From assembly GCF_965363235.1 (NCBI RefSeq), contig NC_134844.1:49534872-49598871 (forward strand): a stretch of 64,000 nucleotides of DNA, in the 5' to 3' direction. Within the stretch, counting starts at the first letter, position 1, and every line of letters starts with the position of its first letter. The notes beneath the pieces were generated by a model. The model saw nothing but the letters and a program-made list of their open reading frames with translations, was not told the origin of the DNA and made no database searches. This stretch comes from Mytilus galloprovincialis. Its lineage: Eukaryota > Mollusca > Bivalvia > Mytilida > Mytilidae. The translations under genes and the position numbers were made by a program. Shown one piece after another: positions 1 to 64,000 of the stretch.

Positions 1-1428
1 ACAAAATTAACATGAAATCTTTTTACTGTTTGACATAGTCTGTGACAATATTGTTAATTCACTTGTTGGAATTGGGCTTAGATGGAGTTTTCATAATAAA
101 ATTGAGAATTGAAATGGGGAATGTGTCAGAGACAACAACCCAACCAAAGAGCAGAAAACAGCAAAAATGAGTACTCTTATATCGATACTTTGTGTGTTTT
201 TTAAAATTTTGTTATATGTTTTTGTGCTTGGTAGTGGTACTGATTTGATGAGTTTGTTCTTATATTGTACTGTTAAATCACTTTTCCTGTTAAGATATGG
301 ATTAAGAGCTCACAAGTAAAGGAGAAGGTTCACGAAGGCTTAAATTGGCCCTGATTTTTTTATGTTTTTTAAATCGGGCCAAAATATTACAAATTTCACA
401 TAGAAATACGTGTGATAATATTATTAAGACAAACATATTTTTTCTAGCACTTGCCTTTACAATTTATGGTGCTATCACTCCTTAAATAAGCATAATTTGT
501 ATGAAAAGGTCAATTTTGGTACTTTTTTCCATAATTTTTAATTGTTTTTGGCATAATTAACCTTGGCCGCCATCTACGATCCAAAAAGTTGTTACATTGA
601 TGAAATCTATATCAAAATTGGAACCTTTTGGTTACAAAACATTTTGGATCGTAGATGGCGGCCAAGGTGTTTTTAAAGCTTTTAGGTCTGAAAAATGCAC
701 AAGCTCAACATATTTTGACAAAACATCCAAAATGGGCTTACTTTGAAGAATATTATGTTCTCTTATGAAAAGAACTGATATGTTTAGCATTTAGACTTTT
801 GAAATAGACCCATTTACGAACCAAATTGGGACCTTTGTGGTGTTTTATGATAAAGTTGATATTTTAGGCCATTTTGTGCCATAAGTGAACCTTGTCCTTT
901 AACACAACAATCCCAAGTTAAGAACCTTTGATGCAATGGTTGCTTGTAATTTGGAGAACTATAACTGTTTTTATGTTGACTGTTCAATGTTGTCTTTAAA
1001 TCTATATATGAATTACGCCTCTAATTTTTTTTTTTTAATTTATCCCATTTTCTCCTCAACCTTCTATAGATGTCTATACCAATGTATTGGTTTTGTCCAT
1101 TGTTAAATGCAATATGGCGATCTTATTTGTAAATTTAAGGGGAAGTATGGAAATAAGGAAGATTATTTTCTAGACACTTAATATTCAACATAGTTCAACG
1201 GCTAACATGACTTATTAGAATTTTAAAACACTATTCTAATGGTACACCATGAACATTGATGAAAACAGGATTGAATGGATACAACTTCCCGTTTAAAAAC
1301 TGTTGAAAAGCTGCAAAAAGCTGACCATGCTGACAGGTACCTTCACTGCCTCAGTTCATAAATTTAATATAATGTCATTTCCTATCTGATTTTAAAACAT
1401 AATTATATACATGTATATATAAAATTAC
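1..1428. other. Non-coding stretch with repeat fragments, downstream side of the NDUFA9 exon
   Basis: No exon was recognised here, although later NDUFA9 exons should lie at lower coordinates, possibly beyond the window edge. The piece at about 91-165 matches the start of the dispersed element at 34370-34962. A strong inverted repeat sits at 561-667 and is listed separately. The rest is AT-rich without recognised coding sequence. Confidence 0.5.
561..667. repeat. 26-bp perfect inverted repeat with 55-bp loop
   Basis: The left arm 561-586 (CCTTGGCCGCCATC... to CCAAAA) is the exact reverse complement of 642-667. The arms are GC-richer than their surroundings. This could be the core of a foldback transposon or a transcribed hairpin. 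I could not define ends or a target duplication, so its class is open. Confidence 0.75.
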
Positions 1429-1602
1429 CTAATCTATTCACTATAAATCTTCCTAAAAATCCAGTTGATCCAAAAACCGTAACTACTTCTCCACTGAAAG
1501 ACGATCGGCCACCAGTTCCTCTCTTATAGTTTTGTATAGTAACATCACTTTTATCTCTTTTCTGCACTGTATAGTAGCCAATACATCTTGGCAAGTCTTT
1601 CC
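1429..1602 (-). CDS. NDUFA9: NDUFA9 exon (complex I 39 kDa subunit), partial
   Basis: The exon reads [16 protein letters not shown], then [17 protein letters not shown] and [14 protein letters not shown]. This matches the N-terminal part of NDUFA9, where human has GKGGRSSVSGIVATVFG and ATGFLGRYVVN. GxxGFLGR is the nucleotide-binding turn of its short-chain-dehydrogenase-like Rossmann fold. NDUFA9 is a nuclear-encoded accessory subunit of mitochondrial complex I at the junction of the membrane and matrix arms, and binds NADPH. On the minus strand an acceptor (TTTTAG) ends at 1603 and a donor (GTAATT) starts at 1428; the exon is 174 bp and is entered after the first base of a codon. The mitochondrial targeting sequence should be in an upstream exon, which I could not place with confidence. 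The remaining exons are not seen in the window. Confidence 0.8.
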
Positions 1603-2500
1603 CTAAAACATAATTAGAAAGTAAATGAACCAGAATTTCCTAAATTTTATTAGTTCAAAGCTCTTCTTTGGATTTACCATATACCAGTCAGGTTCATTTG
1701 GAAAGCTCAAAGCCAACTGATACATGTATATATAAGAACCAAACATTTTCAAGATCTATATCTTAAGAAAACTTAACATTGAAAATTGATTATTAATTCA
1801 AAGTCACTGGACCATAACATAAAGAACAGTGTCTCAAAATAGCCATCAAATTGTAGATAATAATGCAACTTTATATAGAATATCATTGATCTATCAAAAG
1901 TAGTTCCTATCAAATTTAAATAAGCAGAAAACTTAACAATTGTTGAAGCCATCATCACTATTGCTGTCAGCGTAAAAACAATCACTATCTCTTTCTTTCA
2001 ATTGAGACAATAATTCTATATCCACTATAGTTCAAATGAAGTGGATGTAAGCAACTATCAGGCAACCATACATTATGGTTATTGAATAAATATTTGTATG
2101 ATAATATATATTTGGAATGTGTATTTTTTTGTTTCCTCCACGAATGTCAAATTGTTATTTTCTATTTTCTGTCATAAAAGATATACGAATCAAGTACCAA
2201 AGTCAAATGAAAATATTTTAAAGTCTTAACCATGTGTGACATATAAATATAGAAATTCATTTGTACTGTAAATACAGTACTGTCAGTAGATACACATTTT
2301 TGTTAAGTAATATTCCTTTTAATAACAAACATGGACAAATTTTTGTCAAAAACAATTACTGCATTTACATGTAAATTGCATGTACCTGTATGTTTTGATT
2401 GAGTTCAGTAATTTCAATTGATATTTTACAGTGTATCTTTCTATGTTGTAATTATGTTACACTTGTTTCAGGGTAGGGTGAAGGATAGCTCCTATTAAAA
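1603..2500. other. Probable NDUFA9 intron or upstream region, no clear gene
   Basis: The minus strand has a 70-codon open frame at 1773-1985 containing MASTIVKFSAYLNLIG. It is close to where a leader exon might lie, but no donor in the right phase was found, so it is not called. Around 2024-2075 there is a piece of a dispersed repeat (AATGAAGTGGATGTAAG) that recurs in similar form near 54850. Confidence 0.4.
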
Positions 2501-2838
2501 AGTTCAAACCAACTGCATTTGTTTGCACCTGTCCTAAGTCATTGTAAGTCAGGATCATGATGTTCAGCATGTTCAGTCGTTATTTGTTGATGTGGTTATA
2601 AATTGTGTTTCTCCTTTCTTTTTTTATACAGATTATACCATTAGTTTTCATGTTTGATTGGTTTACACTACCAGTAGTCATTTTTGGGGCCTTTAATAGC
2701 TTCCTGTTAGGTGTGAGCCAAGGCTGTGTGTTCAAGGCTGTTCTTAAGACTTATAATAGTTTACTTTTACAAATTGTGACTTGGATGGAGAGTTGTCTCA
2801 TTGGCACTTTAATATACCACATCTTCTTACATCTAAGT
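2500..2838 (+). repeat. Dispersed short repeat, second subfamily (ends CATTGGCAC..ACCACATCTTC)
   Basis: It contains the modules TTTTGGGGCCTTTAATAGC, TGTGAGCCAAGGCTG, GACTTGGATGGAGAGTTG and a 3' end CTCATTGGCACTTTAATA. The same order of modules recurs at 51790-51935, and the end module at 16395-16503 and 16790-16845. A 102-codon open frame through it is incidental. It is probably a SINE or MITE-like element of the bivalve lineage; its internal promoter and class were not established. Confidence 0.65.
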
Positions 2839-3005
2839 AATACAATCATGACAATGCTTGATGGTGTAAACAAGTTGAATAATCATCATTTAATTAAATC
2901 TTATAATCATTGATAATTGATAATGAAATATGACAGAATTTGATGATTTCTCTATGGTGATAAAAAGTGTACAATACATTAAAACTAGACAGTTACTGGT
3001 ATATA

Positions 3006-3312
3006 AGGGTGGTAATGGGGGTACCTTCATGACGAATCAAGGTAAAAATTTCTTGCCAAATGACGTAAACAGTACTGTTTGGTGCATCATGATAAAATGT
3101 GCATTTTCTTTTAGATGATAAAACAATCAAATGATTTGACGAATCATGTTAATTTTTTTCTAAAAATAACGGTAACAATAATTATTTGAGAACTCTGACG
3201 AATAACGGTAAGGATATTTTGACTAATCAGGACAAAATTTTAAACAATTTGATGCTAACGGTAACCAAAAATGACCTTTTGATGACTGACGGTAAAGGGC
3301 ATTACTACCCTC
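3006..3312. repeat. Small foldback-like element with repeated GACGAAT..CGGTAA motifs
   Basis: The ends read AGGGTGGTAATG and, inverted, AGGGTAGTAATG. Inside, five or six short variants of TGACGAATAACGGTAA recur at about 30-70 bp intervals, unlike the flanks. This fits a MITE with subterminal repeats. No target duplication was clear. Confidence 0.45.
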
Positions 3313-4243
3313 CTATATGAACTGATGAATGGTGAATTTCTATAAATTAAATCTCCGAAATCAATTATCATGCATGAGCCAAAAAAAAAAAAAAATAAAC
3401 ACAAATGGGACAGCTTTAATTTTGATGATGTGCCGATTTGTCATATTGCTGGAGTGTCTTTCTCAGGTGCCGAATTGTCTGGTCCGAACTATCTATTTTC
3501 AATATAAGTCTATATATTCAAATTTTCAAGGTACGAAGCCAGGGATGGTTTACTCTTTTCAAATGAACAAAGACCATTGCCTTAATCTGTGAATGACTAT
3601 GATACTTGTATATTTGTCTCTTTGCATTTTTTATGTCAGTGTGATAGAAATGTGTATTTTAAAGTGAATCTTACGGCCAAGACCAATGACCTGTCTCACG
3701 GTCAGAGTTGCCATTCTTGGTTGACAAATGTAATGTAGAAGCTTTCTTTTGACAATGATTAATTCAACCTTTTAAACACTTTAATGATCTTATTCTGATC
3801 TATATCATTAAACGCTTAAATCGATGCTGCAATTTTCTTGATTTAAAACATTTAGATGACATCATCTCTTAAAATTTTCACTGAAAGGATAAAACAAAAA
3901 CAAGGAATTTTAAGACAAATTTCTTCAAGGCAATAAGGCATTCCTGAGCAAATTATAAAGAAGTATACAAAATCTTAAGAAAGAGGTAACAAGATCTTCT
4001 TCATTAAGGATAGTGAGTAAATCCAACTTTTGTTCTAACTCCAAAATAATCCACGATGGACATCATGAACATGATGAAAAATCATTGTATTATAAATTTC
4101 TTCATGAAAAAACCGTTGTGCTAACGTCACAATTTAAAATAAAGATAATCAAACGTCAGTTGCAGAATGTCACAATTTAAATTTAAAATAAAATTAATCA
4201 ATGAATAGGGTGGTAAAGGGTGGTCTGAACGGGCCGTAGTGAT
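3313..4243. other. Intergenic AT-rich stretch, nothing recognised
   Basis: No gene was recognised. The short open frame at 3329-3592 runs through an A-tract and has no protein resemblance I know. Close to the transposon boundary, GTCACAATTTAAA occurs twice (near 4129 and 4168), a small local duplication. Confidence 0.4.
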
Positions 4244-4752
4244 CACAGGGACTCGGTTAGCAGATTAAAATTTTGTTAATCAATGTTTTTTATATTTTTT
4301 TTAGTATTTCCTGTCTATTTGTATTACTTTATTAACGTATTTGACGATGTCATCGATATTTCTTTGTTTTCTAGCAATGTGCACTTTACTATCCATATCC
4401 GTATACTGAAAAAACCTAAAGGGATCTAAGTCGCCATCTTGGATTGCCTTACCTACTTGGAATAAAAAATATTTAAAAATATTAATAAATTACTGTATAC
4501 CTTACAAATGCACTCGTTTTCTTCCTAAATAATTCTTCTATCACATGCATATTTTCATTTCCCGATCAACGGAACCCTTACGCAGCTTCGGTTGCATTCA
4601 GGTCGAAACATTCAAATTTCCCGGCGAAAGCAACGTTGCTGGCACTCTCGCCGTTTCGCAACGATTCAGACGAAAGGGGAGGTAACATCTTGTTATTCGG
4701 AACTTCTCGGATGAATACTCCCTACCTGACGATAACTACCCAAATTATCGAA
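4244..4752 (+). repeat. Left terminal inverted repeat (509 bp), probable promoter and leader of the helicase gene
   Basis: It pairs with 12685-13193 without visible gaps. Pairing stops within TCGAA at 4748-4752, where the first ATG of the helicase frame begins. The inner half is GC-richer and contains a CCGCC-free but CpG-containing stretch around 4560-4700 suited to a promoter. As the right copy stands equally close upstream of the transposase start, a shared promoter is inferred. Confidence 0.85.
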
Positions 4753-4781
4753 TGCAATTTTCCCGCAATGTAAACAACAAC

Positions 4782-7592
4782 ATGGATTCAGGACAGGATT
4801 TGGCTAAAAAACTTATTTGCAATGGACATAACCTTGTTTTGACAGGTCAAGGGGGAACAGGAAAAACACACACAATTAAATCATGTTTTGAGCAATTGAA
4901 ATTATTAGGAAAATGCGTCCAATTGACATGCTACACAGGAATAGCCTGCAGACAGTATCCCTCATCCATAGGTGCTACAACATTACACAGGTTTTGTGGA
5001 CTAGAAGATGGTCGACATAATAACAATGACTTGTTAAATTTAATCAGTTTTGATGAAAGATTTCTAATTACAAAATGCAGAATTACTAAAACAGATGTAT
5101 TAATTATTGATGAAGTTTCAATGGTGTCAAAAAAAATATTTGAACAAGTAGAATTTATTTGTCGAAAAATCAAAAATCCAGCATTATATTTTGGAGGAAT
5201 CCAAGTTGTCCTTAGTGGTGATTTTTTTCAGCTGCCACCAATACGTGATGAACTGTATGGAGATTATGGCCATTATTGCTTTGAAAGCAATTTTTTTATA
5301 AATTTATTTCCTCACAGAATTAATCTCAGTAAAATTTATAGACAAAATGAGACATCTCTATCAAATGCTGTGTCAGAATTAGAAAAAGGCGAACCATCCG
5401 AAGAAACCAATCTATTTATAAAATCTTTAAATAGAGACATAGAAATTCCAGACGGTGAACCGGTTGTAAAATTATTTTCTAGAAACCTTGATGTTGACTT
5501 CTTCAATTGTGATAAATTAGAGACATTGAATGAATACCCCCTGCATTGCTTCCCATCTAAAGATGAAGGGGATCATTTTTATTTAAAAAAAATGCTGGCA
5601 CCCAAACATTTAGGGTTGAAAATATCAGCACCTGTTATGTTGTTAGTAAATTTAAGTGACAAATTGGTCAACGGACTTATAGGGAGAGTGCAAAAAATAC
5701 ATGAACATGAAATACAAGTACAATTTGTACTCGATGGAAAAAATGAGAGTGTTGCTATTACCAAGTATACTTTCACAAAATATGATCCAGTTGACAAAAA
5801 ATGCATTGCCAAAAGAATTCAGTTTCCAATTAAACTGGCGTTTGCAATAACAATCCATAAATCTCAGGGCATGACAATTCCTTATTTGGAAATTGATTGC
5901 AAAAATTCAAACCAACCAGGACAAGTTGGTGTGGCAGTAGGCCGAGCTAAATTAATCAGTGGACTAAAAGTGACCAACTATAAATCATCCAGTATAAAAA
6001 GACATCCTGAGGCAGTATACCAGTTTTATCGTTTATGTGAGGTTCCCTGCATGATCAATTTTGAAAATGTATGTTGTAAAATTGCGTTCAAAGAAGATAA
6101 TATTACAGAAGTACATATGGAAATATCTGCAGGAGGGAGAGGGAAAATCCGATATATTGGTGGATATGTCATTGCAAAGTGTCGATATAAACTTACAAAA
6201 ACTATACAAAATAATTTATTTGTTCCTGGGTTAGTACCAGAGGTTAGACAATTGAAATTCAGGGTTAACATTTTAGATGAAATGATTGTGTCTGCATCAG
6301 AAATTACAAATGAATCAATATATGAGGAGACTTTAGAGGAGACCAAAAGAAAGCAAAATCTATCAGAAGGTCTGACAAACATTCATGACAAAATTTTTGA
6401 ATTCTTTGAGAGTCTTGAATTAAAAGTTAGAACTCTTCTTTGTTACAAAAACCTTCAACATCACAGAAAAGAACTGTTCAAATTTGCTCAAAATGAAATT
6501 TTATCTGACAATGCACTACTTGAGGAATTTTGCTTAAAATATTGTTATGTAAGGACAGCAGTAGAAACTGAGGAGGAAGAGCAAGATGATATGAGTATTT
6601 TATTAGAAATGGGAGAAAAATTAGTAAACACCTGTGTGCATTTGGAAATTATATTTAAATTTATTGTGAACCTTTTTCTAAATGTTTCTATAGCCCAGTT
6701 TAGGAAGGATTACTTGACAGCCATAAGAAGAGAGAAAAGTAAAGCATTGCGTAAAAAGGTTATGGAAAAAACTGAAAAGAAAAAAGGAGTTAAAACAATT
6801 GATATGAATTTTCTTATGACTGACACATCTGAAAATAAAATTGTCTCACACCTTGGACTAAAATCTATGTCATTACAGAATGAAAAATTCTATTTAGAAT
6901 TCACAAAGAAAGATTTGATTAAAATCTTGAAAGCATATGGAGTGAATTTATCAATGAGTAAGAAAAAACCAGAATTGGGACAAGTATTGGCTGAAAAGTT
7001 GAATGAGAATAGTGCTATGCCAAATTATTGCATTTTCAAAGATTCTAGTACATGTACAGACAAAGAGATACATCATCCTGATACAATTGTTGAAATGCCA
7101 GAAACAGAAATAAGTGCACCCAGTGCAACAGTTGCAGTGTCTGATAAAAGTATGACACAATCTCAAGAAGATGCACAAATACATGTACACCAAGATAACA
7201 CAACTGAAACTACAACTCATTTACCTTCTCAGAGTGTTGTTACTGAACCTGACAGTGCAAGTGTTTTTGTCACAACTGATTGCACCACCCAAGCAAGTTC
7301 ATCAAAGAGGAAAGGTAATAAGAAAACTACAAGAAAGCAAACAAGTAAAGCCAAAGGTAGACAGGGGAAAAGGGGTATAGGAAGAAAGTTGAAACAAACA
7401 ACACCACTTCCAGATTCCTCAGATGAGAATTGTGGTATTTGTGGAAAACCTGAAAAATCTGAGGAGGACTGGATTTGCTGTGATATATGCTCTATTTGGT
7501 ATCATAGAGACTGTGTCGGATTAGAAGATGAAACCAGTTGGCTGACGTGTTCCAATCCTGATGCTGTATATACTTGTCCAATGTGTGTTTAG
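4782..7592 (+). CDS. Transposon-encoded PIF1-like helicase with SAP-like region and PHD finger
   Basis: The open frame runs from an ATG at 4752; the in-frame ATG at 4782 (ACAACATGG) has a better start context and lies outside the inverted repeat, so I start there (936 aa). Residues below count from 4752. Helicase superfamily 1B motifs are complete: Walker A GQGGTGKT at 32-39, Walker B VLIIDEVSM near 116-124, GDFFQLPP at 156-163, FAITIHKSQGMT near 364-375 and VGRAKLISGL near 396-405. The core is short for PIF1. A motif KIRYIGGYVIAKCRY follows at 465-479. Residues 718-753 (TKKDLIKILKAYGVNL onward) resemble a SAP DNA-binding motif. A Ser/Thr- and Lys-rich linker precedes a C4HC3 PHD finger from C894 (CGIC, CCDIC, WYHRDC, CPMC). 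Inferred role: unwinding DNA during transposition, with chromatin reading by the PHD finger. There are no introns. Confidence 0.85.
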   Translation: MDSGQDLAKKLICNGHNLVLTGQGGTGKTHTIKSCFEQLKLLGKCVQLTCYTGIACRQYPSSIGATTLHRFCGLEDGRHNNNDLLNLISFDERFLITKCRITKTDVLIIDEVSMVSKKIFEQVEFICRKIKNPALYFGGIQVVLSGDFFQLPPIRDELYGDYGHYCFESNFFINLFPHRINLSKIYRQNETSLSNAVSELEKGEPSEETNLFIKSLNRDIEIPDGEPVVKLFSRNLDVDFFNCDKLETLNEYPLHCFPSKDEGDHFYLKKMLAPKHLGLKISAPVMLLVNLSDKLVNGLIGRVQKIHEHEIQVQFVLDGKNESVAITKYTFTKYDPVDKKCIAKRIQFPIKLAFAITIHKSQGMTIPYLEIDCKNSNQPGQVGVAVGRAKLISGLKVTNYKSSSIKRHPEAVYQFYRLCEVPCMINFENVCCKIAFKEDNITEVHMEISAGGRGKIRYIGGYVIAKCRYKLTKTIQNNLFVPGLVPEVRQLKFRVNILDEMIVSASEITNESIYEETLEETKRKQNLSEGLTNIHDKIFEFFESLELKVRTLLCYKNLQHHRKELFKFAQNEILSDNALLEEFCLKYCYVRTAVETEEEEQDDMSILLEMGEKLVNTCVHLEIIFKFIVNLFLNVSIAQFRKDYLTAIRREKSKALRKKVMEKTEKKKGVKTIDMNFLMTDTSENKIVSHLGLKSMSLQNEKFYLEFTKKDLIKILKAYGVNLSMSKKKPELGQVLAEKLNENSAMPNYCIFKDSSTCTDKEIHHPDTIVEMPETEISAPSATVAVSDKSMTQSQEDAQIHVHQDNTTETTTHLPSQSVVTEPDSASVFVTTDCTTQASSSKRKGNKKTTRKQTSKAKGRQGKRGIGRKLKQTTPLPDSSDENCGICGKPEKSEEDWICCDICSIWYHRDCVGLEDETSWLTCSNPDAVYTCPMCV

Positions 7593-8355
7593 TTAGACAA
7601 ATGTCATGAATGTAAGTATACTTCACCTTTCATTCACCTATTTCTAGTAATTGGTTGGCCAATTCCATTCAAATTGATTAAAAATTTTAAATTGAGCTCA
7701 CTTAAAAACTGATATCTACATGTATTACAGGTGCATGGTGTGGGGTATACATCAATGACAGTAATCCAACAACAAAGACCCTAAAAATTCTGAACAAAAT
7801 ATATATCATGTACATATTTTTGAAAAAATATCTATACAATGCCCAATTCCAGATTGTCCAATGTCTACAAAAATTGTTAACAAATTTACAGAAACTGTAT
7901 GGGGTATTTCAATGAGATAGCAATCCAACAACACAAAAAAACATGTCATCTAGAGGTCAAAATGTCAATCTTTTTTGATTATGGTATGTATTTTTCCAGA
8001 ATATAGGTACACAGATTGCCTTCTTTCGGGGCCTTTTATCGCTGACTATGCGGTATGGGCTTTGCTCATTGTTGAAGGCCGTACGGTGACCTATAGTTGT
8101 AAATGTTTGTGTCATTTTGATCTTTTGTGGATAGTTGTCTCATTGGCAATCATACCACATCTTCTTTTATATATTTTTAAGTTAATTTTGTAATTCAGAG
8201 AAATTTTGCTTTTCACCAAAACAAATTATCATTAATAATCTGACCTGTTTCATTTATCTGAACTCAGGAAAATAAATAACAATTTAAAATAAAATAAAAC
8301 ATTTCAACAAATTCAAATTTTGTCATTATATTCTATTGCATACATTTTTAGAAGT
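7593..8355. other. Intergenic stretch between convergent helicase and transposase genes
   Basis: The two stop codons face each other about 760 bp apart. The stretch carries one dispersed short repeat (8021-8172) and AT-rich sequence. AATAAA occurs near 8270 on the plus strand, so it could serve the helicase mRNA. No open frame of interest was found. Confidence 0.5.
8021..8172 (+). repeat. Dispersed short repeat, main subfamily copy
   Basis: It reads GGGCCTTTTATCGCTGAC, CTATGCGGTATGGGC, CGGTGACCTATAGTTG and ends CTCATTGGCAATCATACCAC. It is nearly the same as 13500-13655 and the reverse complement of 61835-61935. It is a SINE-like or MITE-like family that has landed between the two transposon genes. 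Confidence 0.75.
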
Positions 8356-11300
8356 TTATTGTTTCCTGATTTTCTTGCAGGGCTCGCTACATGTCTCCTT
8401 GGAAGTTCCAGTTGTATAGATGTTTGTTGTGGTACAGTTTGACAGTCCACCTGTATTTGATTTTCTTGATATTGAACCTTCACCAAGTATAATAGTGTTC
8501 ATGGTTCTACTGTATGTTAGGTAAGTAGGATTGGTATTTGCTCCATTGTGTAGACCCCTTTGTTGAGAAAATATGTTTTCTAAAACATCACTGTTAATTC
8601 GATTTGGAATAATTGATGAGGATATGCGTTGAAATCTATCTTTACACATTTCATCAAAACCCACCAGAAGTGAGGTAAGATCCTCCCTGGTTTGAAATGA
8701 TAATAGGCACTTCTCTTTATCTTTGATTTCAGTACTTTGCTTAATACTAGCCTCCCAAGCTCTGAACCAATTCAGGACCTCTCTGTTCTCATCAAGTCTT
8801 TTATCAGAATACTGACATATGGGACGTTGATCCCTAAAATTTTTTGTAAGTACAGAAGTTTTTTTTAGAAATTCAATGCTACTGTTTAGCTCGTCTCCTT
8901 TTTCTTTCAGTGACATTTGGTAGCATTGCATTAAATGAAGCATATTTTCATTTAAAACATCCTCAGCTAGTTTATTCCGCATCTTTGATTGAGATGTGAG
9001 AAAAAAGTGTTCCATAGTTAACTGCTGATAAATTTTGAATGGGTTCACAGCTATGTCCCATTGGTATGCCTTGTACCAGTGCTCCCAAAAAATATGATTT
9101 GATTCAAATTTTAATACTTTTTTGTGAGTATTGAGAAGACCGCTTTTAGATATGTTGTTCCGAATTTTTTTCATAACATGGGAATAGTCCATTATAACAT
9201 GTATATTTGGTTTTGAACTGTCATATATGTTCTTAATACTCATTGAAAACATTGTTTCTGATGTCTTACCATCAATTAATATCTTCATGAAGTCTCTGTT
9301 GTATTGAGCACCATCAAGACTAACATATGTTACTGTGAAACCAAACAATCCTAGCATTTTTACTGATTGCCAAAATATTAACAGCATTTCAGATGGAGTG
9401 ACTTGTGTCGTCGGATAATGTGCAAAAGGGAACCTGAAACCTGTATGTCCTAAAAACAAAAGTTGCAACACATGGGAAGCTAGTTGAAGACTTTCCTTAC
9501 CGCTGCAAAGAGTTTTCATATAGTTTGTTTCATCAAGTCCCTCATTAAAGCCAATAATTTCAAATGAGTTGCCTTTTTTGCGAAGTTCTAAGTCCTCCTG
9601 AATGGACATCTCATCCAACATAATCCCGCCTTCATAGCCACCTAATCCAATATTTTGGGCTAAAGCCTCATTTTTCATCCAATGTAAAATGTCTTTTTGT
9701 ATTCCAGGTTCATGCTGCACTCTGTTTTTATACGTTTGGAGTAAACACTTAGACGGAAGAACCATAAATCCACTTTTTGCAAGATCTTCATATGCACGAG
9801 GAGAACGACAGTAAATTGATAAACACATTCTGATGATATCTTTATCCCAGCGCCTAGCATGAGGATTTAAATTAACAAACTGAGTTTGTGATAATAAAAA
9901 AGATTGTGCTTTTTCTGGAAAACCACCTAAAAATTGTTTTAATTGTAACAAATTATTGTTATTTACTGGTAAATCATCACATGGTTTCTGTAAAGTCTTG
10001 TTGTCATTTTGAAAATCATTGTCATTATTTTTGTTCTTAAATTTCCTGCATACCGCACATACATTTAATTTTGATTGAAACGGAACAACACCTTTGCAGT
10101 TTTTAGATCTGTATTTAAATATCGAATCATGATTGGTATCTGCACGATTTTCTCTCAGCGCATTTTCTGGTAAATCAATGATGTTGTTGATTTCAGATTC
10201 ATCAACCCCAGAACAGATTATAAAGTTTTTTGCTAAGTCAATTATGCACTTTACACTTTCTTTAGACAATTCAAATGTGTCAGATATTTTTAAATCATCA
10301 AGAAAAACCTTTTTACCTGAAATTGTTACATTCCATATTCCAGAGGAATGAAAAGTAATTTCTGTTAAAATTCTGTTGCCATTGACTAAACAACCATTAA
10401 AGTGTCCTAATGTTATTGCATGGTCAGTTTTACTTATTAAAATGGTATTTTCTTGAATCATATTTGAAATGTGTTGAAATTTAAATTCATCTTCTTTTGA
10501 AACTGGAATCTTCCAGGCAAGTCCATAATAAACGTATGACGTCCATTATCACTGTACTATTATGCATATTTTAGGGGCCAGCTGAAGGACACCTACGGGT
10601 GCGGGAATTCTCGCTACATTGAAGACCCATTGGTTGCCTTCGGCTGTTGTTTGCTCTATGGTCGGGTGGTTGTCGCTTTGACATATTCACCATTTCCTTT
10701 CTCAATTTTATTTGGTGAATTTTTTATAATTATTTTTACATCGCTTTGTTTTAGCCACACAATTCATAAACATTGGAATTTTTCTTATGATTCTTCCAAT
10801 TTCATGGGTGGAAAATTCCAAATTTCTTTGTTGTATTTCATACAGTTCAATAGATGAGTTCTCATCTTGAAAGATATTCTCTGTCAACCTAAAAAAATAT
10901 ATTCTTTGAATTACAAAGTGCTGTTTTTGTAGCCTTAAACATTTGTTTTTGCTTTAAATATGCCTTGTTTTGTTATTTTTGTTCATGAGTTACTGTCTCG
11001 TTGATGCATACCCAACATCTTCTTTTATTCATACATTATGGTACTAGATTTTCAAGCAACATTTTTTGTTGTTGCAAGGATGTATGCATAAGTAATATAA
11101 ATCCCATAAAAGCTAGCTTCAGTAAATACAAAATATTCATTGATTGGGCATGAACAATTGTATTTAAGTTTGTGTATTGAAACAGATATCCAGTTTTATT
11201 GCTATTTGTTTAAATTTTTATTATGTTAATAAAGTATAATGTCAATTTGCAGCTTTACAGTCTCTTTATATAAGGAAAAAGGAGATGTGGTATGATTGCT

Positions 11301-12599
11301 AAGAAGAAATCTATCCACCATATTGCAATAGGTATCCAACGTTATTGCTGTTTATAAAAACTTGCATTATGTTTATAAAGTATATTGCCTTTAACAATAT
11401 AAGCAAACAAAACAGGAGTTGTGGTATGCCTGCCAAGTAGGAAAGTGTCAATAATTAATTAATGACTTTATTTAAGCAACTATAAGTCAACTGTACAGCC
11501 TTCAACAATGAACAATTTGTCAAAGACCATGCTGTTATGTCAGCTTCAAACATGAAAAATGTATCTATGACGGATAAAAAAAGGAAAATCAAATATGACA
11601 GACAGCAACCAATGACACACCAAATAGCAGGCTTCTGTATGCAATAGGATTATAATGTGATGTGGGCACTTCCCTGACTTGTACAGCAGTGTATAGAATT
11701 TATAAAAGACAAAAGTCAACAGCTACCTGTGTAATGTCTAGTGTTTGCACTGAAACTCTTAATTTCAAAAGTAATTTTTGTTTGCTGGGTACTGGTGTCT
11801 GTCTGAACTACATCTACCAAATATTTGCTTTATTCATCAAATTATAGGTGTGCTGCATTTTGGGCTTCTTTTAAAAAGTTATTTTCATCTTCAGTATAAT
11901 ATCCAATGAGACAATCAGGAAATGAAGATCAAACTAAACTCGCATATGAGGTTTTAAGGATATTTTTTGTTGGCTTGCTGTCTAAATGATGTAAACCATT
12001 ATTATACTTCTTGCGATGATCTAACTTTATGCATGAATATGTTCCATATGAGTTCAGTCAATTGATTCACTTCTCATAATCCTGCAATACACAGCAATAC
12101 AAACCAGTATATTGGACTTAGGCAGCAACCATTTGAATTTGAAGGGGGGGGGTATGGTTTTTTTTAGTCAATCTTTTTTCACCTTTTGCGAAAAACAATC
12201 TTTCTTTCATATGAAGTCATGAGGTCTAAGTATTTGCAATGTATGTCACTTAACAACGAAAAAAACAGTATCATATAGTCGGCTAGGACCCAGACAAAAA
12301 ATATAAGTAAGTTAGAAAAAAAGACATGGGAGACATGAACCACTGACAACCATCAAACTGCAGGCTCCTTACATGGGACAGACACTGAAATAACTATTTC
12401 AAGTTGTGTATTTCCAGATTATTACTTTTAAGATTTGCCTTCCCCCCCCCCCCCCCCCCCCCAAGAAAAAAAATCTAGTATTTTTATCAGGAAAGAGACT
12501 TCTAACTAAATTAACTAACTGTTATACATGTATAACTAATTTTGACTATTAAATTACAATAAATAATTACCATGAAACTAGCGAACTTGTCTCCTCCAT
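8356..12599 (-). CDS. P-superfamily-like transposase, predicted three exons (12599-12571, 10888-10740, 10502-8356)
   Basis: The last exon holds a 701-codon frame from an internal ATG at 10461. Upstream exons are inferred: exon 1 starts at an ATG 86 bp inside the right inverted repeat and ends at GTAATT; exon 2 follows TTTTTTAG at 10889 and ends at GTAAAA; exon 3 follows TTCCAG at 10503. All phases agree, giving about 774 aa starting MEETSSLVSWLTENIFQDEN. An RNase H-like catalytic core is suggested by D in GGIMLDEMSIQED (codon 9615-9613), D in SLDGAQYNRDF (9315-9313), the D-x2-H motif MDYSHVMKKIRNN (9189) and E in SDVLENIFSQQRG (8580-8578). The last, followed by GANTNPTY, is typical of the P/THAP9 C-terminal region. 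CAVCRKF is a possible zinc-binding CxxC. No THAP domain is visible. The last intron contains a dispersed element; if that intron is not spliced the N-terminus would be lost. Confidence 0.72.
10509..10720 (-). repeat. Dispersed-element fragment inside predicted transposase intron 2
   Basis: About 10540-10710 read on the minus strand matches the first 170 bp of the element at 34370 (AAAATTGAGAAAGG, then CCCGACCATAGAGC, TTCAATGTAGCGAGAATTCC, CAGCTGGCCCCTAAA). It falls between the predicted donor at 10739 and acceptor at 10503, so it probably sits within an intron. Without splicing it would interrupt the transposase frame. Confidence 0.65.
10889..12570 (-). other. Predicted transposase intron 1, filled with decayed repeats
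   Basis: The minus strand has GTAATT at the start and TTTTTTAG at the end. It contains decayed copies of the short dispersed repeat near 11276-11335, 11407-11660 and 12285-12410, all in the orientation GTGGTATGATTGC. It also holds a run of 22 C near 12441-12462. No coding sequence was recognised. Confidence 0.55.
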
Positions 12600-12684
12600 T
12601 TGTTCTACAATTCTGTTTTATCTGTTAAGATTCTGTTTTTGGCGGATTTGTAGTTAGCCGGGAAATTATTGCGGGAAATTTAAT

Positions 12685-13193
12685 TTCGATAATTTGGGTA
12701 GTTATCGTCAGGTAGGGAGTATTCATCCGAGAAGTTCCGAATAACAAGATGTTACCTCCCCTTTCGTCTGAATCGTTGCGAAACGGCGAGAGTGCCAGCA
12801 ACGTTGCTTTCGCCGGGAAATTTGAATGTTTCGACCTGAATGCAACCGAAGCTGCGTAAGGGTTCCGTTGATCGGGAAATGAAAATATGCATGTGATAGA
12901 AGAATTATTTAGGAAGAAAACGAGTGCATTTGTAAGGTATACAGTAATTTATTAATATTTTTAAATATTTTTTATTCCAAGTAGGTAAGGCAATCCAAGA
13001 TGGCGACTTAGATCCCTTTAGGTTTTTTCAGTATACGGATATGGATAGTAAAGTGCACATTGCTAGAAAACAAAGAAATATCGATGACATCGTCAAATAC
13101 GTTAATAAAGTAATACAAATAGACAGGAAATACTAAAAAAAATATAAAAAACATTGATTAACAAAATTTTAATCTGCTAACCGAGTCCCTGTG
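12685..13193 (-). repeat. Right terminal inverted repeat (509 bp), probable promoter of the transposase gene
   Basis: It is the reverse complement of 4244-4752, ending CCGAGTCCCTGTG. The predicted transposase start at 12599 lies 86 bp inside its inner end, the mirror of the helicase start, which is 30 bp inside the left copy. Confidence 0.85.
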
Positions 13194-13369
13194 GATCCTA
13201 CAGTTCAATAGTCAGACAGTTTAGTGGTATTTCTACTTCATATGTATGTGAGTCGGAAGTCATGTACTGGATTTGAGTACTGTGTATATATGATGAAAGA
13301 ACCGTGGAAACTTATCTAAAAGTAAAAAGATCCCACCTACCAACTGGAGGAAAAGCTGAACATGACTTC

Positions 13370-13655
13370 CTGTATGTGCCTGTCCCAAGTCAGGAGCCTG
13401 TAATTCAGTTGTTGTTTGTTTATGTGTTACATAATTTTTTTTCATTCATTTTTTTTTACATAAATAAAACTGTTAGTTTTCTTGTTTGAATTGTTTTACA
13501 TTGTCTTATCCGGGCCTTTTATAGCTGACTATGCGGTATGGGCTTTGCTCATTGTTAAAGGCTGTACGGTGACCTATAGTTGTTAATGTCTGTGTCATTT
13601 TGGTCTTTTGTGAATAGTTGTCTCATTGGCAATCATACCACATCTTCTTTTTTAT
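13370..13655 (+). repeat. Longest copy of the dispersed short repeat
   Basis: It starts with CCTGTCCCAAGTCAGGAGCC and continues through GGGCCTTTTATAGCTGAC, CTATGCGGTATGGGC and GTCTCATTGGCAATCATACC to a T-rich tail. It joins two modules that elsewhere occur apart (the first in reverse at 22866, 33520 and 34615), so it gives the best view of the full element. Confidence 0.7.
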
Positions 13656-13945
13656 ATTTCCAGTCACTTGTGTGTGTTTTTAGACCTCCATAAGTCAGTT
13701 CTGGTCACACATGACTGCTTTCACTGTATTCACAGAAAAGATATTGAACGCATTTTGATGTAAGCATGGAGTTTAAAACCGAGCAAAGGCAGAATCAGGA
13801 GGGGGAGGGGGTATCTGTAAATTAAGTTAAAAAATATAACCACAGGGATTCAGTTTTGGAAAAGTTAGGTCTGTTTCGTCTCGAAAGCCAGGTAGAATGT
13901 CTTGTGTCTGCATGTGATTAGTCTATATCATATCTGGTTGTATAT

Positions 13946-14038
13946 GTCGGACTATCGAACTGTCGGACTATCGAACTGTCAGACTATTAAACTGTCAGAC
14001 CATTGGACTGTTGGACTATAGAACTGTCGGACTGTCTA
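13946..14038 (+). repeat. 16-bp minisatellite, about 6 units
   Basis: The unit is GTCGGACTATCGAACT with small changes (GTCAGACTATTAAACT, GTTGGACTATAGAACT). There are about 5.8 units. Confidence 0.85.
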
Positions 14039-15008
14039 GCGGACCCCATCTGAACACGATAAAAAACTGTTCAACGTAAAACAAAAATCCTGAAAATCTA
14101 AGCATGAGTAATAAAACCGAATAAATTAAGGAATAAAGAACTAGAATGTACAAGTTATTATTCAGTCGTTCTTGTAAATCATGCATAAAGACCCAGCTGT
14201 CCAACTTTTTGTTGCATATGATTTGAAAAAAAGATTATCCATAGTAACATAAGTAATTTTATTTATTTTATCACATACCATACATATACTGTTGAATTGA
14301 TAGTAAACATGGTATACTGATTTTAAAAAAATATCTGGGGTGACTTTGAACATGTTGAACTGTCCCTGTGTTAATAATTAAATGCAGGTAAAGCTTGAGA
14401 AATTCAGAGTATTGACACTAAACACGGAAAATTAATAATAGGAAGCACTTAGCACGCACATTGAACCAAACACTAGAAAACAAGAAATAAAATGTCAAAA
14501 CAAGAAATCATGTAAAATGAAAAAGCCGAAATATTGCACAAAAAAAACCTTTACCACCCTCAATGACCTGTTTAAAATGTAGGTTGGCCGTTCTAAGGAT
14601 AAGATATTTAATTTGAGACAAGATTCACCTAAATATGGGTGTCAGTCAGCAAACATTAAACAGATCCCAGCTGATGAACATGTTTTGTTAAAAATCACAG
14701 CATAGTGTCTGATGAAAAAAGCATCAGGTCTTTTCAAGTTGGATTATCATCTTTGCCTGCAATTAAAGACTACATTGGAATTTTTATCAGACCCTGGCAG
14801 AATAAACAATTTGTATATAAAGCTTCATATTTCAGAAGGTACTAAGAAGACCTGGTTGCTTCACACCTTGAATTTGCAGATACCTTATGTATCTCTAATA
14901 AGTTGTCCATGCATTTTAATCATGTGTTGTTTACTTATATTTTCAGGTGCAAAGATAACTAAAATATAAAAGTTTGAGGGTTTCCCCAACAACTCATCTA
15001 TCATCAGA

Positions 15009-15437
15009 ATGTCGTACATGTTACAGCATCTTCACAATGGATGGCAAGTGGATCAGGCAATTCTGTCAGAGGAGGACCGAGTTGTTGTTATTAGATTTGG
15101 TCACGATTGGGACCCTACATGTATGGTGATGGACGAAACATTATACAGATGTGCTGAGAAGATGAAAAATTTTGCTGTCTGCTATCTGGTTGACATTACT
15201 CAAGTTCCTGATTTCAACAAGATGTACGAGTTGTACGATCCTTGTACAGTTATGTTCTTTTACAGAAACAAACACATCATGATTGATTTGGGTACAGGTA
15301 ACAACAATAAAATCAACTGGGCCATGGAGGATCCTCAAGAATTCATTGACATTGTTGAAACTTTGTTCCGCGGAGCCAGAAAAGGAAGAGGTCTTGTAGT
15401 GTCACCAAAAGATTATTCTACTAAATATAGATATTGA
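15009..15437 (+). CDS. TXNL4A: TXNL4A / DIM1, U5 snRNP 15 kDa thioredoxin-like splicing protein
   Basis: The complete 142-aa frame has the full length of the family and ends in the conserved KDYSTKYRY. Matching blocks include HLHNGWQVDQAILSEEDR, VVVIRFGHDWDPTCM, VPDFNKMYELYDPCTVMFF, RNKHIMIDLGTGNNNKINWA and ARKGRGLVVSPKDYSTKYRY. The protein is an essential component of the U4/U6.U5 tri-snRNP that keeps the spliceosome inactive until activation; it has a thioredoxin fold without redox activity. The vertebrate gene has several coding exons, here there is one. An acceptor-like TTTTCAG at 14940-14946 suggests a spliced 5' leader, which argues for the working gene, but a well-kept retrocopy cannot be excluded. 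Substitutions such as F for I or M in the C-terminal helix are conservative. Confidence 0.93.
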   Translation: MSYMLQHLHNGWQVDQAILSEEDRVVVIRFGHDWDPTCMVMDETLYRCAEKMKNFAVCYLVDITQVPDFNKMYELYDPCTVMFFYRNKHIMIDLGTGNNNKINWAMEDPQEFIDIVETLFRGARKGRGLVVSPKDYSTKYRY

Positions 15438-15775
15438 TACAGTGTAATTGTTACAAACATGTATGGGTATTGTTATATTAAGTGTATGTTAATGAATGTG
15501 AGAGGAAATGATTTCAGATATCATTGTCATGATTGTATCTCAAACATGTTGTTTTTAAATCTTATTTTTCTGTCAAATATCTCCATCAATATTACGATGT
15601 ACAAAAGATCTCCATTTATTTTTCAAGTATTTGTTAATTAAAAGTGGTGTTTCTTGAGAGTATAGACTTTTTTAACAGTATGAGAAAATTTGGTATATGT
15701 TATTTTGAAATCCTTCTTTTCTTTTATTTTTGTTGCTGAAACAAATTAATCATGTTAATGTTTATTCTTTACAGA

Positions 15776-15996
15776 GGGGGGGGGCAATAGGGGGTCCGTT
15801 AACATGTTAACAACACCTCGATTTTGACAAAAACAGTTCACAAAAAATGCAAAAATGCTGATAACAGTTAACAAAGTGGGTTGAAAACAGTTAACAGCTT
15901 AAATTGATCTCAGATAACAGTTAACAACACCTTGAAAAGGGCCATAACAGGTTAACACAAAAAGGTATTGCCCCCCCCCCCCCCCCCCCCCCCCCC
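15776..15996. repeat. Foldback element with poly-G/poly-C ends and many GTTAAC sites
   Basis: The ends are a G run plus GCAATAG and its inverse TATTG plus a run of 26 C. Between them GTTAACATGTTAACAACACC and several further GTTAACA copies occur. It is probably a MITE of about 220 bp. The long C run may be miscounted in the assembly. The short minus-strand frame with polyglycine is an artefact of it. Confidence 0.6.
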
Positions 15997-16394
15997 TTTA
16001 TAGACAACGATAAAATGGTTAAAATATATGATAAATATAATACATATACTTGATGTACATACAGAGCACCACATATACAGGGTTTCTTCAAGTCTTGCTT
16101 TAATCAAGATATATATACAAATTATACATATATATACAATTCTAAACAAAAGTGACACAGTGCAAAGAAATACCTATCTGTAGTAAACAAAACTTGTGAC
16201 CTAAAGACTTTATATGAAACAAAATTAAAATTTCATGACCAAAGTACAAATGAGTTATTTATTCTTTGTTGAAAATGATATCACAATAAGATCACACAAT
16301 AGTGATCAACATATTACAAAACATTATAATTTTTTCTTGCCTGTTACAATCATTCCAAAGTATGATTGCCACTGACTAGCTGCAGAACCTTAGC

Positions 16395-16845
16395 TCTTAG
16401 GTCCTTTTGTTATTTTTTAGTCAGCAAATATAGTTTACTTTTATAAATTGCAACTTGGATGGAGAGTTGTGTCATTGGCACTCATACCACATCTTCTTAT
16501 ATCTGTTATAAGTTAAAGTATGATCTTCAACACAGAAACTTGGCTCACACTAAATAGCAAATAAATAGCAAGTAACATGTATAAAGGGCTGCAAAATGAA
16601 TAGAGAAAAACATTCAAATGGAGAAATGGAGAAACCAATTGTCTAATTTATATAAAGGCAAGAAACAAGAAACACTTATGAACCACAACAACAAATGACA
16701 ACCACTGAACATCAGGTTCCTGACTTGGGACAGGTGCAAACAAGGGCAGCAGATTTAAATGTTTTAATAGGCACAGAACAAATACCAATTGTGACTTGGA
16801 TGGAAATTTGTCTTATTTGCACTCATACCACATCTTCTTATATCT
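16395..16845. repeat. Two decayed pieces of the short dispersed repeat
   Basis: 16395-16503 ends GAGTTGTGTCATTGGCACTC and ACCACATCTTC. 16640-16760 has the module TTCCTGACTTGGGACAGGTG, and 16790-16845 again ends ACCACATCTTC. The mosaic order suggests deletion or nested insertion. Confidence 0.55.
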
Positions 16846-16968
16846 ATATAAATAGAAAAAAATTTGACAGAGCAAAAATTTTCAGAATGCTGAGCTATAT
16901 TGTCTCTATGCATCTAAAACTGTTAGACGGCTTCATATAGGAGTTAATACTCAATTTTACCTCTCTTT

Positions 16969-17500
16969 ATTATGACCACAAAAAATTTTGCAGTCATATA
17001 ATAGTATAAGGTCCTCGTCCAAAATTAAGACCATTAATTTCCAGACAGTAATTTAAGTATAAGTGAATAGAAATCTATGAAATTTAAACACAAAATTATA
17101 ACCACAAAAAAAAAGTTGGGATTGATTTTGGGATTTATATTCCTAACAGTTAAGGAATTAGGGGCCAAAAAAGGCATTCTTCTAGTTTCCAGACATTAAC
17201 CTGAGGAACGGTGTATGAATTTCTGTGAAATTATACCACAAGTTTCCATACCACAAAGGGATGGTTAGGATTAATATTGACTTCCGGGAATTATGGCGCA
17301 AACGGTTTAGGAATTAGGGTCAAAACAAGGGTTTCCTGGTTAGTGGACAATTGCTTAAAACAATTTAAAAGCAGAGTGAGGAAGGTTATCCAAACACGTT
17401 TAAAGTACAATGTTGTGCATGTTTGGATTACCTCCCTTTCACTGCTTTTAAATATGTATATTATATTTAGCCATGATTATGTACCGTTTTTCTACATTAT
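16969..17500 (+). repeat. Decayed copy of the ACGACCGCA-ended dispersed repeat
   Basis: It opens with TATGACCACAAAAAATTTTG and TGCAGTCATATA, and contains GTTAAGGAATTAGGGGCCAA and TTACCTCCCTTTCACTG. The same blocks in the same order flank the LINE at 46974-49240, where the opening hairpin is better kept. Confidence 0.6.
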
Positions 17501-17904
17501 GTCTTTTATGATGTATTTAAATGGGTAACTATGGTTGCAAACTCAACTGGAAATTTGATTTGAGATTATGACTGTATCTTTCGGGAAAGATTTTTTTTTT
17601 TCGAAAAGGGGAGGGGAGGAGGGGGAAATTTTTTTCTCATTTCAGATTTCAGAAATTAAAAAGAAAATTCTCTTCAGATTATTTTTTTTTTTTAGGTGGT
17701 GTCAATATGCAACAACATAGATGATTTCGCAAAAACAAAAACACAAAATGGGGGGGATCTTTTTTATGGGGGTGGGAGGGTCAATTTCGCAACAGAAAAG
17801 TCTTTTGCACAAAAGCAAAAAATATTGAATATGAATTCAAATCGTATGATGGATTCTAAGTTCTTTGACTACAGACAGTTAGTTATTCTATGTCAGAAAC
17901 CTAA

Positions 17905-18380
17905 TTAAATTAAAACTCTCCTGGAATTCTACCAAACTTGGGCAGAAATTTTTTTTATGATTATTAGATAATAGTATCCAGAAGTAAATTTTGTAAAAAA
18001 AAATCACTTTTTGAAATTTCCATATTTTACTTATAAATGGACTTTTTTTTGCGGGAAACAAATTATAACAATACATTCACTCTGTGGTTAAAGTCTTTAA
18101 AATTTTAATAACTTTCTGAAACTATCCTGGATTTCTACCAAACTTGGACAGAATCTTGTTTATGATCGTAAGATAGTATCCAGAAGTAAATTTTGTAAAA
18201 AAAAAACCCATTTTTTATGTATATTACTTATAATTGGACTTATTTGTTCTTACAGATAACCTATTATTACATTCTCTCTTTGGTTAAAGTTTATAAAATG
18301 TTCATAACTTTCTGAAACTATCCTGGATTTCTACCAAACTTGGACAGAAGCTTGTTTAAGATCATTAGATAGTATAAAGA
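17905..18380 (+). repeat. Tandem repeat of about 205 bp, 2-3 units
   Basis: The block CTACCAAACTTGG followed by AGATAGTATCCAGAAG and AAATTTTGTAAAAAAA begins near 17925, 18135 and 18330. Each unit also has ATAACTTTCTGAAACTATCC. The third unit is cut off where the eroded LINE begins. Confidence 0.65.
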
Positions 18381-18975
18381 AAACCCAGTTTGGGTGTGAC
18401 GAGTGCTTGGTACGCATGAGATTTTATATGTGGGTTTGTTGTTTTTAAATTTCGTTTTAAGAAAACCCAATGATTTGTTACCTGTGGATGTAATGTCATA
18501 TATATATATGTTTGTCCCATTTGAGGTTTGACTGTATTGTGAAACCAAGGTACTTAGCTGATGTTACTGATTCAAGTGAATGACCATTTAAAATGTAGTT
18601 GTGCTGTATAGGTTGTTTCTTTTTGGTGACATCAGAGACATATTTGCACATAAACTGATATAGTGACATATGGTGACATATAGCACAGGACATTTATCTG
18701 GATGGAAAGTCACCAGTCAGTCCCTCTCCCACCTAGATCTATAATTCTTGGAGTTTATCATTCACAGTCACTCTGGGGTCGGATCGATCTGAATATAATG
18801 CTATCATCTGCGAATAGCCTAAGCTTGTTATGGGTCAAGTAGTCTGGAAGGTCATTAATGTAGACAAGAAACAAGACAGGACCCAATACAGTACCTTGCG
18901 GACACCATGCAGAAGTGACGGGGACAGTGGATAATGACTTTCCATCACAGTAAGTGACTTTCTAAACTAAAGAAA
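18380..18975 (-). pseudogene. Eroded LINE reverse transcriptase fragment
   Basis: On the minus strand the pieces CPQGTVLGPVLFLVYINDLP (palm motif B), LFADDSIIF (catalytic ADD motif C), WERDWLVTFHPDKC and SVTSAKYLGFTIQSNLKWD, then NKSLGFL, appear in order. This is the order of a non-LTR retrotransposon reverse transcriptase of the jockey/CR1 kind. The frame changes several times and there are stops, so it is dead. No 3' tail was identified. Confidence 0.8.
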
Positions 18976-19039
18976 GTATATAAGGTCCCTGCTCTGGCCT
19001 GCTCTGCATGTAACTCTATCCAGAAGGGGGGGTCTGAAA

Positions 19040-20045
19040 CCCCATTTTTGTCGAGCCTGCAACTTTTGTTGCAGAAAGCTCGACATAGGTATAGTGATCC
19101 GGCGGCGGCGGCGGTGTTAGCTCACTTCTTAAAAGCTATATATTTTAGAAGGTGGAAGACCTGGATGCTTCATATTTTGTATATAGATGCCTCATGTTAC
19201 GAAGTTTCCGTCAGTCACATGTCCATTGTCCTTGACCTCATTTTCATGGTTCAGTGACTACTTGAAAAAAAAGTTCAGATTTTTTGCTCTCTTACTGTAA
19301 GTAATAGGATAACTATATTTAGTATGTGCGTACCTTGCAAGGTCCTCATGCCCGTCAGACAGTTTTCACTTGACCTCGACCTCATTTCATGGATCAGTGA
19401 ACAAGGTTAAGTTTTGGTGGTCAAGTCCACATCTCAGATACTATAAGCAAAAGGTCTAGTATATTCGGTGTATGGAAGGACAGTAAGGTGTACATGTCCA
19501 ACTGGCAGGTGTCATCTGACCTTGACCTCATTTTCATGGTTCAGTGGTTATAGTTAAGTTTTTGTGTTTTGGTCTGTTTTTCTCATACTTTATGCAATAG
19601 GTTTACTATATTTGTTGTATGGAATCATTGTAAGGTGTACATGTCTAGCGGGCAGATGTCATCTGACCTTGACCTCAGTTTCATGGTTCAGTGGTCAAAG
19701 TTAAGTTTTTGAGTTTTGGTCTTTTTATCTAATACTATATGTCATAGGTCAACTATATTTGGTGTAGGGAAATATTTTATGATCTATATGTCAGTCGAGC
19801 AGGTTTTATTTGACCTTGACCTGGTTTTTATGGTTCATTGCTCAGTGTTAAGTTTTTGTGTTTTGGTCTATTTTCGTAAACTATAAGCAATAGGTCAACT
19901 ATATTTGTTGTATGGAAGCATTGTTAGCTGTACATGTCTGCCTGGCATATGGTTCAACTGACCTTGACCTCATTTTCATGGTTCATGTTAAGTTTATGTG
20001 ACAGTCGTAATAAAGCTTTATATTTAGGAGTATCAACATAATATC
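19040..20045 (+). repeat. Bivalve-type dispersed repeat built of about six 147-bp units with TGACCTTGACCT
   Basis: After a head with the hairpin CGAGC...TTGCAGAAAGCTCG and a GGCGGCGGCGG run come units of about 147 bp. Each contains a version of TTGACCTCATTTTCATGG and GTTAAGTTTTTGTGTTTTGG. Exact TGACCTTGACCT occurs at 19517, 19664, 19811 and 19959. The units differ by substitutions, so the duplication is old. Confidence 0.8.
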
Positions 20046-21415
20046 AATGATTAGTAAAGAAGGCGAGACATTTCAGTGTGTGCACTCTTGTTTTGGATGA
20101 TCAATGCATTTGGATGCGGCATATAGTTATTCCAGAACCCCCTTTTAAAAATGGTTGTATCCGCTCCTGCTTTCACCTCTCTTTTATACATGATTTGGGA
20201 CAATGCAAATACTAACTTTAGAATATAATTAAATATCTCCAACTTACGAACTCAAAATAGCTGTTTAATTTAACAAATATGTACTGAATAAGAGGAATAA
20301 GCGTTATGTAAATATTAAATAAAGAAATATGAAATTTATAATTTTTAAACAGGGACTTTCTAATTATAGAAAGTTAAGTCCCTGTTTTAAACAAGAGAAC
20401 TATGAGGGGCTGGACAGGGGGTAGGTTTCTCCCTGCTCCCGCCCCTCTTCTCCCTTCTCCCTCCATTTTCTCTCTCCCTTACCTTTTCATTAAAATCCAT
20501 AAAACATTCAGGAAACGTTTCGCTAAGAAGATTAGTAATGCCATACAATTAAAGTAACGAGTATCTCCCCTTTAACATTTAAAACTCTCATGTAAATATT
20601 TCTTCAATATCCATCCAGTTGTTCAGGAGTAGATGCGCTTAAAAGAGATACATTAATAGATAGATAGGGTGCAATATGCCTGCAACGTGATCAGATGCAT
20701 ACAAATTCCCATCTAGGAGGGACATTCCAATGCAACCTCCCAAATTTTCGATATTTGACAAATTTTGATCGCCGGAAATAGGACGGCAGTAAAAATCGTG
20801 AATGTGTGACCCAAGCTTAACTCTGATGCACGCCGTTTCCCGATTATTTTTTAAATTTTAAATTAGAGGCGTAGCACTTGAATTTATATTGGTACGGCAA
20901 GAAATATTATGGGTCGCAATGATGCAAAATCCTGCATTCTGACCCTCTCCTGACACTTAAATTTCGCTTATGAAAACATCATTTTTTTAGTAACAATTTG
21001 AGTTATCTCATTTTTTTGAAAGTCGAATTCAAAACATAGAAAAAAAGAAAAGAATTTGAAAAATGAAATGTGTTAAAAAGTCAAAAATCCAAATGGATAC
21101 AAAAAGTGGAATATCTTGGCTTAAATTTATACTTCCAACTTTGTGTCGGATGCCATTCAATGTGTCTTGGCATACAGGGGACTTTTCATAGTGGTACGTA
21201 GCGGGGTGAATTTCTTTTAGGACCTTTTTTTTTGCTCAAAAACATATAATAAGTGTAAAATGCACTAATTTAATAGTTCTTGACGGGAGGCTTGTATATA
21301 AATAAAGAGTAAGGGTTAAACATTTTTGATTCCGTAATCTACCCCATTGAATTTCTATTATAAATTGATTGGATGGATCCAAAGCTAGAATTTCTTATTG
21401 ACATTTATTGAGAGG
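20046..21415. other. AT-rich stretch with small repeats, no gene
   Basis: 20075-20170 is part of a MITE seen whole at 50179-50324 (GATCAATGCATTTGG and GGCATATAGTT). A hairpin with arms like AACAGGGACTT and AAGTCCCTGTT lies at 20351-20393. A pyrimidine-rich tract lies at 20430-20485. No coding region was seen. Confidence 0.5.
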
Positions 21416-21724
21416 TTTCTAGTGGCAGCAGTCCTTTTGCGCCAATTACTGTTTTTCAGGGATATCATTTGCGCCAAAAGTTTTTTTCCAAATGTATCAA
21501 TTGCGCCAATATTCGGAACTCATTTGCGCCAGTTTACCTGTACACATTTCTATCATAAATATTAATGATAAATATGTATTCTTATTTTTGGCTTAAAAAA
21601 TATCATATGTTCGGAGATATTTCAGCATTGAAGATGAGCATCTGGAGAGAAATGACTTGACATGCATTATACAGTACATGTACAGAGAGAGAAGAAAACT
21701 TATTACTTTGCTGAATTTTTAATA

Positions 21725-21965
21725 AAGATATGTCAAAAGAAGAAAATAGAAGCTTTTGCTGATTATGTTTTAGCCACATACATGTATGTTGATGACAAAG
21801 TGCTTTTTTATTGGCTGAAACTCTATCTACCGCAAGACGTACCAGTAATGGAGCAGAAGCATTCCACAGGAGTTATTATGATCTGTTTTCTGCATTTCAT
21901 CCTTCAATCTTCGTCTTTTTGGACAATAAAGTGAAGATACAAGCTACTACATACATTAAATTTGG
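21725..21965 (+). pseudogene. MULE transposase C-terminal fragment, frameshifted
   Basis: One frame reads FADYVLATYMYVDD; another reads LAETLSTARRTSNGAEAFHR then SYYDLFSAFHPSIFVFLD and KVKIQATTYIK. Together they resemble the C-terminal part of animal MULE-domain transposases, which have an RTTNxxEAFHR block after the catalytic core. The change of frame lies between about 21795 and 21811, next to a T-run. No catalytic residues are present in this fragment. Confidence 0.7.
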
Positions 21966-21992
21966 AAGTACCCATGCAGCAGTAGTAAGAAG

Positions 21993-22153
21993 CAGTGGCG
22001 GATCCAGAAATTTTCATAAGTGGGGGCCCACTGACTGACCTAAGAGGGGGCCCGCTCCAGTCACGCTTCAGTGATTCCCTATATAAGCAACCAAATTTTT
22101 TCCCAAAAAGGGGGGGCCCGGGCCCCCTGGGCCCCCCTCTAAATCCGCCTCTG
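21993..22153. mobile_element. 161-bp MITE inside the MULE remnant, 5-bp duplication AGAAG
   Basis: The ends are CAGTGGCGGATCCAG and, inverted, CAGAGGCGGATTTAG. AGAAG stands at 21988-21992 and 22154-22158. The interior is G- and C-rich. A sister copy with a 5-bp duplication is at 50179-50324, and one lacking its right end at 62575. Confidence 0.85.
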
Positions 22154-22834
22154 AGAAGAAAGTATGTTTCAGAAAAGGAAACATTTGCCGTGTAAACTGC
22201 CAGTTCCAAGTCCAAATTATGAATAAAGGAGGAGGGAAGTCATTTTTCTCCTAATTGGCGAAATCGTATGTTTTATTTTTGGCGCAAATGATACCATGTA
22301 ATTTTAAAACAGGTGGCGCAAACGTAGCATTAGAGAAAAAAAGTTGTGGCGCAAAAGGACGCATTTCATTTTTGGCGCAAACGGATCTCTCCCTTTCTAG
22401 TGATGACTTCTGCACACATGCATCTTTCGTCAAAGACATAGGGTTCAACTTCACCAGCATATTCCTCTGATTTGGTCGAGAAAATCGTTAATGATTCTGT
22501 CATAAATCGATTTCAATGTTTTATGGACATACAAAAGTGAAAGGGCATTGAAAAAATAAGCCTGTTTTTAATACATTTGATGCTAAATAATTTTGTTGTA
22601 AATCAAAAAAAAAAATGTGCAATTCTGTATTTCGCTTGAAGGAAATTAAAAAATTTATTTTAGACTATCAAATATTCGCTAAATGTTGTCAGGGGGTCAG
22701 ACGTCAGTCAGGCAATACAGAAAATGATACTCATTTAACTTGAATTTGTGAATTGTCGAAGTTAAGTTATGGTCCTTATGATGATTTAATTACGGGGACC
22801 TCAATATCTCCCAAGAAAAAGAGTAAAATTAAAA

Positions 22835-23205
22835 ATCATACAAGACTAACAAAGGCCAGAGGCTCCTGACTTGAGACAGGCGCAAAAATGCGACTAGTTA
22901 AACATGTTTTTGATATCTCAATCTTCCCCCTATACCTCTAGTCAATGTAGAAAAAAACAAACACACAACACTGCGCACAGTAAAACTCAGTTGAAGAGAA
23001 GTCAGAGTCCGATGTCACAATAGGTAACAAAAGAAACTAAACAAATTGACAATGATACATAAATTAACAAAAGACTTCTAGCAGTTACTGACATGCGAGC
23101 TCGAGACCTGAATTAAACTAATTAATGATATCGTCTTCATCATATGAATATCAAGCACAATCCCTGCCGTTAGGGATTTAGTAGTATACCATCATAAAAT
23201 ATATG
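22835..23205 (+). repeat. Partial copy of the 590-bp dispersed element
   Basis: From ATACAAGACTAACAAAGGCC through AGGCTCCTGACTTGAGACAG, CCCTATACCTCTAG and TATCGTCTTCATCATATGAA it follows 34590-34950 block by block, with the first 220 bp missing. Confidence 0.75.
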
Positions 23206-24440
23206 AGAAGAACCCAGTAATAAATCAATATTACTGCAGCCAAAATAAGCAATCTTTAGTGAATTGACAATAGTATCGTAACTAACCCTCTTTAATAAGT
23301 ATGTTTAAAGGTTTTGTTAGCTTTTAATGTGAGTACTAACAATTTTTGTGACAGTGTATGAACAAAGGAAAACGTTTACATCATACAGAAAATATACTAC
23401 ATTAAAAACATATATTATTTTATCTTTCACTTTTACAACTGATGGGATGTTTTTTGTAACCTTTTTTGATGGCTGCATTAGATTTAGAAATGTGTGTTTT
23501 TTTAGACACAGCAATTTCAAATTGTATTGTATGGTCATGGCTGAAATATTTGCAACCAGACATTTTGCAACCTGAAATCAATCAATTCAATTTGTACTTG
23601 AAAAACACTGTTTACCCAATGAAATTTTGAAAGCTGAATCTTAGACTCCACCCTGTTAGTTGGAAATAAAACTAAATCAGTTAGAATTAATAGGAATTAC
23701 GAAACCAGACAGGGGAAATAAAAAAAAAAAAAACAACATTACTCTATATTAAGTAATGTCATCCTTTTTCTGCCAAATTCTATGCCTATCAGTCAACCTT
23801 GAAGCAATTTATCTAAAGAAAAAATAAGGATGGTGACATGTGTCGCTATACATGCACGGGCTCACAAAAAAATCCAGGAAATTGTTAGTTTTTTTATTCT
23901 TTCTCCATATATAAGAGATCGTTATGAATTAGTGAAATGGTTCGGAATATTTTTTTCGTTACTATGCGCAATTTTCTGCCGCGGACAGTCATACAAGTGA
24001 GAGGTTTGGCTAACCATAAAACCAGGTCCAATCCACAATTTTCTGCATAATAAAATGCCTATGCTGAACCAATTCGGAATATAACAGTTGTTATCCATTT
24101 GTTTGATTTTGCAGTTAGATTAAGGACTTTCCGTTTTTAGTTTCGTCGGAGCCGTTTTTGTTTTTGTTTTTGTTTTTGTTTTTGTTTTTTTTTGTTTTTG
24201 TTTTTGTTTTTGTTTTTGTTTTTTACTTTTTATTAACACTTTCTTGAATCTTTTGATTCACTCATTTATTAAATATTTGTTTTCCTGCTAAGTTTTATTA
24301 ATATTAATGCACATTTTTGTCTCCTTTTAAATACCCTTTTCTCCTTTCTCCTGCCCCTTCTCTCCTTCCTCCCACCCCTCTCTCCCTTCTCCTGGTCCCT
24401 CTCTCCCATGCTCCCAATACCCTGTCCAGGCCCTCAGCTA
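23206..24440. other. AT-rich stretch with a GTTTTT microsatellite, no gene
   Basis: No coding region was recognised; overlapping short frames at 23317-23575 on both strands look incidental. The stretch carries the (GTTTTT)n run at 24154-24226 and a C/T-rich tract at 24330-24430 that resembles 20430-20485. Confidence 0.45.
24154..24226 (+). repeat. (GTTTTT)n microsatellite
   Basis: About 12 units of GTTTTT, interrupted once by a longer T run. Confidence 0.95.
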
Positions 24441-24446
24441 TCATCA

Positions 24447-24610
24447 TGTCTGCTAGTCCAAATAATTATGACGTCTGGCAAGGCGGCTATTTTAATTTTT
24501 TATTGGGACGATGTCATAATTATTTGGTAGGCACTTAAAGTTAACCATCGAGGGACGTTAACTACCGAGGGTAGTAATGAATATTCATCTTTACCGGATG
24601 ATTGACAGCG
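24447..24610 (+). repeat. Partial copy of the GTAGTCCAAATAATTA element
   Basis: TAGTCCAAATAATTATGAC is followed by its inverse GTCATAATTATTTGG, then TAGGCACTTAAAGTTAACC and ATCGAGGGACGTTAAC. The same blocks occur inverted at the right end of the element at 42615-43493. Confidence 0.65.
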
Positions 24611-25534
24611 ATGTAAATAAAAACATGAGAGTGATTACCGTGTATCAAATTAATTCAATTTAATTGTTAGAAATACTGTTTTCTGCTGAAAATTAAAAAA
24701 TAAATAAAATTGAATGGAATGGAATGGAATTGAGCTATGTACAATACAGTAAATATTAGCAATTAGAATTAGACGATAGACAAGCATATTTTGCCTATTG
24801 ATTCTTTTTTGCATGCCTATAATATTTGGTTATATTATAACTGCACTAATTGTTTTGATACTGTTTAATGTTTAAATAAGACCTATATGTGAACCATTTA
24901 TGCACTTTTAATATAAAGATCAGATTCACACAGGCTCATACAGTTCGAGCTAACTATTTTATGTACGAGAGCTATTACTAATGTAACGGTGATCCTGAGA
25001 TAATCTCCCTTTGCTAAAATATGGGATGACGCAAAATGAACTATATCACTGTGCAAGAACGGAATAGCAAAGTGAATATATAAATCAAACTGTATTGGGA
25101 TGATTTTGTAAACGTTTATCCAACTTATTTGATATTTTATGAAAGATTTTGCCATTTGTATAGAGGAATTATACCTTTTCAAATAAACTTGGGAGAATAA
25201 TACAATAATTATAGAATTTATGGCAACTTAAACGAACTAATCTTGTCAAATATACATCAAATTCATAGACTTTGAATGTAAATTTGTTGCGTGCAATTAA
25301 TTATTAGATATTTAATGCGATGAGTGTCATTATAACCTGAAATGAGATATTGATTACAACGATTAAGAAAAAATCCCGATTAATTCAAACGCAATACTTC
25401 AAAATGCGAGTCTTTGTCGCAATAATAAAAACCTCGCATTAATTTCTGAATTTACAGACATCTGTACCGTCAGCGTACCGTGATCTGTTAAAGTTTTTTT
25501 TCTATAGTTAATTCCGGTGTCACTTTGTCTCTTT

Positions 25535-25582
25535 TAGAGAGTTGTCTCATTGGCAATCATGCCATATCTTCTTTTTTTATAT
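25535..25582 (+). repeat. 3' end of the short dispersed repeat
   Basis: It reads GAGTTGTCTCATTGGCAATC followed by ATGCCATATCTTC and a T-rich tail. Only the terminal module remains. Confidence 0.65.
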
Positions 25583-25734
25583 AATAAAACAAAAACCTGA
25601 ACGACTTTACAAGTTATAAATTAAAATGCATCCTAGTCGTGATGGAGACAGAGTCAAATGAACAAATGGACTAGATGAAACTGAACGAAAAAAAGAAAGA
25701 AAACACCAATTTGATCTGATAGGGGTGAATTCTA

Positions 25735-26260
25735 TTCTTTATTCAAACTCGAGTTTGGTTTGGAACCGTATCTATTGCGATTATTACCCAAGGACAGATA
25801 TTACATATCTAAACTTCGAAGCTCGAATTTGAAGTTACCTATTGAGACGGGTAGATGGGCGGGGATCGCGATGGAAAATAGAATATGTACATTATGTAAT
25901 GAGGGAATAGGGGATGAGTTTCATATATTGTTTACCTGTAAAAATGCTGATGTTTCTGCTCTTAGATCAAAGTTTGTACCAAATTACTATGTAATGAATC
26001 CAAGCAAGAAGAAATTCACTGGCTTGTTGTCTATATGTAACGTACAAGTTCAAAGGAAATTATCAATTTTCGTGAAAAAAATCATAAAATACTTAATCTA
26101 ATTATACCAATTGTCTTTTAAAATATACTATGTATTTGTGTTTCGTTTTTTCTGTCTCGCTATGTATTATCTTAATATGGTTGTATATATTATTGTCCTC
26201 TTGTACACAAGTATGTGTCTGAGGTTATGAATAACATCTTGAAATCTTGATACGAGAAAA
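25735..26260 (+). mobile_element. 5'-truncated LINE 3' end (zinc-binding tail of the polyprotein)
   Basis: A 113-codon frame (25760-26101) has IETGRWAGIAMENRICTLC then IGDEFHILFTC, a C-x2-C and H-x4-C arrangement. This is the tail typical of many animal LINE reverse transcriptases. A 3' untranslated piece follows, ending near 26250 in ATCTTGAAATCTTGA, a repeat-like tail. All the catalytic part is missing. It differs from the L2/CR1-type LINE at 47343, which ends in (ATT)n. Confidence 0.75.
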
Positions 26261-26284
26261 GATTATATTTGCTTCGGCTTTTTC

Positions 26285-27005
26285 CATTTGCGCCAATCTG
26301 CACTTAATTAGCGCCTATTTTTTTTTTTTTTTTCTTTGCGCCAAATTTATTTTCTTCATTTGCACAAATTAACAGGTAAACACAAGTCATGAGGCATATA
26401 AGATGTATATAATTTATTTAGATAAAATAACAAAAATATTCCTTCTGGCCTTTTGCCACCTGCCACTTGCTCACACGTGACGGGGAGGAGGAGGGGGATT
26501 GAAAGCAGGATAAGTTTATTGCAAGTGTACATCACACTTGAAGTAGCACTTTATAAAATAAGATTGTAACAGTTTGACATAAAAAGCACATTTGCATATG
26601 CATAAATCTTTTTTAACTGAGTATTGTCATGCAACACTTCTGTTGAACTGCAACCTTGTGATATCTTCCCTACAATAAAGCATCCCCTTTTTTATTAAAA
26701 TTTTTATAAGTTAAAGCCTGTTTTTTTCTTTATGGCATCGGTTCCATATATGAAAGTAAATGTTCGGGTACCAGAAGTGTGATTAAATGATGATACCCAT
26801 GAGCTCAACATGTGTCTATATACACATTTATCTATATTGTAGCTTGTGTTCATTGAATTGCTGCGTTTGGTTAAACAAGTTTAATTTTATCATCTAAATT
26901 TATCAGACCTAACCTTTCGAATCAATTTGGCGCAAATTAAAAAATGTCAATGTGCGCAAATGAAAAAAAAAATGCTTTTTCAAAATTGGCGTAATTGTCA
27001 TACGT
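26285..27005. repeat. Probable second MULE-related remnant with GCGCCAA motifs
   Basis: TTTGCGCCAA and TAGCGCC at the left (26288-26345) face TTGGCGCAAA, GTGCGCAAATG and TTGGCGTAAT at the right (26928-26995). The layout matches the 21425-22393 element. I found no transposase fragment or clear target duplication. Confidence 0.45.
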
Positions 27006-29160
27006 ACATTCACCGATCACATATTACTGGTTAGATTAAAAAATAATATATTATTTAGATTAAGAAGTACTTTAAGAAATTGATTGATTGTTGTTTGCCA
27101 TCAGTACAGCCGCAAATATTTCAGACAAGTTCAGGGAGAAAACTAAATAATGAATACAATAGGGAATGTTACTGGTCGAATAAATGTCATCGGTCATTCA
27201 GAGTGAAGTATAGATACGAAACTTTGGACTGTCGATTGAAAATAGTTTGTTTTGATAACAACCGCCGGTAGGTATAGACAAATACGGTTGATAGACGGTA
27301 TATAGGAGCACTAAATTCTATGTTAACCACCGACAGTAGGTATAAAGAAATACTATTGAAAGACGGTATATAAAGGAGCACTATATTTTACGTTAACCAC
27401 CGACGGTAGGTATAAAGAAATACTGTTAATAGACGGTATATAGGAGCACTATATTGTATGTTAACCACCGACGGTAGGTAAATTCAGATACTTTCGACAG
27501 ACGGTATATATGAGCACTATATAATACGGACCATATAATACGTTATATTGACCATCGACGGTAGGTATCAATGAAAACTGTTGATAGACGGTTTATAGGA
27601 GCACTTTATTGTATGTTAACCACCGACAGTATGTATAGACACATAATTTTAATAGACAGCACTATATTTTACGTTAACCACCGACGGTAGGTATAGACAA
27701 ATACTTTTGATATACGGTATATATGAGTACTGTATTGCTTGTTAACCACCGATGGTAGGTATAAACAGGTACTGTTGATATACGGTATATAGGAGTACTA
27801 TATGTCATGTTAACCACCGACGGTAGGTATAGACTAAATACTGTTGATAGACAGTATATAGGAGGACTATATTGCATGTTAACCACCGACGATAGGTATA
27901 GACAAATACTGTTGATATACGGTATATAGGTGCACTGTATTGCATGTTAACCACCGAAGGTGGGTATAGAAACAGGTTAGAAACATAGTGTTGATAGACG
28001 GTATATAGGAGCACTATATTGCATGTTAACCAACGATGGTAGGTTTAGAAAAATACTGATAGTAGACGGTATATAGGTGCACTGTATTATATGTTAAACA
28101 CTGACGGTAGGTAGAGAAAAATAGTATTGATAGACGGTATATAGGAGTACAGTAATGCTTGTTAACCACCGATGGTAGGTATAGACAGGTACTGTTGATA
28201 TACGGTATATAGGAGTACTGTATGGCATGTTAACCACCGACGGTAGGTACAGACAAATACTGTTGATAGACGATATATAGGAGTACTGTATGGCATGTTA
28301 ACCACCAACAGTAGGTATAGACACATACTGTTGATAGACGGTATATAGGAGCACTATATTGTATGTTAACTACCGACAGTAGGTATTAGACAAATATTGT
28401 TGATAGACGGTATATAGGAGCACTATATTGTATGTTAACTACCGACAGTAGGTATAGACAAATACTGTTGATAGACGGTATATAGGAGCACTATATTGTA
28501 TGTTAACCACCGACGGTAGATATAGACAAATTCTGTTGATAGACTGTATATAGGTGCACTATATTGTATGTTAACTACCGACGGTAGGTATAGACAAATA
28601 CTGTTGATAGACGGTATATAGGAGCACTATATTGTATGTTAACTACCGATAGTAGGTATAGACAAATACTGTTGATAGACGGTATATAGGAGCACTACAT
28701 GTATATTGTATGTTAACTACCTACAGTAGGTATAGACAAATACTGTTGATAGACGTTATATAGGAGCACTATATTGTATGTTAACCACCGACGGTAGGTA
28801 TAGACGAATACTGTTGATAGACGGTATATTGTATAGGAGCACAATATTGTATGTTAACTACCGACAGTAGGTATAGACAAATACTGTTGATAGACGGTAT
28901 ATAGGAGCACTATATTGTATGTTAACCACCGACGGTAGATATAGACAAATTCTGTTGATAGACTGTATATAGGAGCACTATATTGTATGTTAACTACCGA
29001 CAGTAGGTATAGACAAATACTGTTGATAGACGGTATATAGGAGCACTATATTGTATGTTAACTACCGACAGTAGGTATAGACAAATACTGTTGATAGACG
29101 TTATATAGGAGCACTATATTGTATGTTAACCACCGACGGTAGGTATAGACAAATACTGTT

Positions 29161-31700
29161 GATATACGGTGAATAGGAGTACTGTATTGCATGTTAACCA
29201 CCGACGGTAGGTATAGATAAATACTGTTGGTACACGGTATATAGGAGCACTATAACGCATGTTAACTACCGACGGTAGGTTTAGAAAAAAAATTAATAAT
29301 AGACGGTATATAGGAGCATTTTATTGCATGTTAATCACCGACGGTAGGTATAGATAAATTCTGTTGATAGACGGTATATAGGAGCACTATATTGCATTTT
29401 AATCACCGACGGTAGGTATAGACAACTGTCAATAGACTGTGTAATGGAGCACTGTATTGTATGTTAACTACCGACGGTAGGTATAGACACATACTGTTGA
29501 TAGACGGTATACAGGAGCACTATATTGTATGTTAACTACCGACAGTAGGTATTAGACAAATACTGTTGATAGACGGTATATAGGAGCACTATATTGTATG
29601 TTAACTACCGACAGTAGGTATAGACAAATACTGTTGATAGACGGTATATAGGAGCACTATATTGTATGTTAACTACCTACAGTAGGTATAGACAAATACT
29701 GTTGATAGACGTAATATAGGAGCACTATATTGTATGTTAACCACCGACGGTAGGTATAGACAAATACTGTTGATATACGGTGAATAGGAGTACTGTATTG
29801 CATGTTAACCACCGACGGTAGGTATAGATAAATACTGTTGGTAGACGGTATATAGGAGCACTATATCGCATGTTAACTACCGACGGTAGGTTTAGAAAAA
29901 AAAAATAATAGACGGTATATAGGAGCATTGTATTGCATGTTAATCACCGACGGTAGGTATAGATAAATTCTGTTGATAGACGGTATATAGGAGCACTATA
30001 TTGCATTTTAATCACCGACGGTAGGTATAGACAACTGTCAATAGACTGTGTAATGGAGCACTGTATTGTATGTTAACTACCTACGGTAGGTATAGACACA
30101 TACTGTTGATAGACGGTATATAGGAGCACTATATTGTATGTTAACTACCGACAGTAGGTACAGACAAATACTGTTGATAGACGGTATATAGGAGCACTAT
30201 ATTGTATGTTAACTACCTACAGTAGGTATAGACAAATACTGTTGATAGACGTTATATAGGAGCACTATATTGTATGTTAACCACCGACGGTAGGTATAGA
30301 CAAATACTGTTGATATACGGTGAATAGGAGTACTGTATTGCATGTTAACCACCGACGGTAGGTATAGATAAATACTGTTGGTACACGGTATATAGGAGCA
30401 CTATATCGCATGTTAACTACCGACGGTAGGTTTAGAAAAAAAATTAATAATAGACGGTATATAGGAGCATTTTATTGCATGTTAATCACCGACGGTAGGT
30501 ATAGATAAATTCTGTTGATAGACGGTATATAGGAGCACTATATTGCATTTTAATCACCGACGGTAGGTATAGACAACTGTCAATAGACTGTGTAATGGAG
30601 CACTGTATTGTATGTTAACTACCGACGGTAGGTATAGACACATACTGTTGATAGACGGTATACAGGAGCACTATATTTTATGTTAACTACCGACAGTAGG
30701 TATTAGACAAATACTGTTGATAGACGGTATATAGGAGCACTATATTGTATGTTAACTACCGACAGTAGGTATAGACAAATACTGTTGATAGACGGTATAT
30801 AGGAGCACTATATTGTATGTTAACTACCTACAGTAGGTGTAGACAAATACTGTTGATAGACGTAATATAGGAGCACTATATTGTATGTTAACCACCGACG
30901 GTAGGTATAGACAAATACTGTTGATATACGGTGAATAGGAGTACTGTATTGCATGTTAACCACCGACGGTAGGTATAGATAAATACTGTTGGTAGACGGT
31001 ATATAGGAGCACTATATCGCATGTTAACTACCGACGGTAGGTTTAGAAAAAAAAAATAATAGACGGTATATAGGAGCATTGTATTGCATGTTAATCACCG
31101 ACGGTAGGTATAGATAAATTCTGTTGATAGACGGTATATAGGAGCACTATATTGCATTTTAATCACCGACGGTAGGTATAGACAACTGTCAATAGACTGT
31201 GAAATGGAGCACTGTATTGTATGTTAACTACCTACGGTAGGTATAGACACATACTGTTGATAGACGGTATATAGGAGCACTATATTGTATGTTAACTACC
31301 GACAGTAGGTACAGACAAATACTGTTGATAGACGGTATATAGGAGCACTATATTGTATGTTAACTACCTACAGTAGGTATAGACAAATACTGTTGATAGA
31401 CGTTATATAGGAGCACTATATTGTATGTTAACCACCGACGGTAGGTATAGACAAATACTGTTGATATACGGTGAATAGGAGTACTGTATTGCATGTTAAC
31501 CACCGACGGTAGGTATAGATAAATACTGTTGGTAGACGGTATATAGGAGCACTATATCGCATGTTAACTACCAACGGTAGGTTTAGAAAAATACTGATAA
31601 TAGACGGTATATAGGAGCATTATATTGCATGTTAACCACCGACGGTAGGTATAGACAAATACTGTTGATAGACGGTGTAAAGGAGTACTAATTCGTATGT
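29161..31700 (+). repeat. 1151-bp higher-order repeat inside satellite array A
   Basis: The variant GATATACGGTGAATAGGAG occurs at about 29161, 29772, 30312, 30923 and 31463, spacings 611, 540, 611, 540. A block of 17 units (1151 bp) is therefore repeated at least twice almost unchanged. The two identical open frames 1151 bp apart confirm it. Confidence 0.85.
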
Positions 31701-31792
31701 TAACCACCGACGGTAGGTATAGACAAATACTTTGATATACGGTGAATAGGAGTACTGTATTGCATGTTAACCACCGACGGTAGGTATAGATA

Positions 31793-32195
31793 GAATGAAA
31801 TTCAAAACAGTGTGGCTGTGGCCATTCATTGACACATTAAATTCATCCATTGACTGGGACAATTTACATGAACGTTTGTCTGTAACGACCATTGTTCACG
31901 ACGTACCTACGATAGACATTTAAACTGTGGGGTCAGCAAAGGTTTCTTAACGCCTTTAATTATAAAATAATTCAAAAAATTAAGTAGGAATAACCTTTAT
32001 GTTTTGATTTATATAATTGATATAAATCAAAACATCGTGTTGAGAACCTTTGGTGACCCCATAGTTTAAGTGTCTATAAAAAGTACATAGTGAGTATTGG
32101 TAGTTACATACAAACGTTCACCTTAATTGTCCCAGTCAATGGATGAATTTAATGTGTCAATCAATGGCCACAGCCACACTGTTTTGAATTTCATT
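31793..32195. mobile_element. 403-bp foldback MITE inserted in the satellite, ATA duplication
   Basis: The ends AATGAAATTCAAAACAGTGT and their inverse pair over roughly 150 bp, including TGGCTGTGGCCATT and ATTAAATTCATCCATTGACT. ATA stands at 31790-31792 and 32196-32198. The intact satellite unit has GGTATAGATAAATACTG, so the empty site is known and shows duplication of TA or ATA. A palindrome ATATAATTGATATA lies in the middle. Confidence 0.88.
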
Positions 32196-32849
32196 ATAAA
32201 TACTGTTGGTAGACGGTATATAGGAGCACTATAACGCATGTTAACTACCGACGGTAGGTTTAGAAAAATACTGATAATAGACGGTATATAGGAGCATTAT
32301 ATTGCATGTTAACTACCGACAGTAGGTATAGACAAATGATGTTGATAGACGGTATATAGGAGCACTATATTGTATGTTAACTACCAACAGTAGGTATAGA
32401 CTAAAACTCTTAATAGACGGTATATATAATAGCACTATATCGTATGTTAATCACCGACGGTAGGTATAGACAAATACTGGTGATAGACGGTATATAGGAG
32501 CACTATATTGTATGTTAACCACCGACGGTAGGTACAAACAAATACTGTTGATATACGGTGTATAGGAGCACTATACTGTATGTTCACTACCGACAGTAGG
32601 TATAGACAAATACTGTTGATAGACGGTATATAGGAGCACTATATTGTATGTTAACCACCGACGGTAGGTATAGATAAATACTGTTGGTAGACGATATATA
32701 GGAGCACTGTATTGTTATTGGTTGCTGTCTTTGATATTGATTTTACGTTTATCGTTTCAGCATTAATCGGGCTGTTTGTTTTCGTTTTTCGTCACATCTA
32801 GTCAGGAATGGGTTTTAATAGCATTTTACATGAATACATATGTGTAACT

Positions 32850-33060
32850 CATGGCTGATTCACATTCGTTTGTCTTTGGTGGATAAGTTTCTCATTGGCA
32901 ATATTACCACATATCTTCTGAATTTTCATTGCATCATCTAAATCTGTAAAATTCGTATACAGAAAATATATACGTATAGATAATATATATATAATATAAA
33001 AAAGTAGATGTTGTATGATTGCCAATGAGACAACAGTAGTGTTTGTGTGACAGAATGACC
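32850..33060. repeat. Two short-repeat ends in opposite orientation
   Basis: 32880-32922 has TTTCTCATTGGCAATATTAC on the plus strand; 32998-33040 has GTATGATTGCCAATGAGACA, its inverse. They form a small imperfect inverted pair around an AT-rich centre. Confidence 0.55.
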
Positions 33061-33240
33061 CCCATTAAGGTGGTCGTCGGACGCTGACGCCATATTCGAA
33101 AGTTGGCGCCGACGCCATATTTGGGCCTTAAAGCGGACGCCATAGTCGACCCTGAAATCAAGACGCAAACTTCGGGTTGGACCATGTTACTCGGACATCG
33201 AGACGCCGACGCCATATTTGGGTTTAAATCCTGGACGCTA
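33060..33240 (-). repeat. GC-rich patch with GACGCCATA repeated about four times
   Basis: CTGACGCCATATTCG, CGACGCCATATTTGGG (twice) and GGACGCCATAGTCG lie within 150 bp. Base composition is unlike the flanks. No open frame of known type was found. Confidence 0.55.
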
Positions 33241-33699
33241 TTAATGTTTGACCAGGCTACCCTCCAGGGTGGATACTTTTAGTGACCCTAGAAAGAGTTT
33301 TTAAAACTGGAGACCTGCTATACATCCATGTAGGTGTTTAAGATTTTTTTTCTTTCTTTTTTCATTATTTTTTTTTGTATCATTATTTTTCATTTAACCA
33401 AATAGAGCTACGAGTTTACTGTCATTCTGAATCGTGTCAGTGGATGAAAAGTTGTTGATAATGTCCTTCATCTCGAGTCCCGACATCTCAATTTATAAAC
33501 AAACGACAACCACTGAATTACAGTCTCCTAACTTGGGACAGCCACATACATAGAGAATGTGGCGGGGTTAAACATGTTAGCGGGATCCCAAACCTCCAAT
33601 AACCTGGGACTTTGGTGTAACAGTACAACATAAGAACGAACTATAAAAATCAGTTGAAAAAGGCTTACTAGGATCAGATGGAAAAAAATACAAATATAT

Positions 33700-34235
33700 A
33701 AGATCCATACAATACATACAGACCATATATCGAAACCAATATATACTAAGCATTCAGCAAATCAAACAAAATGCATGTTAGAACCAAAGATCATTTTCAC
33801 ACTGTATATGGGTTAGAGATCTTAAAACAGAGTTTTTTTTGGACACTGTATATGGGTCAGAGATACAGTTTGTATACAGACTGTATCTAAAAATTAGACC
33901 CATAGATAAAGCATACAGAAAATGCATACAGACTGTATATAAGAGCCACAGGCAGTGCACACACTTTATCTTGCAGTAACAGGCAAAACATACAGACTTT
34001 TATTTCAACTTGGAAAAACTTACAATGCATACATACTGTGTCTCTGATCCATAGACAGTGTTAACCGACTAAATCTAAGATATACCGACAATAGAAGTAT
34101 CTTAGACTCATAGTCAAAGCATATAAACAATGTATAAAGACTAAGAACGACGTACAATACATAAACTTAATTTAATTTACAACAAAGAAAATGCATACAG
34201 ACTGTATCTGGGAAGCACAGACAATGCATTGACTG
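33700..34235 (+). repeat. Degenerate tandem stretch around ATACAGACTGTATC
   Basis: ACAGACTGTATC or close variants recur near 33720, 33840, 33885, 33925, 34025, 34130 and 34197, often followed by a GACCCATAGA-like block. The copies are too diverged to fix a period, roughly 50-60 bp. Confidence 0.5.
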
Positions 34236-34369
34236 TGTGTAATCAAAGAACCTTTGTGAGCACGCTCACATACTTCACAGCCCGACATTGTCACTAAGCA
34301 AACAAAATTTCAACAGATTATTTTGTTCAAACACGCATGAAATTCTGTTGTGTAATTTCAGAAGATATG

Positions 34370-34962
34370 CAGAATAAAATTGAGAATGGAAATGGGGAAT
34401 GTGTCAAAGAGACAACAACCCGACCAAATAAAAAACAACAGCAGAGGGTCACCAACAGGTCTTCAATGTAGCGAGAAATTCCCGCACCAGGAGGCGTCCT
34501 TCAGCTGGCCCCTAAACAAATATATACTAGTCCAGTGATCATGAACGCCATACTAATTTCCAAATTGTACACAAGAAACTAAAATTAAAATAATACAAGA
34601 CTAACAAAGGCCAGAGGCTCCTGACTTGGGACAGGCGCAAAAATGCGGCGGGGTTAAACATGTTTGTGAGATCTCAACCCTCCCCCTATACCTGTAGCCA
34701 ATGTAGAAAAAACAAACGTGAAACAATACGCACAGTAAAACTCAGTTTAAGAGAAGTCCGAGTCCGATGTCAGAATATGAAACAAAAGAAAATAAACAAA
34801 ATGGCAATAATACATAAATAACAACAGACTACTAGCAGTTATTGACATGCCAGAACCAGACCTCAATTAAACTGATTGAAAGATTATGTCTTCATCATAT
34901 GAATATCAGGCACAATCCCTCCTGTTGGGGGTTTAGTATTATACCGTCATGAAATATACAAC
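34370..34962 (+). repeat. Fullest copy of the 590-bp dispersed element
   Basis: It runs from AATAAAATTGAGAATGG through CCCGACCAAATAAAAAAC, TTCAATGTAGCGAGAAATTC, AGGCTCCTGACTTGGGACAG, GGTTAAACATGTTTGTGAG and TCTTCATCATATGAATATCA to CCGTCATGAAATATA. Parts recur at 91-165, 10540-10710 (inverted), 22835-23205, 33495-33590 and 16690-16760. No open frame is kept, so it is probably non-autonomous; class unknown. Confidence 0.75.
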
Positions 34963-35017
34963 CCTCTTATTTACAATATTATTTGATCAACACCTATTTA
35001 CAAGGGTCTATTTGATA

Positions 35018-35136
35018 TGATTTTTCTCATTGTTGAAGGCTGTATGGTTGCATATAACTGCTTACATCCACTTTATTTGAACTTGAGTGGATACATGTAG
35101 GTGTCTCATTGACAATCATACCACATCTCCGTATTT
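35018..35136 (+). repeat. Variant copy of the short dispersed repeat
   Basis: It has CTCATTGTTGAAGGCTGTAT, a variant middle GCTTACATCCACTTTATTTG, and the end GTGTCTCATTGACAATCATA. The middle matches in reverse the fragments near 2030 and 54850. Confidence 0.6.
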
Positions 35137-36257
35137 TTACAGTATTGTATCACTGTTACCTAATAACAGGACAAAACAAGACAGCAATTTGACAAAACTA
35201 AAGACATACATACTTGATTTTACTTCTCTAAAGATATAAACAAAATTTTCATAGTTCGTATCTGAACATGTACACAGCCAGGGAATTTTAAGGGACTATA
35301 TTTCAGTGTGCATTTATTTAGTAGCTAATCTGGCTACTTCCTGTTTATCATACCGGTACCTTAGAAAAGAATTGTGACAATATATCCAATCTTTTCAAAA
35401 ACCAAAGACTAACGTCACTAGAAGCAGCAGTTAGTTGTCATAGATACTCTAGATAGAAAGATAATCTGCCACTTTTATAAAAGGGACTACACATAGTTTT
35501 TGAAAGGGTATAATCGGTTTGTGCCGAAATTACTTTCTTTAGTCCAGAAACTCATTTGTGCTAAATGGTAATCTCCACCCACATTTAGGACTGGCAGTTA
35601 TTTGTAGTCTTTATCAACAGCTTGCACTTTTTCTAAATTATATTTGGTTTGATTAAGGTAGTGTATATCAAACAGCTGTTGGAAATATTTTGGACAACCC
35701 TCTTATTTACAATATCATTTGATCAACACCTAGTGGTCTTTGGTGGTATCTCGCATAACATTAATAAGGTCTTTTTTAAAAGGCAACTTGAAATTATTGG
35801 TCCCATATTTATGTGCTATAGCAAATGTATGGGCTGCTGATCTGCATATATGATAGCAATATATTCTTATGTTTTCAATGACCCCTTATTTCTTCACTCC
35901 ACTTTATAAGCTAGAAATAAATGTTATTCCATATTTTATTGGTTTTTTTAAAGGTATCATAATTTAGACATAAAGACAAAACTAAGCACAGTGAAAAAAG
36001 TCTACTCTGTCCTGTAAAGTTTGAGATGTTTTTGTTGTTCAATCTTTGTCACTTGTATGGAAACACTAAATCTTGATAACCTACAACAGAAACATTATCA
36101 CTTTTATTTCAATTCAATTGTTGCAGTTATCATGCATGTAATAGAGAAAATGATAAATTAGACCAGATCTCCACATTAATAATATCAAAACTAGAGGCTT
36201 AAATGAGCCTGTGTCACTCACGTGATACTTTTATTAACAATTGATGCATGATACAGA

Positions 36258-39200
36258 AATTGTCCATACCAATCGTCAGTGTTTACCATACAATACAGTA
36301 CTTCTATACACTGTCTGTATACAGTATTTGTCGGATTTTGTCCATACCTATCGTCGATGTTTGACATAAAATACAATACTCCTATATACCGTATATCAAC
36401 AGTATTTGTCTATACCTACCGTCGGTGGTTAACATACAACACAGTCCTCCTATATACCGTATATCAACAGTATTTGTCTATATCTACCGTCAGAGGTTAA
36501 CATACGATACAATACTCCTATATACCGTATATCAACAGTATTTGTCTATACCTACAGTCGGTGGTTAACATGCAATAAAGTGCTCCTATATACCGTCTAT
36601 CAACAGTATTTGTCTATACCTACCGTCAGTGTTCAACATACGATATAGTACTCCTTCGCACCGTCCATCAACAGTATTTGTCTATACCTACCGTCGGTGG
36701 TTAACATACGATATAGACTAGTACTCCTTTACACAGTCTATCAACAGTATTTGTCTTAACCTGCTGTCGGTGATTTACATACAATATAGTACTTCTTTAC
36801 ACAGTCTATCAACAGTTTTTGTCTATACCTACCGTCGGTGGTTAACATACGATATAGTACTCCTTTACACAGTCTATCAACAGTATTTGTATATATTTAC
36901 CGTCGATGGTTAACATACGATAACGTACTTCTTTACACAGCCTTTCAACATTATTTGTCTATACCTACCGGCGGTGGTTAACATACGATATAGTGCTCCT
37001 TAACACAGTCTATCAACAGTATTTGTATATATCTACCGTCGATGGTTAACATACGATAAAGTACTCCTTTACACAGCCTTTCAACATTATTTGTCTACAC
37101 CTACCGTCGGTTGTTAACATACGATATAGTACTCCTATATACTGTCTATCAACAGTATTTGTCTATACCTACCGTCGGTGGTTAACATTCAATATAGTGA
37201 TCCTATATACCGTCTATCAACAGTATTTGTCTATACCTACCGTCGGTGTTAACATACAATATAGTGCTCCCATATACCGTCTATCAACAGTATTTGTCTA
37301 TACCTACTGTCGGTAGTTAACATACAATATAGTGCTCCTATATACCGTCTATCAACAGTATTTGTCTATACCTACCGTCGGTATTTGACATACAATATAG
37401 TGCTCCCATCAACCGTCTATCAACAGTATTTGTCTATACCTACCGTCGGTGGTTAACATACAATATAGTGCTCCTATATACCGTCTATCAACAGTATTTG
37501 TCTATACCTACCGTCGGTGGTTAACATACAATATAGTGCTCCCATATACCGTCTATCAACAGTATTTGTCTATACCTACTGTCAGTAGTTAAAATACAAT
37601 ATAGTGCTCCTATATACCGTCTATCAACAGTATTTGTATATACCTACCGTCGGTAGTTAACATACAATATAGTGCTCCTATATACCGTCTATAAACAGTA
37701 TTTGTCTATACCTACCGTCGGTGGTTAACATACAATATAGTGCTCCTATATACCGTCTATCAACAGTATTTGTCTATACATACCGTCAGTGTTTAACATA
37801 CGATATAGTACTCCTTTGCACCGTCCATCAACAGTATTTGTCTATACCTACCGTCGGTGGTTAACATACGATATAGTACTCCTATATACCGTCTATCAAC
37901 ACTATTTGTCTATACCTACTGTCGGTAGTTAACAAAAATATAGTGCTGCTATATACTGTCTATCAACAGTATTTGTCTATACCTACCGTCGGTGGTTAAC
38001 ATTCAATATAGTCCTCCTATATACCGTCTATCAACAGTATGTTTCTATACCTACTGTCGGTAGTTAACATACAATATAGTGCTCCTATATACCGTCTATC
38101 AACAGTATTTTTCTATACCTACTGTCGGTAGTTAACATACAATATAGTGCTTCTATATACCGTCTATCAACAGTATTTGTCTATACCTACCGTCGGTGGT
38201 TAACATACAATATAGTGCTCCTACAATGTATATACCGTCTATCAACAGTATTTGTCTATACCTACCGTCGGTGGTTAACATACAATAGAGTGCTCCTACA
38301 ATGTATATACCGTCTATCAACAGTATTTGTCTATACCGACTGTCGGTAGTTAACATACAATATAGTGCTCCTATATACCGTCTATCAACAGTATTTGTCT
38401 ATACCTACCGTCGGTGGTTAACATACATTATAGTGCTCCTATATACCGTCTATCAACAGTATCTTTCTATACCTACTGTCGGAAGTTAACATACAATATA
38501 GTGCTCATATATACCGTCTATGAACAGTATTTGTCTATACCTACTGTCGGTAGTTAACATACAATATAGTGCTCCTATATACCGTCTATCAACAGTATTT
38601 GTCTATACCTACCGTCGGTGGTTAACATACAATATAGTGCTCCTATATACAGTCTATCAACAGAATTTGTCTATATCTACCGTCGGTGGTTAACATACAA
38701 TATAGTGCTGCTATATACCGTCTATCAACAGTATTTGTCTATACCTACTGTAGGTAGTTAACATACAATATAGTGCTCCTATATACCGTCTATCAACAGT
38801 ATTTGTCTGTACCTACTGTCGGTAGTTAACATACAATATAGTGCTCCTATATACCGTCTATCAACAGTATTTGTCTATACCTACCGTCGGTGGTTAACAT
38901 AAGATATAGTGCTCCTATATACCGTCTATCAACAGTATTTGGCTATACCTACCGTCAGTGGTTAACATGGAATATACTGCTCCTATATAACGTCTATCAA
39001 CAGTATTTGGCTATACCTACCGTCAGTGGTTAACATATAATATAGTGCTCCTATATACTGTCTATCACCAGTATTTGTCTATACCTACCGTCGGTGGTTA
39101 ACATACAATATAGTGCTCTTATATACCGTCTATCAACAGTATTTGTCTATACCTACTGTCGGTAGTTAACATACAATACAGTGCTCCTATATACCATCTA

Positions 39201-40698
39201 TCAACAGTATATGTCTATACCTACCGTCGGTAGTTAATATACAATATAGTGCTTCTATAAACCGTCTATCAACAGTATTTGTCTATACCTACCGTCGGTG
39301 GTTAACATAAGATATAGTGCTCCTATATACCGTCTATCAACAGTATTTGGCTATACCTACCGTCAGTGGTTAACATGGAATATACTGCTCCTATATACCG
39401 TCTATCAACAGTATTTGGCTATACCTACCGTCAGTGGTTAACATACAATATAGTGCTCCCATATACCGTCTATCAACAGCATTTGTCTATATCTACCGTC
39501 GGTGGTTAACATACAATATAGTGCTCCCATATACCGTCTATCAACAGTATTTGTCTATACCTACTGTCGGTAGTTAACATACTATATAGTGCTCCTATAT
39601 ACCATCTATCAACAGTATATGTCTATACCTACTGTTGGTGGTTAACATACAATATAATGCTCCCATATACCGTCTATCAACAGTATTTGTCTATACCTAC
39701 TGTCGGTAGTTAACATACAATATAGTGCTTCTATATACCGTCTATCAACAGTATTTGTCTATGCCTACCGTCGGTGGTTAACATACAATATAGTGCTCCT
39801 ACAATGTATATACCGTCTATCAACAGTATTTGTCTATACCTACCGTCGGTGGTTAACATACAATATAGTGCTCCCATATACCCTCTATCAACAGTATTTG
39901 TCTATACCTACCGTCGGTGGTTAACATAAGATATAGTGCTCCTATATACCGTTTATCATCAGTATTTGTCTATACCTACTGTCGGTAGTTAACATACAAT
40001 ATAGTGCTCCTATATACCGTCTATCAACAGTATTTGTCTATACCTACCGTCGGTGGTTAACATACAAAATAGTGCTCATATATACCGTCTATCAACAGTA
40101 TCTGTCTATACCTACTGTCGGTAGTTAACATACAATATAGTGCTCATATATACCGTCTATGAACAGTATTTGTCTATACCTACTGTCGGTAGTTAACATA
40201 CAATATAGTGCTCCTATATACCGTCTATCAACAGTATTTGTCTTTACCTACCGTCGGTGGTTAACATACAATATAGTGCTCCTATATACCGTCTATCAAC
40301 AGTATTAATCTATACCTACTGTGGGTAGTTAATATACAATATAGTACTCCTATATACGGTCTATCAACAGTATTTGTCTATACCTACCGTCGGTGGTTAA
40401 CATACAATATAGTGCTCCTATATACCGTCTATTAACAGTATTTGTTTATACCTACCGTCGGTGGTTAACATACAATATAGTGCTCCTATATACCGTCTAT
40501 CACCAGTATTTGTCTATACCTACCGTTGGTGGTTAACATAAGATATAGTGCTCCTATATACCGTCTATCAACAGTATTTGGCTATACCTACCGTCAGTGG
40601 TTAACATGGAATATAGTGCTCCTATATACCGTCTATCAACAGTATTTGTTTATACCTACTGTCGGAGGTTAACATAGAATATAGTGCTCCTATATACC
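36258..40698 (-). repeat. 68-bp satellite array B, inverted relative to array A, about 65 units
   Basis: Read on the plus strand the unit is GTTAACATACAATATAGTGC, TCCTATATACCGTCTATCAA, CAGTATTTGTCTATACCTAC, CGTCGGTG, the exact reverse complement of the array A unit. The left end is most diverged. Some units carry an extra ACAATGT insertion (38222, 38299, 39801). The array ends abruptly at TATATACC near 40698. Confidence 0.95.
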
Positions 40699-42440
40699 AA
40701 GAGGGATAATTAACGGATCTGCATCTAGAATTTATCATGCTGCCCTTTTTTTGGATTTTTTAAATTCTTGTTATCCCTCAATTTTTACATTCATCCCAAA
40801 TAATACAACAGTAGTCAATTAGGGGCAGAACACCCATTGTATTATGTTTTCTTGCAGTTATATAAAAAAAATGTATTTAAGAAAGATGGTATATTCTGGA
40901 TGATATATTAACACAACCTTGGTCAATTTGATTTCTCCAGTTACTTAGTGGGCTGTCAATTTTGAAACTAATATTTTTTCACATGAAGAATTTTGTAATA
41001 CATTAATTTATTATCAAGTTTGGTTGAAAAGTCTGAATAGTTTCTGCTTTGTTCCAGTAATCAAACATTTTGTTTCATTTGCATCTATGAACATGTTATT
41101 CATTTTACACCACTCTTCAACCCTGTATAAATCTTCTTGAACATCATCATTTATATTTTCTAGATGTTTCCCCCTTATTTATGAATAGTGGTGTCATCAG
41201 CATATACAACGAAATAGGTCTGTTTCACAATTTTTAATGCATAAGGGAAGGTCATTTATAAATAGCACAAACAATAGAGGACAAGGTATAGAACATTGGG
41301 GAACACCAAATTTTACATGTTGTTGTTCAGAGTTAACATTACAAATGTATACCTTTTGTTATTCAGGTAAGACTTAAAAAAACTAACAGTAGTCTCACTA
41401 AATCCATAAATGTCGAGCTTTAAACAAAGAAAGTCATATTCTACCAAATCAAAAGCTTTTTTTTAAATCTTAATAAAATTGCTAGGTTTAAATTACCATC
41501 TTTCATTTCTTGCAACCATGTGTCAATGATATTAAATAAATGTCAAGCTCAATCCAGTATATATTCCAAGTTATGGACAAATGATAATGCTATTAAAAAT
41601 ACCAAATCATAACCAGTGCCTTTCTCTTTTTCTATTTACAGTATATGACTAGATAATAATGATTACTTTTTTCAACTATTTTCATACTTTTTTGTTTCCT
41701 CTGCTTTTGTATTAAGGGCATAATTGTTTATGGCAAACTAAGCATCTACATAATCAAACTATTCCTAACTATACTCTACCTCAAATTCTGGAAACTGCAC
41801 AATTTTTGTCATAGCAGTCTTATGGTAGCTGAACTATTTCTATTTTTTGTAAATCTGGATTAATAAGTCTTTTGTCACATTCTGGGGCTATAGAAAAAAA
41901 ACATTACAGAATTATCAAAATTATGTGTGTATAATGTTTGTGTACAGTCATTCAACTAAAAAAAGGACAAAAATTATTTTTTTGTGTATAAATAAATAAT
42001 TGTGATTTTAATGTCTTTATATTATTAAAAAAACTTCAAAAGATTAAATTTAAATTATAATCTAAACATGAAAGAGCACATATAAATCAACCTTTTACTC
42101 AGATTTATATCTAAAACCAGTTATAACTAGCTATAATATCTTTGACTTCACAAATATCATCATCTAATTTTACAGATCAGTATTTATTTGGTGGCACTTC
42201 CTGCACACTAAGTATGTTATGCCTTAGGTTTAATTTTGATGCAATCACATTTCAGAAGGTACATGTCTTGAACTGTTTTAATGAATAAATTACAGTTTTA
42301 AACTCAGTTTAGGCTGACCTGAGGTCAATAGTCTTAAACAATGTCATCAAACTGTCAGTTTTACTGTAATATATTGATATTGTGACATTTATGGGAAAGA
42401 GCATATGAGTTAGTCATATTGGTCAATACAATGGAAAGTT
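40699..42440. other. AT-rich stretch with a LINE remnant
   Basis: The eroded LINE at 41000-41480 is the only recognisable content. The rest has no long frames. Confidence 0.45.
41000..41480 (-). pseudogene. Eroded LINE reverse transcriptase fragment
   Basis: On the minus strand a decayed GVPQ..SI.CPLLFVLFINDLP block is followed by VYADDTTIHK (catalytic ADD), then EEWCKMNNMFIDANETKC and LITGTKQKL. This is the palm and downstream part of a jockey/CR1-type reverse transcriptase, with several stops and frame changes. Confidence 0.7.
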
Positions 42441-42492
42441 TATAGCTGAGACTACTATAACACTATGTGTTATACTAGTAGTCTCAGTTTAT
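42441..42492. repeat. Near-perfect palindrome CTGAGACTACT..AGTAGTCTCAG
   Basis: TAGCTGAGACTACTATAACAC is followed after 5 bases by GTTATACTAGTAGTCTCAG. A stem of over 20 bp is possible. It may be a tiny foldback element. Confidence 0.6.
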
Positions 42493-42614
42493 AACTATGT
42501 TAATTATATACATGACATATAATAATTAAATCATTTAAAAAACTATTCCAAAGATTTCTCTCAAATCATGTTTACATTTTTTTAGAGAAGAGTCTGTCTG
42601 AAATATATTCAGGG

Positions 42615-43493
42615 GTAGTCCAAATAATTATGACTTCTTAAAAAGCTATATTATGGGGGGAAAAGGGGGGGGTCTATTATTTTTTTTTCATACAGGAGGA
42701 AGACGTCAAAGCCAAAAAAAAAAAAAAAAACACCAACAAAACAAAATAAAATAATAGCCTGTCAAGACGTCCCTATATCATAATAATTTGGTGTAATTTT
42801 GGGATAATACATTTAACTTCCTTTGATGTCGGGGAGGGGATAAGTTTTGACGATTAGTTATTCTTGAAACTAACAATAATTATTTCTTATTGTTACTTTG
42901 TTAAGCGAACGCGATGTGTGGTTCTCGAGTTATTTAAAAAAAAAGGGGGGGTTGTTACTATATCAAATTTACACAGTTTGGAGACAATAAATATTTAAAA
43001 TCTAACCATAAACTCCAATGTTCCTGCTTTTTTTAGCAGAAGAAACACGATGGCATTCTCGTCTCTGTTATAATCAATAGTTAACTCATTTCTTCTTCCA
43101 GGTTATTTCTTAATCAATTATGATTATCAGCTGTCTATCTATTTACCATGTTTATGTTAAACTGGTCCGTAATTCCATCGTAGTGTATCGATAAGTGAAC
43201 ACAACAGGGAACCAGTTTATTAAACGTCTGTAAACCGAGGTATATAATATACAAGGTCCTGAGTCAGTAACCGTAACTATCACCGTGCTTTGTGCGCATG
43301 CGCAAGAAACACCAACAACAAGGATAAAACAGGGTACACAGTTCCGTAATTTCGTATATTTTTCTTATCTTCATACTAAAGAGCTCCAAAAGTAGGCGTG
43401 CTTAGGTGCACTGGGCGGGTCTAAAAACCGACTCTCGGTGGTTAACGTCTCTCGATGGTTAACTTTAAGTGCCTACCTAATTATTTGGACTAC
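42615..43493. mobile_element. 879-bp inverted-repeat element with GTAGTCCAAATAATTA ends
   Basis: The first 16 bases, GTAGTCCAAATAATTA, are repeated inverted at the right end. A second CATAATAATTTGG lies inside near 42778. The right part holds TAGGCACTTAAAGTTAACCA (inverted), shared with 24510-24560. No coding frame and no clear target duplication were found; non-autonomous DNA transposon by structure. Confidence 0.65.
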
Positions 43494-43524
43494 ATGTCTG
43501 CCACCGACTATATTGCTAAATTGC

Positions 43525-43560
43525 TAAAGGGTTTGTATAGTGACACTATACAAATCCTTA
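43525..43560. repeat. Palindrome AAGGGTTTGTATAGTG / CACTATACAAATCCTT
   Basis: The arms pair over 16 bp with one base between them and a single mismatch. Isolated hairpin of unknown role. Confidence 0.7.
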
Positions 43561-43818
43561 ATTGCTCTGGTTTATTTTTAAAAGAAAACAAAATCATTAC
43601 AATGTACTAGAGTAGTAAAGTACCGATTATGATTGTTAAAAAATGAGTCCCGATGCCTTATACTACATTTAAAAATGATTTTCAGATTTCCCTCCCCTAT
43701 CCTTCTTAGCTCCTTTGAAAACGTAGTCACATGTAATGTCATGAATGTGTAAGGCTGTGGTTAAACATCTAAGAATTGAAATAGTTAAAATTCATATTTA
43801 TGATTTATGTCAACATTA

Positions 43819-44100
43819 GGGAGCTACCATTTGATTTTTATGGGGGGGCTAGGATGAAAAATTTTGTCCTGCCTTTTTTTTTAGCTGTAATCTCTGTCCT
43901 GCCTTTTTATTTTTCACTCTGTTCGGTCCTGCCTTTTTTTTTTTAGTTTATCCTGACTTTTTTTTACCTAAATTGTCGTCCTGACTTTTTTTTTTTTGCA
44001 AGTGTCTCATCCTGCCTTTTTTTTTACTCAAAACTCCTGTCCTGCCTATTTTTTTCAAATTTCATCCTAGCCCCCCCATAAAAATCAAATGGTAGCTCCC
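43819..44100. mobile_element. 282-bp foldback MITE with TTA duplication, Harbinger-like
   Basis: The ends GGGAGCTACCATTTGATTTT through GGCTAGGATGAAA pair with their inverse over about 40 bp. TTA stands at 43816-43818 and 44101-44103. PIF/Harbinger elements favour TWA duplications. The core is a tandem run of GTCCTGCCTTTTTTTT with variants. Confidence 0.88.
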
Positions 44101-44356
44101 TTATTGTAACAATTATAAAAATCATTGTAATAAATTACTTTGCTCTTCATAGGCCCTTTAATTAGAATAAAAATATCTTATCTTATAAATGATTTTAATC
44201 TGTAATATTATTATTAATGTATCTAGTAAATAGGTGTTTTTATGGGAAATGTTACATTAAATGTAAGTGATGATGATGATGAACAACTAGAGAGGTTTGT
44301 CACAGAATCTTACAGATATCAGAATTTCGTTACCCAAATCTACTTAAATTTACTAT

Positions 44357-46150
44357 GTTTTATAAAAGAGAGACAGATACCAGACATGCCAGAGGGACAG
44401 TCAAACTCATAAATCGAAAATAGATTGACAACGCCAGGCAAAAAATGAAAAAGACAAACAATAGAATACATGACACAACATAGAAAACTAAAGAATAAAC
44501 AACACAAACCCCACCAAAAACTAGATGTGATCTCAGGTGCTCAGGAAGGGAAAGATTATAAGATCCTGCTCCACATGTGTCTTCCGTCGTGTTGCTTATG
44601 TTAGAACAAATCCGGTAAATAGTCTAACTCTGTAGGTCGCATTCATGAAAGGGAAGGGGATTGTAGTTACAACGTAAGGAACATATCCAATATTATAGTC
44701 CAGTCAAACTAAGTTTGAACCTCAAACTAATTGAAACAGAAAATGTTTTAGAACTAATCTATAGCATTAAGCCCTAAATAAACACAGAAATAAGTCCCAT
44801 AATACCTTACTTGAGGAAAACTCAAATTTTGAATTTTAAATTTCTTATCGAAATTAACATTGGGAGGGAGCTAATTCACGCAAAACTTAGTCTTTTTTTT
44901 GTCAGTTTTTGGTTGATTATCTTAAAATTCATGTAAAATATGAAATTTTGATGGGGTTATAAGTTCAGATTTGACTATATTATATAATCTTCTGCTCATG
45001 AAATGTACAAAACTGAAGTTTTATGGATATTTTTATATTTTTATGCACATTTTTCATTAAACAAAAGAAATTGCAAATTTATGGATTTAAGTGACCATTT
45101 TGAAAAAATAATTTGAATATATTCAAATTATTTATTCAAGAAAACTCACAAAGAGCATAAAATGAACAATATAAATGCATATGTACATAAATATTGAGAA
45201 AGAGTTATAGCTGACAAAGAGATCTAATACACACATAAAAAAGGAAATATTATATTATATGGTATGATAAATATCAAGGGAGACAACCCTGTTCTTATGT
45301 AAATACTCTATTAAGTTACCATATCCATACAACAAATAAATATATATATATATATATATATATGACAGAACACTAAGATGATAATTTTTCTGTTGCTTTG
45401 CTATCAGTTTTGTAAAATATACTCAAACTTAGAAATCTAGATATATTTCTACATACATTGGCATGTTCATTACTCATAAGCCAAATAAATTTGTTATCTG
45501 TGTTCAGTTTTGAAATTGTTTATTATAGTATATCTGTCAATCATATTTGTTTAGCATCTACCTTGGCTTGTGTAAAGAAACTTTTAATCACAAAATTAAG
45601 AATAATTGTTTATTAAATTTTATTCAATTTGAGATTCTTTACCATGACATGGTGAAAAATCTAATAAATGGTCAACTAATGAATTATGAAATTTAGGTTG
45701 TAGATTGATTAAAGATATGAAAACATCTTCAGAGTTATTGGTTATACTCTGAAGAAGGCTAAAATATCAAGCATCAATACATTCTGTTGAATAGAAGCAG
45801 TAAAGTTTTAATTTTGTATCAATTTTTATTGATATTTCCTCTTTTTGCAGAGTTATCTCCCTTCTCAATGCAAATCTCCATAGGAATTTTAAAATCATGA
45901 AGTTTTAGTTTTCCTCAAGTTACATTTTATGGGACTTTTTTCTGTGTATATTTGGGATATAATGCAGAAGATTAAAAATTCAAAATCTTCTGTTGCAATT
46001 AATTCAAGGTTAGGGTCAAATTTATGCTAGATTGACTATCATTTGTGAAACTGTTATTCCATAACGGTCAACCAACTCATGATGGTGTCGGTAAAATTTC
46101 AGAGGGATGATTTCAACTCCATTATTTGGAACTCTTGGCCACATAAATTA
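44357..46150 (+). repeat. Dispersed repeat split by a 1.3-kb insertion
   Basis: 44357-44694 (GAGGGACAGTCAAACTCATA onward to GTAAGGAACATATCCAATAT) and 46040-46150 (CATTTGTGAAACTGTTATTCC to GGAACTCTTGG) are parts of one repeat I recall as continuous in mussel DNA (family knowledge from memory). The inverted-repeat element between them explains the gap. Confidence 0.6.
44695..46039. mobile_element. 1.3-kb inverted-repeat element, about 200-bp imperfect ends
   Basis: The left end has ATAGTCCAGTCAAAC, AAATAAACACAGAAATAAGT, CCCATAATACCTTACTTGAG and GGAAAACT. The reverse of the right end has ATAGTCAATCTAGC, ATACACAGAAAAAAGT, CCCATAAAATGTAACTTGAG and GGAAAACT, then GGGAG-AGCTA and GGGAGATAACTC. There is no coding frame. 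The edges may be off by a few bases. Confidence 0.7.
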
Positions 46151-46973
46151 ATATGTGTGTTTCCTATCTACTATAAACTATACCAGAGACATATAAATAC
46201 CTCTCTGACATGTCTGACTGTACAATAGACAATACTTATTAGCACAAACACATTTATATTAAAAGTCATTTGTTAAAAAGGATTAATCTATATATACTGA
46301 ATATTGTTTTGTAATTACGGTAGTTTAGCACTCTTCCACCTACATTTTATGATTTTTTTTATAAAGTTTATATCAAAGGCTTATACATGTTATAAATACC
46401 AGCAAGATTTTGGAATGCCAACTAACCATTTTGAAGGAATTATACTGTCATTATCATGGTTATACTCCTTGGACAAAATGTTCGGGGGAAAAAAATCTTT
46501 GGAAAATGATATTGTTTGTATTTGGGGCATGCCTACATTTCTTGCGATATATATATTTAAGTTTTTGCCCTTGGGTCGATAAAATATATGCATCAAAGGG
46601 ATCATTGGAAAGCTGTTCTTTTATTTGAAGTTTCTCTTTTTAAGAATGAGTTGAGAAGCTTGACCAGAGGATATAAATCTGTATGAATGAGATCATTAAA
46701 AATTGAAAACTTCATACCTGCCAACTTTTCAAAATGCCCATGGGGGTTTTACTTAAAGGATGGCAATTATAGTCCAAGAAAACCTTCATTTGGCCTTCAG
46801 TAATCTGGATGGATTTTTTCTCTATGGGCGCAGGGCCCCAAAAATAAATTCAATGGGAAATTTTTAGAATTAATGGGCCATGTTGTCAAATGAATGGGCC
46901 ATTCATTTACAATTAAAAAAAAGAATAAAAGTCTATATTTCAGCAAAGAGGTAGTGGTACTTACCAGTATGAT

Positions 46974-49240
46974 TATACGACCGCAAAATTATTTTTGCGT
47001 CGTATATTGCTATCATGTTGTCTGCTTCGTCTCCCTCGTCCGAAGACACATTTATTGTCCGGACAATAACTTTAGTTTTAGTGAATGGATCTCTATAAAT
47101 TTTTACTAGAAGATTCAATACCACGAAAGGAAGGTTAGGATTGATTTTGGGGGTTATGGTCTCAATAGTTAAGGAATTAAGGGCCAAAAAGTGGCCCAAA
47201 ATAAGCATTTTTTGTAGTTTAAGTGTATGAATCTCTCTGAAATTTCCATACCATGAAGGGATGGTTAGTATTGACTTTGGGGGTTTGTTTTCTGGTCATT
47301 GGATAATTAAGACAATTTAAAATCAGTGTAAGGGAGGTAATTATCAATGGTGTTGGTATTACTTGATCTTTCAGCAGCATTCGATGTGATCGATCATTCA
47401 ATATTGTTTCAACGGCTCGAACATTCGTATGGGATAACTGGAAAAGCATTAAATTGGATTCGTTCTTATCTTACCAACAGGAACCAGCGAGTCGTTATAG
47501 GGTCGGATAGATCAAACGCCAGTCATCTGCCATTCGGAGTTCCGCAAGGTTCAGTTCTCGGTCCAAAACTGTATTGTCTTTTTTCGAGACCAATTGGAAA
47601 TATATGCCGTCGTCATGGTTTCAAATTTCATTGCTATGCAGATGACACACAGGTCTACATGACAATCAAACCGCTCGATGACTGGAACAACTACGTTAAA
47701 AGACTTGAATTGTGTTTGGAAGAAATTGGCATTTGGATGTCAAACAATCTGTTGAAACTAAACCAGGATAAAACGGAACTGATCGTCTTTTCATCGAAAC
47801 ATCAGTCGAAGAACATGCCTGTTTTCCAACTTAAAGTAGGTGAAAATGTCATCAATAGTGTCACATCGGTACGTAATCTTGGTGTTTATTTTGACAGCCG
47901 TCTTACCATGGAAAAACAAGTTGCGTCTATCGTAAAATCGTGTAATTACCATCTGTGCAACATTGGACGAATCCGACATTTCATCTCTACGGATGCTTGT
48001 AAAACTCTGGTTAATTCCCTTGTAACTTCCAGACTTGACTACGCAAATAGTCTACTCTTCGGCGTTAACAAGTGTCAAATTGAAAGGTTACAGAGAGTTC
48101 AGAACACTGGAGCCCGTCTTGTTACGAAAACTAGGAAAAGAGAACACATTACACCTATTCTCGCTGGACTGCACTGGCTCCCTGTTGAATTCCGGCCAAA
48201 GTTCAAAATCCTTGTCTATACGTACACGGCACTGCAAGGAACTGCCCCGGACTATATACAGGAACTATTACATCTCCAAACAACAACTAGGGCACTACGA
48301 TCAGAGGGCAGCCTTAGACTCGAACTGCCACATGTCCGAACAAAAACGTACGGCGAAAGACAATTTAATCGTGCTGCCGCTACCCTATGGAACAATCTAC
48401 CTGTACAAATTCGTCACTCTAAATCTGTTCAGTGTTTTAAAAAACAATTGAAGACATATTTTTACAGACTTGCGTTTAATAAGCTGTTATCTTAATTCTT
48501 ATTCCTTTTATTTGAAAATGTGCTGTGATTTTTGTTTTTTTGTTTTCTTCGTACAATTTTTATTCTAGCAAAAGTTTTCATGACCATTTCAATTATTTAT
48601 TATAATCTTTCTGCTAAATTTTTAATATTTATTATTGATTTTAATTCTATTATTTTTCTATCAATATAATTATTTATGTTCATATATCTTTTCATATATA
48701 CGTTTTTAGTTCTTTTAAACATAACATTTTTTTTTTATTTCATTTTGTTTTGTGGTTAACTTAATATATTTTTATCATGTATATATGTAAAGCGCCTTAG
48801 AGTGATTTTATTGTTATATAGGGCGCTATAGAAATTTTTACTATTATTATTATTATTATTAATTCAAAAACATTTAACATACAATGTTGGGTATGTTCAG
48901 ATTTACCTCCCTTACACTATTTGTAAATTACTTGTAAATTATACCTAAAGAAATGTCAGGTTTTGGACTAATTATAAAAAAAGGGGGGTGGTAGTAGTTT
49001 TCAATTTTATTTTTTCCAAATTTTTGAAAATTTTGAAGAAGAAATCATTACTAGCACAATATTGACTATATATTTGTAAGATCATGACATTTGTTTTGTG
49101 TCAGAAACCCATATTATGTCAAAAATTTGATCACAATCCAAATTCAGAGCTGTATCAAGCTTGAATGTTGTGTCCATACTTGCCCAACTGTTCAGGGTTC
49201 GTCCTCTGCGGTCGTATAAAGCTGCGCCCTGGGGAGCACC
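46974..49240 (+). repeat. Dispersed repeat with ACGACCGCA ends, interrupted by a LINE
   Basis: It opens with the hairpin TATACGACCGCAAAA / TTTTTGCGTCGTATA and closes near GCGGTCGTATAAAGCTGCGC. Two internal modules with GGTTAGGATTGATTTTGGGG recur about 130 bp apart. The part before 47343 and after 48860 continue one another when compared with 16969-17500, showing that the LINE landed inside. Confidence 0.7.
47343..48860 (+). mobile_element. L2/CR1-type LINE, 5'-truncated, open reverse transcriptase frame of 382 codons
   Basis: The frame 47347-48495 begins inside the palm domain: LLDLSAAFDVIDH (motif A), FGVPQGSVLGPKLYCLF (motif B), YADDTQVY (motif C), KLNQDKTEL and NLGVYFDSRL, then the usual C-terminal tail ending near FNRAAATLWNNLP. 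The endonuclease and the N-terminal part are missing, so it cannot move by itself. The 3' end has AAAGCGCCTTAGAG, GGGCGCTATAGAAATTTTTA and (ATT)n, as in L2/CR1 elements. AATT flanks it at 47339-47342 and 48861-48864. The intact frame suggests a young insertion. Confidence 0.88.
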
Positions 49241-49431
49241 TGGTTCTAATTGATATCATGGATATCTGTAATTTTGCAATTTCAATGAATATACAATTAC
49301 TTCTTCCAAGCCAGGCAATATTTTTAATAACCTTTATTGACAATTTTCTACATATTAAATGCCTGTACCAAGTTTTTGAAATTGTTGCCTTAAAGAACAT
49401 TTCTTTTTAATTTTGAAATTTATTCCTGCAG

Positions 49432-52400
49432 AAAAACATGGACAACTCAAGAAAGCAAGGTGCGAAGCGTAGACGAAGTTCTCCAAGTTACCATGGGGCA
49501 TCAAAAAATGGATCTCCATCAAGATCATTTTCCTCATCTACTTCTTTCGAAGACACGTCTTGGACAAGTATAAAACCAGAACATTCAGACGGAAGATCAA
49601 TCAGTTTAAATTGGACAAAGACAGACTTTGAAGAAGATTGTGGAATGTACTATGATATAAACAGTTCCCCTATATACAACTTATTTTCTTTACCCTCAAC
49701 AATGGCCGAAAAAAGGACAATAATTCCTAAAATTTGCCTGAATGATTTGCCAGAGATAGTGAAAACCTTGGTACTTTTGACAAAAGAAAAATGGAACTTC
49801 TCGTTAAATGATTGTGATGGTTACACTTACAAAAGTCACATAGAGCGTGCAGAGGCTATTAATGAAGCGAAGAGAGCTTGTCAACATTTTTTGTCTTGCT
49901 TTAATGATATTGAAGAATTGATAAGCTCATTGCCAGATATTGATAAAAGGTAATAATACTGTAAATTCATTTATTTTCATGGGTATCAATTTTCATGAAT
50001 AAACATATGATAAATGAAAACTTACATGTTCTTGGATATTTAATTTCGAGGTTATGACAAAATCTGCATACAATCGTATGGAAAATTTCTTATTCATTGA
50101 ATGTTTAATAACCTGTACCCATGAAAACCACAAAATTTGGTATCCAACGAATAATAATGAATCCACAGTACTGTATATCATTGGCGGATCAAGGCGGGGT
50201 CCGGGGGTTGGAACCTCCTCTTTTTTTGGGCCGATCAATGCATTTAAATGGGGACATATAGTCGGAACCCCCCTTTGTCCTGGGTTGGAAACCCCCCTTT
50301 TTAAAATTGCTGGATCCGCCACTGTATATTTACTTAAACTCATTTTCCTGAAAAATCTATTTTTGTTACTCATTGGAAAATACCAATAATTTGTCAATTT
50401 TCTACGAAGAGTAAATATTTTGGCAATTTTTGTTAGTTGGAAAATAATATTACTTTGTCGAACTTGGTTTTTTTCTTATATAAATACACCATCAAAATAT
50501 GAAAATTGCAAATTTGGTTATAAATGAGTATACATGAAAATATTTTGATCTGCGAAAAAAGTTTTCATTTGAATATTCTGTTCTTGTACATGTTTGATAC
50601 CAATGACATGATTGAGTCATCAATATACAATGAGGGTATGATTGAGGTTTCAGAAAAATGAGGCAAAAAAAAAACAAATAGAGGGGAAAAAAGGCTTAGA
50701 AATAGATAAGAGAATAATAATGGCTTTAAAATGAAAGAATAGAGTAACAAGATTTATAAAACACAACATATATTTTGCTGTAACAGTTTTCAGTTGGAGT
50801 ATTGTAGAAAGTTGTCTCTTTCGTCTTTGGGCCTTGGCAATAATACCACATCTCCTACTTTTTATATGTTTCTACTTTATTTGTTTTAGATGTATTTACC
50901 AGTACTATAACAGTGCACTTGAGTTTTTACAGTTCAGTCTACCTATGTTTCTGTCAAAGAAGTATGATGACATAAGAAAAGAAGATTTCCAGTGGCTTTT
51001 TACCAAATTTTCAGAAATATTTCTTTTAAAACCTCAGTGAGTATTGTTTATTTGAAAATCTGATATGAATACAAAAATTTTATTATGTAAATATGGAAAA
51101 GCTAATTCTTGCTATGTGACCCAAGTTGATATATTCTGCTCACTAACAATGGTTTTGAATACATGTTTAAGATCGAGTTCTGTTTGTTTTTTTTTAGATT
51201 TTTTAATCATTATAAAATTATCAAAAAATAGTTCTTGGGTGTAGGGATATTTTGAAAGTCCCTTCCTACCCTCCCACATGCATTTTAATGGAATAGCCCT
51301 AGAACTCTTTGATTTTTGAGATATTGACTTATATTTTTTATTTTTAGACCAGGAGATCTTTGCAAAAGAAAGATGAAGATAAAGAAAGAATATGAAATTG
51401 AATGTGAGGCAGACATTAGATTTACATGCCATCCTTCACCTGTAGGTTATAGTCCACCTACATGTTGTGTTGTTATGGTAACAGAGGTAAATCAAATTTA
51501 TAAGGCAGAAAGTAAAATCACAAAAATACTAAACTCTATGGAAAATTCAAAACGGAAAGTCTCTAATCTAAGGGCAAAATCAAATGCTCAAACACATCAA
51601 ACGAATGGATAACAACTGCCATATTCCTGACTTGATACACTCTGGTTACAGTTTGAATTTTGCTCATTATTGATTTCATGTAAATGTTGATGCCTTTGTA
51701 AATAAAAGCTGACAGAGCTTATCTTTTTATTTTGTGGCATAGCAACTATATATAAAGTTTTTGATTGAATAAAGTTTTTATTTCGTGCCTAACACTTGTC
51801 TGTTGGTTTTCCTGTTTGAACAGTTTTACACTAGTACTTTTTGGAGCCCTTTACAGCTTACTGTTCAGTGTGAGCCAAGGCTCCTTCATTGGTACTCATA
51901 CCAGATCATCTTATATCTATCTCATTGGCATATATGTTTTTAATCTAAACAAAATAACAAAAAACAATAATTGTTTAAACATTTGTTAAAACTGCTGCTA
52001 TTTATTACAGCAATTTGTTAAGACTGACACAGAATAAGCTGTAACAATGCCACAAAACTTTTTGATTACTGAAACGAGATATTAAAATAACATTGATGAA
52101 AGAACAACTCATGAAAAAGAAAAAATTTAGATGGGTATTTGTTGGATACCAAATTTCGTTGATTTCAATAGTACAGGTGAACCAGGAAGTTGTATGTTCA
52201 ACGAATAGCAAATGTACTGTTATCTTGTATGCAGAAATCGGCAAAACCACAAAACTAAATATCCACTTACATTTAAGTTTTTCTTAATTTTCGAAAATTA
52301 GTATCGATGAAAATTAATGATTCCACAGTATCAGATTCTGAGTGCCATAACCCCTGAGTGCCACAACCCCCTCAGAATAGCAGTTCTTTTCAGTTGTTTA

Positions 52401-55265
52401 TTCGTAACTTATAATACATCACCAATTGCAGATTGCCAAAGAAAACACAGGATCATCTAGAAATGGAGAAATAGATATTCATGCATTGTCTGATAAAGTT
52501 TTAACACAGATGGTAGCAGATTTATTATTTGAAAGTGAATTCTCCATCTTTTACCCCGGTGTTATTGGAATGTTGTGTATTGGAACAAAGGTACAATCTA
52601 AATTTTATGTAGTATACTTCAGTTTTTATGTTTTAAAAATTGTAAATTTTGAGTTTAAGGAAGTTCGCTTGTCATATTTTGGGATTTTTGTCAGATTTTC
52701 TGAATCCTCTGATTTTATCCATTTGAAAGCCTTAAAAAAAGCCCATTGACCCCCATTTTTCTTTTTATAAATATTTGACATGTATAATAAAAAGCCATCT
52801 GTAAAAGTCTTATAAAATTTTAATTATTTTTTAAATAGTATTTGAGAACTTAAACTCAAGAGAGAAAATTTTCCCTCCAAAATTTCAATGGCTAATATCT
52901 CGAAAAACAAGCACATTAACCTATATACTTTTTTTGCTCTTTTGATTCCTTTGTTAATCCCTTATCAATATAAACTAGTGATTTGAAATGGTAATTATTT
53001 TGAAACTGAGAAGCAAACTCCCTCAATGTACATTATTCATTTATTTGTGTGAAAAACTGGCAACAAGTAAAAAAATGTAGATCAGATGTAACTTTTGAAA
53101 ATAATTCCATTTATTGAATTTTTACAAAACTTGAATAAGGCATTATCCTGAGATTTTTTTTCTCATTTTTAATAAGAATATTGCAAAAAATTCAGAATAT
53201 AGAGTACACAGTTGCATCATTTTTTGTCCATTGACCTACATATATAGATAGTTTAATTATTTCCCAAAATATGGACTACAATTGAAAAGGGGCTGTAGGA
53301 GTGGGTGTCATTCTGTATAAAACAAAGCATTTTTATGCCTCAGTCGTAGCGGAGAGGGCATTAAGTTTTACCTTTGTCCTTCCGTATATCCCAATGTTTG
53401 TTTCCATTCTCTAAATTTAGTTTACCTCAACCAAATGTTATGAAACTTGAAACAAAATGCTTATTAACACAAAACACAGATCAAGTTTGAATTTTGGTGG
53501 TGTGACGTCACCTTAACCGTTCTAGAGTTATGCCCCTTTACAAAGAGGAAAATTGCTGAATTTTTCTTTTCTGTTCTCAAGTTTAGTTTGTCTCAACCAA
53601 ATGATACATAACTTAGACAAAATGCTTATTAACACAAAACACAGAATAAATTTGAACTTTGGTGTCGTCACTTTAATCATTCTAAAGTTCTGCCCCTTTA
53701 CTAATTGAAAAATAGCTGAATTTTTCGTTTCTGTTGTCAAAGTTTTGTTTGCCTCAACCAAATGTTATTAATGTTTATGACCATAAAAAACAGATCAAGA
53801 TTGAATTTTGGTGATGTCACTTTCGTTGTTCTAGAGTTATGCCCCTTAACAAATGGAAAAATTGCTGAAGTTTTCATTTTTACAATCTTTAATTTAAGTT
53901 AGCCTCACCCAAATGTTATAAAACTTATACACAATGCTTACCACCTATAAATACAGATCAAATTTGATTTTTTGTGGTGTCTTTTTTACCGGTTCAGAGT
54001 TATGCCCCTTTACAAATGGAAAAGTTGCTGAATTTTTCGATTTCATTCTCTAACTTTAGTTTGCCTCAACCAAATGTTATGAAACTTATACACAATACTT
54101 ATTACCACAACAATCAGATCAAAAAGTCAAAATTTTGGTAGTGTCACTTTTACAGTTCTTCACTTATATCCCTGTATGACTTTGTATGATATATGCTATT
54201 TGACAAATTCCCCATCTATTTTCCAGGATCCTGTAAATTATAGACAAGAGTCTTGATAATATTAAATCCAGAATATTATAGAAAATAAAGCCCTTATTCA
54301 GATGTCCATAAAAATATTCTTCTACCCTTTTATTCAAGACTGACATGATACTCTTGTTTATTTGGTATGAAGATAAATTTCCACACAAATCTGATGATGG
54401 TTTATCAATGACTTCTCTCCTTTTGTACATTGTGTACTTAAGTTTTTTATGTCTTTATAATCATGATAACCAACTTCTTAAAATTAAAGTCAGACTGACC
54501 CTGTGAATTTTGTTTTCGTCAATAATCAATAATCTTCCTATTTTCATAGTTTCTAAGTTTTCTCTCTTTCACCAACTTAATGAAAGTCATTTTTTGTGAA
54601 ATTTTTATGTGGATTAATCATATTTGTTATGTACCGGTACTAGTTTTTTTAATGGGTTTCATGGGTATAGGAGTTCAACAATTTACTTGGCATAATCACT
54701 TCAGTCGTGACTACAGATTTTAAAACATTTCAAAGTTTACAAGTTAAAGTTTGAAGATATCCATTTGTGATAAGTCAATGGTATTTAGAATGTATTGACA
54801 TTTATCATTTCCAGGGGATTGTTTTGCCCTGCAGTATCAAAATAAGTTCAAATGAAGTGGATGTAAGAAATTAAAGGCAACAGTAAGGCCTTCAGCAATG
54901 AGAAAAACCAATGAAGTATAGTTGGCTATATAAGGCTCTGACATGAAAAATATGATACAATTCAATTGAGAAAACTCATTTCATTTCAGTATTTGCATTT
55001 TTTATACTATCAAAATTTCATACAAATTTAAGATCCTTGAGTTTACAGTTTCTTTTTTCTTTTTCAGTTAATTTTTCTGTACTGTGAAATACCTGGCCAC
55101 AAATTGCTGGCTATAAAGAAAAATGGAAAACTTGAAGAAACTGAGAAAGCTTATATTCAGTTCACAAGAGCATTTGATTACCTTGTAGCAGATGACAGGA
55201 ATGAGATTCTTGACTACTTGTTCTGGCTTGGATACATACAGTCATCGGGATATTTTAATCAGTGA
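49432..55265 (+). CDS. Five-exon gene of unknown function (384 aa)
   Basis: Exons are 49432-49949 (start codon 49438), 50890-51036, 51348-51486, 52432-52590 and 55068-55265. All introns are GT-AG and every junction keeps frame. The first exon follows CCTGCAG, so an untranslated exon lies upstream. The product starts MDNSRKQGAKRRRSSPS, with a basic, Ser-rich and probably disordered first 60 residues that could carry a nuclear signal. The rest looks globular: DLPEIVKTLVLLTKEKWNFS, CIYQYYNSALEFLQFSLPMF, GDLCKRKMKIKKEYEIECEA, HALSDKVLTQMVADLLFESE, FSIFYPGVIGMLCIGTK joined to LIFLYCEIPGHKLLAI, and a helical end LDYLFWLGYIQSSGYFNQ. I do not recognise the family. No signal peptide or clear membrane segment was seen. 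AATAAA occurs at 55689. Confidence 0.8.
49959..50168. mobile_element. 210-bp MITE in intron 1, TA duplication
   Basis: The ends are CTGTAAATTCATTTATTTTC and, inverted, CTGTGGATTCATTATTATTC, each flanked by TA (49957-49958 and 50169-50170), as for Tc1/mariner-type MITEs. It begins 9 bases after the exon 1 donor. Related copies: 55400-55629 (CTGTGGATTCATTTG, TA flanks) and the right part at about 52085-52328. Confidence 0.8.
50179..50324. mobile_element. 146-bp MITE in intron 1, TATAT duplication
   Basis: The ends are CATTGGCGGATCAAGG and, inverted, CAGTGGCGGATCCAGC. TATAT stands at 50174-50178 and 50325-50329. Same ends and same 5-bp duplication length as 21993-22153, with a different G/C-rich interior. 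Confidence 0.82.
50800..50862 (+). repeat. Short dispersed repeat end just upstream of exon 2
   Basis: GTTGTCTCTTTCGTC, TTGGCAATAATACCACATCT and a T-rich tail lie directly before the polypyrimidine tract and acceptor of exon 2 (50888-50889). Confidence 0.6.
51790..51935 (+). repeat. Short dispersed repeat, second subfamily, in intron 3
   Basis: TTTTGGAGCCCTTTACAGC, TGTGAGCCAAGGCTCCTTC and CATTGGTACTCATACCAGAT match 2680-2830 in order. Confidence 0.65.
52085..52328. repeat. Decayed TA-type MITE copy in intron 3
   Basis: The right end GATTCCACAG followed by TA matches the other copies, and TTGTTGGATACCAAATTTCG is an inner block of the family. The left end is unclear. Confidence 0.5.
53395..54165 (+). 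repeat. Tandem repeat of about 163 bp, five units, in intron 4
   Basis: CCTCAACCAAATGTTATGAA and GAGTTATGCCCCTTTACAAA recur at about 163-bp steps, starting near 53427, 53593, 53752, 53902 and 54065. Each also has ATTGCTGAATTTTTC. The units differ from each other by 10-20 percent by eye. Confidence 0.8.
54840..54960 (-). repeat. Decayed dispersed repeat piece in intron 4
   Basis: AATGAAGTGGATGTAAG and GCAACAGTAAGGCCTTCAGC match the reverse of 35035-35095. Confidence 0.5.
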
Positions 55266-55399
55266 CTTATGTCTGCATGTTTTTTCAACTTAACCATAAT
55301 TAGGTAAATTGTAAATTAGCTGAGGATATTCTTAGCTAAGAGTAAGAAAACTAAAAATTATTGTTTTCCTGCATTTCATTAATCATCTGAAATGCATTA

Positions 55400-55629
55400 C
55401 TGTGGATTCATTTGTTTTTGTTGGGTAACAATTTCCATGTATTTAGGAACAGTTATATTTTTATGTACCAGTACAAAACTGTATATAGAATTTTGTGGTT
55501 TGCCAAAGTCTGCATGCGAGCCTATAATGGAAACTTTTGTTAGACATTACAATTCATGATTCCCCTTCACCAACAAAGTTCATGAAAATTGGTATCCCAC
55601 AAATAATGTTAAATGAATTTTAGTAACAG
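55400..55629. mobile_element. 230-bp MITE in the 3' flank, TA duplication
   Basis: The left end is CTGTGGATTCATTTG and the right end inverted is CTGTTACTAAAATTC, each flanked by TA. ATGAAAATTGGTATCCCAC inside matches the family. Confidence 0.7.
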
Positions 55630-55852
55630 TATTTCACATATTTTTTTTTACTTGAACTTTTATGTCATATGTATAAAGGTTGCATTATAAATAAACTGCC
55701 TCAAATAAATCAATTCTACAGGGTTTTTTTCTTACACAATCATGATTTGTGATACATCTGTGTGACCACAAATGTATAATGATAAAGGAAGTTGTGCTTT
55801 TGTGAGAAAATATAAAACTGAAAAATCAGAAAACAAAAATGCTGCAGTGTAA

Positions 55853-56719
55853 TATTAAAGTCATATGAAACCTCAAATTAAAAAAAAATATGCATCTGTT
55901 TTTTATAACTAAATGGATAGTTTTCATTATAAAACTTTTGTACATATACTTTTTCTGAGGAAAATTCTTTAATTTGTCCACATTTAGAAGAAGTTTACTT
56001 ATTTTTAATTGCTTGCTTCCAGGAAGCAATTCGCCGACATATTTTCCGTATGCATAGTGACCTGAGCCCACGGGGGGGTCTCTTCCTATTTAAAGGTATA
56101 TACATATGTGCCGCTGGAATGGGTCCCTTTTTTGATCCGTCAAATATATCAATGGGGTGCAATTTTACCGAGGAAATATATCAATAGGTAGTAATTGACC
56201 GATTGTGATATATCAATGGGTGATAAATATATGAATGGGTTATGATTTCGCTGTGAAATATATGTATAGGTAGGGATTTCACAATTATTCAATATATGAA
56301 TGGGGGGTGTTTTTAAAATCCCAGTTGCACACCTGTACCAAAAATCCCATGTTGAGACCCCCCCGTGCCTGAGCCTAACCCTCCTCGTAAAAATCCGGTG
56401 ATCGCAATACGCATGGATCTGTCATTGAAATAAACAATTATCTGATTGTACATTTTAAACACGTGCTCAATACCCATGCTTTTTGTTATTTATTTACTAT
56501 AAGGTGACAATCGGTAAACTTCGGCTTCAAAACACGGCATTTAATGAGCAGCCATATTTGTTAAATCATAACAGACAGAGAGAAAAAAAATTTGACGATT
56601 ATACGATATATTTGTGTAAATAATGATAAAATCGTGCACAGAGGACTTAGTTTGTGATATATACATGCATTGGTAAAACATTATTTTTCACCACTCACTC
56701 GTTTCATATGACTTCATAT
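55853..56719. mobile_element. Inverted-repeat element with GTCATATGAAAC ends, containing a nested MITE
   Basis: AAAGTCATATGAAACCTC at the left faces GTTTCATATGACTTC at the right. Without the nested 299-bp MITE and its duplication it would be about 560 bp. No coding frame; the 68-codon frame from 56746 lies outside. Confidence 0.6.
56069..56367. mobile_element. 299-bp MITE with 8-bp duplication CCTGAGCC, hAT-like
   Basis: The ends are CACGGGGGGGTCTC and its perfect inverse. CCTGAGCC stands at 56061-56068 and 56368-56375. Eight bases is the duplication length of hAT elements. The core repeats ATATATCAATGGGT with variants about six times at near-regular spacing. Confidence 0.9.
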
Positions 56720-58459
56720 CCAGAAATCAACGCCACTTTGCTTATTTGAATATTATACTAAAGAAATCGGATACGGGTCACGGAAATTACATTAAAATGA
56801 AAGGGAATTTTGAAAAAAATGTCTGTTTTAATTTTAATTTAAGTGATAGACAGGTTGCCGGGGAAGAAAATGAATATACACAACAATATACACCATTTAA
56901 ACGAAATATAATGACTGTTGTTGCAAAAATACAGGTTCCTGAGCTATTTTAAAAATCGAAGCGAGAGGCTTTTAACATTGCAATGTAAAATACAGGCTGA
57001 AATGGCTGAAACGTCAAATTTGCAAACTTCGTGTTGAAAATTGGCTTACAAGGTCATTACAAAAACAGGTTGCCGGGGTGAAATATGAAACTTGAATTTC
57101 CAAAGAATAAGCAAGTCCAAACCTTGTATGTGTAGTCGTTGAACTCTAGGTTCCCACGTAAAATTAAAATGTCACTATTTCAAGAAGAATAAACTCAAGA
57201 AGGCACGAAAAATTCACTAAATTCACGTTCATTGTTTTGATTTTGACCGCCTGACAACTTTACGGAAATATCAAAGTGATTGTAAATAAGGACTCTGTGA
57301 CGGGCAACTTATAATATCCGTGTTTTAAAGATTTTAATGATATCAAGCCTATCAAGCCAGTCCAGTTAAAAGTACTATCACGTGGTACAATTCTCATTTA
57401 CATATTATGAATATTAATTAGCAAAACCACTACTAATTTCTGGCTATGTTAAATAAAGGCAAAAGATCATATTCCAATTGACTTTACCAGTACAATATAA
57501 GAGCCAAGTTTAAATATATAAATGCAGTATTAGAACCCTCCGAAAAAAATATTTGGTTGTCCACGTTGTTATGAAAATTATACTAAGATAATATTATTGT
57601 TTTATATAAAATTTTATTAAGACACTCCCTCGGACACTCCAGAACAGTAGCGTTTGATAATAAACTGGCAAGAAAAAAGCATGCAATCAAACTGAAACAG
57701 CCGATTTATACTGCAACTAGTTGTGTTTATTTCCTAAATATAGTAACATAGCTATATTTTGTATAATGTAAATTTCATCATGGAAATCTTCAAGAATTGA
57801 CTATGTTTTAAAAGTAAGAATCAGGCAGTGGTGAAAACATAACAAAAAAACACTTAACTTTACATTAATTTAAGTTCAGAATGTATAATGACGCCAATAT
57901 CATATTTGTTTTTGTTCCCTTTTCCTGCTCTGGTATTTCAAGCTATAACTTGCTTGAAATGCACAAGAAACTGACAATTAAGGGGAGATAACTCTGTTAT
58001 TTGCTAACATTCTAATCAAAAGTGATATAGATATTTCTAGAATTACCAGGCACTCAGAAATGAAAGACCCACTATTTCTAATTCAGGATGAGAATAATTT
58101 CAAAATAGAATGGTTAGGTGAACAGGTTTTTTTTAAATTCTTCTTTAGACTTGCCTGATTCTTACAAAAAGTGGCACTTAATTATATTTTGTACCTAAAT
58201 ACATTTTTGTACTGTAGTGTTCAATAATATTGTTAGTTTTCCTATAGGGAAAAAAATGTTATTTTTGAAATTGAATAATATTCATGATAAATATTTCTTT
58301 TTTCTCAGGAAAAAAACCCGACTGACATCTCCTGTATGTATGTTTTGTTGAAGACTCAAGTAGTATATGAGAAAGAAGACCTGGAACAATGCAATAAAAA
58401 CAAGATGTAAAATACTGTTATCACAAAGATGATGACATTTACAGAAATCTTGTAGATGT
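56720..58459. other. AT-rich stretch, no gene recognised
   Basis: A 68-codon frame at 56746-56952 has no resemblance I know and low-complexity composition. No strong repeats were seen by eye. Confidence 0.4.
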
Positions 58460-59700
58460 ACAAGAGAATGACAATTTATTTGAATAGAACCTGCAGTAAC
58501 ACATGTGCTGTAAAAGGACAAGATAATGACAATTTATTTGAATAGAACCTGTAAAAGGACAAGATAATGACAATTTATTTGAATAGAACCTGTAAAAGGA
58601 CAAGAGAATGACAATTTATTTGAATAGAACCTGTAAAAGGACAAGATAATGACAATTTATTTAAACTGAACCTGTAAAAGGACAAGAGAATGACAATTTA
58701 TTTGAATAGAACCTGTAAAAGGACAAGATAATGACAATTTATTTGAATAGAACCTGTAAAAGGACAAGAGAATGACAATTTATTTGAATAGAACCTGTAA
58801 AAGGACAAGATAATGACAATTTATTTAAACTGAACCTGTAAAAGGACAAGAGAATGACAATTTATTTGAATAGAACCTGTAAAAGGACAAGAGAATGACA
58901 ATTTATTTGAATAGAACCTGTAAAAGGACAAGATAATGACAATTTATTTAAACTGAACCTGTAAAAGGACAAGAGAATGACAATTTATTTGAATAGAACC
59001 TGTAAAAGGACAAGATAATGACAATTTATTTGAATAGAACCTGTAAAAGGACAAGATAATGACAATTTATTTAAACTGAACCTGTAAAAGGACTAGAGAA
59101 TGACAATTTATTTGAATAGAACCTGTAAAAGGACAAGAGAATGACAATTTATTTGAATAGAACCTGTAAAAGGACAAGATAATGACAATTTATTTAAACT
59201 GAACCTGTAAAAGGACAAGAGAATGACAATTTATTTGAATAGAACCTGTAAAAGGACAAGAGAATGACAATTTATTTGAATAGAACCTGTAAAAGGACAA
59301 GATAATGACAATTTATTTAAACTGAACCTGTAAAAGGACAAGATAATGACAATTTATTTAAACTGAACCTGTAAAAGGACAAGATAATGACAATTTATTT
59401 AAACTGAACCTGTAAAAGGACAAGATAATGACAATTTATTTGAATAGAACCTGTAAAAGGACAAGCGAAAAACAATTTATTTTAATTGAAACTTGAAAAC
59501 AACAAGTGAACAACAATTTATTTTAATTGAAACTTGAAAAGAACAAGTGAATAACAAATTATTTTTATTGAACCTTGAAAAGAACAAGTGAAAAACAATT
59601 TATTTTTAATTGAACCTTGAAAGAACAAGAGAAACAGCAATTCATTTAATTATATACCTGTTAGAGAACCAGAGAACAACAATTTATTTCAAATGAATCT
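58460..59700 (+). repeat. 41-bp minisatellite, about 24 good and 5-6 decayed units
   Basis: The unit is ACAAGATAATGACAATTTAT followed by TTGAATAGAACCTGTAAAAG and G. Two body types occur: TTGAATAGAA and TTAAACTGAA. The first unit is interrupted by a short insertion near 58493. From about 59460 units decay (GTGAACAACAATTTATTTTA). Confidence 0.95.
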
Positions 59701-60499
59701 ATAAGATTTATTGGAATGACACTTTTAGATGATGTATCAGGAATATAGCAGTTTGAAAACAATTCATTAAAAAGTTAAAATATATGATTTTGTATTTTGT
59801 ATATGTTGAACAGTGGTAGTCACAGAAGGCTCTATTTACAGACACACTATTTTCCCTACCATGAAATAGAAATTTCACTTCATACATTTTATGTATGACA
59901 AATGACAAAAAATGTACATATTGTTTTAGAAGATAATTTTTTTTACTGACTATGGTCACATTATTTTTTTCCTTAAAGTTACGATCATTATTTGAGACCT
60001 CTGACAAATCACAAAAAGGATGTCTATCAGACAGTGGTCCCATGACCAGAACCTGATTTCATGGATTAAAAGATTTAAAATCGACCAGAAAACCGTAAAA
60101 ATGTGGTCAAGATCAGATGAAAAAAGAGGGATGAAAGATGAAACCTGCTAAACGGACATGTACATCTAACAATCATTACAACACCACATATATTTGACCT
60201 ATTGCTTATAGTATTAAAAGGCTTTCAATACAAAATCAATTATTATTTGTAAAGTAGGCTTGACTTTTTAGTGTGTGCACTCTTATTTCAAAATGGTTGG
60301 CCTTTTTGGTAGAAATGCCAATTAACATGTACTAAAAGGTGACACAAAAGTTTCCTTTTATTTGGTAAATATATGTCATCTCCTTGAGCAAAAATCTGAA
60401 TTTAAACCATTGAAGGCTGTTGGTTGAAAAATAACTACTCCAGGTATTTCTGCAAAATTGCATAGTTTAACTTCACAGAAGAATTAATTTTTAAGTTTT
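59701..60499. other. Non-coding stretch, nothing recognised
   Basis: The minus-strand 111-codon frame at 59708-60043 has no known match and is AT-rich; I do not call it a gene. Confidence 0.4.
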
Positions 60500-60845
60500 T
60501 AAGCTCACTTGCCCCAAAGGGCCAAGTGAGCTATTTTCATCACTTGGCATCTGTCATCATCATTGTGGTCAACTTTTTACATTTTGAACTTCTTCTGAGA
60601 ACCACTGAATGAAATGGAACCAAACATGGCATGATTGTTCCTTATGAGGTGCTGATAAAGTGTTGCTTCTTTGTTGCCTATTTACTGTTCAGGATGGCCA
60701 CCAGGATTTTTCTTGACCTGAATATGGGGTCAAAATTAAAATAAATTTGTCCCAATCATTATTTGGGTATCTGTTACGATTACATGATTTCTAAAACCAA
60801 ATTAGAATCAGTTGGACCACACAGGCTTTTGAAAGCCTCTAGTTC
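60500..60845 (+). repeat. Dispersed repeat headed by hairpin GCTCACTTGCCC / GGGCCAAGTGAGC
   Basis: The hairpin TAGCTCACTTGGCCC-type head at 60508-60533 is followed by TCACTTGGCATCTGTCATC, AGAACCACTGAATGAAATGG and AGGATGGCCACCAGG. Comparable repeats are common in bivalve DNA (from memory). Confidence 0.6.
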
Positions 60846-61829
60846 TGTTAACTTCAAGGATGAGATTATCTTGCTTACAGTAATGTTTAGTTAACAACAA
60901 TTTCATTGTAGCAATTCCAGTTGATATGTAACATATGGAATTGCTACAATGAAAAGGTTTTTGAGTACATAAAAAATAATGAGATGCAATTCATTGTTTT
61001 CTACAGACTAAAGTTATCAAAAGTTGAACAAATAAAAATGTAATGGCATCATCACCAATGGGATAGCATCTAATATTAAAATTACACAATACACACTTTC
61101 TGTTTTCTCTTTCTAAGTTTTGCCATCTTCCAGTTTCTATTGGAAATTTCATGTTCAGATTTGAAATTTTAAAAATTAAGATATATAAATATATATATAT
61201 ATCTGTCAGTCATCCAAAATACTGAAAAATTTCTCAAACCAATAGTATCCTGAAAGAAACGATAATTTGATTACCAGATTTGGACAAATTCAAATTATTT
61301 TGGTGTCATAAATTGATAAATCATCACATTACAAGTTCAAGTTGAGGTAATTATGTGTAATTTAATTATTTGGTCATTCTTGTAATGTTAACATGCAAAG
61401 TTTAATTAGTTGACAGAATTGTAATTATGACTTTTGTACTAATTAGACTGAATTCGTTCAGTCAAAACTTGTCATGATTAAATGGACTATAAATTTTGTA
61501 AATTGAAAAAGTAGGGACAGAGTAGGATAGGAACTTCAATAGAATTCAACAACAACAATCTGAGTGCTATAAAAAGAAGAAAAAGAGAGAAACAAAAAAG
61601 AGAATTGTACTATTCCAGTAGGAGTCATAGTGTAATGACATTTACCATGGAAGTCATTGTATGAAATTTTGGCTTGGAAGTATTAATTAGAAAATCTTAC
61701 AGTGAGTTTTGTATTAGTTTAGTGCAAGAGCTAAGTTTATGTCTTCAGCATTTTTAGCAGATCTCAATGTTTTTCTGATGATTTTATGAAATTAGGACCC
61801 AAAACAATGAATTCAGCAGCCTTGAATAT
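60846..61829. other. AT-rich stretch with a short inverted repeat, no gene
   Basis: CATTGTAGCAATTCCA at 60904-60919 and its inverse TGGAATTGCTACAATG at 60939-60954 form a 16-bp hairpin. Nothing else was recognised. Confidence 0.45.
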
Positions 61830-61938
61830 ATAAAAAAAGAAGAAGTGGTATGATTGCCAATGAGACAACTATCCACAAAAGACCAAAATGACACAGACAT
61901 TAACAACTATAGGTCACCGTACAGCCTTGAAGCCTTGA
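61830..61938 (-). repeat. Short dispersed repeat, main subfamily, minus orientation
   Basis: GGTATGATTGCCAATGAGAC, ATCCACAAAAGACC and AACTATAGGTCACCGTACAG are the reverse of 8021-8172. Confidence 0.75.
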
Positions 61939-63494
61939 AGATGTGCACCTAATTTTGTGTACACATTTTGTGTATGTTTGGCAGATTTTTATAGTAAATC
62001 AATATTCTGCTTTAATTAAAAAAAAAAAAATTGATCACAAGTTCTTTTATCAAGCTACCATTTGTGAAAAAAATGAAGGATTGTTTCAGACTTTTATATT
62101 TGTAATAGTCCCAGGGAATATACAAGCCAAAGTTATTATTATATGAATAAAAGGAAACAAGATGAGAACAATTTGGAAATTAAATATGAGAAGATAGTTT
62201 AAAAGTTAAGTGGGAACATCTGACATACATTTATTCTTTGTGTAATACAAAATAGAAAACAGTATCATCACACTTTCTTTATGAAATAATATGGAGTACA
62301 AAAAACACTGTACACTCCTGAATGAAATTAAATGGTCTCAGTTATTTTCAATTAAAAGACTATTTTAGTTTTCAAATCATTTGAAGTATTGAAAAGATAT
62401 TCTATATTCGAATAAACTTCCGATTAATACAATTTTGTTCATTTAGATGAAAAGTCCTACCCTGAATTATGCATTCCTGAGTCAAGATTTGCTTATTTTT
62501 ACAAAAAAAAATTGGTTTCTTGTTTCTGCTATTATACTATCTAAGAGGGTCAAAGACAAACTTAAAGATACCAACTGTGGCGGATCCAGAACTTTTCATA
62601 ATGGGGGGGCCTACTAACTGACCATGGGGGGGGGACACTCCAGTCAGTGATTCGTAATATAATCAACGAAATGTTTCCCACGAAAGGGGGGACCCAGGCC
62701 CCCCAGCCCCCCCCTATGATCAACTTAATGTGATTATGAAGTCTTATAACTTTCCACCAATATAACCTGCAAACTATTCAGATGTTATATTTGCATCATA
62801 TTTAATTGTAGATATTTGTATTAGCTGAAGTAAAATACATGAGCTTCTGGTACTATATTTACAGGTCTTGAAACTATGATAAATTTCAGCATTTATCTGA
62901 ATATATGCATTTGTTTCCCTACTGAGGTTTTCTATCTAAATTGAAGTTCTTTAACTAACTTTTAAACTTTTTTGAAAATGCATACATGTATCTTAATTTT
63001 AAAGGGAAACTTCGCAAAAAAATCAAAAATTGATATTATGTCCATTCTGTATAAAAATGCTCAAATTTATAGATATTAAAGTTTTATTCCGCTAAATAAG
63101 AGATCACCATCGATTTTAAATTTTGAGTATCAGTTCTCTGCTCTCCGCCATCTTGTCACCTTCTCCGATGAAAAATCCCGATATGTCTATAAACCACAAA
63201 GGAACAAAACTACAGTAAACGATGTAGTCGTAATTGCGTGTCGATATCTTGTCAATCGTACGGTTGTTTTATCTGACTGACTAACTTGATACGGAAAATG
63301 GTCTTATATTTTTAAATAACCATATAGTCTGTTATTTTTAATTGATAATATTGTAATTAGTTAAAATGTCAAAGTTCAAATCATAAATAAGTGTTCCGTG
63401 GAAATTGTTTTCGAAAATCTAATTCGTTCATAATTCTTTCAAGTAATAAACTTTATTTAAATAAATTCGGATCTTCCCTCATCTGATCACCAGC
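61939..63494. other. Non-coding stretch and possible promoter region
   Basis: Holds a MITE piece at 62575-62716. Around 63130-63300 sequence becomes less AT-rich and has CTCCGCCATCTTGTCACC, of a kind often seen near transcription starts. No exon was recognised before 63495. Confidence 0.4.
62575..62716. repeat. MITE copy of the CAGTGGCGGATC family, right end missing
   Basis: It starts CTGTGGCGGATCCAGAAC and follows the interior of 21993-22153 (TTTTCATAATGGGGG, CTAACTGACC, CCAGGCCCCCCAG) but lacks the closing AATCCGCC. Confidence 0.65.
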
Positions 63495-63538
63495 ATGGCT
63501 AAAGGTATTACTCCCAAAGGTATTGGAAGGGGTGTAAG
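63495..63538 (+). CDS. Possible first coding exon of an unidentified gene
   Basis: An ATG with context CAGCATGG opens a frame reading MAKGITPKGIGRGVR up to a donor AAG|GTGACA at 63539. It is GC-richer than its surroundings and follows a promoter-like stretch. The next exon is not seen in the remaining 460 bp. I do not recognise the protein; the call rests on codon and splice-site appearance only. Confidence 0.3.
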
Positions 63539-64000
63539 GTGACACGTCCAGGTATTCAATCGATTTCCTGTCCGGCTGGCTTGCAAGTTCATGCATCGTT
63601 TCACTTCTGTAGGTATTGATCAGTGTACACGACCGTTACTTATAACTTTCCATTTTGAACTATCAGGTGCATGTATAATATACATTTTTGTCTTGCGTGT
63701 CCGAAAGTGATATTTATACTAGTCATTACTGAACTCATACGCTTGTTTATAAATAACATTTCTGGTGTAAAGAATATTATCTATAAAAAAAATTAATACA
63801 AAAAAAAAAAATTGAAGAAATACAAATCTATTTACATATTTTTCCAAGGGTTAATTTGGGGAAATGTAATATATACTCATTGTCAATAGTTTAGGACAGA
63901 TTGGAACATACCAGAATTATTGATTTAAAAAAATGTGCGCACTTGTCGACGATTCGTGTATACATACGCCTAGGTAGAAAGTTACGGAACTATAGTCAGT
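63539..64000. other. Window end, no further exon recognised
   Basis: If the exon at 63495 is real this is its first intron. No acceptor followed by a convincing frame was seen. Confidence 0.35.

Follow-up and report, generated by a model that had tools for sequence, protein, structure and literature searches.

A two-gene transposable element occupies positions 4244-13193 (8,950 bp) of the window, the whole 64-kb stretch of Mytilus galloprovincialis DNA analyzed here, and was examined as a single copy. The element is bounded by 509-bp terminal inverted repeats (TIRs) that enclose two intact, convergent frames arranged tail to tail, a helicase on the plus strand and a transposase on the minus strand. 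An earlier note on this DNA had described these coordinates, ends and frames, and its description was exact. The stop-free stretches that hold the two frames are 968 and 729 aa long, against a maximum of 188 aa and a mean of 111 aa when the element was shuffled 300 times under a first-order Markov model. This is a real, intact-looking two-gene element, P-like by its enzyme, and its anatomy is assigned with high confidence as follows.

4241..4243 and 13194-13196, no strand: GAT, the sole direct repeat at the junctions
4244..4752, plus strand: left TIR, 509 bp, starts CACAGGGACTC
4557 and 4616, plus strand: remaining two ATTTCCCG motifs, candidate protein-binding repeats
4752..7592, plus strand: helicase gene, single frame, 946 aa
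4788..6041, plus strand: PIF1 helicase core, approximately residues 13-430, from Pfam, a PDB match and motifs
6072..7151, plus strand: helicase middle region (residues 441-800), where no Pfam family scores above its cut-off
7431..7586, plus strand: PHD finger with a full C4HC3 pattern at residues 894-945
8022..8176, no strand: internal dispersed repeat, sharing 93.6% identity with 13504-13659 beyond the element
8356..10461, minus strand: transposase gene, single frame, 701 aa, with D283, D383, D425xxH428 and E628
10534..10712, no strand: dispersed repeat immediately upstream of the transposase frame, sharing 84.5% identity with 34373-34553
12659..12880, minus strand: four ATTTCCCG motifs (at 12659, 12672, 12814 and 12873), candidate protein-binding repeats
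12685..13193, minus strand: right TIR, 509 bp, with weaker similarity on to 12668

Terminal inverted repeats

The two arms match at 509 of 509 bases, as the claim of mismatch-free ends requires. The first mismatches fall at base 510 and the similarity fades at about base 526, for an overall identity of 99.2%. Base 4752, where the perfect left TIR closes, doubles as the A of the ATG that starts the helicase. All six occurrences of ATTTCCCG in the window lie inside the element, where 0.98 are expected per 64 kb, and four of these copies are two sites mirrored between the TIRs. An E2F-like motif, TTTSSCGC, was dropped from consideration; it occurs eight times in the window against 1.31 expected, but just two of the eight are within the element.

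The observed/expected CpG ratio is 1.50 in the TIR, 0.26 in the helicase frame and 0.39 in the transposase frame, and runs 0.26, 0.29, 0.39 and 0.34 along the element body. Outside the element the ratio is 0.43 in the left flank and 0.66 in the right remainder of the window. Promoter-like, unmethylated ends joined to a methylated body would give this pattern, and the extension of the TIR exactly to the helicase start codon is counted in favor of promoter-like ends.

A blastn search of the 64-kb window detected no second copy of the element; its only matches were short ones to dispersed repeats, none longer than 181 bases. The two dispersed repeats inside the element mean that this copy may not be young; either the copy is not new or the family to which it belongs carries them. 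If the copy is old, conversion between the arms could maintain the identity of the TIRs.

The helicase is a PIF1 motor with a carboxy-terminal PHD finger

The 946-residue protein was identified in the earlier note as a PIF1-PHD helicase, and both domains score above their Pfam cut-offs, PIF1 at 3.2e-22 over residues 24-205 and the PHD finger at 1.3e-5. A match to the Pif1 2B domain lies just below the cut-off. The motifs GQGGTGKT, IIDEVSM, GDFFQLPP, IHKSQG and VAVGR are all present. The best PDB chain is PIF1 (5o6b, 172.6 bits), and the Helitron protein Helraiser scores 54.3 bits. Searches of phages by tblastn returned 383 records, all below 60% identity; among the 15 matches listed, phage Pif1-like proteins are 29-32% identical and the coverage is confined to helicase residues 4-459. 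The PHD finger closes the carboxy terminus of the protein. Its best PDB matches are 1we9 (PHD finger family protein), ALFIN-LIKE 3, death-inducer obliterator 1 and Pygopus, and from this company we guess that its ligand is methylated H3K4. No Helitron-type domain, including the HUH nuclease/Rep, was found in either frame by Pfam at E up to 1.

The transposase carries a P-type catalytic signature

The 701-residue frame had been called a P-like transposase, an assignment borne out by a domain match and by a catalytic signature. Pfam TNP-like_RNaseH_N (PF21787), in whose name we take TNP to stand for P-element transposase, matches at 2.3e-8 (34.8 bits; cut-off 24.6). The predicted catalytic residues D283, D383, D425xxH428 and E628 conform to the P-type signature and are spaced by 100, 42 and 203 residues. 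The Drosophila P transposase has D230, D303, D339 and E531 at spacings of 73, 36 and 192, and the P signature includes [C/D]xxH (PMC8230255). The 203 residues between DxxH and E leave room for a GTP-binding insertion, and the match to that domain (PF21788) reaches 14.6 bits (E 0.045) against a cut-off of 24.8.

A THAP domain was not matched in the 701-aa frame, in its 729-aa stop-free extension, or in the 10 frames covered among the 20 that lie upstream on the minus strand and reach at least 35 aa, a search that a short or split exon could escape. An upstream 81-aa minus-strand frame (10711-10953) was considered as an extra transposase exon and set aside, having no Pfam match. No carboxy-terminal domain was recognized on the transposase, which stops 73 aa past E628. 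A Pfam search at E up to 1 gave no match to any CMC model. PDB sequence searches with the transposase, with its relative described below and with an alignment of both listed no P transposase, and a single-sequence structure prediction of the transposase was unusable (mean pLDDT 31).

A relative on a metagenomic contig

One relative was recovered, VBAS01000140.1 (L017). This contig of 4.2 kb sits in a bin labelled as a Bacteroidetes MAG and is taken for eukaryotic DNA contaminating that bin. L017 encodes an apparently intron-split P-like transposase with Pfam matches to PF21787 (1.1e-9), PF21788 (2.8e-8) and PF21789 (3.4e-5), and is 24-34% identical to the element transposase, piece by piece. 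D283, D383, D425 and H428 are invariant between the two, and E628 aligns to an L017 glutamate. Beyond the exon that holds the catalytic glutamate L017 has a long carboxy-terminal frame, whereas the element transposase has none. Within the genome bin only the L017 contig matched the transposase and PF21787, and in a control PF21787 matched in 0 of 14 genomes.

A tblastn search at E up to 10 detected no helicase on the 4.2 kb of L017, and its five frames of at least 60 aa are all unlike a helicase; the helicase may thus not be general among relatives. Long inverted ends were not seen either, the longest pair being 34 nt at 74% among 25 of 27 pairs listed, so L017 may be a fragment. For that reason its missing helicase does not establish a chance capture.

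The wider search produced nothing further. Protein and alignment scans of IMG/VR matched 4, 6, 30 and 1 stretches, and tblastn confirmed none of them; a scan of GTDB genomes matched 37 stretches, again with none confirmed. Pattern scans retrieved 8, 8 and 1 loci from IMG/VR, with no relative among them, and 15 loci from GTDB; tblastn backed one of these 32 pattern-retrieved loci, which is L017. The transposase had no tblastn match in phages and plasmids.

Junctions and superfamily placement

GAT at both junctions may be an accident, with a chance of 1 in 64. No 7-8 bp target-site duplication is present at the junctions of this single copy. The duplications of P and Pdre2 are 8 bp and those of Galileo 7 bp. 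Identical duplications flank about 89% of the Galileo copies whose ends are preserved, so some lack them. Because the 7-8 bp duplication is a defining P feature and is absent here, the element is termed P-like and is not filed as a member of the P superfamily. Kolobok elements duplicate TTAA, and the flanks here, GTAGTGAT and GATCCTAC, do not show it. As a separate observation, the flanks GTAGTGAT and GTAGGATC reversed pair at 7 of 16 positions counted outward from GAT, and the cause may be a target that is palindromic or a longer TIR that has decayed.

The element resembles the P superfamily (Drosophila P, Galileo and zebrafish Pdre2/THAP9) in its DDE enzyme, [C/D]xxH, TNP-like RNase H and inverted ends, and its long TIRs recall Galileo. 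The element differs in being 9 kb with two genes, in encoding a PIF1-PHD helicase, and in lacking the duplication (in this copy), a THAP match and a recognized transposase carboxy-terminal domain. Helitrons lack TIRs. They share a PIF1-family helicase with the element; they have an HUH nuclease and single-stranded transposition, in contrast to the DDE enzyme and 509-bp TIRs found here.

The earlier note had also proposed that a cut-and-paste element with a recruited helicase is unusual. Its core holds, in that a P-like DDE enzyme and a PIF1-PHD protein lie within one TIR pair and Helitron domains are absent, but the unusualness was overstated. The AcademH transposons have an Academ transposase, 9-10 bp duplications and another kind of helicase than the PIF1-PHD protein. 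A helicase is described in AcademH (PMC10045372) and, in KolobokH, a cut-and-paste element of another superfamily, an accessory RecQ helicase (PMC9587614); Kolobok-1_CCri, which encodes its RecQ on the opposite strand, comes closer to the present arrangement. Helicases on cut-and-paste transposons are therefore already known.

No P-type element with PIF1 was recognizable from titles and the beginnings of abstracts among the open-access matches listed, and a prior Repbase or Dfam entry for such an element is quite possible. In fungi, helicases have been traced by a survey to AcademH, KolobokH and Helitron (PMC10799480). A pearl-oyster genome paper finds non-syntenic regions enriched in domains related to transposons, a PIF1-like helicase domain among them (PMC9646362). 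For bivalves, a survey with profiles of 17 superfamilies, P included, reports at least one element of every superfamily, and the curated-library counts consulted in it name no P element (PMC10294476).

Discussion

We propose, tentatively and at somewhat under an even chance for the reading as a whole, that this is a P-superfamily-like two-gene DNA transposon whose helicase acts in repair. The identical ends would hold matched promoters so that both proteins are made together, and the transposase would bind the ends and cut the element out. The PIF1 protein would work at the broken donor site, most likely driving long repair synthesis by D-loop migration, and synthesis from the sister chromatid would restore the 9-kb element and raise its copy number. 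The PHD finger would tether the helicase to marked, open chromatin. The helicase step, by itself a possibility we rate as rather unlikely, is drawn by analogy from fly PIF1 at a P-element excision gap. In that case PIF1 is required to repair the 14-kb P{wa} gap efficiently when POL32 is absent (PMC8951532). Cells mend the breaks left by P excision through recombination or end joining (PMC7776569), and break-induced replication is promoted by PIF1, and impaired by its loss, in yeast, flies and human cells (PMC8998199). Against the reading as a whole stand the single copy, the absent 7-8 bp duplication, L017 without a helicase, the unmatched THAP domain, the sub-threshold GTP-binding match, the transposase without a carboxy-terminal domain and the internal dispersed repeats. 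Alternatively, the helicase gene may be a passenger, or its product may serve the transposase as a structural partner.

A passenger helicase, gained by chance and with no part in transposition, would make this copy a rare variant; we consider this unlikely, though a serious contender. No helicase is seen on the contig of the sole relative found and the window holds no second copy, both as a chance gain would have it. Yet the helicase is intact over 946 aa with five motifs and a PHD finger, takes up precisely at the end of the perfect TIR, and shares the CpG depletion of the transposase, and these three properties make it unlike a later arrival. The structural alternative is a split transposase, in which helicase residues 441-800 are the P-type carboxy-terminal domain and the two proteins are obligately one complex. 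We regard this as improbable, and the region as a weak lead to a possible P-type carboxy-terminal domain. When residues 441-800 were aligned to the L017 carboxy-terminal frame, 9, 3 and 20 of 500 shuffles scored as high at three gap costs, as did 137 to 481 of 500 for the controls (helicase 1-430, transposase 201-680 and the reversed region). The absence of a recognized domain on the transposase itself also points this way, and the carboxy-terminal domain of the fly enzyme contacts transposon and target DNA (PMC7776569). Three other comparisons argue against it: the best BLASTP E is 0.52; phmmer gives 0.016 in a two-sequence set, where the transposase itself gives 0.055; and the hhalign score of 15.5 compares with a mean of 14.5 and a maximum of 24.2 in 200 shuffles and is exceeded by the control pieces (17.1 and 20.0). 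Equally improbable is its fullest form, in which the transposase would be the catalytic half alone, the carboxy-terminal domain would sit between the PIF1 motor and the PHD reader, and the element would carry its own repair engine, aimed at open chromatin, for dependable copy gain.

Two readings place the element or its helicase elsewhere. CMC/EnSpm elements have CAC ends and a 3-bp duplication, and the ends here start CACAGGG with GAT on either side; set against a TNP-like RNase H match above cut-off, the absence of any CMC match up to E 1 and the 1-in-64 chance of GAT by accident, membership in that superfamily is very improbable. PIF1 on eukaryotic transposons is usually a Helitron mark, which suggests that the helicase could be that of a Helitron joined to a P-like element by fusion or nested within it. 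We give this reading hardly any credence, given the lower score of Helraiser than of the PIF1 chain and the lack of any Helitron-type domain in the Pfam search at E up to 1.

Copy gain by a cut-and-paste element requires that the excision gap be refilled from an intact template. If the proposed two-gene reading with a repair helicase is true, this transposon would be in charge of its own repair through the class of helicase used in gap refilling, and would be a source of a PIF1 enzyme specialized for that task. The PHD finger would make the chromatin targeting of a P-like element testable.

Sequence around the element and a relative of its transposase

An intact 142-aa frame (15009-15437, +) located ~1.8 kb to the right of the P-like two-gene transposon matches the Pfam family DIM1 (PF02966, 3e-67). 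DIM1 is a conserved eukaryotic protein, and its coding sequence here is a single frame. Repeats and a reverse transcriptase frame are also present in the window.

Repeats and reverse transcriptase frame
22824-23203 and 34580-34958: dispersed repeat, 380 bp, the two places 86% identical
27256-32715: long tandem array, 68-bp unit, 79.9 copies
36337-40698: long tandem array, 68-bp unit, 63.8 copies
47347-48495, +: reverse transcriptase domain (RVT_1, 2.7e-18) within a frame of 382 aa
58508-59689: tandem array, 41-bp unit, 28.8 copies, 91% matches

The two 68-bp arrays are built from one unit in opposite orientations and are separated by a 3.6-kb gap. After rotation, the consensus unit of one array is the reverse complement of the other's, and the matches shared by the outer flanks of the arrays are short only. 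The RVT_1 frame is likely a retrotransposon remnant.

The 4.2-kb contig L017 (VBAS01000140.1) carries a P-like relative of the element's transposase that is apparently intron-split and eukaryotic-looking, within a genome labelled as a Bacteroidetes MAG. An Agenet-domain match within this transposase is weak and falls below the cut-off. The presence of L017 in the Bacteroidetes MAG is apparently bin contamination.
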